From: Opitutaceae bacterium
GTDB taxonomy: Bacteria > Verrucomicrobiota > Verrucomicrobiia > Opitutales > Opitutaceae
NCBI GenBank assembly: GCA_030648295.1
Contig: JAUSID010000204.1
Coordinates: forward strand, 1 to 35,046
Direction: 5' to 3'
Length of the DNA stretch: 35,046 bases
The position numbers and the translations under genes are program-made. Shown piece by piece: positions 1-35,046 of the stretch; within the stretch, counting starts at the first letter, position 1; each line of letters begins with the position of its first letter. The notes below the pieces were generated by a model that had not been told where the DNA came from, did not search any database, and saw only the letters and a list, made by a program, of their open reading frames with translations.

Positions 1-2058
1 GGGCTTGACCTTGAAATAGAACGACGACGTGCGGGCCGCCACCCGCAATCCGGGCACCTTGGACAACACGTTGAGCAACTCCTCGCTGATCCCGTCCGAA
101 AAATATTCGCTGTCCTTTTCGCTGCTGCGATTTTCGAACGCGAGCACGGCGATGGATTTCTGCTCCACGCGGGCGGCAGCGGCGGCCGGGTTGCGCGGCT
201 TGGGGGCCGGCGCGGCGGCCAGCATGCGCTGAAATTCAGGGGTCGCGCGAATTGGTTCGAAAACCGGATTGAGCCGCAGCGCGGCTTGCGGGGACGGATA
301 GACGGTTTTGAGCCGGGCAATCCGCTGCTCCGTCTCGAATTTCGCCGTCACCTCGGCGCCGTGCCCCAGCGCGATCCGCAGCAGAGCCGACGGCGCGGCG
401 CAGGACCAGAATTCAGCCTGCAGACTCTGGTTTTGTTCGAGCTGGCGCAGCAATGTCTCCGCTTCCGCCGTCTCACCCAATCGCGCCAGCGCGACGCCCT
501 TGTAAGCCAACGCCGCGCGGAGAGTGGGGTCCTCGGCGAGCAGCCGGTTGGCGACGGTGCGCGTGTTTTCCCATTCGGCGCGCGCCGCCTGCGGCCGGCC
601 GGCCAACTCATGCGCCAGCGCTAGCAACACCGCTTTCGGTCCGGTGAAATACGTGTCGTTCCACGCATCGCGCGGCGCCGCATTGAGCGCGGCGATGGCT
701 TTGTCCGGCTCACGCCGCCACAGCCAGACCTGGCTCATGACAAAGGCGCCGCGCGGTTCGAGCCGGAGCCACGTCGGCCAGCGTTCGAGGTCCGCCGCGG
801 CGGCGTCGAGGTCGCCGCGCCAGCACAGTTTCAGCAGGACACCGAAAGCGTGCGCGCGCCCGGTGCTCTTGACCGCCAGCGATTCGGCCAGCGCGGCCTC
901 CGCCTCCGCGTAGCGGCCAAACCACACCAACTGCGTTCCCTTGATCGACAGTGCCCGGGCATCCCCGCCGGGCAACGCGTTCGCGCGATCGAAAGCCACC
1001 ACGAGTTCGTTCGCCTTGCCCGCCGCTGCATACGCCAGCCCGAGCGCGCCCCACACGCCGCGATGGCCTGGCTGGCGTTCGCTGAGCGGTTCCAGAATTC
1101 GAATTGCCTCTTCTGCCGTCGCCCCGCCCACATCAGCCAGATAACTGGCATAGGCCACCTGCGCTTCGACGGAAGCGGGATCGAGTTTCCACGCGCGCTC
1201 CGCCTGCTTTTGCAAGGCGTCCTTTCGCGCGCGCGTGCGATCATAACCCAGCACCGACATCAGCCGCGAGACCTGGGCCTGTGCCGCCCAGACTTCGGCG
1301 TCGGTCGAGTCGAGACTTTCGGCCCGCTTGAGCAAATCCTCCGCGAGAAAAACGTTTTCGTGGTTCGACTCGTCGCCGTCCTCGAACAAAGTCCGCGCCT
1401 GCGCGACGAGTTTCCGCGCTTCCGACAGAGCCGGCTTTGCGTTTGACGTTGCGGCCTTTTCGACCGCCGTGCCAAATCGTGCTCCGAACATCCAGAACGC
1501 GAGCGCCGCGCAGGCCAGCCCACCGAGGATGGCCGGCCAGAGCCAGCGGCGGGATTTTTGTGGGACGGCGGCCGCCCTCAGCCGCAATGGCAATTCAGCG
1601 GCCGGGGGCGGCCGCGCTCCCACTCCGCCATTCAACAGCTTCTTGATCCGGTCGCAAAACGCCGGCCGCGTTTCCCCATCGCGGAGCCGCGTCCATTGCA
1701 CCTCGCGAAATTTCTCCGGCACGCGAGCCGTGGCATCCGCGGTGTCGTCGATCACGACGGGAACCAGGAAAGGCAGGTCGTCGGCCATGTCCTGCGTGCA
1801 GTCCACGGCCAGCTTCCACTCGCGGCGAAAGTAACCCTTCGCCCGCGCGTCGGTGTGGGCCGAGATGATCGGCACGAACAGCGCGCACTCCTTGATCTGC
1901 TTCCGGATTTTTTGATCCCACGCATCGCCGCCGCGCAGCTCGCTTTGATCGAACCAAACTTCGACGCCGTTTTGTCTCAACGTTTCACAAATGCGTTTGG
2001 CTGCCTCGGCATCCTGCGAAGCATAGGAGAGAAAGACGGCTTTGTGGTCGTCGTTCAT
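1..2058 (-). CDS. TIR - TM - TPR - TolB-like protein (gene A), C-terminus beyond window
   Basis: The frame is open from ATG at 2058 to the window edge (686 codons, no stop). Residues 1-140 are a TIR domain: AVFLSYASQD strand/loop, VEVWFD and a GYFRREWKLA motif whose E80 matches the catalytic Glu of TIR NADases. Residues 146-166 are encoded by a palindromic repeat. A membrane helix follows (about 172-192, WLWPAILGGLACAALAFW), then TPR-type helices (about 210-600). At the edge a TolB-like domain begins (KSIAVLAFENRSS, then EYFSDGISEELLN). More TPRs probably lie outside, as in the gene at 8177-11572. The ATG overlaps the stop of the small frame before it (ATGA) and has no good Shine-Dalgarno, so it is probably translated by coupling. 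The TIR should face the cytoplasm. NADase or signalling activity is an inference; no partner gene identifies a defence system. Confidence 0.9.
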   Translation of the reverse strand, partial: MNDDHKAVFLSYASQDAEAAKRICETLRQNGVEVWFDQSELRGGDAWDQKIRKQIKECALFVPIISAHTDARAKGYFRREWKLAVDCTQDMADDLPFLVPVVIDDTADATARVPEKFREVQWTRLRDGETRPAFCDRIKKLLNGGVGARPPPAAELPLRLRAAAVPQKSRRWLWPAILGGLACAALAFWMFGARFGTAVEKAATSNAKPALSEARKLVAQARTLFEDGDESNHENVFLAEDLLKRAESLDSTDAEVWAAQAQVSRLMSVLGYDRTRARKDALQKQAERAWKLDPASVEAQVAYASYLADVGGATAEEAIRILEPLSERQPGHRGVWGALGLAYAAAGKANELVVAFDRANALPGGDARALSIKGTQLVWFGRYAEAEAALAESLAVKSTGRAHAFGVLLKLCWRGDLDAAAADLERWPTWLRLEPRGAFVMSQVWLWRREPDKAIAALNAAPRDAWNDTYFTGPKAVLLALAHELAGRPQAARAEWENTRTVANRLLAEDPTLRAALAYKGVALARLGETAEAETLLRQLEQNQSLQAEFWSCAAPSALLRIALGHGAEVTAKFETEQRIARLKTVYPSPQAALRLNPVFEPIRATPEFQRMLAAAPAPKPRNPAAAAARVEQKSIAVLAFENRSSEKDSEYFSDGISEELLNVLSKVPGLRVAARTSSFYFKVKP
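1561..1622. repeat. Palindromic element inside gene A linker
   Basis: Two imperfect arms, 1561-1585 and 1598-1622, are inverted copies built on the core GCGGCCGCCC and flanked by TGGGA/TCCCA. The element is read in frame by gene A as residues 146-166, rich in Ala, Pro and Arg, exactly between TIR domain and membrane helix. The same family occurs at 10981-11050. Confidence 0.85.
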
Positions 2059-2186
2059 CGTTGAGACAAAGCGCGGCTTGTCCGCCGTAGGCTTGGCGAA
2101 GGTGGAAGCGCGTCGCAGATGCGCCGCGCGGCGTCCGCGTCCTGGGAGGCATAACTCAAGAACACTGCTTTGCTCGCGGAGCTCAT
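2055..2186 (-). pseudogene. Truncated TIR 5' fragment B (43 aa)
   Basis: ATG at 2186 opens a TIR start (KAVFLSYASQDADAARRICDA), cut after about 26 codons by a copy of the TCCGCCGTAGGCTTGGCGAA repeat. The frame then runs to TGA at 2057-2055, overlapping the ATG of gene A (ATGA). Its own start overlaps the stop of the fragment before it. GAGG lies 7 bases before the ATG. It cannot make a TIR fold. It is either a relic or a translated leader that delivers ribosomes to gene A. Confidence 0.75.
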
Positions 2187-2326
2187 GCGTTCGCCTCGGT
2201 CCATTGCCGACGTAGTCCTGCCTGCCGCGCCGAAGCCTTGGCGAAGGCGGGCGAGGCGTAGGAGAGGAAGACCGCGCCACCGGGCGCGGAACGCCCAACG
2301 TTTAACGCTGAACTCTTAACGCTCAA
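2183..2326 (-). pseudogene. Truncated TIR 5' fragment C (47 aa), TTG start
   Basis: Reading from TTG at 2326 (GGAGG, 8 bases, TTG) the frame runs through repeat sequence into GGAVFLSYAS, the first strand of a TIR domain. It is then broken by a repeat built on GCCTTCGCCAAGGCTTCGGC and stops in TGA at 2185-2183, overlapping the ATG of fragment B. The start arrangement is the same as in the full-length gene at 8177-11572. About 13 TIR codons remain. Confidence 0.7.
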
Positions 2327-2400
2327 GGGCCGGTCCTCCAGGATGCGATGCGCAGGTTCTTCACTTGGGATTTAAGCGTTAAAAGTTAAACGTTGAGCGT
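2301..2400 (-). repeat. Start-carrying repeat element, copy 1
   Basis: An AT-richer element with CTCAACGTTTAACT at its 5' side (minus strand), a CAAGTGA box, GGAGG at 2339-2335 and the TTG start of fragment C at 2326, followed by AGCGTTAA. Copy 2 at 11557-11636 shares all these parts in the same order and the same 8-base GGAGG-to-TTG spacing, although the sequence between is diverged. It interrupts a TIR start: nine codons (ATG at 2415) precede it and a TIR strand follows. Confidence 0.7.
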
Positions 2401-2415
2401 TTTTTCCCCGCTCAT
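2386..2415 (-). pseudogene. Nine-codon frame MSGEKTLNV coupled to gene D stop
   Basis: ATG at 2415 overlaps the TGA of the preceding TIR gene (2414-2412) as ATGA. The frame reads MSGEK, like the other TIR starts (MSxxxKAVF), but the repeat element then supplies TLNV and a TAA stop. It is the stub of a TIR start interrupted by the element; fragment C resumes on the other side. Confidence 0.55.
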
Positions 2416-4301
2416 TTTCCCGGTTCCTTGAGCAGCGTCTGAAACCGCGAATCGTCGCGCAGCTTGTCCCACAACGGGTCGAGCCGCAGCAGCGCCGCCG
2501 TGAGCGGCCAGCCGACGTTCCGGCCGACCGCCGCCGCGCGAAATTTTTCCAGCCACGGCAGCGCTTCGTCTGCGCGACCGAGGACCGCGTAGATGCGGGC
2601 TTCCGAACTGAACCAGGCCGTACGGTCGCTCCGCGACAGCTCCGCCGCCGTGCGCGCCTCCCGCAGCGCCTCGTTCGCCTGCCCCAGCCACGCGAGCAAT
2701 TCGCCCCGCATCAAGTGCAGGTCGCGGGCTTGCGGCGTGGCTTTCAAACGGGCGTCCACCACGGCGAGGCCCGCTTCCCACGCGAGGCGCGCGGCCTCCT
2801 TGCGTCCGGCCAGCGCGTGGGCGCGGCCCGTCCAGTAGGTCTTCGGCCCGGCAAACCAGTTGTCCTGAATGTAATCATCCGAAAACCGATCCAGCGTCTT
2901 CAACGTGGCCTCGGGCGTGCGCTGGCAGAGCTGCACCATCGCCGTGGTCCAAATCGTGCGCGGTTCGTTGCGCACCGCCGTCGGCCCGGAGGCCAGCATG
3001 CGCGCCGCCCCGTCCGCGTCGCCCTTCCACGTGAGCATCAGGATTGCGAGCATGGACTGCGAATTGGCGGAGGGCTGCGCCGCGACCGACTGCCGGATGC
3101 AGCGGTCCGCCTCCTCAAACCGGGCGCGATGAAAGAACAGCAGGAACTCCGTGTAACGCGCCAGCGCGGGGTTGCCGTCCGGCTGCGCGGCGACCCGCTC
3201 GTAGAGCGCCGCGGATTCGTCCACCCGATCCAAGCGGTCATAAATCCACGCGAGATTCCCGAGCGCGCCGGCGTGGTTGGGCTGGCGCGAGAGAATTTTT
3301 TTGAAGGTCGCCTCGGCGACCGCCGGATCCTCGAAGTCACGCTGCCAGCGGCCCAGTGCGAACTGCCCTTCCAGGGAATCGGGGTCAAGGCTCAAGGCGC
3401 GCTCCGCCTGGCTGCGCGCCGCGGCCGCGCGCGCTTGCGCGTGATCGAAGCCGCGGGACCTAAACGAAAAATTGAGCAGTGACGACACCGCCCAAATTTC
3501 CGCATCGTTCGGATCGAGCTGGAGGGCACGCTTGAGCAAACCCTCGGCCGCGGCGAAGTCCTCCGCCGTCGAGTCGTATTTGTCCAAACTCATGGCCCGC
3601 GCGCGGGCCGCGAGTTGCCGCGCTTCGGAGAGCGGTGCGGCGGCCAGGGCGGATTTCGCCGCGGCGCGGGCGGCAACGGTCTCGGCGGTGGCAAGCAGCC
3701 TTGCAATTTCCGCGGGACTGCGATGCGGACGGATCGCGAAAAATGCAGCGACAATCAGGATCGCTAACACGCCGAGCGCGGGCAGGAGCCAGATGCGCGG
3801 GGGCGGGCGCTGCGGTTGTAGGCCCGGCCAGTGGCCGGGCGCCCGGTCAGCCCCCGGGCCTATTATTTCGCCACCGAGCAATTTCACCACGCGGTCGGCC
3901 AGCGTCTCCGGCGTGTCCTTTACGTTGAGCCGCGTCCACTGCACCTCGCGAAACCGGTCGGGCACGCGCGCCGTCGCGTCGGAGGTGTCGTCGATCACGA
4001 CCGGAAAAAGGAACGGCGCGTCGTCCGCCATCAGGTGCGAACGGTCGACGGCGAGTTTCCACTCCAGCCGGAAGTAACCCTCGGCGCGGGCGTTGGTGTT
4101 CGCGGAGATCACCGGCACGAACAGCGCGCACTCCTTGATCTGCTTGCGAATCTTTTGATCCCACACATCGCCACCGCGCAGCTCGCTTTGATCGAACCAG
4201 ACCTCCACGCCGGCGGCGCGCAACGCATCGGCAATACGTCGCGCCGCTTCGGCGTCTTGCGATGCGTACGACAGGAAAACCGCTTTTCCCGAGATGCTCA
4301 T
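2412..4301 (-). CDS. TIR - TM - TPR protein (gene D, 629 aa)
   Basis: Residues 1-140 form a TIR domain (KAVFLSYASQD, VEVWFDQSELRGGD, GYFRLEWKLAVD with E80 as the putative catalytic Glu). Residues 147-161 come from an in-frame palindrome, followed by a membrane helix (about 170-191, LLPALGVLAILIVAAFF). The rest, about 200-620, is helical TPR sequence (repeats such as AVSSLLNFSFRS, ALGNLAWIYDRLDR) and ends DDSRFQTLLKEPGK. It lacks the TolB-like domain of its paralogues. It is very like the first 640 residues of the 1131-aa gene, which continues where this one stops. GGGAGG six bases before ATG 4301 supports the start. It follows the ATPase gene by 112 bp. Role: probably a membrane-anchored TIR effector or sensor; ligand unknown. 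Confidence 0.92.
   Translation of the reverse strand: MSISGKAVFLSYASQDAEAARRIADALRAAGVEVWFDQSELRGGDVWDQKIRKQIKECALFVPVISANTNARAEGYFRLEWKLAVDRSHLMADDAPFLFPVVIDDTSDATARVPDRFREVQWTRLNVKDTPETLADRVVKLLGGEIIGPGADRAPGHWPGLQPQRPPPRIWLLPALGVLAILIVAAFFAIRPHRSPAEIARLLATAETVAARAAAKSALAAAPLSEARQLAARARAMSLDKYDSTAEDFAAAEGLLKRALQLDPNDAEIWAVSSLLNFSFRSRGFDHAQARAAAARSQAERALSLDPDSLEGQFALGRWQRDFEDPAVAEATFKKILSRQPNHAGALGNLAWIYDRLDRVDESAALYERVAAQPDGNPALARYTEFLLFFHRARFEEADRCIRQSVAAQPSANSQSMLAILMLTWKGDADGAARMLASGPTAVRNEPRTIWTTAMVQLCQRTPEATLKTLDRFSDDYIQDNWFAGPKTYWTGRAHALAGRKEAARLAWEAGLAVVDARLKATPQARDLHLMRGELLAWLGQANEALREARTAAELSRSDRTAWFSSEARIYAVLGRADEALPWLEKFRAAAVGRNVGWPLTAALLRLDPLWDKLRDDSRFQTLLKEPGK
3819..3862. repeat. 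Palindromic element inside gene D linker
   Basis: An inverted repeat with ends TAGGCCCGG and CCGGGCCTA around a GC-rich centre. The sequence family differs from that at 1561-1622, yet it lies at the same protein position: it encodes residues 147-161 (IGPGADRAPGHWPGL) between TIR and membrane helix. Confidence 0.85.
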
Positions 4302-4413
4302 TGCGGCCCTCCCGTGGATTGGGCTGACTTCTGACCTCTGCTTGCCTCGCCATGGCTCCGCAGGAGCGACGGCGGGTCCTCTGCCCTCTGAACAGCCTGG
4401 TTCGCCCCGGTCG
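4302..4413. repeat. Short intergenic spacer with interspersed repeat
   Basis: The spacer between the ATPase stop and gene D holds the repeat CGCCATGGCTCCGCAGGAGCG around 4350-4370, with a small inverted core CTCCGCAGGAG. It ends in the Shine-Dalgarno of gene D. No terminator-like hairpin with a T-tract was seen, so read-through from the ATPase gene is possible. Confidence 0.5.
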
Positions 4414-5583
4414 TCATTCGATTTCCTTTTCCAACAATCGCAACGCCTCCGGCAACGCCACCACGCCGCGTTCGCCGTTGAACACGCTCTTGTTGACCTG
4501 CGCGATCAACAATCGCCGATCGGCACCGACGAGGTCGGCCGCCGCGTTGAAGCGATCGAATTCCTGCGATGCGGGGCTCGACGTGAGCTTCGACTCGATC
4601 GCCCAATGCCGCCGGCCCAGCTTGAACACGAGATCGACTTCGTAGCCGTCGGACGTGCGGAAATAGTGCGGCATCACCGTGGCGCCGCGCGCCGCGAGTG
4701 TTTCAACGATCTGGCCAATGACAAAGCCTTCCCAACTCGCACCGACCCACGGCTCGTGCAGCAACTCGTCGGTAGTGCGCACCCCGAGCAACGCGTGCAG
4801 CAACCCCGTGTCGCGCCAATAGACCCGGGGTGAGCGCACCAGCCGTTTCTTCAGGTTCGGCAGCCACGGGGGCAGCCGGCGAATCAGAAACGCGCCTTCC
4901 AGAAAATCGAGATAGCTGTTCACCGTGTGATAGGTGAGGCCCAGGCTTTGGCCGACCTGGCTTGCGTTCCAAATCTGGCCGTGCACGGCCGCGGTCATGC
5001 GTAACAAGCGTTCGGTTACGGCGGGTTTGGCCGGCAATCCCCACCGGGGTAGGTCGCGTTGCGCGAGGAGCGACAGATAATCGAGCTGCCACTGGGGAAA
5101 GCGTTTGGGCTCCGGCGCACCGCCTTCCGGAAAACCGCCGCGCAGCCACGCTTCGCGCAGCGGCGTGTCGTCGAGCTCGGCGACCAGCAAGGGCGCCATT
5201 TCCAGAACGGCCAGCCGGCCCGCGAGTGATTCCGAAATCTGTCGAATGAGCGCCGGCGAAACGGAGCCCAGCAGGAGAAACCGGCCGGAGCGCCGGCGGT
5301 CGGCATCGATGGCGCCCCGCAGCCGCGGAAACACTTCGGGCCATTCTTGCGCCTCATCGAGCACGACCAGGCGGCGCTGCGCCATCAGGGCATCCCACTG
5401 CAGATCGAGCCGCACGCGCTCGGCCGGTTGCTCGAGGTCGAAATACTCGGTCGAAAGCGCCCGCGCCAGCGTCGTCTTGCCCGCCTGACGCGGACCGACG
5501 AGGGCCACGGCGGGATAGTCTGCGAGGCGAGCGCGCACGACACGGGTGATGAGCCGGGAAATCATTTGCAGATTAGAAATCAT
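4414..5583 (-). CDS. AAA-family ATPase with DUF4143 C-terminal domain (389 aa)
   Basis: Residues 8-180 are a P-loop ATPase of the AAA_14 type: Walker A GPRQAGKTT (about 31-39), Walker B RLVVLDEAQ, and sensor strand FLLLGSVS. The C-terminal half matches the DUF4143 family: winged-helix-like LGLTYHTVNSYLDFLEGAFLIRRL, then the nuclease-like core GYEVDLVFKLGRRHWAIESKL with D, E and K in PD-(D/E)xK order. The length is normal. AGGATAGAAA before ATG 5583 is a fair ribosome site; a second ATG seven codons on (MISRL) is possible. The start overlaps the end of TIR relic E by 11 bases and lies inside a 34-bp palindrome. The family's biochemical role is poorly known. It is the only non-TIR gene in the array. 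Confidence 0.92.
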   Translation of the reverse strand: MISNLQMISRLITRVVRARLADYPAVALVGPRQAGKTTLARALSTEYFDLEQPAERVRLDLQWDALMAQRRLVVLDEAQEWPEVFPRLRGAIDADRRRSGRFLLLGSVSPALIRQISESLAGRLAVLEMAPLLVAELDDTPLREAWLRGGFPEGGAPEPKRFPQWQLDYLSLLAQRDLPRWGLPAKPAVTERLLRMTAAVHGQIWNASQVGQSLGLTYHTVNSYLDFLEGAFLIRRLPPWLPNLKKRLVRSPRVYWRDTGLLHALLGVRTTDELLHEPWVGASWEGFVIGQIVETLAARGATVMPHYFRTSDGYEVDLVFKLGRRHWAIESKLTSSPASQEFDRFNAAADLVGADRRLLIAQVNKSVFNGERGVVALPEALRLLEKEIE

Positions 5584-5598
5584 TTTCTATCCTGCAAA
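5565..5598. promoter_or_regulatory. 34-bp AT-rich palindrome across the ATPase start codon
   Basis: The arms (TTTGCAGATTAGAAA and TTTCTATCCTGCAAA, 13 of 15 pairs matching) flank TCAT, the complement of the ATG. In mRNA it would fold the start codon into the loop. On DNA it could be an autoregulatory operator. Its AT-richness is unlike the surroundings. The function is inferred. Confidence 0.5.
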
Positions 5599-5671
5599 CA
5601 AGCCTCCGCCGCCGGAAACTGCGGACGGCACCCTTCGCGCCGCGCCTGGGTGTTCGCCGAGATGATCGGCA

Positions 5672-5690
5672 TTCTGCCGAAACGGCAGAA
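5672..5690. repeat. 19-bp palindrome in TIR relic E
   Basis: TTCTGCCG-AAA-CGGCAGAA, perfect 8-bp arms. It replaces the LFV codons of the TIR motif ECALFVPIIS and shares its ends with the palindrome at 5730-5747. Confidence 0.85.
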
Positions 5691-5729
5691 CGCGCACTCT
5701 TTAATGTGCTTCCGGATCTTCGCATCCCA

Positions 5730-5747
5730 TTCTGCTGGCCAGCAGAA
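5730..5747. repeat. 18-bp perfect palindrome in TIR relic E
   Basis: TTCTGCTGGCCAGCAGAA is fully self-complementary. It stands in place of the DA codons in RGGDAWDAK. With 5672-5690 it defines a tiny family with TTCTGC ends. Confidence 0.85.
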
Positions 5748-5785
5748 CCGCCGCGGAGCCCGTTCGACGCAGAACCCGAAACCCA

Positions 5786-5857
5786 AAACCCTGGCCGCCT
5801 TTGGCGCCGCCGCAGGCGGGTAAACCCTGGCCGCCTTTGGCGCCGCCGGAGGCGGGC
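5786..5857. repeat. Two tandem 36-bp units (CCTGGCCGCCTTTGGCGCC type)
   Basis: Two 36-bp units differing by about one base, each with the self-complementary core GGCGCC between GCCGCCT-like arms. A third copy lies at 17927-17963 in the same context, beside AACCCAAAACCC. They are part of the repeat that interrupts TIR relic E. Confidence 0.85.
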
Positions 5858-6000
5858 AAGCGCAGAACCCGAAACTGCGCGCGTTGCGCGCGAGAACCAC
5901 ACTTCGACGCCAGTGGCGCGCAATGCGTCGCAAATGCGTCGCGCGGCGTCCGCGTCTTGCGACGCGTAGCTGAGGAAGACGGCCTTGTTTTCCGCGGCGC

Positions 6001-6216
6001 TCATTTCGAAACCGGGATTCCCAACCCGAAACCCAAAACCCGTAACCCGGAACTGCGCGCGAAGCGCGCATCCCACGCGTCACCGCCGTGCAGCTCATTT
6101 TGATCGAACCACACTTCGAGGCCGCAACTGCGCAACGCGCTCACGATACGCCGCGCGGCCTCCGTGTCTTCGCGGGCGTAGCTCAGAAAAACGGCTTTGT
6201 TTTCCGCGGCGCTCAC
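6001..6216 (-). pseudogene. Truncated TIR fragment F (71 aa), GTG start
   Basis: The GTG at 6216 overlaps the TGA of the full-length gene before it (GTGA). About 51 codons are TIR (KAVFLSYAREDTEAARR, LEVWFDQNELHGGDAWDAR). The frame then enters the GGGTTT-type repeat, read as LRVLGFGLGIPVSK, and ends in TGA overlapping the ATG of relic E (ATGA). It lacks the GYFRLEWK strand, so it has no putative catalytic Glu. It is a relic or a coupled leader peptide. Confidence 0.75.
6006..6075. repeat. GGGTTT-type composite repeat after fragment F
   Basis: On the minus strand it reads GCGCGCTTCGCGCGC, then GGGTTACGGGTTTTGGGTTT and ATCCCGGTTTCGAA. The same order (GC hairpin, GGGTTT words, ATCCGAAATCC words) is seen at 11720-11880, 13368-13455 and 17845-18003, and more degraded at 5766-5890. 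Confidence 0.75.
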
Positions 6217-8180
6217 TTTTCAAACCCGAGTTTTTTCAGCCACTCAGGGTAATACGGATTCGCGATCATGATGTCATCGGCGCCCGCTTTGAGAAAGAGC
6301 ACCCGGCCTTCGTGATCGGCGATGGCTTTGTTCATCCAGACGTTTGCCTGCTCGTTGTCATTCAGTGCGTCGTAGACCCTCGAGATCGTATACGCGGGAA
6401 CATAGTTCTGCCGCGCCTTGCTCAATAGTTGCTGGAGCACTTTTTGCGCCTCGGCGCGCCTTCCCGCCCGGCCATACAGGCTGCCGAGTTGTCCGAGCGT
6501 CTGCGGCGGGGACTCGAACCGGCAGGCCTCTTCCAACTGAGTAATTGCTTCGGCGGGGAGTCCCTTGCGGAAAAGCGACTGGGCCACCACCTCGTGCGCA
6601 TTGAAATAATTGGGGGCCATCGCGAGAGTCTGCCGGCCGGTCTGGATTGCGGCGTCGAAATCGTGGGCGAAGAATTGCACCCACGCCAATATCACCCCGG
6701 CATTCACCGAAAGCGGATCAAGTTGCCGCGCCTTCGCGGCGATCACCCGGGACTCCGAATGCCGGGACATCGCACCCAGGAAAAGTGCATAGTACATGTG
6801 AGCCGATGCGTTGACGGGATCCAGCGCCAAGGCCCGTTTGTATTCACGCTCCGCCGCGGAGTAATCGCGATCCACATAGACGTGCAGGGCCGCCTGCGAC
6901 ATATGCGCGTCGGCCAGCATGTCGTCGAGCTGCAACGCCTTTGCGACGGCTTCGCGGAATTGAGGCGTGATGCTGTCCGGGGCCACATACGCAAAGTAGC
7001 GGACCAAACTGTAAGCGGAGGCCAGGCCTGCGTAGGCCTCCGCGTAGCCCGGGTGCATGGACAATGCCTTCTGGTAATGCGAAATCGCGAGCTTCAGTTC
7101 CGACTCGGTGTATTTCTCCGCGTGAAAGCGTCCTTTCAGGACTTCCTTGTAGGCTTCGATGTTATCCGTGTGTCGTTTGGCAGAACGCTGCGTCGCTTCG
7201 CCGGTCAGCGTGATTTTCAGCTTCGTCACGATCGCCCGAGCGATGTCGTCTTGAATGACGAAGATGTTGGTCATGTCCCGGTCGTAAGTTTCCGACCACA
7301 GATGGTAGCCGTCGGCGACGTTGATGAGTTGTGCGGTGATCCGAAGCTGGTTGCCGGTCTTGCGCACGCTGCCCTCGAGCACCGTTTTCACGTGGAGCAG
7401 CTCGCCGATTTTCTTCACGTCTTCCTTCCGATCCTTGAACACAAACGAGGAGGTGCGCGCCGGCACGCGGAGCCCGGGCACCTTCGCGAGCGAATTCAGG
7501 ATTTCCTCCGTGATGCCGTCGCTCAGGTATTCATTTTCCTTGTCTCCGCTCATGTTGACGAACGGCAGCACGGCGATCGATTTCGGCTCCGAATCTTTCG
7601 CGGCGGGGCGAAAGAAGTAGGCGGCTAACCCGACCACGACGATGGCGAGAGCAACCCCGGATTTGACCAGCGACGGGAATTTCGTGCGAACCGGGGAAGT
7701 CGCTTGAACCGACGCCGCTTTTGCGGCTGCCGCAGTCGCGTGGCGCGGAGCGGTGAGAAGCCGCTGCACCTGTGCGACAAATTCCGGCGTCGGCAGCGCT
7801 CCGGGCAGCCGCATCCATTGCACGCGCAAAAACTCCGGCGGGACGACGGCGCCGGTCTCGCGGGTGTCGTCGATCACCACGGGCGCGATGAACGGCACGC
7901 CCTCGGCGAGCAAGTGCGTCTGGTCGACGGCGAGTTTCCATTCCAACCGAAAATACCCTTTCGCCCGCGCGTCGGTGTGCTGCGAGATGATCGGCACGAA
8001 GAGCGTGCATGCGTCGATCTGCTTTCGAATCTTCGCGTCCCACGCATCGCCGCCGCGCAGCTCCGACTCATCGAACCACACCTCCACTCCGGCCGCGCGC
8101 AATGCCTCCGCGATGCGCCGCGCCGCAGCGATGTCCTCACGGGCGTAGCTAAGGAAGACGGCTTTGCCGGCAACGCTCAT
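6213..8180 (-). CDS. TIR - TM - TolB-like - TPR protein (gene G, 655 aa)
   Basis: TIR 1-140 (KAVFLSYARED, VEVWFDESELRGGDAWDAK, GYFRLEWKLAVD with E80). A palindrome-free linker follows, a membrane helix at 173-191 (SGVALAIVVVGLAAYFF), then a TolB-like domain at 200-330 (KSIAVLPFVNMSGDKENEYLSDG; VLEGSVRKTGNQLRI; QDDIARAIVTKL). At least six TPR units follow (about 350-640; HPGYAEAYAGLASAYS, DPVNASAHMYYALFL, YFNAHEVVAQSLF). The TolB-like/TPR pair is common in bacterial signalling proteins with cyclase or winged-helix output domains; here TIR takes the output position. The ATG at 8180 overlaps the preceding stop (ATGA), with AAGGAG about 14 bases upstream. This is the one full-length TIR gene with an undisturbed linker and start, so possibly the least altered copy. 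Confidence 0.93.
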   Translation of the reverse strand: MSVAGKAVFLSYAREDIAAARRIAEALRAAGVEVWFDESELRGGDAWDAKIRKQIDACTLFVPIISQHTDARAKGYFRLEWKLAVDQTHLLAEGVPFIAPVVIDDTRETGAVVPPEFLRVQWMRLPGALPTPEFVAQVQRLLTAPRHATAAAAKAASVQATSPVRTKFPSLVKSGVALAIVVVGLAAYFFRPAAKDSEPKSIAVLPFVNMSGDKENEYLSDGITEEILNSLAKVPGLRVPARTSSFVFKDRKEDVKKIGELLHVKTVLEGSVRKTGNQLRITAQLINVADGYHLWSETYDRDMTNIFVIQDDIARAIVTKLKITLTGEATQRSAKRHTDNIEAYKEVLKGRFHAEKYTESELKLAISHYQKALSMHPGYAEAYAGLASAYSLVRYFAYVAPDSITPQFREAVAKALQLDDMLADAHMSQAALHVYVDRDYSAAEREYKRALALDPVNASAHMYYALFLGAMSRHSESRVIAAKARQLDPLSVNAGVILAWVQFFAHDFDAAIQTGRQTLAMAPNYFNAHEVVAQSLFRKGLPAEAITQLEEACRFESPPQTLGQLGSLYGRAGRRAEAQKVLQQLLSKARQNYVPAYTISRVYDALNDNEQANVWMNKAIADHEGRVLFLKAGADDIMIANPYYPEWLKKLGFEK

Positions 8181-11100
8181 TTTTTCGTGCTGGGCTCCTT
8201 CATGAGGTGCGCCAGTGTTTCGCGCCCATTATCGTATTCGGCGCGGCAGCCCAGCTTCGCGATGAGCTGGTTGAATTCCTCTGTGTGGCGCCAGGGATCC
8301 CACATGGAGTCCCAATAAAGCCAGCGTCGCGGCACGCGGGGCGTCGCTTCGAGATAAGGCAGCGCTTCCCCAAAACGCCCCAATGCACCGAGGACAAATC
8401 CCCGTTGGTAGCTAGGGCCTGGCAATTTCTTCAGCACTTCCGCGGCGAATGCGGTCGCTTCCGCCTCCAGTCCGGCCTTCCGGAGGACCCAAATCGCGCA
8501 AGCGTCGGCGTGCCGTCGCGGTGTCTGTTCGAGTCGGGCGCGCACCAGCCGGGCGGTCGCCACCGCCTCATCTTTCCGGCCGAGTTCATAGAGCGCGCGG
8601 GCCCGCGTGCCCAGGTTTGGAACGAAAGGATCCGGTCGCAAGGCGATGACGCGGTCCGACTGCTTGATGGCTTCGGTGAAGCGGCCCGCATAGGTCAGGA
8701 TCTCACTATTCAAAGCGAGATGCATCGGCCACAGCGGATCGAGACGTGCGGCATCCTGGATTTCGCGCAGTGCGTCATCCAGCCGGCCTTGCGTCAGCCG
8801 GAAAACGGAGCGCCAGCCAAACATGCCCGCATGGTTCGGATTTCGGGCAACGGCGAGTTGGTATTGCGCTTCCGCGTCGGCATCGCGGCCTTCGAGCATG
8901 AAAATGTAGGCCAGTAATGAATATCCCGACACCAACAGCGGATCGAGTGCGACGGATCGTTCGGCCGCTGCCCGCCCTCGTTGGATATCAGCGGCGACTT
9001 CGGCAGAACTGGCACCGTCCTGCAGTTGGTAGGTCGCGCGCATGACGTAGACCTCTGCCACCCCCGCATAGGCCAGTGCAAATCCGGGGTCCTGCGTAAT
9101 CGCATCCTTGAAAGCCCGCTCCGCGTTGAGATACGCGCTGCTCTCGCGCAACCGCACATAATGGCGGCCCTCGAGAACCAGGGCGTGGGCATGGGAATTA
9201 ACGGGTTTGGCGACGGGCGCTCCGTCGCCGAGCTGAAGCTGCAGCTTCTGGGCGACGTCACGGGCGATCCTGTCCTGCAACGCGAAGATATCCTTCAGCT
9301 CCTCTTCGTAGGTATCGCTCCAAATCTGGGTGCCGTTGTCGGTGCGCGTCAGTCGGGCTCGGATCTGCACGCGCGATCCCGCTCTGCGCACGCTGCCGTC
9401 GACGAAGTGGCCGACGCCGAGCTTTTCGCCGATTTCCGCGGGGCTGGGATTCTTGCCCTTGAGCGAAAGGGCGGAAGTCCAGCCGGCGACCTGCAAGCCC
9501 GGCACTTTTCCCAGCACGTTAAGCAGCTCCTCGCTGATGCCGTCGGAAAAATATTCCGTTTCCCGATCGTCGCTGCGATTGGCGAAGGGAAGGACCGCGA
9601 TGGCCTTTTGATCCCTCGTAGTGCCTGCCGGTCCGACTTTCTCCGGCTCGTTGAACAGCGACTGAAATCGCGGATCGTCCTGCAGGGGATCCCAAGTGGG
9701 GCTGATGCGCAGGAACGGCCGTGTCACAACGACGGGCTCCTTGGTCGCGGTGGCCAGCAGCGCGAACACTTTGTCGCGATTGCCGAGCTCGAGCGCGGCT
9801 GTGGCGGCCCAGTAACAATCGTTCGCGGAAAGCCCGAGTTCCTCCGCAGTGACCAACAGCCGGCGCGCCTCGGCGTGCTCGCCCAGATGGGCGAGCAGAC
9901 AGGCTTTCCACATGAGCAGTCGCACGTGATTCGGCTGAGCGGCGAGCCGGCCCTCGATTAATTGCAGTGCGGCCCGCCACTCGACCGCCGCGGCCTGCGA
10001 ACGTCCCGCCAAGCGATGCGCCTGGCCCATGAGAAACCCCTTCGGGCCGTCGAACACCGCTTCGAGATAGTCCCGCGGCATCGCTTTCAACGCGTCGATT
10101 TCCTTGTCGGGTTCGCGCGAACACCACCACGTTTGCGAGGCGATGAACGCCGCGTAGTCTTCACGCAGATATTCGACCGGCACCTTGGCCAGGGCTTCGC
10201 GTGCCCGCGCGACATCGCCGCGATAGCGCAGCAATTGATTTGCTTTGGAAATTGGCGCAGAGCCCCGCGGCTTCAGTCGGATCGCCGCATCAACGGCCTT
10301 CTCCGCTTCATCCATCCGGCCAAGCTGCGCGAGAGCGGCTGACTCATATTGGAGCGCCAACGGGTCACCACCCGGCAACGCTGCGGCGCGACGGAAGCAT
10401 TCGAGGCTTTCTTCCACGCGCCCACGCGAACGCGCGGAAAAAACGGTCCCGGCCCGCAACGTGTAGCCCAAGGCCCGCCACACGCGCTTGTCGGCCGGTC
10501 TCTCCTCGAGCAAGCTGCGCAGCATTCGCTCAGCTTCGGGATAGGTGGCGTCGTCCAGACGGTAGAAATAGGCCAGGGCATAGCGTGCCTCGAACGAATC
10601 GGGAGCGAGGCGGATGGCGCGATTAGCGGCATCACCGGCCTGCGCAATACGCTCCTTCGAACGATCAAACGTGCGAAAGACGAAATACGATCCGACCCGT
10701 GAAAAGATCGCCCAGATTTCCGCGTCGTTCGGATCGACCGCGATGGCTTGTTTGCAGAACTGTTCGGCGAGATTGAGATTCTCCCGCGGGGGCGCTTCGT
10801 CCTGATCGAACAACGCATCGGCCTTTGCCGCGAGCGCCCGGGCTTCGGAGAGTGGCGCGATTGCGCCGGATTTCGAGCTGCCAGCGACAGGTGCGCCCGC
10901 TTTTTTCCACGGTTGCCAGAGGGCGAATGCCACTCCCGCTATGAGGGTCGCCGCCGCCACGATGCGCCAGGGGTGCCTTTCACTTGGGACCGCGGCCGCC
11001 CTCGGCCGCTCCGTGTCTGATGCGGACGAGGGCGGCCGCGATCCCACTTGACCGTCGAGCAGTGCTTTCACTCGCGTGCAGAACGCGGCACTCGCTTCGC

Positions 11101-11572
11101 CGCCCGGCTGCTCGGAGCCCTGAGCCTGTCGAAGGGGCAGCCGCGTCCACTGCACCGCGCAAAACGAATCCGGCACGTCGGCGTGCGCCTCGCGCGTGTC
11201 GTCGATGCACACCGGCACGAGAAACGCCTTCGATTTCCCAATCAGTTCCGTCCGCCGATCCGCCAGCCGCCACTCCAGCCGAAAATACCCTTCGAGCCGC
11301 GCCTGCGTGTTCGCCGAGATGATCGGCACGAAGAGCGCGCACTCCTTGATCTGCTTGCGGATGTTCGAGTCCCAGGAATCCCCGCCGCGCAGCTCCGACT
11401 CGTCGAACCACACTTCGACGCCGGCCGCGCGCAGCGCCTCCGCGATACGACGCGCGGCGGCGGCGTCTTCGCGGGCGTAACTGAGGAAAACAGCACGGCC
11501 GCCGCCGGAACGCTCAACGCTCAACCGGTTCGACGGGCTCACGGCCCCCGGCACTGGACGCTCAACGCTCAA
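8177..11572 (-). CDS. TIR - TM - TPR - TolB-like - TPR protein (gene H, 1131 aa)
   Basis: The start is TTG 11572, with GGAGG eight bases upstream inside a repeat element; TTG 11524 is an alternative. Residues 1-24 are repeat-encoded and read LSVER twice. TIR spans 25-165 (RAVFLSYARED, GYFRLEWRLAD with E100) and contains a repeat-derived insert LRQAQGS. Residues 175-197 come from a palindrome; membrane helix about 200-219 (WRIVAAATLIAGVAFALW). A TPR block to about 640 ends DDPRFQSLFNEPEK, just as gene D ends. A TolB-like domain (about 660-790, KAIAVLPFANRSD, YFSDGISEELLN) and a second TPR block follow. The protein looks like a D-type protein fused to the TolB/TPR half of G. Its stop overlaps the next start (ATGA). 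Confidence 0.93.
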   Translation of the reverse strand: MSVERPVPGAVSPSNRLSVERSGGGRAVFLSYAREDAAAARRIAEALRAAGVEVWFDESELRGGDSWDSNIRKQIKECALFVPIISANTQARLEGYFRLEWRLADRRTELIGKSKAFLVPVCIDDTREAHADVPDSFCAVQWTRLPLRQAQGSEQPGGEASAAFCTRVKALLDGQVGSRPPSSASDTERPRAAAVPSERHPWRIVAAATLIAGVAFALWQPWKKAGAPVAGSSKSGAIAPLSEARALAAKADALFDQDEAPPRENLNLAEQFCKQAIAVDPNDAEIWAIFSRVGSYFVFRTFDRSKERIAQAGDAANRAIRLAPDSFEARYALAYFYRLDDATYPEAERMLRSLLEERPADKRVWRALGYTLRAGTVFSARSRGRVEESLECFRRAAALPGGDPLALQYESAALAQLGRMDEAEKAVDAAIRLKPRGSAPISKANQLLRYRGDVARAREALAKVPVEYLREDYAAFIASQTWWCSREPDKEIDALKAMPRDYLEAVFDGPKGFLMGQAHRLAGRSQAAAVEWRAALQLIEGRLAAQPNHVRLLMWKACLLAHLGEHAEARRLLVTAEELGLSANDCYWAATAALELGNRDKVFALLATATKEPVVVTRPFLRISPTWDPLQDDPRFQSLFNEPEKVGPAGTTRDQKAIAVLPFANRSDDRETEYFSDGISEELLNVLGKVPGLQVAGWTSALSLKGKNPSPAEIGEKLGVGHFVDGSVRRAGSRVQIRARLTRTDNGTQIWSDTYEEELKDIFALQDRIARDVAQKLQLQLGDGAPVAKPVNSHAHALVLEGRHYVRLRESSAYLNAERAFKDAITQDPGFALAYAGVAEVYVMRATYQLQDGASSAEVAADIQRGRAAAERSVALDPLLVSGYSLLAYIFMLEGRDADAEAQYQLAVARNPNHAGMFGWRSVFRLTQGRLDDALREIQDAARLDPLWPMHLALNSEILTYAGRFTEAIKQSDRVIALRPDPFVPNLGTRARALYELGRKDEAVATARLVRARLEQTPRRHADACAIWVLRKAGLEAEATAFAAEVLKKLPGPSYQRGFVLGALGRFGEALPYLEATPRVPRRWLYWDSMWDPWRHTEEFNQLIAKLGCRAEYDNGRETLAHLMKEPSTKK
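10981..11050. repeat. Palindromic element inside gene H linker
   Basis: Arms at 10981-11004 and 11027-11050 are inverted copies (CGCGGCCGCCCTCG core, TGGGA ends), about 21 of 24 bases matching. It is in frame with gene H and encodes about residues 175-197, after the TIR domain and before the membrane helix. Same family as 1561-1622. Confidence 0.88.
11115..11137. repeat. CCCTGAGCCTGTCGAAGGG repeat within gene H TIR domain
   Basis: A copy of a small interspersed repeat also seen at 14085-14105 and in diverged pairs at 19652-19695 and 24708-24745. It is read in frame as LRQAQGS, an insert absent from the three paralogous TIR domains. Confidence 0.8.
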
Positions 11573-11636
11573 GTGATGGACCTCCGAGTTCTGAAGCAGG
11601 GGTTGGTCACTTGAAGGTCATGAGTTAAACGTTGAG
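11557..11636 (-). promoter_or_regulatory. Start-carrying repeat element, copy 2
   Basis: On the minus strand it reads CTCAACGTTTAACTC, then CAAGTGA (11613-11607), GGAGG (11585-11581) and TCACTTGAGCGTTGAG with the TTG start of gene H at 11572. CAAGTGA and TCACTTG form a stem that holds the TTG, and AACCCC can pair with part of the GGAGGT, so the start could be masked unless ribosomes arrive from upstream. Copy 1 (2301-2400) has the same parts and spacing but a weaker stem. Confidence 0.65.
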
Positions 11637-11718
11637 AGAGTTGATCGTTCGGGCGAAGCACGCCTGCGTCCTGCGAGACGGAGCTGAGGAAAACTGCTTT
11701 GGACGTGACGCCGCTCAT
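11569..11718 (-). pseudogene. Truncated TIR 5' fragment I (49 aa)
   Basis: ATG at 11718 reads SKAVFLSSVSQDAG, 19 TIR-like codons, then enters the start-carrying repeat. It stops at TGA 11571-11569, overlapping the TTG of gene H (TTGA). Its ATG overlaps the stop of the frame before (ATGA). If translated, the ribosome would pass through and open the stem that masks the gene H start. Confidence 0.7.
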
Positions 11719-11924
11719 TGCGGATTTCGGATTACCTGCCCTCCGACCTGTCCGCCGTAGGCTTGGCGAAGGTGGAAGGCTTGGCGAAGGAGGGCGGATT
11801 GCGGATTGATCCAACCCGAAACCCAGAACCAGAACCTGCGCGCGCAGCACGCCAATCGCGCACGCGACGCGACGAAAAGTGAACGCGAAGCGCCTGTGCT
11901 AATTCCGACGATCAATCGAGACAC
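11715..11924 (-). other. Repeat-derived 69-codon frame at the head of the TIR array
   Basis: From GTG 11924 the frame stays open through about 170 bp of composite repeat (GC hairpin, GGGTTTCGGGTT words, two TTGGCGAAGG units, ATCCGAAATCCGCAAT) and ends in TGA overlapping the ATG of fragment I. No Shine-Dalgarno is visible before the GTG and the peptide has no recognised fold, so it may be fortuitous. It is listed because it continues the ATGA chain. Confidence 0.35.
11720..11880. repeat. GGGTTT-type composite repeat with TCCGCC/TTGGCGAAGG units
   Basis: Plus strand order: ATTTCGGATT, TCCGCCGTAGGCTTGGCGAA followed by a second TTGGCGAAGG unit, GCGGATTGCGGATTGATCC, AACCCGAAACCC, GCGCGCGCAG. The TCCGCCGTAGGCTTGGCGAA unit recurs in fragment B near 2080-2105. 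Confidence 0.7.
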
Positions 11925-12102
11925 GGGGTGAAGGGGAATGCAGGAGACAGACCCGGAACGCGAAGCGTGAAACGCCAGGCGCGCCGGGATTAGTCGCCGG
12001 AGGGGTGAGCCGAGGTGAGCAACATTCCAGCGGCGGCCGGCGCGAGCGAGCTAAAACAAATCTGGCCTTGCCTCCGGACGGCGCATCGCACGGATTCCGC
12101 GG
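11925..12102. other. Intergenic region between TIR array and PepSY pair
   Basis: The 178-bp divergent region presumably holds promoters for both directions. I could not identify convincing -35/-10 boxes. CAGGAGACAGACCC at about 11941-11954 faintly recalls a B12 box, but no cobalamin-riboswitch core is present. Confidence 0.3.
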
Positions 12103-12756
12103 GTGGAAACAAACGTCGCCCCTGCCCCGGCCCGGATGCCGCCGGGAACACTGCCGTCCGATTTTTCCCGCGTTGTCCGCCGCGTGCACATGTATCTGGG
12201 TCTGTTCCTCGCGCCCTGGATGCTGATGTATGCGGCGAGCACGCTCGTCATGACGCACCGGCATACCGTCGCGACGTTTTACCCGACCAGGGCGCCCGCC
12301 ATGGTGGTGGAACGCGAGCTGGATTACTCGCGCGAGTTTCCCGCGAACGCGACGCCCGACCAGATGGGCAAACAAATCCTGGATGATCTCGGGCTGACCG
12401 GCACGCATCGGGTAACGGGCGGCACGGGCGGAAAACCACTTCAGATCGATCGGCAGCAGGCGCTTGGTTCCCGCCGGATCACGTTTGATCAAAAGACCGG
12501 TCGGATCGCGGTCCAACGCGAAAAGTTCCGCGGCTCCACGTTCCTCGAGCGGATGCACCGGCGGCGCGGTTTCCAGCAACCGTACGCGGTCGACGACGCG
12601 TGGGGCTTTTCGGTGGACCTGGCGATGCTCACGATGGTGGTGTGGGCGCTCTCGGGTTTGTGGTTGTGGTGGGAACTGCGGGCCACGCGGCTGGGCGGAG
12701 CGCTCTGCCTTGGGGCCGGCATCGTGTTGTTCGCGGTTTTCATGGCCTTGATTTGA
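12103..12756 (+). CDS. PepSY-like membrane protein 1 (217 aa)
   Basis: A small membrane protein with one helix near the N-terminus (HMYLGLFLAPWMLMYAAST, about 29-48), a soluble central PepSY-like region of about 110 residues, and two C-terminal helices (LAMLTMVVWALSGLWLWW and LGGALCLGAGIVLFAVFMALI). The layout matches PepSY-associated membrane proteins, often found near TonB-dependent siderophore receptors. GTG 12103 is the listed start; ATG 12136 is equally plausible and neither has a clear Shine-Dalgarno. It is a tandem paralogue of the next gene: both share a YLGLxLxPWxLMYxxS helix and RRGFQQP/RGGFEQP. A thiol-free periplasmic domain with iron-related function is a guess. Confidence 0.8.
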   Translation: METNVAPAPARMPPGTLPSDFSRVVRRVHMYLGLFLAPWMLMYAASTLVMTHRHTVATFYPTRAPAMVVERELDYSREFPANATPDQMGKQILDDLGLTGTHRVTGGTGGKPLQIDRQQALGSRRITFDQKTGRIAVQREKFRGSTFLERMHRRRGFQQPYAVDDAWGFSVDLAMLTMVVWALSGLWLWWELRATRLGGALCLGAGIVLFAVFMALI

Positions 12757-12763
12757 ACGCACC

Positions 12764-13360
12764 ATGCCCATGATCACCTTCGACCGTCTGAACCGCCGCA
12801 CGCATTTGTATCTCGGGCTGATCCTCGTGCCCTGGGTCCTGATGTATGGATTGAGCTCGCTGATCATAAGTCATCAGTCGTGGTTCCGCTCCGAGACGCC
12901 GCCGCCGTGGCAGCCGTTGTTCGAGCGACCGTATCAACGCGCCATCCCGGCGGACGGCGACGTCCGTGATGTCGCCCGCGCGATCCTGCGTGAGAACAAC
13001 CTCGACGGCGCCTTCTACGTACAGCGGCCAAATCCCGGCGAACTGCGGATCATGCGCCAGACATTTTTCGACATCACGCGCGTGGTGTATACGATCGACG
13101 AGGGAAAACTTCGCGCCGACCGGCAGCAGGTCGCCTGGCATCAGGTCCTCGTGCGGCTGCATTTCCGCGGCGGGTTCGAACAGCCCCACTTTCTCAACCA
13201 GCTTTGGGGATTCGTGGTGGATCTCACCTGCGTGGCCATCCTCCTCTGGATCGCCACCGGTCTCACCATGTGGTGGCGGCTCGCCCGGCTGCGGATTTCC
13301 GGATCGATCGCGTTGGGCGCCGGGCTCGCGTCCTTTCTGCTGCTGGTTTGGAAACTGTAG
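12764..13360 (+). CDS. PepSY-like membrane protein 2 (198 aa)
   Basis: It starts 7 bp after the previous stop (ATG 12764), so the two are surely cotranscribed. Helix about 12-33 (YLGLILVPWVLMYGLSSLII), a central region (DVARAILRENNLDGAF, VYTIDEGKLRADRQQV) with the PepSY-like alpha/beta pattern, then two C-terminal helices (VDLTCVAILLWIATGLTMWW, SIALGAGLASFLLLVWKL). It is homologous to its neighbour throughout. The two may form a heterodimer in the inner membrane. No TonB receptor is adjacent in the window, so the usual iron-uptake partner is missing here. Confidence 0.82.
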   Translation: MPMITFDRLNRRTHLYLGLILVPWVLMYGLSSLIISHQSWFRSETPPPWQPLFERPYQRAIPADGDVRDVARAILRENNLDGAFYVQRPNPGELRIMRQTFFDITRVVYTIDEGKLRADRQQVAWHQVLVRLHFRGGFEQPHFLNQLWGFVVDLTCVAILLWIATGLTMWWRLARLRISGSIALGAGLASFLLLVWKL

Positions 13361-13367
13361 CCCGCGA

Positions 13368-13455
13368 GGCGGATTTCGGATTGCGGATTGGCCAAACCGG
13401 AAACCGGAAGCCGGAAGCCGCGCGTGTCGCGCTGTGCGACATGCGCGCGTTCGCC
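13368..13455. repeat. GGATTTCGG / CCGGAAACCGG repeat after the PepSY pair
   Basis: Plus strand: GCGGATTTCGGATTGCGGATT, AACCGGAAACCGGAAGCCGG, then GCGCGTGTCGCGC and GCGACATGCGCGC. It has the same order of parts as the other GGGTTT-type composites and starts within 10 bp of the PepSY stop. Confidence 0.65.
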
Positions 13456-13457
13456 CA

Positions 13458-13745
13458 TCACTTCGCGCGCGCTTCGGCGGGATCCGTTTTACCCGTGGCT
13501 GCGCGACCGACCGCACCCTCCTTCAGCATTCGAGCCCACGTTTCCCGCGCGACCCGGTACTCCTGCGCGCAACCGAATTGGACCATCAATCGCTCGTTCA
13601 CTTTGTCGACACCGCGGCCCCGAGCTTCGCCCTTGTGTCGCGCGCGAGCTTGTATTCCGCCATGCACCCAAGCTTCACCATCAGCTCGCGGAATTGCGTC
13701 GTGTTGCGCGCCGGCTCTCAAAAACGCGCGGCCGCGCGCTCGGTG
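13458..13745 (-). pseudogene. Decayed small reading frame with a duplicated motif
   Basis: The terminal frame (stop at 13458) reads ERLMVQFGCAQEYRVARETWARML. About 110 bp upstream a second frame reads FRELMVKLGCMAEYKLARDTRAKL, clearly the same motif repeated. The halves lie in different frames, so one frameshift separates them. I do not recognise the family. No start with a ribosome site was found. It may instead be a short intact protein from an internal start (13721, 87 aa). Confidence 0.4.
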
Positions 13746-13879
13746 CCGGCAGGGGAGTCCGGCGCGGGCAGAATCCTACAGGGCGCAACCCGCACGCCAG
13801 CCGAAAAAATACATTTTCCGCCGCGGCCGGAACTGCGGGGCGCATCTCCCGTTTGGCGGCGCCATCGGTTCTGGAGTGG

Positions 13880-13898
13880 CACGGGCGTCTCGCCCGTG
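13880..13898. repeat. Palindrome CACGGGCG-TCT-CGCCCGTG
   Basis: Perfect 8-bp arms with a 3-base loop, in a gene-free stretch; a REP-like unit. Confidence 0.8.
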
Positions 13899-13989
13899 AT
13901 CTTTCCGTGGCATGGCGAAATCCGGCTTCGAGATCATCGAACTCGACGTGAACGGCGACCGCGTGCCGGCGGCCAAGGCGACGGAGTGA

Positions 13990-14981
13990 ACAAGACTCAT
14001 TTGTAGGGCTGCCGCCCTTCGACAAGCCTCTCGACAAGCTCGAGGCCTTTGCGTCGATGAAACGGTTGGCCGTGAGCCTGCCTGCCCTGAGCCTGTCGAA
14101 GGGGTCGAATCGGCTCGCGGGCAGGCCGCATGTTCGCGCACGCCGACCGGTGCAGCGGAAACTGTAAAACCAGAAGCTTTACAGGAGGAAACGGAGACAA
14201 CGGAGAGCACGGGCACCGCAGTTTCTCCGTTACCTCCGTTGCCTCCTGCAAGAAGGCTTGGAGGGCGGCTGCTCGCCGCAGGCGAACCTCTTTTTCCGAG
14301 CGCAGTCTCGGAAAAAGGCCGTACACTATCCCTGAAAATGCACGCAAGCCGCGAGCATGAGTTCACCGCAAAGAACGCAACGAGCGCAGAGAAACTGCTC
14401 CTCTGCTCCTTTGCGTTCCTTGCACTGCTATCTCTGAGTCTGATGTTGCGCCGCGTGCATTTGTAGAAAGCGCCTGGGGTAATCCCTACAAACCCAGAGT
14501 TGAACCGCGAATGGACGCCAATGAACGCGAATTCAAGCTACTGACGACAGAATTTCCCTCTTCGCGGTCTTCGCTGCTTCGCATGAGCCATGTCTTTGTC
14601 GAGCGGATTGAGTGACACGCATCCACTCGCCCGTTCGACCATCTCGGGGTCCAGAGCCCGGCCGAGGGACTGGCGCTCGCAGCGACAGAGTAGGAAAAAG
14701 TGCGCAATTCAAGCAACGCCCTGCTCAGCATCGCTGGGGCATTCGCGTTTATTCGCGTCTATTCGCGGTTTAAAAATCAGGCTGTCTGTTTTCGTTCGGC
14801 TGCGGCTGCGCCGCACTGTGTTCTTTGCGGTTAAATCCATCTCCCTTCGGTTGCGGCTGCGCCGCGCTAGATCCTCCGTGTCCTCACGAGGAAGACCTTT
14901 CGTTGGGGTTGCCGCGGTAGGAAGCTTTCGTCGCGCAGGCGAAACGCTCACGCGTTCCGCTCCGCCTCCTTTCCGTCCCGC
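13990..14981. repeat. Gene-free mosaic of inverted-repeat elements
   Basis: No credible gene on either strand. Contents: CTTCGACAAGC-type repeats (14018-14110); CTGTAAA/TTTACAG hairpin (14162-14184); 24-bp arms of CGGAG words (14182-14205 and 14225-14248, 21 of 24 matching); TTTTTCCGAG/CTCGGAAAAA hairpin (14291-14316); AGAACGCAA arms (14368-14391 and 14401-14423); TTTGTAG/CTACAAA pair (14459-14491); 30-bp arms (14503-14532 and 14741-14770, 27 of 30 matching); and GCGGCTGCGCCGC twice (about 14801 and 14862). Confidence 0.8.
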
Positions 14982-17648
14982 TCAGCGATCGGTGGGGGCG
15001 TCGGCCGACCATCCACTCAAAAATGCCGCAACTTTTTCCGTCTCCCGTTCGCGCAGCAGGGTCCGCTGGGCCATCCGCTCCGTCGCCTTCAAGATGTTCT
15101 TCTCCGCCAGCTGCGTGGTGCGCAGCGGATCGAGCAGGAACTCGCGGAATTTATCAAACCGGACGGGGTCATTGCCCTCCGCCATCGAAATCAAACCGGC
15201 GATCCGTTGCGGCGATGCCCTGTTCTTCAGCTCATCGAAGTGCTGTATCACCCAATCGATGACGCGCTCGCGTTGTCCGGGATGGCCGGCCAGCGCAAAG
15301 GGAATGCGCATGAACTCGGTCGAATTCAGCGGGCCGCTCAGCGCATAGTCCAAGGCCCGTTCCACCACCGCGGGCTCCCGCACCGCGCCGAGCGCGTCGA
15401 TGAGCAGATCGCGCACGGCGGGGTTCTTCGCCTGCTCGAACGCCGCGCGAAACGCGTCCCATAGCGCGGCGTCGCCGTGTCGGGCGGACACGCCCAGGGC
15501 GACGGACGCCAATGCGGGATCGACGTCGCGCGGACTGACGAGGTACCGCGCCGTCAACTCTCGCGCGAACGCGATCACCGCAGCATCGCGCCCCTCCTTG
15601 CCCAATTCCGAAATCAACGCCGCGCGTAACGGCGCCAGGTGAATGGGCTCGTCGGCCACCGGTTTCATGCCGAGCCGCATGAGCACCGGACGCAGCAGCG
15701 AAAGACTGAAATCGCTGAAACGCTCGCGTTGTCCGTCGGGCACGAGCAGACCACGCACCATCGCCAGCTGAGCCACGACTTTTTGCGTGACCTCAGGTTC
15801 CGGATCCCCGGCGAAGGCGGTGATGTACGCGAGAAACTCGTCGCCCGCGAGCTGGCCCGCATTGAGGAGCGCCGAGGCGTTTTCCAGCAGGCCCAGTCGC
15901 TCGCGCGCCGTCAGCGCGCTGGCCTGCCGGGCGAGCCGCGCGTTCAACCCTGGCGGCAGGCTCCAGCGATAATAACCGGCTTCGCCCGCGTTGGGATGAA
16001 TCCAATCGGCGTTCGCCAGCCCCGGCTGGTCCAGCAGCATGCTTTCGTCGCGCAGCAACACGCGTTCCTGCCGAATCCGACCGGCCGCAGACCACCGCAA
16101 AATGATCGGAATCTGCCAGCGCCCGGGTGCCGGCTCCGCGCCGAGATTCGTGAACCGTCGCTGCGTGAGCCGCAACCGTCCGTCCGATTCGACCGCCACC
16201 GTCACCAAGGGAATGCCGGGCTTCTCCATGAACGGGCTGAGCAACGCGGGGATGTCCTCACCCGACGCAAGGCCAAATGCCCGCCACAGATCTTCCGCGG
16301 TGGTGTTGCCCCAGCGGTGTTGCTCGAAATAACCGCGCATGGCGGCGCGAAATTTTTCCGGGCCGATCCACGATTCGATCATCGTGAGGATCGCCTTGCC
16401 CTTGCTGTACGTCAGCTCGTCCACCACCTGCACCGGATCGTCACGCGCCAGCAACCGGCGCCGGATGGGCGGGACCGAAGGCAGCGCATCGGTGCGCATC
16501 GCACCGTGGACGCCGTTCAACTCCGACAGCTCCGTGCGAAATTCCGGATTGGTCTGCCCCACGATCTTGGCCGCCATCCAGGAGGCGAAGGATTCATTGA
16601 GCCAAAGATCGTCCCACCATGCCATGGTCACGAGATCGCCGAACCACATGTGGGCCATCTCATGCGCCACCAGGCCCGCCATCCGCCGCCGCGCGCTGAA
16701 CGAGATTCTTCCCGGGTCGCCGAGCAGGGCGGTGGTCCGATAGGTGATGAGACCGGCGTTCTCCATTCCGCCGAACACGAATTCCGGGACGGCAACCTGA
16801 TCGAGTTTGGAAAATGGATACGGGATTCCGAAATAATGTTCGAGCCGGCCGAGAATGATCGGCGAGATGCGCGCCGCTTCCGCCGCCAGTTCCGCCTGAC
16901 CGCGCGGCGTGACGATCCGCCCCGGCACGGCGAGCCCCGGGACCGGCACCAGCTCGAGCGGTCCGATTGCCAGCGCCACGAGGTACGACGGCATCGGCGG
17001 CGTCCGGCCGAAGTGCACCGTTTTCATTCCATCGGCGCGCGACTCGTGCGCCACGGCGGCATTGGCCACGACCACGAGGCCGGCGGGCAGCGTGACGCTG
17101 AGCTGCCACGGAATCTTGAACCCCGGTTCGTCCCAGCACGGAAAGGCCCGGCGCGCATAGTGCGACTCAAATTGGGTGAACAAATACGCGTCGCCCTGGC
17201 TCACGGTCTTGTAGAGACCAAGCCCGTCGCGACGAAAAGTCCCGGTGAACGCGAGCTCGAGCGCGTATCCACCCGGCGGCACCGGCGCGAGTGCGGTGAA
17301 CGTGATCAGTCCGAGATCTTTTTCCGTCGTTGCAAACGACAGCCGGACCGTCCGGCCGGCGGCATCGCGCAGTTCGGCGGCGGAGATGACAGGGCCATAG
17401 GCATGCAATCGGAAAGACGAGGTCGTAGCGTTCACGCGCACGTCGATGCGCGTACTGCCCGAGTAATCATCCTTCGCCGGATCGACCGTCAGCGCGACCG
17501 CCTGGGCGAGAGGCTCCACCACCCGCGTGAGCCGCAATGGATCCGTGTCGGCCGCATGCAGCGACCACCGGGCGAGGATCGCAGCGGCAAAGAGGAGTCG
17601 GAGGGGAAATTCAAAACGCGCCTTTCGGTATTCACTCATGCACGGCAT
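14982..17648 (-). CDS. Exported M1-family zinc aminopeptidase (888 aa)
   Basis: The protein has an N-terminal signal peptide (LRLLFAAAILARWSLHAAD; ATG 17648, or more likely M4 at 17639). The beta-sandwich N-domain (about 35-230) is followed by the catalytic domain: FGGMENAGLI exopeptidase motif (about 288), zinc site HEMAH (about 330) and the third ligand in LNESFASW (about 352), the correct HExxH-x18-E spacing, plus the TYSKGKAIL tyrosine region. A helical ERAP1-like C-terminal domain reaches the end. The length is normal for the family. It removes N-terminal residues from peptides, here probably in the periplasm. It stands alone between repeat-rich spacers, so no operon context narrows its role. 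Confidence 0.95.
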   Translation of the reverse strand: MPCMSEYRKARFEFPLRLLFAAAILARWSLHAADTDPLRLTRVVEPLAQAVALTVDPAKDDYSGSTRIDVRVNATTSSFRLHAYGPVISAAELRDAAGRTVRLSFATTEKDLGLITFTALAPVPPGGYALELAFTGTFRRDGLGLYKTVSQGDAYLFTQFESHYARRAFPCWDEPGFKIPWQLSVTLPAGLVVVANAAVAHESRADGMKTVHFGRTPPMPSYLVALAIGPLELVPVPGLAVPGRIVTPRGQAELAAEAARISPIILGRLEHYFGIPYPFSKLDQVAVPEFVFGGMENAGLITYRTTALLGDPGRISFSARRRMAGLVAHEMAHMWFGDLVTMAWWDDLWLNESFASWMAAKIVGQTNPEFRTELSELNGVHGAMRTDALPSVPPIRRRLLARDDPVQVVDELTYSKGKAILTMIESWIGPEKFRAAMRGYFEQHRWGNTTAEDLWRAFGLASGEDIPALLSPFMEKPGIPLVTVAVESDGRLRLTQRRFTNLGAEPAPGRWQIPIILRWSAAGRIRQERVLLRDESMLLDQPGLANADWIHPNAGEAGYYRWSLPPGLNARLARQASALTARERLGLLENASALLNAGQLAGDEFLAYITAFAGDPEPEVTQKVVAQLAMVRGLLVPDGQRERFSDFSLSLLRPVLMRLGMKPVADEPIHLAPLRAALISELGKEGRDAAVIAFARELTARYLVSPRDVDPALASVALGVSARHGDAALWDAFRAAFEQAKNPAVRDLLIDALGAVREPAVVERALDYALSGPLNSTEFMRIPFALAGHPGQRERVIDWVIQHFDELKNRASPQRIAGLISMAEGNDPVRFDKFREFLLDPLRTTQLAEKNILKATERMAQRTLLRERETEKVAAFLSGWSADAPTDR

Positions 17649-18009
17649 ATGGGGTTGAATTGGAAAACCAACCGGACTGGAATTTGCGGGAACGACGCCG
17701 ATTTGCGCGCCAGCTCACCGGTGGGGTTATCCGGCGGAGGCAGGATTCCAAGGGAACAAACCACACGCCAGCGGAAAAAAACGCGCATTGAACTCTGGAG
17801 CGCGACCGCCTTGCACCACGAACGAATCAGCCCATCCGGGGCGTCAATTTCGGATTTCGGATTTCGGATTGCGGATTGCGGATTGCGGCGTGTGGCTTCG
17901 CCCAACCCAGAACCCAAAACCCAAGACCCTGGCCGCCTTTGGCGCCGCCGCAGGCGGGCAAGCTCAGAACCCCCACTCAGAACCCGAAACCGCGCGCGCC
18001 GCGCCGCTG
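17649..18009. repeat. Repeat-filled spacer (GGATTTCGG, AACCCAAAACCC, 36-bp unit)
   Basis: No gene seen. 17845-17885 has five GGATT(T/G)CGG-type words. 17903-17926 has AACCCAGAACCCAAAACCC. 17927-17963 is the third copy of the 36-bp unit seen in tandem at 5786-5857. 17968-18003 has AACCCGAAACC and GCGCGCGCC. It is one complete composite element ending about 5 bp from the next gene's stop. Confidence 0.75.
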
Positions 18010-18267
18010 TCAACCGACCGGTTCGTAGGTGGCGGCGAAGATATCCGGCTTGCAGGGGTAGAACTCGCCCTTCACCCCACGGATGATCCAATCGCCGACG
18101 CTGGCCCGCATCGCGCCCTCGCGCGTTTCAATTTCCAACAGCGGAACGGGCGTGAGGCTCATTGGAATGCGTCGAAGGACGTCACCGCAAAACGCCAATA
18201 GTTCGTCGTGGTTCCGGCCATTGAACTGGATCGCTTCGATGACGACCGGTCTCTTGCGGTATTTCAT
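18010..18267 (-). CDS. Small PGDYG-like protein (85 aa)
   Basis: It begins MKYRKRPVVIEAIQF and ends GDWIIRGVKGEFYPCKPDIF, then EPVG. This pattern (KYRKxPVxIEAxQ, ASxGDWIIRGVKGEFYPCKPDIFxxTY) is a widespread small family best known from phages and their hosts, function not established. ATG 18267 is preferred because homologues start at this Lys-Tyr-Arg; the longer frame from 18519 would add 84 unrelated residues. No Shine-Dalgarno is evident. Its phage association hints at acquisition by transfer, but no other phage gene is near. Confidence 0.85.
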   Translation of the reverse strand: MKYRKRPVVIEAIQFNGRNHDELLAFCGDVLRRIPMSLTPVPLLEIETREGAMRASVGDWIIRGVKGEFYPCKPDIFAATYEPVG

Positions 18268-18637
18268 GGGCAGCGCGAGGAACGCGGCCTGACGGTCTCG
18301 TTGGTCAGTCCGCCGCCGGACCGGCAAAGGACACCTCGATCGCAATGCGATTCCACAGAGTAAGACGGCATGATTACGGCTCGGGGAATATTCGGGTTGA
18401 AGCGCGGAGGCAAAGCCGCGGAACACGAATGGCGGACGGGGAAAACTTTTCAAGCCCGCCGTGGCTGGAACGTACGATCCATTCACGCCCTGACCAGATA
18501 CATGATACGATCGTATCACGTATCTGGCTCATCGCGACGGACCGGCATGCCCGCCGCAGCACGGGCCGGCCGTCCGAGAGCGGCCCGCCCGCAGTCATGG
18601 CGGCACGGCCCCATGAGGGCGGCCGCGCCGAACCCGA
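18268..18637. other. Spacer with GC-rich repeats and a long palindrome
   Basis: It holds the 34-bp palindrome at 18494-18527 and, at 18540-18630, GC-rich REP-like sequence (CGGGCCGGCCGTCCG, CATGAGGGCGGCCGC). No coding region is supported. Confidence 0.5.
18494..18527. promoter_or_regulatory. 34-bp near-perfect palindrome
   Basis: The arms are 17 bp with a single mismatched pair; the 16-bp core TGATACGATCGTATCA is perfect and the ends are CCAGATAC/GTATCTGG. There is no loop, so it suits a dimeric DNA-binding protein better than an RNA hairpin. It lies 227 bp upstream of the PGDYG-like gene start and 111 bp past the stop of the gene at 18638. No regulator gene is adjacent. Confidence 0.55.
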
Positions 18638-19351
18638 TCACTTCGTAAGCTCGCGCGAGGTCGAGTTCGCCACGACCGTACGCATCTTGGCGGAACTTGC
18701 GATCCACTCGTTCAACTGCGGATTGGTGGCCGTTTGATCGAGGAATTCGGCCAGCCGCTCCGGGGATGGCGTGCTGATGGTGATGCGGTGCGTGTGGTCC
18801 AGCCGGCCGGCGATGGCGCGATACACGCTGATTTTCGCGTCCTTGAGCCCAATGCTGTCGAATATCCCGCGCAGTCGCGTGATCGCCTGCACGTAGCCCG
18901 CTTCATCCGTCACCATCGCGAGGGTATTGTAATTGTTCGCGCCCTTCGGGCTCGGTCCGTCGAAATAAACCGCCTGGTACAACACCCGCGCTCCCGTTTT
19001 CCGGATGGCGCGCAGATGATCGCGATTTTGCAGTATGCCCAGGTCGTTCTCCAGCGCTCGCGCGTTTTTGCTCAACTCAGCGACCGAATTCGCGCTGGTG
19101 ACAACGCGGACATGGCCCACCGGACGGCTGTCGAACACGCTCTGGTAAACGCGGAGGTAATTGTCGACGCCAACCTTCGCCTTGGCGATTTCGTTGTATT
19201 CCTTAATCCACGACGCGTAACCCGCCGGATCGTCCGTTTCGACATCGAGGATCGCAATCACGCGGGAGACGGGTTTCAGGTCAGCGGCGTGCACAAGGCA
19301 CGTGGCGAAAAGCATCACGATGGACGCGAGGAGCGGGCAGACAGTTTTCAT
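18638..19351 (-). CDS. Exported protein with two ABM-like halves (237 aa)
   Basis: A signal peptide (MKTVCPLLASIVMLFATCLVHAAD) supports ATG 19351; the longer frame from 19510 is repeat sequence. The mature part appears to be two units of about 95 residues, each with a beta strand, a helix beginning GYxxWI/GYxQAI, and a strand ending H(V/T)(R/H)R(V/I)(V/T). The pattern resembles the dimeric ferredoxin-like fold of antibiotic-biosynthesis-monooxygenase-type proteins joined in tandem. No catalytic residues are obvious. It is probably periplasmic, substrate unknown. The family assignment is inference from pattern only; it could also be an unnamed family. Confidence 0.7.
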   Translation of the reverse strand: MKTVCPLLASIVMLFATCLVHAADLKPVSRVIAILDVETDDPAGYASWIKEYNEIAKAKVGVDNYLRVYQSVFDSRPVGHVRVVTSANSVAELSKNARALENDLGILQNRDHLRAIRKTGARVLYQAVYFDGPSPKGANNYNTLAMVTDEAGYVQAITRLRGIFDSIGLKDAKISVYRAIAGRLDHTHRITISTPSPERLAEFLDQTATNPQLNEWIASSAKMRTVVANSTSRELTK

Positions 19352-19839
19352 GGGGTAGTTGTGGGACATAAAGCGGACACGGGACTCGACGCCCGAGGAG
19401 GTCGCGCTCCACCGGGCCGAACGGCGGGGGCGGGGGAAACGCGCGCTCGAAGGTCGAGGGCCGCAGAGGGGGGGTGACGGCGAGATTTCAGTGCGCGACT
19501 GCAAATGCAAGCCCGTTAGCCCGCATTTCTCACGGTCAGCGTGTCATTCGGGCTTCCTGAACGATGCAGTTAAACTCGCACGACGATCGTTCGCTGGAGA
19601 CGCGGCGCCCTCGCCGCGTCCGACGGTAGAACGTTGTGCTTTCATCCGCGGCCCGTTCGACAAGCTCAGGGTCCCGAGCCTGGTCGAGGGACGGGGGCGC
19701 CGCGGCTCCATTCACCGGATGGTGAACCGAGTTTTCCAGCCTCGTCACCTCGGCTGCTACGAAGTCGGATCGTTTTTGACGGCATCGACACGGCTTAGTG
19801 TGGAGCGTGAAATTTCCCGGCTAGGTGGCTCGACGACCG
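19352..19839. repeat. Gene-free spacer with several repeats
   Basis: Holds GAGACGCGGCGCCCTCGCCGCGTC (about 19597-19620, self-complementary), an inverted pair CCCGTTCGACAAGCTCAGGG / CCCGAGCCTGGTCGAGGGACGGG (19652-19695), and a 25-bp sequence at 19736-19760 repeated with one change at 26833-26857. No gene seen on either strand. Confidence 0.65.
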
Positions 19840-21051
19840 TCATTGCGTCACGGCGGCAAACTGGGCGCCGGTGTCGGCGGTGAGCTGCTCGATCGAAAGC
19901 CCCCAGCCGGGGGTGAGCGGAACGCGCAGTCTTCCGTTCGCCAGCAGCTCGCGTCCCGGCTGGCGCCGGCGGTCGCTGGTGAGAATCAGCTCGACCGAAG
20001 TGACCGCGGCGCTGACGGCCGCCGCGTGGACCGCCGCGCGCGTGGCCACCGGCCCGGAGGGATTGTGCGGCGAGACCTGCCCGCGCAGCTTCTCGGCCAT
20101 CCGGCATACCCGCACGAGCGAAGCAAATCCGCCGACGTGTTTCGGATCCGGCATGATCACATCAGCGCGACGGTGTTCCAGGAGTTCGCGGAACGGCCCT
20201 TCGCCGAAAAACAACTCGCCGATCGCAAAGGGCATTTTCGCCTGCGCGCGGAGACCTGCGAGCGCGTGACCGGGCGGACATGGTTCCTCCAGCCATTCGA
20301 GATTGTAGCGCGCAAAGCGCGGGAGCAGCGTGGCGGTGTTCTCGGGGGTGAAGCGCTCATGGCAATCAACCCGCAACGAGATTCGCGGATGAGCCGCACG
20401 AACGGCTTCGATCCGCGCGAAACCTTCCTCGGCCCGAGGCAACTGCTCGCCCCCTTCGGTCACGGCTTCGAAGGGCGTCAGCTTCACCGCCCTCACGCCC
20501 AATGCCAGCGCCGCGTTCGTAGCGCCGACGAAGTCAGCGGGGGTGCGCCCGCGCAACGCACGGTTGGTGGAGAGATAACAGGGGACCGACGGTTGCACGG
20601 GTGTGTCGGTGTAAAGCCGCCACACGGGCAAGCCCTCGCGTTGGGCTACGAGGTCGTGCAGTGCCTGATCGATTCCCGAGATCGCCGTGGCGGTGACCAA
20701 ATCGGCCTTGGCAAACGCGGCGGCGAATTCGCGCAGCAGCTTTCGCGTCGGTGGCTGGTGGCTGACATGCGCGGCGAACAATTCGCGGACGCGCTGCAGG
20801 CACGCGCGATCATCACGGCTGTGGCTGATTTCGCCGAGGCCCGTGTGCGTTCCATCACTGATCGCGATGACCAGCCAGTCGCCTTTCAGCCGCAGCGCGG
20901 GATGGTGACCATCGGGATCAGCCACGGTGGCCGAGCTGAGCTGGAGTCGCGGGGAAGTCGCGCCGTGGCTGATTTCGTGGCTCGCAACCGACATCGCAGT
21001 AATGGCGCAGCCGCGAACAAATCGGCGGCGACTAATCGATTTTGGGGGCAT
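19840..21051 (-). CDS. Tat-exported enolase-superfamily (MR/MLE-like) enzyme (403 aa)
   Basis: ATG 21051 gives a twin-arginine leader (SRRRFVRGCAITAMSVA); ATG 21177 would add 42 unconvincing residues. The capping domain is followed by the (beta/alpha)7-beta barrel: Lys in AVKLTPF, metal ligands D in LRVDCHERF, E in LEWLEEP and E in AIGELFF, then the PDPKHVGG and SPHNPSGP loops typical of the mandelate racemase/galactonate dehydratase branch. Expected chemistry is proton abstraction alpha to a carboxylate (sugar-acid dehydration or racemisation); the exact substrate is unclear. A Tat leader on this family is unusual but recurrent in Planctomycetes and Verrucomicrobia. It is divergent from the isomerase gene at 21204, suggesting a shared promoter region. 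Confidence 0.9.
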   Translation of the reverse strand: MPPKSISRRRFVRGCAITAMSVASHEISHGATSPRLQLSSATVADPDGHHPALRLKGDWLVIAISDGTHTGLGEISHSRDDRACLQRVRELFAAHVSHQPPTRKLLREFAAAFAKADLVTATAISGIDQALHDLVAQREGLPVWRLYTDTPVQPSVPCYLSTNRALRGRTPADFVGATNAALALGVRAVKLTPFEAVTEGGEQLPRAEEGFARIEAVRAAHPRISLRVDCHERFTPENTATLLPRFARYNLEWLEEPCPPGHALAGLRAQAKMPFAIGELFFGEGPFRELLEHRRADVIMPDPKHVGGFASLVRVCRMAEKLRGQVSPHNPSGPVATRAAVHAAAVSAAVTSVELILTSDRRRQPGRELLANGRLRVPLTPGWGLSIEQLTADTGAQFAAVTQ

Positions 21052-21203
21052 CAGTGCAACGACGCGTGGGCGCCGGGTAATCGCGGCAACGGAGTACCCG
21101 GCATGCGCGTGATTCTCAACCTCCATCGCGCATCCTGGCCAAGAAATCAGCTCGTCCCAACGCGGCCCGCGCCTCATGACTTTGGTCCCCGTCCCATTCC
21201 GCC
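21052..21203. promoter_or_regulatory. Divergent promoter region, enolase-like / isomerase-like genes
   Basis: 152 bp separate the two start codons and must contain promoters for both unless transcription enters from outside. I could not place confident -35/-10 elements or an operator. Confidence 0.35.
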
Positions 21204-22079
21204 ATGACGCCGCCCCTGCTCTCGCGCCGCCGATTCGTTGCCACCCTTCCCGCCGCCATGGCGTCGCTCACGCTGCTGCGTGGCAGCCGGCTGGCGGCGG
21301 CAAATCCCGCCCCGCGCGTCGGCTGCCAGGCCAATGGATTTCCGCTGAAGCCGAACGATTTTCCCGCGCTGCTGCGGGCCCTTACGACCATGAAGGAGCT
21401 CGGTTACACCGGCTTCGAATGCAACATCCGGTTCGTCGAGAGTGAATTCGAGCGCCTCGCGGAGGCGCGTAAGCGAATCGAGGATACGGGCGTGGCGTTC
21501 ATTGGCACGCACACCAGCATGCAGCTGGCCAAGCCCGACACCTTCCCGCGCTGGATCGAGAAGGTCGCCGGACTCGGCGCCGCGTGCATCGTCATGAGCG
21601 GGGCGGGGCTCGCCGCCGATGGGAACTTCAGCCGCGACGCACTGCTTAAAAAAGCCGCCAGCCTGAATGCGCTGGGCCAGACCTGCCGCGCCGGCGGGCT
21701 GCGGCTGGCTTATCACAACCACAACCCCGAGTTCGCGCGGCGCAACGCGGAGATCGAGGGACTGGCCGAGGCCACGAATCCGGACGCCGTGGAATTCCTG
21801 CTCGATGCGGGACACGCCCGGCTGGGCGGCGGCGACCCGGCCGCGTTCATGCGAAAGTTCTCCCGCCGGATTCTCGGCTGTCACTTGAAGACTTACAGCG
21901 GCGCCGTGCAGGTACCGCTGGGTCAGGGCGACTGGGGATTCGAGGATCTCGCGACCGCGATCAAGAGCACGAACTGGGCGGGGTGGCTGATCACGGAGGA
22001 AGGCGGCGGCCCCCGAACGGGCAACACCGCGGCTCTCGGTCCGGATCGCGCGTACATCCGAAAAGTGTTCGGCGTCTGA
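21204..22079 (+). CDS. Tat-exported sugar phosphate isomerase/epimerase-like TIM barrel (291 aa)
   Basis: Twin-arginine leader (SRRRFVATLPAAMASLTLL, about 7-25). The barrel belongs to the xylose-isomerase-like/AP-endonuclease-2 family: FECNIRFV, IGTHTSM, LAYHNHNPEF, a metal-binding LLDAGHARLGG, GCHLKTYSG and terminal LITEEGG. One usual motif (HLKD) is HLKTY here. In related gene sets such proteins act on 3-keto sugars or inositols, sometimes as lyases. It is the only plus-strand gene in this catabolic region and is divergent from the enolase-like gene. The export signal suggests a periplasmic step. Confidence 0.9.
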   Translation: MTPPLLSRRRFVATLPAAMASLTLLRGSRLAAANPAPRVGCQANGFPLKPNDFPALLRALTTMKELGYTGFECNIRFVESEFERLAEARKRIEDTGVAFIGTHTSMQLAKPDTFPRWIEKVAGLGAACIVMSGAGLAADGNFSRDALLKKAASLNALGQTCRAGGLRLAYHNHNPEFARRNAEIEGLAEATNPDAVEFLLDAGHARLGGGDPAAFMRKFSRRILGCHLKTYSGAVQVPLGQGDWGFEDLATAIKSTNWAGWLITEEGGGPRTGNTAALGPDRAYIRKVFGV

Positions 22080-22227
22080 GCCGCGAGCGTGCCGCGCGTA
22101 CCTGAGTAGCGGAACGCGTGTGGGTTTCACCCTTCCGACGAAAGCCTCACGGCTTCCGCTGCTCCGACCCGCGTTTGACGACACACCCTGGTCTGCTCGC
22201 ACCGGTTGCCACCCGGCGTGCCGGGCT

Positions 22228-22998
22228 TCATTGCTCTGCTGCCGAACCAATCAAACTGAGGCACGTGAGCCCGCCCTCCGCTTTTTCGAATTCGGAAATC
22301 TCGACCCGTTGCGTCTTGATCCCAGCGTCGCGCAGACGCTGCTCCGTCTTGGGGAACGACGCGCTGACGAGCGTCATGTCCCCAATCGTGACGGTGTTGG
22401 CCCCGAACGGTTCGCTTTCGTCCGCACGAATCACCACCAGATTTCCGAACGCCGCCGTGTTAATCCAACCGGCATTGGCCACGAGAAAGTGCGGCGGGAT
22501 GAAGGTGCAGGCCGACTTCAGATGCAGACAATCCCTCACCGTGACGACTCGAACCTCGTAGCCGTGTGCCGCCACGATGTCGCGCAGCTGGGTTATGCCG
22601 TCAGGGTTCGTGCGTCGCGATTCTGCCACGTGGATGGTGCGACCGGTTCTCAGTACGTCACCGCCATCCAGCGTGCCAGGATGCTCAATACGGTGTAGCG
22701 GCCAGTGCTGTCCCAGCGTTTCGCGGATCGAATCGACTTCGGTCAGTCGCGACGGGACACCCGGACGCGTAACGATGGCCAGCCCGGGCAGGACGACCGC
22801 GGTGTCCTCCACGAAAACGGCATCGGGTTGTTCCGGCAACGGCGGGAGAAATTCAACGCGGACCGCGAGTTCCTCGAGCACCGCCACGAACCGGGCATGC
22901 TGTTTCCGCGCGAGCTTCAGGTCGATGGGGACGCGCGGCAGATGCGTGAGTTCGCAGCGCTCGAGCGCGTCGCTCACCTCTCTAACGAATGCGATCAT
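22228..22998 (-). CDS. Dimethylarginine dimethylaminohydrolase-like enzyme (256 aa)
   Basis: The length matches bacterial DDAH from ATG 22998 (MIAFVREVSDALERCEL); a longer frame from 23094 adds no family sequence. Motifs of the guanidino-modifying fold are present: FVEDTAVV, GTLDGGDVL, catalytic His in CLHLKSA, and catalytic Cys in EGGLTCLSL near the C-terminus. It should hydrolyse methylated arginine to citrulline and methylamine or dimethylamine in the cytoplasm (no signal peptide). Arginine deiminase-like activity is less likely at this length. The neighbours concern sugars, so it seems to be an independent unit; 189 bp separate it from the gene upstream. Confidence 0.92.
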   Translation of the reverse strand: MIAFVREVSDALERCELTHLPRVPIDLKLARKQHARFVAVLEELAVRVEFLPPLPEQPDAVFVEDTAVVLPGLAIVTRPGVPSRLTEVDSIRETLGQHWPLHRIEHPGTLDGGDVLRTGRTIHVAESRRTNPDGITQLRDIVAAHGYEVRVVTVRDCLHLKSACTFIPPHFLVANAGWINTAAFGNLVVIRADESEPFGANTVTIGDMTLVSASFPKTEQRLRDAGIKTQRVEISEFEKAEGGLTCLSLIGSAAEQ

Positions 22999-23141
22999 GA
23001 CGTTGGTTGAGGTACCACCCTTCGGCGTTCCATCGCCTTGTTCGACGTCGTACTCGCACATCTCCGCCTTCGCGTTTCCACCGTCGCATCGCAAACCTTT
23101 CGCTCGGAACGCTCCAGCGCCGCGCTCGCGGCCAGCGGCGT

Positions 23142-23175
23142 GGGTGGACGTGCCGCGCGGGTAGCGCGACCACCC
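23142..23175. repeat. GC-rich inverted repeat between oxidoreductase and DDAH-like genes
   Basis: GGGTGGACGTGC and GCGCGACCACCC are inverted with 10 of 12 pairs around a 10-base centre. It lies 13 bp past the oxidoreductase stop and could act as a factor-independent hairpin, but has no T-tract. Confidence 0.6.
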
Positions 23176-23187
23176 TTCGCTTCATCC

Positions 23188-24633
23188 TCAAATCTGCTTC
23201 AGCGATGGCAGTACGAAGGGAGAGCGATACTCCCGCGCGAGCAGCTCGTTCGCCGCGCGATTGCTCACAAACCGTTCCTCCTTCGGCTCGACTTGCAACG
23301 GCGCGCCGAGCGTAAGCTGGTTTTCCGCCGCGTTGACGCGATTGGTCGCGAGATGTTTTTCGGTGCGTTCGAACGTCTCGAGCGCGTGGGTCGCCGACCT
23401 CAATTTCCCGAGTTGCTGTTTGATTTCCGCCGTACTCGCGCGCCGGCCGAGGCGATACGAGATGTTGCCGATGTGGCAGAGCGCGGTGGATTGGTGTCCC
23501 TCCAGGATGTCCGCTCGAAGATCGGAGACCTTGCGGCTGCGCACTGCATTCAGGAAATTCACGAAGTGGTTTTCGCCCTTGCCTTCGAAGGGGCGGACAA
23601 GCGTACCCTCCAGATCGAAGAGCGAACCGCCGGCAATGATTCCCTTGGTCCCATAAAAGATGTTACCGCCCTTCATGGTCGCACTGAACGGCTCCGTCTT
23701 CAGCCCGCGCGTTTCGGAAATGATCGTCTTGTCGCCGAAATCGAAAATCACGACCTGCGTGTTCGGCGTCTCGGCCGCGTCCTTGTAACCGAGCCGGCCG
23801 CCAAAGCTGATGACCGAACGGCCGAGCCCCGTGACACCGAGGCCCCAGCGCACGACGTCGAGCGAGTGGATGTTGTTGTTCCCCAGCTCGCCATTGCCGG
23901 TGGCCCAGAACCAGTGCCAGTCGTAGTGGAGTTTCGGCCGCCGGAGCGGGCCCATCGGCGCGGGGCCGCAGAACAGGTTGTAGTCAACGTGCCCGGGAAC
24001 CGGATACTCACCCGGCGCTCCGATCGAACCGCGACCACCGTAAACAATGCTGCGCGCCAGCTTCACTTCGCCGAGCTCACCCTTGCGCATGTAGTCGACC
24101 GCGGCGGCGTTCGGGCCGCTCGAGCGATACTGCGTGCCACCCTGGCAAATCCGGCCGAGCTTCCGCGCGGCCTCCACCATCCGGCGTCCCTCGACGATAT
24201 TGTGGCTGACGGGTTTTTCGACATACACGTCCTTGCCCGCCTGCATCGCCCAAATCGCTGCGAGTACGTGCCAGTGGTTCGGCGTCGCGACGAAGACGGC
24301 GTCAATCGACTTGTCCTCCAGCAGCACGCGCAAGTCCTGCACGGTTTTGGGCCGGGCGCGTTTCGCCTCCACGAGCTGCGCCGCGACTTCATCCGCGCGC
24401 GTCGGATCCGGATCACACACGCAGGCGATTTCACAGTCGGCCAGCTTGGCCAGCTCGCGCGCATGCTGCTTGCCGCGGATGCCGCAGCCGATGATCCCGA
24501 CCGTGATTTTGTCGCTGGCACTGGCCGCGCGCGTTTCCGCTGCGGCGAGTGACTTCGGCAGCGCCGCCGCGGCGACCGCGGCGGCAACGAGCATCGAGTT
24601 TTCCAGAAATTCCCGGCGAGTGAGGGGTATCAT
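23188..24633 (-). CDS. Tat-type Gfo/Idh/MocA oxidoreductase (481 aa)
   Basis: ATG 24633 gives a twin-arginine-like leader (LTRREFLENSMLVAAAVAAAALP, about 4-26). The Rossmann domain starts KITVGIIGCGIRGKQHA (GxGxxG), with the FVATPNHWH and VEKPVSHNIVEG signatures of the family (EKP). The C-terminal alpha/beta domain contains QGGTQYRSSG, the DYNLFCGPAP region and the NNNIHSLDVVRWGL loop typical of PVC-group members. It probably oxidises or reduces a sugar hydroxyl with tightly bound NAD(P), which would travel with the folded protein through Tat. It lies between the glycoside hydrolase and DDAH genes on the same strand. Confidence 0.92.
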   Translation of the reverse strand: MIPLTRREFLENSMLVAAAVAAAALPKSLAAAETRAASASDKITVGIIGCGIRGKQHARELAKLADCEIACVCDPDPTRADEVAAQLVEAKRARPKTVQDLRVLLEDKSIDAVFVATPNHWHVLAAIWAMQAGKDVYVEKPVSHNIVEGRRMVEAARKLGRICQGGTQYRSSGPNAAAVDYMRKGELGEVKLARSIVYGGRGSIGAPGEYPVPGHVDYNLFCGPAPMGPLRRPKLHYDWHWFWATGNGELGNNNIHSLDVVRWGLGVTGLGRSVISFGGRLGYKDAAETPNTQVVIFDFGDKTIISETRGLKTEPFSATMKGGNIFYGTKGIIAGGSLFDLEGTLVRPFEGKGENHFVNFLNAVRSRKVSDLRADILEGHQSTALCHIGNISYRLGRRASTAEIKQQLGKLRSATHALETFERTEKHLATNRVNAAENQLTLGAPLQVEPKEERFVSNRAANELLAREYRSPFVLPSLKQI

Positions 24634-24659
24634 GATGAATGAGGTTAAGAGGTGACTTC

Positions 24660-24870
24660 TGGGTTTGTCATTCTGACCCTGAGTGGAGCGAAGGGGAAGA
24701 ATCCAGTCCCTCGACAGGCTCGGGACCCTGAGCTTGCCGAATGGGCACCATGCCCGCAACCGCTCGCGCCACTGGATGCTTCGCTACGCTCAGCATGACA
24801 AAGGGGAATGTTCATCCGTGTGTTCCACGCAATCCGCGCCGCGAATTACTGTGCGTCTCAGAATGACACA
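24660..24870. repeat. GTCATTCTGA-type interspersed repeats
   Basis: TTTGTCATTCTGA (24663-24675) and TCAGCATGACAAA (24790-24802) form inverted ends. Inside are TGGAGCGAAGGGGAAGAATC and the inverted pair CCCTCGACAGGCTCGGG / CCCTGAGCTTGCCGAATGGG (24708-24745). A further CTCAGAATGACAC lies near 24855. Sequences of this kind are common in many bacterial genomes. It separates two genes of the catabolic region. Confidence 0.75.
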
Positions 24871-24881
24871 CGAGAGTGAAT

Positions 24882-26375
24882 TCATCGATTTGAAGCGCGC
24901 TTTTCCGCGCGGAGATATAGCACGGCGTCGCGGTCGAATGGCGCTTTGAATTCCCGGGCGCCACCGGCAGCGACAACCCGCTCTTCGCCGGCGATCGCTC
25001 CGCTCGACGGATTGATCCACTCCGCGCGAAACGCGCCGGCTTTGAGTTCCACCGTGAAAGCCTCGTTCGGCTTCGGTTGATAGATCACATATTCGTTTCC
25101 CGGATCGGCGAGGCAGTAGCCGGTGGACGCGAGCGCATCGAGTGGTTTTGTGGCGGCGAGATTCAATCGCCCGGCCAGGCGACGCGCATGGCCCATCGCG
25201 GCCCGAATGGGCTCCCATTGCGGATCACCGGGCTTGCCGAGGATCGAGCCGTCATACGGATCCATGAAGAGAGGATTGTGGCCGCGAACGAAACTCTTCC
25301 ACACCCAGCCGACGTTGCCGCCGACGCCCCAGATGTGATCGGTGTCGAGCAGGCTGACTTTTCTGCCGTCCCACGCCGGTGGATTCTCGCCGTAGCGATC
25401 GTTCTTCCCGGGCGAGATCCAGTCGGCGGGACTCATCAACATGCTGTCGACGCGCTCCGCGCCGTGGCCGGTGATGCCGACGGGATGCTGCTTCCGCCTG
25501 GTCTTCTCGTGGTCGCGAATCGTGTTCGCGACCCACCAATCCCAGTTCTTTTCACCGCCTTCGTTGATCACCTCATAGAGGACGTTGTCGAAATCGTTCA
25601 CGGTATCGACGACCTGGCGGATGTAGGCTTCCTGAAACGCGGTCACCGTTGGATGCGTCAGGTTGTGCACGTCCCCCGTGATGCCGTCGGTGCCCTTGCT
25701 GGGATCGATGCCGTTGATGTTGTTCTCCGGATGAAACGGATGCGATTTCCACGCCCAACCGGCGGGCGCGGCCCGGCCGCGGTTGCCGTGAAACAATCCC
25801 CACCCTTCGAACAGCATCACTGAGACATAAATTCCGCGATGCCCGGCCGCCTGCACGCGCGTGCGCAACCGCTCAAAGTAGTTCGCCTCGAATTTCGTCA
25901 GGTCGAACTTCGGTTTGCCGTCGAGCGCGTTCCCCGGACCGGTTCGCCGCCACGGGAGCGGCGCTGCGACGTGGATAAAATCCTTCCCCAAGAGCCGATT
26001 CGCACGCGTGTCCCACGTCGTGGAATCCCACGCCCACAGCCGGATGAAGTTGTGATGATGCCGCTCGAGGAAATCGAGGTAGCCGTTGAAATCGAATTTC
26101 TCCGGCGGGTCCGCGCGACCCATGTCGACCAGCGTGTTCCACGTGTGGGCGCCGGTGAGATAAACGATCTTGCCCGTTGCATCCGCGAAATAGCGCGAGT
26201 TCGCCGCACTGACCCGCAGCGGACCGCTGGCGGGCGCGGCGATGCTCGCGGTTCCAGCGATCAGTGCCACCCACGCTGCACATGTGGCATAGTGTCGGCT
26301 GCGTCGCGGCTTCAGGCCGGCGTGACCGGGTGGGAGTAGCGTGACGGGATGAAAACCAAAATGTCTCTTCATCAT
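24882..26375 (-). CDS. Exported apiosidase-like (DUF4038) glycoside hydrolase (about 497 aa)
   Basis: The catalytic (beta/alpha)8 domain begins RYFADATGKIVYLTGAHTWN and contains the barrel motifs NFIRLWAWD, VSVMLFEGWG and YEVINEGGEKN (acid/base Glu after Asn, clan GH-A), then MDPYDGSIL. A small C-terminal beta domain (EWINPSSG to AVLYLR) resembles the putative collagen-binding domain often fused to this family. GH140 apiosidases cut apiose side chains of rhamnogalacturonan II, but most members are uncharacterised. The start is uncertain: MM at 26375/26372 precedes a long n-region ending in a signal core (CAAWVALIAGTASIAAPASG), and codons between read repeat-like sequence (LLPPGHAGLKPRRS). Confidence 0.87.
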   Translation of the reverse strand: MMKRHFGFHPVTLLPPGHAGLKPRRSRHYATCAAWVALIAGTASIAAPASGPLRVSAANSRYFADATGKIVYLTGAHTWNTLVDMGRADPPEKFDFNGYLDFLERHHHNFIRLWAWDSTTWDTRANRLLGKDFIHVAAPLPWRRTGPGNALDGKPKFDLTKFEANYFERLRTRVQAAGHRGIYVSVMLFEGWGLFHGNRGRAAPAGWAWKSHPFHPENNINGIDPSKGTDGITGDVHNLTHPTVTAFQEAYIRQVVDTVNDFDNVLYEVINEGGEKNWDWWVANTIRDHEKTRRKQHPVGITGHGAERVDSMLMSPADWISPGKNDRYGENPPAWDGRKVSLLDTDHIWGVGGNVGWVWKSFVRGHNPLFMDPYDGSILGKPGDPQWEPIRAAMGHARRLAGRLNLAATKPLDALASTGYCLADPGNEYVIYQPKPNEAFTVELKAGAFRAEWINPSSGAIAGEERVVAAGGAREFKAPFDRDAVLYLRAEKRASNR

Positions 26376-26486
26376 GGCCACGGCGTGGAGCCATTTCTGG
26401 CGGAGCACCGCGGCGATGTCACGAGTGTAATCACCGGCTTCGACCGGCTCTGCCAGCGCTTGAGGTGCGCTGGCTTTACCAGCCAC

Positions 26487-26986
26487 GTTTCATGCAGCGT
26501 TACCTTTGCGAAGCACGCTTGCGGTTTCCCATTCTCCGCCATTCGCGTTCATTTGCGTTTATTCGCGGTTGAACCGAATGGCTGGGATCTGGACCGCGGA
26601 TAACGCTGATCTCGCGGATCGACGCGGAGCCGCGAGGACCATCTGCGCCATCTGCGAAATCCGCGGTGAAATGTCCTGGCTCCGGTGGCACACCGCGCAT
26701 GGCCCGTGTATCGGGCTAACCGCATCGGGCACTGCCGCCAGTTGCCGCCGTCCGCCTCGCCTGCCCGTGCCACTTCAATCCATGCGGGCGGGACGCCCGC
26801 GCTCCCAGGGAACGAGTTTCGATTTTGTCCGGCCAGCCTCGTTACCTCGGCTGCTACGGAAACGGGAATCGCCATGAGTTTTTGCGGCATGGCGACGAGC
26901 GCCAGCCCTGCAAAGCGTGTGGTTCATTACGACCAACATATTGGTCTCTGCGTTCGAATAGTCAGATAAACAGGTCTCCAAACCCG
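26487..26986. repeat. Gene-free spacer built of repeats
   Basis: 26541-26570 equals the right arm of the inverted repeat at 14741-14770 with only two differences. 26593-26619 and 26641-26667 are inverted 27-bp arms of GCGGAT/CTGAT words. 26781-26805 has GCGGGCGGGACGCCCGC. 26833-26857 repeats 19736-19760 with one change. No gene is supported on either strand. Confidence 0.75.
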
Positions 26987-27988
26987 CTACCGCCGCGTCT
27001 CCTGCAGCAGCACTTCCTTCCCGCCCCGTTCGTGGCTGAGTTGGGCGGCCTCGATGAATTCCATGACCTCGATGCTTTCCGCTGGATCGACCGGCGGCCG
27101 GCCCGTGTGGAAGAATTCGGCGATTTCCCGCACGAGGCCCTCGTAAGTTCGCGCCTTCGGGTCCCGCACGAATTCCGTCGTGCCTTGCGTGCCCCAGACC
27201 TGGACCGGCGGTACTTTCTCGTCCTTGCGCGGTGAATAGTACACGCCAATGCGGCCATCCTTCCATTTCCCCGTCGTGATGTCGGCGCCGTTTTCCATCT
27301 TGCGCGATACGCTCACGCAGCCGCGGCCCATCACGGCATACAACGACTCGACCCCGTGAATGCCGTAGAACGCGAGATCGGGGTGCCCCGGCAACTTGCT
27401 GATGGAGGAGCTGCCCTGGACTTTGGTGACTTTCCCCACGCCGGGATTGTCCCGCAGCCGCTGCATGTCGCCGCCAAATCGCGCGGTGGAGGCCGAGAAA
27501 AACGGTGTGCCGGAGGCCTTGGCCAACGCGACGATTTGCCGGGCATCCTTCGCGCTCGCCGCGATCGGCTTGTCGATGAAGACACGCTTGCCCGCCTTCA
27601 ACACGGGCCGCACCTGTTCCAGATGCACGCGACCATCCACGCTCTGCAGAAGAACGACGTCCACCTTCGTCATCAGTTCCTCAATACTGTCAACGAACTC
27701 AACCTGGTATTTCTCGCGCATCGTCGTGGCGAACCGTTCAATCCGATCGGCGCTCGCGGGGATGTCGGGACTTCCCCCTTTGAACGCCGCGACCACCTTG
27801 ATTTTCCACTCGGGATGCGATCGAAAAAGATCGGCGAAGGCCGGCACATGCGACGTGTCGGTGCCGATGACACCAGCTCTGAGCTGCTTGGTCGCCCAGG
27901 GCGCGGCTTCCGCCGCGAACGCAATGGTTCCGGCCGCAAGCGCAGAGACGAGGGCCAGGGCAATAATTCGAGGGGTGGTCATAAACAT
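26987..27988 (-). CDS. Exported Gfo/Idh/MocA-like oxidoreductase (333 aa)
   Basis: Sec-type signal peptide (RIIALALVSALAAGTIAFAAEA). The Rossmann part begins LRAGVIGTDTSHVPAF, where the usual GxGxxG is replaced by GTDTSH, and continues VVLLQSVDGRVHLEQV and FIDKPIAAS (the EKP motif is DKP). The nucleotide site is therefore altered, and the protein may bind its cofactor differently or not act as a classical dehydrogenase. The C-terminal domain is short. It starts 13 bp after the DUF1080 gene stop (ATG 27988, or 27982), as the last gene of the TonB-receptor operon. Such proteins are often encoded beside DUF1080 hydrolases. Confidence 0.88.
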   Translation of the reverse strand: MFMTTPRIIALALVSALAAGTIAFAAEAAPWATKQLRAGVIGTDTSHVPAFADLFRSHPEWKIKVVAAFKGGSPDIPASADRIERFATTMREKYQVEFVDSIEELMTKVDVVLLQSVDGRVHLEQVRPVLKAGKRVFIDKPIAASAKDARQIVALAKASGTPFFSASTARFGGDMQRLRDNPGVGKVTKVQGSSSISKLPGHPDLAFYGIHGVESLYAVMGRGCVSVSRKMENGADITTGKWKDGRIGVYYSPRKDEKVPPVQVWGTQGTTEFVRDPKARTYEGLVREIAEFFHTGRPPVDPAESIEVMEFIEAAQLSHERGGKEVLLQETRR

Positions 27989-28001
27989 AAGATAGCGGAT
28001 T

Positions 28002-28895
28002 TCATTTCACCGGATGCAACTCGATCCGGCGGAAGAAAATCTCGGCGCCTTCAGACTGAAACAGAATCCGGCCCTCGCGGAACGTGCTATCCTGGCCGCC
28101 GTTGACCTGCATGCCGTTCAGGATGAAGGCGACGTTGCCGCCGTTGCAAACCAGCTCGAGCCGGTTCCACTCGCCGACGGGCTTTTCCACGTCGTTCCGA
28201 CCGCGGGCGCCGGTCACGTTTTTCACGTCCGGATCCTTGTCGCGCCAGAAGACGCGCGTTCCCGTGCTTCGGCCGAATTGCATCAGCTTGCCTTCGGGAC
28301 TCCAGAGTGGGTGCGTTTTGCCGGGCACCACCGTGGCCTTCAGCGAGGGGGAGATTCGCTCCGTCGATCCGCGTTCATGGCCACCGACCAGAATCATGTC
28401 GCCGGTCCCGCCCTCGATAATCTGGCACTCGATCGAGCGCATCCACGCGCCGCTGAAGTCCGTTTTGTAGTTACCCTCTTCGCCCTGGCAGTGCAGCAGC
28501 ACCCCCGAATCGCGGAGGACGTTTTTCCGTGAGCCCCACGTTGGGTTTCCCCAGCGGTATTCGGCCACCAGCCGGTAATTCGCGTAGCGTCCGTTCGTGA
28601 TCAGTCCGCCCCAGTGCTGCCCGCTAATGCGGATGGCGGGCGCGCCGTCGATCTGATCGACGACAGTGAACACCCGGTCCGGATCTTCGCGGCCCTGAAT
28701 TTTCTTGTTCACCTCCACCGGACCGGACGCGCCAATCCAGGTATAAAAATTGGAGAGGTCCTTTCCGTTGAAGAGCACAATCGGCTCGCGCGGCGTGATG
28801 GCGGTCGGCTCGGTGGACGCGGCAGCGAACGCCATGGGAGCGATCAGCGCGGACACCCACGCGACCCACCCGACATGGAAAGCAATGCGTCGCAT
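28002..28895 (-). CDS. Exported DUF1080 / 3-keto-disaccharide hydrolase-like protein (297 aa)
   Basis: Signal peptide (VAWVSALIAPMAFAAAS), then the concanavalin-like jelly-roll of the DUF1080 family: IVLFNGKDLSNFYTW, GGLITNGRYANYRL, YRWGNPTWGSRKNVLRDSG, SIECQIIEGGTGDMILVGG, NRLELVCNGGNVAFILNG and a terminal ILFQSEGAEIFFRRIEL. Members characterised so far act on 3-keto-glycosides, which fits the neighbouring oxidoreductase genes. It should act in the periplasm. It lies in the operon 37 bp after the dehydrogenase gene and 13 bp before the oxidoreductase gene. Confidence 0.93.
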   Translation of the reverse strand: MRRIAFHVGWVAWVSALIAPMAFAAASTEPTAITPREPIVLFNGKDLSNFYTWIGASGPVEVNKKIQGREDPDRVFTVVDQIDGAPAIRISGQHWGGLITNGRYANYRLVAEYRWGNPTWGSRKNVLRDSGVLLHCQGEEGNYKTDFSGAWMRSIECQIIEGGTGDMILVGGHERGSTERISPSLKATVVPGKTHPLWSPEGKLMQFGRSTGTRVFWRDKDPDVKNVTGARGRNDVEKPVGEWNRLELVCNGGNVAFILNGMQVNGGQDSTFREGRILFQSEGAEIFFRRIELHPVK

Positions 28896-28932
28896 CGTAG
28901 GGTGATGGTTGGGTTTGAGGGTAAGGACGCGT

Positions 28933-31900
28933 TTACTTCAACGCCCGCAGCCACGCGACCAAATCGAGCAGCTGTTGATCCGTGAACGCCTGCTCGAGGC
29001 CGGCCGGCATGAGACTCGTCGACATCATATGCCGGCCCAGGATTTGGGCTGATGGGATGGACTTTTCCTGCCCGCCGAGATCGAGCAGCACGAGGGCATC
29101 GGCGGTCTCGCTCTTGATCATCCCCGCCACGCTCTGACCATCGGCGGTCTCAACGAGGTGAGTTTCGTAGTCCTGAGCGATGGTGGCGTTCGGAAAAAGA
29201 ATCGATTCGAGCAGATCGCGCGGCTGCCGGATCTGGCCGATACGACTCAGGTCCGGACCCACGGCACGGCCGATGTCGGTGGCCTTGTGACAGGCGATGC
29301 AACTGCTGGCCGCAAAGATTTTCCGGCCTTCCTCTGATCGTCCGTCGGCCGCCCGCGCGGTCAGCGCTTCGAGCTTGCGTCGCTTCGCGTCGTTGGCCGC
29401 CGCCGCCTGGCGGACCGCTGGCCCGAGAATCTCTTCGTAGACCTCCGACGGCAGCGACTGGAAGTTGCTGCGGACGACACTTTCGTCGAACGAGCCGAAC
29501 ACCGGCGATTGCGCGAAGCGTTGTGCCCACAACCGTCCCGTCTCCGGGTCGATTTTTTTCCGCATCGCAAGCAGCAGCCCGCTCAATTCCATCGGGCCGG
29601 CAGTCGCCAGCGTCGGCGCGAGCGCATGCAGTTGTTCCTTCTTCAGTCGTGCCTGCGTGAGGAAGCGGGCCGCATCGACGCGCGCGGTCACGGAGGTACC
29701 GGTCGTGAGGATTTCGAGCAGCCAGCCAAACGCCTCCGGCTTGAGCGGCTCGCCCGGTCGCGACAAAGCCGCGAGAGCCTTGAGCCGCGTCGGCAACGGA
29801 CGCAGCGGATCCTGCATGATTCGCTGCAGCACCGGATCAAAACGCTTCGTCTGCAGCTTGCCGATGGCCTCCAGCAACAGCTGCAGGTCGGCCCCACCGG
29901 TCGCGGCCGATGCCGCCTGCAGACTTTTCTCCAGCGGAGGAAACCAGGACTCGCTGCTCACCTTGCCGGCCTGCCGCACGATGATCCGCCATGCCGTTTG
30001 CTGGAATTCCAGCGAGGAATGCTGGAGCATCGCCGCGACAATTTTTTGCGCGGGCGGCTTCGCGAGCTGCGGTACGGTCACTTCCATCAGAATCCCGGCG
30101 GCGCGCGCACCGGGCTGGCGCCGGGTCAGCAACGAATTCAAATCATCGTAACAGAGCTCGATCGCGCGAGGATGCCGGGACGCGACACCGAGGGCCGTGC
30201 GCGCGAGTTCGGCGTCGCTCGAATCGAAATGCACTTTGGCGAGCCGCAGCACCGCATCCTGCCGCTCGGGGTCGTTCGCGGTTTGCTCGAGGACAACAAT
30301 CAGCCGCCGCGCCAGCATGCGGTTGGTGGCGGCGCGCAGTGTCTCAACATTGAACGCGTTGGTATTGATGGCGGCGAACATCGCCGCGTGCTCGAGCGTG
30401 GCATCGAGTGGTGCGGCGAGCAGTTGGAGCAGCGCGTCGCGGTGATCGACCCCGAGCCGCCGCGACCGCGCAATGTTTTCCAGCGCGCGCAGCTGCCCAT
30501 GCGGCCGCGTTGAATCGAGCAGATCGCCCGCCGTAATGGTGGCAGGTCCCTTGGGGGTGGAAAGCCGCGTGGCTTTCTCCCGGACCATCCAGCGGGGGTC
30601 GGTACGCAGCTTGTCCAATTCGGCCGGCGGGAGCGCGGACCAATCGATCTTAGACCCGTAGGCATCAGCCACGCGCGGGTGGTCCTGCCGGCGAATTCGA
30701 TAAACCGCGCCGCGCAGATCCGGCTTCGAAGAGAGACTCGACGGACAGCCGCGACGGAACCAGCCGCCGGTATCGAGGACGAGCAGCGATCCATCGGCGT
30801 CTTCGATTACGTCGGCAAAATGAGCGTTGGGATCGTTGAGCTTGAAGAATTCGTGCTCGGTTGCCTTGTAGCTCGCGCCGGCGCCGGCCAGCGCGACGCG
30901 CACGAGCTTCTGGGTGTTGAAGAACGTGACGAACAGGTTGTCCTGCCACGCCGGATTCAGCGTGCCGGAGCGGTAGCGCAGGAATCCGGACACCGCGACG
31001 TGCCCGAAGTTGTGCACCGGCGGCATGTGATCTCGCGTGTGCGGCAAGTCGGCGAGCGTGGTGTTGCGGGTCCGGCCGCCGTCGGCGCGCTCGTAGACGC
31101 CACCATACAACCAGTGAATCAATGTATCACCGCGCGGTTGCTGGTAGTGGATGTTGACCACGCCAATCACTTCGCCCTCGGGCGTGAAGTCGACTTCAAC
31201 CGAGTTGGCCATCCCGCCGAGCGAGTGCCATTCGATGTTGCCGCCGTCGGGATCGGCTGACCACACGCCGGTGGCCCGACCATCGCGCACGAGCGTGCCG
31301 TCCTTCTGCACGACTTTGGCGCGTTGGTTGCCACACCAGAACAGCCGGCCGTTGGGGTGCAGAAACGGGCCGTGGATGTGCGTGCCGTTTCCGGTGTGAA
31401 AATCGAAACCGTCGACTACGAGTTCACGCCGGTCGGCCACCGCATCGCCGTTCGTGTCGGTGAGCTTCCAGATTCCGGGCGGCGAGGCGACGTAGAGCGA
31501 TCCATCCAGCCAGACGCCACCCGACGGAAAGGTCATCTTGTCTGCGAACACGTTCGAGCGATCAAACGTTCCGTCGCCGTTCGTGTCCTCGAGCACGATG
31601 ACGCGGTTGGGCAGCTGTTCATCGATGGACTTCTTGTCGAGATTCAGCCCCGCGGCGTCGCCGATGAACAACCGCCCGCGGTCGTCCAGGCATCCCATGA
31701 TCGGATAATTCAGCAGCGGCGGCGCGGCGGCGACCACCGCGTCGAGCCCCGCCGGGAGCTCGACTCGCGATAGGAGCGGTTCCGCGGCCGTGGAAACAAG
31801 CGTGAGCCCGAGGGTGCCGCAAAGAATCAGCCCCGAGATTTTTCTGGAGGGACGACCTCCGCGTCGTCCGCGGCCCGCGCGGAGGCGGGCCCTCCACCAG

Positions 31901-31941
31901 TGCGCATCCATTGTCGGGGTTACCTCTGGAAATCCCCCCAT
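28933..31941 (-). CDS. PVC-type membrane-bound dehydrogenase with C-terminal c-type haem domain (1002 aa)
   Basis: The N-terminal beta-propeller carries NHL-like strands (GCLDDRGRLFIGDAAG, EDTNGDGTFD, GGVWLDGSLYVASPPGIW, HIHGPFLHPNGRLFWCGN), followed by HEAT-like helices (about 500-830). The C-terminal haem domain has SCIACH (CxxCH), GPDLSRIG and a downstream MMSTSLMPAG Met as likely sixth ligand. This is the standard architecture of the PVC dehydrogenase/haem-binding family. ATG 31941 lies 2 bp after the receptor stop; ATG 31911 gives a better leader (MDAHWW) and has AGAGG upstream. The Arg-rich n-region is encoded by a structured repeat. It likely passes electrons from sugar oxidation to the respiratory chain. 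Confidence 0.92.
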   Translation of the reverse strand: MGGFPEVTPTMDAHWWRARLRAGRGRRGGRPSRKISGLILCGTLGLTLVSTAAEPLLSRVELPAGLDAVVAAAPPLLNYPIMGCLDDRGRLFIGDAAGLNLDKKSIDEQLPNRVIVLEDTNGDGTFDRSNVFADKMTFPSGGVWLDGSLYVASPPGIWKLTDTNGDAVADRRELVVDGFDFHTGNGTHIHGPFLHPNGRLFWCGNQRAKVVQKDGTLVRDGRATGVWSADPDGGNIEWHSLGGMANSVEVDFTPEGEVIGVVNIHYQQPRGDTLIHWLYGGVYERADGGRTRNTTLADLPHTRDHMPPVHNFGHVAVSGFLRYRSGTLNPAWQDNLFVTFFNTQKLVRVALAGAGASYKATEHEFFKLNDPNAHFADVIEDADGSLLVLDTGGWFRRGCPSSLSSKPDLRGAVYRIRRQDHPRVADAYGSKIDWSALPPAELDKLRTDPRWMVREKATRLSTPKGPATITAGDLLDSTRPHGQLRALENIARSRRLGVDHRDALLQLLAAPLDATLEHAAMFAAINTNAFNVETLRAATNRMLARRLIVVLEQTANDPERQDAVLRLAKVHFDSSDAELARTALGVASRHPRAIELCYDDLNSLLTRRQPGARAAGILMEVTVPQLAKPPAQKIVAAMLQHSSLEFQQTAWRIIVRQAGKVSSESWFPPLEKSLQAASAATGGADLQLLLEAIGKLQTKRFDPVLQRIMQDPLRPLPTRLKALAALSRPGEPLKPEAFGWLLEILTTGTSVTARVDAARFLTQARLKKEQLHALAPTLATAGPMELSGLLLAMRKKIDPETGRLWAQRFAQSPVFGSFDESVVRSNFQSLPSEVYEEILGPAVRQAAAANDAKRRKLEALTARAADGRSEEGRKIFAASSCIACHKATDIGRAVGPDLSRIGQIRQPRDLLESILFPNATIAQDYETHLVETADGQSVAGMIKSETADALVLLDLGGQEKSIPSAQILGRHMMSTSLMPAGLEQAFTDQQLLDLVAWLRALK
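31845..31896. repeat. Double-hairpin repeat coding for the dehydrogenase leader
   Basis: TGGAGG and CCTCCA ends enclose two hairpins, GACGAC-CTCCGC-GTCGTC and GGCCCGC-GCGGAG-GCGGGCC, whose loops are complementary to each other. It is in frame with the dehydrogenase gene and supplies about 17 residues, nine of them Arg, just before the hydrophobic signal core. Confidence 0.85.
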
Positions 31942-31943
31942 CG

Positions 31944-34900
31944 TCAGAATTGCCCCTTTATGCCGGTGACGATCGCGACTCCGGAATACTGATACATGCG
32001 AGGCCGGGCGTAATCCGGCGTCCCGTCGGTGTACACGTACGTGATTGCCCGGTGCCGTCCCATCACGTTCGCCGCGCTGACGAAAAACGAGGCCTTCGGG
32101 TGGAATTGATAACTCACGTCGATATCCAGGTAGGTCCGGCTGTTCGGACGCGTCGCCGTCGGGTTCGGCGTGATCAACTTGCGTTCCGGAGTGTGCTGCC
32201 ACTTGAGATGGGTGCCAAGGGGCCCGCGGCGGTAGGCGACGCCCCAGTTCATCAGCCGTTGCGAGAACGCTCCGAGGTCTCCGCCGCTCACGCCCTTCGG
32301 AGCCGCCTTGTAGGAGGTGTTGAAAAACACGCGCACACCCCGGCCCCATTCCGGCACATACTGGTCCAGTTTCTGGTCGGCGGCGAATTCCCAACCCGAC
32401 AGGCGCGCCTCGCCCTGGTTGAACCGGCGGAGCACCTCGTAGTTGAAGGGGGCGAGCTGGCCGTAGCCGAGTTCATCCAGCACGGCGGCCGCCGCGGGCG
32501 TGCCAGCATTGTAGGTGGCCTGCCGGATGAAGTTGCTGATGTCCTTGCGGAAGAAGGCCAGCGTTACCGACCCGCCGTTCCGCGTATAGTATTCGACATC
32601 GAGGTCGTAGTTGTTCCCTCGCCACGGCTCGAGGACGGTGTTCGCCGTGACGCGCCGCGGATTGGCCGTGAAGTCAGAGATGGTCGTCGCCGCGATCAGC
32701 TGGTTCAGCTCCGGATAGTTGATCGACTTCGCGAAGTTCGCCCGCAGGTACAGGTTTTCGGTAATCCGATACACCGCGTTGATGCTGGGATAGAAACCGT
32801 CAACCTTCTTCTTCGATTCGAGCGCGCGCTCGATGCTGGTCCTTTGCGCAACCTCGAGTGTGTTGCCGGCGAGCACGATCGGCTGGCCCGTGTCGGGATT
32901 GAGCACGAGATCCCCGTCGTCGTCGTGGAGATACCGCCTCAGGTTGTCCACGGCACCGAATTCGGTGCGCACGTCATATCTCTGGTAGCGGACGCCGGTC
33001 GCGATGCCGAGCCGGTGGCGGAGAAAGGATCCGTCCAGCCGGACGAATCCCGACGTGATGGTTTCATCCAGATAGGCCGAGTTCATTACGGCGGTGTTCA
33101 GTTCCGTGGCCGACTCCCGCCGCCACCATTGCGGATTCGGGCCGACCATGTCCCACACCTTGTATTGATCGCCCCACTGGAATTGCGGATTCCCGAACGG
33201 CGGGGTGACGCTGGAATACCTCCGGTCGACGATGTCGTAGAGGATGGCGGCATCATCCCGCGTATTCGGGAGTCCATCCGGCCCGATGAACGTATAGGTG
33301 GGCGACTCCTGGCGTTTGTCGCGGATCGACTGCCGGACATCACCGCCGGCCTTGATCGTTATGGGCGTGACGATGTCCACGGTGCGCTGCGCCGTCAGGC
33401 GAAGGTTTTTCTTCCGATCGACCGATTTACGGTCGAGCGAGAACGCGGTCGTCAGAAGCGAGTTATCGAGTGACCGCGGGTTCACCGACTCGCCGGTGGC
33501 GAGCACCGCCGTGATCGCGGGCAGGTAATCGCTGGAGTTGTCGAACCGAATCGTCGGGCCGACCCGGCCGCTGCCACTCGCCGCAATGGTGCCCACGAGC
33601 AAGGGGACGCTGCCGAAGAAACCCTTGTGGTGGGAGCGCACATTGAAGCTCGCGTGCGCGAACGAACTGTTGCCTTCGAATTTCCATATGGGACCGTGGT
33701 GGGTCCATTTCAGTTCGGGCGTCCAAGTGGTGCTGGCCTTGATCGACATGCCGCCGCCGCGACTGGTGATCGAGCCGGCGCCGGGCCGCCCTTGCGCGAA
33801 TTCGCGCGTAACCGTCACCGGATTCGTCCCCATATTGACGTCGAACCGGCGATTCATGCCCCACTCTTCATAGTATGCGTGCGAAAACCCGAAATTGAGC
33901 ACGTCATGCTCCGCAATACGCCAGTCGGCGCCAATTCGGCCGGACGTGCGTTCAATCTGCTTGGGCACATCCTGCGCACTGATGGAGGCGATGAAGGGGG
34001 TCTCGACACCCGTCACGGGATTGGGATTGAGATTCCAGGTCGTCGTCGAAAGGTGCCATGGAACGTACTTGCTCGTATGGGTTGCGCCAATGGTGAACCC
34101 AAAGCGCCGGTTCACCGGTTTGATATAGGTGAAGTCGAAGCCGGGTCTCATTTTATAGGTGAGTTCCCTCCCCGGCCCCGGTGTTTTCCCAAACTCCATG
34201 AGCGTGCTGTTCATGTTCCAGTAGGCGCGGTACCTGAAATCGGACCGGGACCGCTCGAACGAGTTCTTCATGATCAAATTGATCGTGCCGCCGATGCCTT
34301 CGGCCGGCATGTCCGGCAGCAACGACTTGTTGATCTCGACCCGCGCGACGTCGTTGATCGAAAGGTGTTCGAAGTCGACCGCGCGGCTGTTGTCCGACCA
34401 GCCCTGCGCGGCGCTCGCGATGGGGTTGCCATTCGAGGTGACAATCGTCGTATGCGCGGGCATGCCGCGAATGCTGACGGAATTGGCGTGGTCTTCTTCA
34501 TATGCCACGGAGAGCGCCGGCATGAATTTTAGAAATTCGGCGACGTTGTTTTCCGTCTGTTCGCCGAAGGCATCCGCGGCGAGCACCGTCTTCATGTTGG
34601 GCGCGAAGCGCTGTTCATTCGTCGCCATGTCCGCGTCGCTCATTTCGCGCGAGGTCGAGACCATGAACGCGTCGAGCTTGATCGCCCCGCTGCCGGGCGC
34701 GGCCGCGAGGTCGACATCGTGCACGGCGGCCCGGCCGGCGGCCACGATCACCGCCGAGGTCTGCGCGGCCAGGCCGCTGTAAAACACCGTCACGCGCGTC
34801 TCGCCGGCCGGCACGCCGGAGAGGTGATATTCGCCAAACTGGTTCGTGAGGGTGGTCAGGCTCGTTCCTTCGACGGTAACGCGCGCGTTGTTGAGGTACG

Positions 34901-35042
34901 TGCCGCGCGCGCTGTTCTGCACCCGGCCTTCGATGGAGCCGGCAGTGGTGGATTGGGCGGAAACGGGGCTGGCGTGGAGCGCAAGCCCGATAAACGCGGC
35001 GCAGAATCTGGCCGCGATCAGACGCAGGGTTGAGGCGTGCAT
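31944..35042 (-). CDS. TonB-dependent outer-membrane receptor (1032 aa)
   Basis: Signal peptide (cleavage near SAQ-ST, residue 30). Residues 33-115 are a carboxypeptidase-regulatory-like beta domain (GSIEGRVQNSARGTYLNNAR, GEYHLSGVPAGET). A TonB-box-like IKLDAFMVST (about 121-130) is followed by the plug (NVAEFLKFMPAL, VSIRGMPAHTTIVTSNG, ARVEINKSLLPDMPAEGIGGTINL) and a large beta-barrel ending in Phe (GIKGQF). It is of the long, SusC-unlike type abundant in Opitutaceae. It probably imports a carbohydrate or glycoside across the outer membrane, judged from the operon partners. It is the first gene of the operon; its ATG is only 4 bases from the window edge, so promoter and any upstream gene are out of view. 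Confidence 0.95.
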   Translation of the reverse strand: MHASTLRLIAARFCAAFIGLALHASPVSAQSTTAGSIEGRVQNSARGTYLNNARVTVEGTSLTTLTNQFGEYHLSGVPAGETRVTVFYSGLAAQTSAVIVAAGRAAVHDVDLAAAPGSGAIKLDAFMVSTSREMSDADMATNEQRFAPNMKTVLAADAFGEQTENNVAEFLKFMPALSVAYEEDHANSVSIRGMPAHTTIVTSNGNPIASAAQGWSDNSRAVDFEHLSINDVARVEINKSLLPDMPAEGIGGTINLIMKNSFERSRSDFRYRAYWNMNSTLMEFGKTPGPGRELTYKMRPGFDFTYIKPVNRRFGFTIGATHTSKYVPWHLSTTTWNLNPNPVTGVETPFIASISAQDVPKQIERTSGRIGADWRIAEHDVLNFGFSHAYYEEWGMNRRFDVNMGTNPVTVTREFAQGRPGAGSITSRGGGMSIKASTTWTPELKWTHHGPIWKFEGNSSFAHASFNVRSHHKGFFGSVPLLVGTIAASGSGRVGPTIRFDNSSDYLPAITAVLATGESVNPRSLDNSLLTTAFSLDRKSVDRKKNLRLTAQRTVDIVTPITIKAGGDVRQSIRDKRQESPTYTFIGPDGLPNTRDDAAILYDIVDRRYSSVTPPFGNPQFQWGDQYKVWDMVGPNPQWWRRESATELNTAVMNSAYLDETITSGFVRLDGSFLRHRLGIATGVRYQRYDVRTEFGAVDNLRRYLHDDDGDLVLNPDTGQPIVLAGNTLEVAQRTSIERALESKKKVDGFYPSINAVYRITENLYLRANFAKSINYPELNQLIAATTISDFTANPRRVTANTVLEPWRGNNYDLDVEYYTRNGGSVTLAFFRKDISNFIRQATYNAGTPAAAAVLDELGYGQLAPFNYEVLRRFNQGEARLSGWEFAADQKLDQYVPEWGRGVRVFFNTSYKAAPKGVSGGDLGAFSQRLMNWGVAYRRGPLGTHLKWQHTPERKLITPNPTATRPNSRTYLDIDVSYQFHPKASFFVSAANVMGRHRAITYVYTDGTPDYARPRMYQYSGVAIVTGIKGQF

Positions 35043-35046
35043 GGGG

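Follow-up and report, generated by a model that had tools for sequence, protein, structure and literature searches.

How does a run of stop codons, each overlapping the next start codon, come to pass through genes that are themselves broken? The question is raised by one end of a 35,046-nucleotide stretch of DNA from an uncultured Opitutaceae bacterium (hereafter the window, G000:C45:1-35046, in a host genome, G000, of 9.12 Mb in 294 contigs). Between positions 1 and 11924, its minus strand carries an AAA_14/DUF4143 ATPase amid four long TIR_2 genes with TPR repeats, along with six 5′ pieces of TIR genes. A sequence-only reading, which counted five such pieces, or stubs, had taken them for translated leaders that hand ribosomes along an operon. 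A more commonplace account is probably the right one: translational coupling of an ordinary kind, in a TIR array subject to recombination, where the copying of gene starts has left 5′ stubs behind. The features, in the order in which they would be read, are:

11715..11924, minus strand: 69-codon open reading frame that looks like dispersed repeats, ends in the ATGA at 11718
11569..11718, minus strand: TIR 5′ stub, broken after QDAG, ends in the TTGA at 11572; no Pfam match
8177..11572, minus strand: TIR_2-TPR gene (open reading frame), 1131 residues, TIR_2 at 76.4 bits (cut-off 28), TTG start uncertain
6213..8180, minus strand: TIR_2 gene with a weakly FlgO-like stretch and TPR, 655 residues, ATGA overlap with the upstream stop
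6001..6216, minus strand: TIR 5′ stub of 71 residues, GTGA at its start, ends in the ATGA at 6004; TIR_2 at 43.8 bits
5573..6004, minus strand: TIR 5′ stub (open reading frame) of 143 codons, ends 11 bases inside the start of the ATPase
4414..5583, minus strand: AAA_14/DUF4143 ATPase within the TIR array, DUF4143 at 139.6 bits, AAA_14 at 74.6
2412..4301, minus strand: TIR_2-TPR gene (open reading frame, Pfam), 629 residues, 112-base gap to the upstream ATPase
2386..2415, minus strand: 9-codon TIR start (MSGEKTLNV, stop), ends 59 bases before 2326
2183..2326, minus strand: TIR 5′ stub, broken after SYAS by the dispersed repeat PAFAKASARQAG, ends in the ATGA at 2186
2055..2186, minus strand: TIR 5′ stub, broken after DAL, ends in the ATGA at 2058; same repeat family as stub 2326
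1..2058, minus strand: TIR_2-TPR gene (open reading frame, Pfam) that runs off the contig end

The long genes resemble bacterial TIR effectors. Pfam TIR_2 scores between 73.4 and 82.5 bits in all four, above the 28-bit gathering cut-off, and the TIR domain of the gene starting at 4301 finds 12 relatives among solved bacterial TIR proteins (best E 9.5e-6); AbTIR (8g83) and TIR-APAZ chains are relatives of this kind. Five frames of the array were scanned against defence models: the PADLOC TIR models match the four TIR frames in their TIR part only, the NCBIfam models stay under their cut-offs (retron-TIR and Thoeris far under), and no anti-phage system model of either collection matches the four long TIR genes over their full length. 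The ATPase matches PADLOC PDC-S01 at 287.9 bits. The second half of the 1131-residue protein is 32% alike to residues 192-589 of the 655-residue protein. This common stretch, which we take to be TolB-like, resembles FlgO weakly, and also part of HilA/CadC-type regulators, always below cut-off (in the 655-residue protein, FlgO reaches 17.5 bits against 22.6). Stub 6004, broken after VWF and then again by a short palindrome-like insert, keeps a TIR_2 match of 30.7 bits over its first 48 residues; stubs 2326, 2186 and 11718 gave no Pfam TIR_2 match at E 0.01. An Rfam search over 1-14000 returned no match at the gathering score.

The eight stop/start overlaps on which the sequence-only reading was built (11718, 11572, 8180, 6216, 6004, 2415, 2186 and 2058) are all present in the sequence. 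That every boundary carries such an overlap in register, as it went on to claim, is not what we find. Scoring the boundaries on the minus strand, with each stub or gene read in its own TIR or gene frame, gives a 4-base overlap (distance -4) at 7 of the 10 boundaries between 11718 and 2058. They are 11718>11572, the 11572 gene>8180, the 8180 gene>6216 (GTGA), the 6216 stub>6004, the 4301 gene>2415, the 2326 stub>2186 and the 2186 stub>2058. An intact pair (11572>8180) and intact-to-stub junctions (8180>6216 and 4301>2415) are found in the same-strand, -4 class. The chain is broken at three places. Stub 6004 overlaps the ATPase start at 5583 by 11 bases, because its TIR frame ends at 5573 and the frame that ends in ATGA there is another one; a 112-base gap separates the ATPase from the 4301 gene, which is uncoupled from it; and 59 bases lie between 2415 and 2326. 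Three of the eight listed links rest on a doubtful frame or start. The 69-codon frame before 11718, which contains one copy of a dispersed repeat at 11753-11773, is probably not a gene; the TTG at 11572, within the repeat-like TTGAGCG, is a doubtful start, although 11718>11572 overlaps by 4 bases; and the TTG of stub 2326, also within repeat-like sequence, is doubtful as well. Counts of promoter-like (0 against 1.4 in shuffles) and terminator-like sites (16 against 15.1) in 1-12500 are at shuffle level, and therefore tell nothing about operon breaks there.

The window holds one array among several. Matches to a TIR N-terminus number 31 in the host genome G000, 33 in G017, 61 in G025 and 95 in G003: part of the genus has a huge expansion of the TIR family. 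G003 and G025 are separate sequence records, both placed in the host genus; a stretch of G003 is 100% identical over 8001 bases to SXSC01000316.1 (an Opitutaceae bacterium metagenome-assembled genome, MAG), and one of G025 is 100% identical over 10001 bases to CANJIU010000075.1 (an Opitutae bacterium MAG). For comparison we used 115 partly overlapping stretches (1.09 Mb) from ten genomes of the genus. They hold 191 TIR N-termini: 133 are intact, another 9 would be so but for an end that cuts them, 35 show a TIR match that is short (in some cases within a long open reading frame) and 14 are intermediate. In those parts of the literature that a search returned, PMC7159879 among them, we recognised no account that matched TIR expansions in Verrucomicrobia or Opitutus relatives; in the same way, the parts returned for such dispersed repeats or coupled pseudogenes held no account that we recognised as matching.

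Overlap between intact TIR genes is the supported part of the pattern. In a mechanically defined set of open reading frames, 15 of 29 TIR>TIR pairs start at -4, against 15 of 111 other pairs (Fisher p=3.8e-5, the TIR>TIR pairs being non-independent, since arrays grow by duplication); the mixed classes give 4/34 for TIR>other and 6/38 for other>TIR. In a profile-based set, 42 starts come no further than 400 bases from the stop of an intact TIR gene, and 18 of these are at -4. Four-base overlaps are, in short, enriched between intact TIR genes. Nearly the same bases are found at -4 junctions of G000, G003 and G025 (L041 7643, L085 13005 and L115 3886). As far as the available parts of two studies go, the -4 overlap is the most frequent distance between same-strand prokaryotic genes, reinitiation requires close spacing, and short overlaps are enriched for subunits of complexes (PMC10666635, PMC6728339). 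Because -4 is the commonest spacing and reinitiation needs closeness, the coupling of intact TIR genes would be ordinary in kind, if unusually frequent. By its anatomy the array looks like translationally coupled operons: it shares with the termination-reinitiation pairs described in the available parts of those papers (PMC6728339, PMC10666635) genes on one strand joined by ATGA or GTGA. It differs from the pairs described there in that paralogues of one family are chained, and in that some of the links are 5′ stubs bearing repeats.

Other marks of the coupled starts are harder to read. Shine-Dalgarno-like matches precede 8 of the 18 starts that lie at -4 behind an intact gene and 1 of the 6 that follow a stub, counts too few to use. 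Such matches (at least 4 bases) precede 25 of 157 TIR starts uncoupled to a TIR gene, which is below the 23% seen at random positions, so that the signal says little in this lineage. Starts resembling MSAAENK, a pattern set after inspection, belong to 11 of 16 coupled genes and to 6 of 126 others. On a quick and weak tree of the TIR domain (74 of 139 inner branches open), this start type and the -4 distance are both scattered, with 15 changes each, and the type of start appears to separate from the TIR domain that follows it. We also considered that the coupled genes might be an old clade of downstream partners, and rejected it: on the same quick tree, -4 needs 15 changes for 16 tips.

Stubs are another matter. 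We assembled by hand 20 junctions at which the next TIR start comes no more than 250 bases after a TIR 5′ stub; G000 supplied 12, G003 5 (four of these being copies of a single block), G025 2 and G017 1. Left out were junctions at which that start is over 250 bases beyond the motif of the stub (for example L041 413, L041 13126, L103 8836, L107 2136 and L087 4464), stubs without a later TIR start in the fetched stretch, the 6004>ATPase boundary, and two pattern hits with one mismatch each in G012 and G015; the 2415 stub, which lacks the SYAS motif, is counted because the earlier reading had named it. Thirteen of the 20 are at -4, or 10 of 17 when the G003 block is counted once. The exceptions in G000 are window 2415, C18 9154, C18 9355 (an in-frame fusion), C18 12909 and C198 10425; those in relatives are G025 L094 564, where the stop falls 3 bases before the start, and G003 L085 9089. 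Several spacers are free of stops in all three frames, so that open frames carry little weight and register is what matters. Where the overlap frame is open, 10 of 13 junctions are in register against one third expected (binomial p=0.0016, counts by hand); the figure is 7 of 10 once homologous junctions are collapsed (p=0.02), and the commonest spacer, AATCCG, taken alone gives 4 of 7 (p=0.17). Register is above chance, by a modest excess.

Of the argument that register and open frames together exceed expectation, the register is modestly supported and the open frames are weak evidence. Overlaps at -4 between intact TIR genes recur in relatives, and 7 of the 20 stub junctions, counted over four genomes, are out of register. 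Chains at -4 do run through stubs, in the window (8180>6216>6004) and in G025 (L094 621>1442>1540>4878>8291). A relative of the 2186>2058 region, 77% alike, lies at C198 of G000; the two junctions differ by one 3-base gap, and both are at -4.

How a stub may acquire its register is suggested by G003 C26 (L087). There, three genes with different starts of their own are interrupted after SYAS, at the same codon, by a 104-base block. It is composed of a dispersed repeat and a leader, 31 bases each, the leader ending in GAGGAGGTGACGC, and then a TIR start that runs from ATG to SYAS. The block is present in four copies, one gene having two in a row. Compared without gaps, the copies are identical at 61-62 of 62 positions in repeat and leader and at 40-42 of 42 in the start, whereas the stub starts that precede them are alike at 24-33 of 45 positions and the flanks before those at 34-55 of 155. 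The 100 bases after the block are alike at 82-86 positions among the three genes, and at 27-29 against the copy that runs into a second block. We take the genes to be paralogous, with a block that is more alike than its surroundings. Each copy yields a stub of 35 or 36 codons ending in the block's ATGA, and all four are at -4; as stub and overlap form one repeated block, register there is inherited.

Candidates were scored in 27 genomes of the genus (in G003, 33 of 65), and among them the block at 99-100% is seen only in C26. Weaker relatives are found at two places, a stub of G025 that is 71% alike over 103 bases and the 2186>2058 junction (window 2018-2102; 69% over positions 5-103, E 6.6e-5); G003 C173 has a 98% copy of the block's start alone. 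The likeness of 69-71% rests largely on a shared repeat and a shared TIR start. The repeat of the block also follows SYAS in window stub 2326 and in one stub of G025; in a further stub of G025 it comes directly after SY. In three repeat-bearing stubs the distance from SYAS to the next ATG is 65, 62 and 53 bases (hand count), all of them at -4.

What, then, are the stubs for, if anything? Were they functional leaders, ribosomes would begin translation on the stub, terminate at its ATGA and start again on the TIR gene that follows, and selection would keep the register. The register among open-frame junctions, the -4 found on both sides of stubs in the G000 and G025 chains, and the conservation of -4 at 2186>2058 and in its C198 relative across a 3-base gap all speak in favour of this. 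The operon that the sequence-only reading had proposed is borne out in so far as the array is tandem and same-strand, with overlaps that recur in relatives; its leader step stays conjectural, given 7 junctions of 20 off -4 and three breaks in the window. Further, the 2415 piece stops after 9 codons, the stubs at C18 9355, C18 12909 and C198 10425 run past the start that follows them, either fused to it or in a different frame, the excess fades when homologues are collapsed or the main spacer is taken by itself, and, on very small counts, a Shine-Dalgarno-like match is rarer after a stub than after an intact gene. The spacers tested are moreover repeats found throughout the genome (40 sites of one, at least 62 matches of another) and not leaders proper to TIR genes, which counts against the leader step. 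Functional leaders are, on this evidence, unlikely.

Less likely still is plain decay helped by chance, whereby TIR starts that are often ATGA, together with stop-free spacers, would put one third of the broken copies in register. The raw material is indeed there: where a TIR start could be called, 98 of 189 have the form xTGA, several spacers are stop-free in all frames, and the main spacer does not depart significantly from chance. Yet decay leaves the 15 of 29 intact pairs and the repeated G003 block unexplained, and stub register overall exceeds one third. One might finally suspect that repeats have mis-joined pieces of genes during assembly, in a genome of 294 contigs whose window ends inside a TIR gene; but stubs of a similar build, in which SYAS is again followed by that repeat, are found in the separate records G003 and G025, which makes such an artefact most improbable.

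Ordinary coupling in a recombining array would account for these features as follows. The array in the window would be one tandem array out of several formed by a TIR-TPR family peculiar to the lineage, the intact members of which would often be coupled in the usual bacterial way, through the 4-base overlap of stop and start. Such arrays would be remodelled by recombination between near-identical first codons (about 15) and by the insertion of short dispersed repeats, so that a gene start, with its overlap, would become a module open to being copied from one gene to the next. Where the codon of the break is the same, the copied module would keep register automatically, and the remnant upstream of it would be a 5′ stub. 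Stubs in register are perhaps tolerated because coupling is not interrupted, which is a guess. Recombination within the conserved first codons seems the simplest common cause of stubs and overlaps; we infer that it was the copying agent at G003 C26, that the stubs of the window may have arisen by the same process, and that the overlaps couple translation in the cell. Against copying stands the fact that the near-identical block is seen at C26 only, and copying would explain only part of the register excess. A bolder proposal, that arrays spread a start module (repeat, leader, ATG to SYAS) between genes, each copy fixed to the same codon and a single recombination step coupling the receiver to a new stub peptide and so altering how its translation begins, is a rather doubtful possibility. 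If start modules do move, translation of a large immune-type gene family could be changed while most of the protein is unaltered, and the broken copies would belong to that process or be what it left behind. Strings of ATGA across pseudogenes can descend from a single copied junction, and are not necessarily independent evidence of function.

The repeats themselves deserve a last comment. Short, dispersed, partly palindromic and present in many copies, those of the spacers may be likened, by form alone, to palindromic repeats of the REP kind as these appear in the available part of PMC3733652. They also seem to enter TIR genes at a recurrent site, where the TIR bases GCAGGAC are alike to the repeat end GGCAGG; this likeness may be what makes the site recurrent, and we note it as a lead only.

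Across ten genomes, Shine-Dalgarno-like matches precede 25 of the 157 TIR starts that lack coupling to a TIR gene, as against 23% of random positions. That such matches are rarer at these starts than at random hints that translation in this lineage begins by a different route. Three members of the same genus, G003, G025 and G017, carry 95, 61 and 33 TIR N-termini, respectively; for the other six relatives compared the count per genome is 6 to 11.

Several families of repeats are dispersed in the window's own genome. One, of about 30 bases, has GCCTTCGCCAAGGCTTCGGCG as its core and often ends in GGCAGG. With up to two mismatches allowed, the repeat is found at 40 sites in the genome, 37 of them in addition to the three window copies named here:
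2083-2103, GCCTTCGCCAAGGCTTCGGCG-core repeat copy
2228-2248, GCCTTCGCCAAGGCTTCGGCG-core repeat copy
11753-11773, GCCTTCGCCAAGGCTTCGGCG-core repeat copy
Of the 20 stretches fetched, at least 10 have it enclosed within another repeat, tgcgggcgagaccc...ggcaggctgcccgcgctccc.

The second of these dispersed families, GGGTTTTGGGTTTCGGGTT...AATCCGCAATCCGAA, is present in the window, in two fetched stretches (L041, at 9516-9600, and L043) and on many contigs of the same genome, which holds at least 62 matches (40 of 270 candidates scored). Several copies have no stop in any frame of one orientation, and at several places in these arrays a TIR ATG lies directly at the end of the repeat.

The third repeat, whose ends resemble AACGCTCAACGTTTAAC / TTGAGCGTTAAACGTT, is located within the first codons of TIR copies, where it furnishes TTG codons:
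window 2290-2401, and contigs C5, C77, C90, C198, C218 and C281, search match
window 11510-11640, further copy, recognized by eye, no search match

In the array interior, the broken TIR copy that starts at 6004 has a few bases replaced by a palindrome-like 19-base insert, TTCTGCCGTTTCGGCAGAA (minus strand, 5672-5690). An AAA_14/DUF4143 ATPase (4414-5583), which matches PADLOC PDC-S01 at 287.9 bits, lies in the middle of the array and on the same strand.
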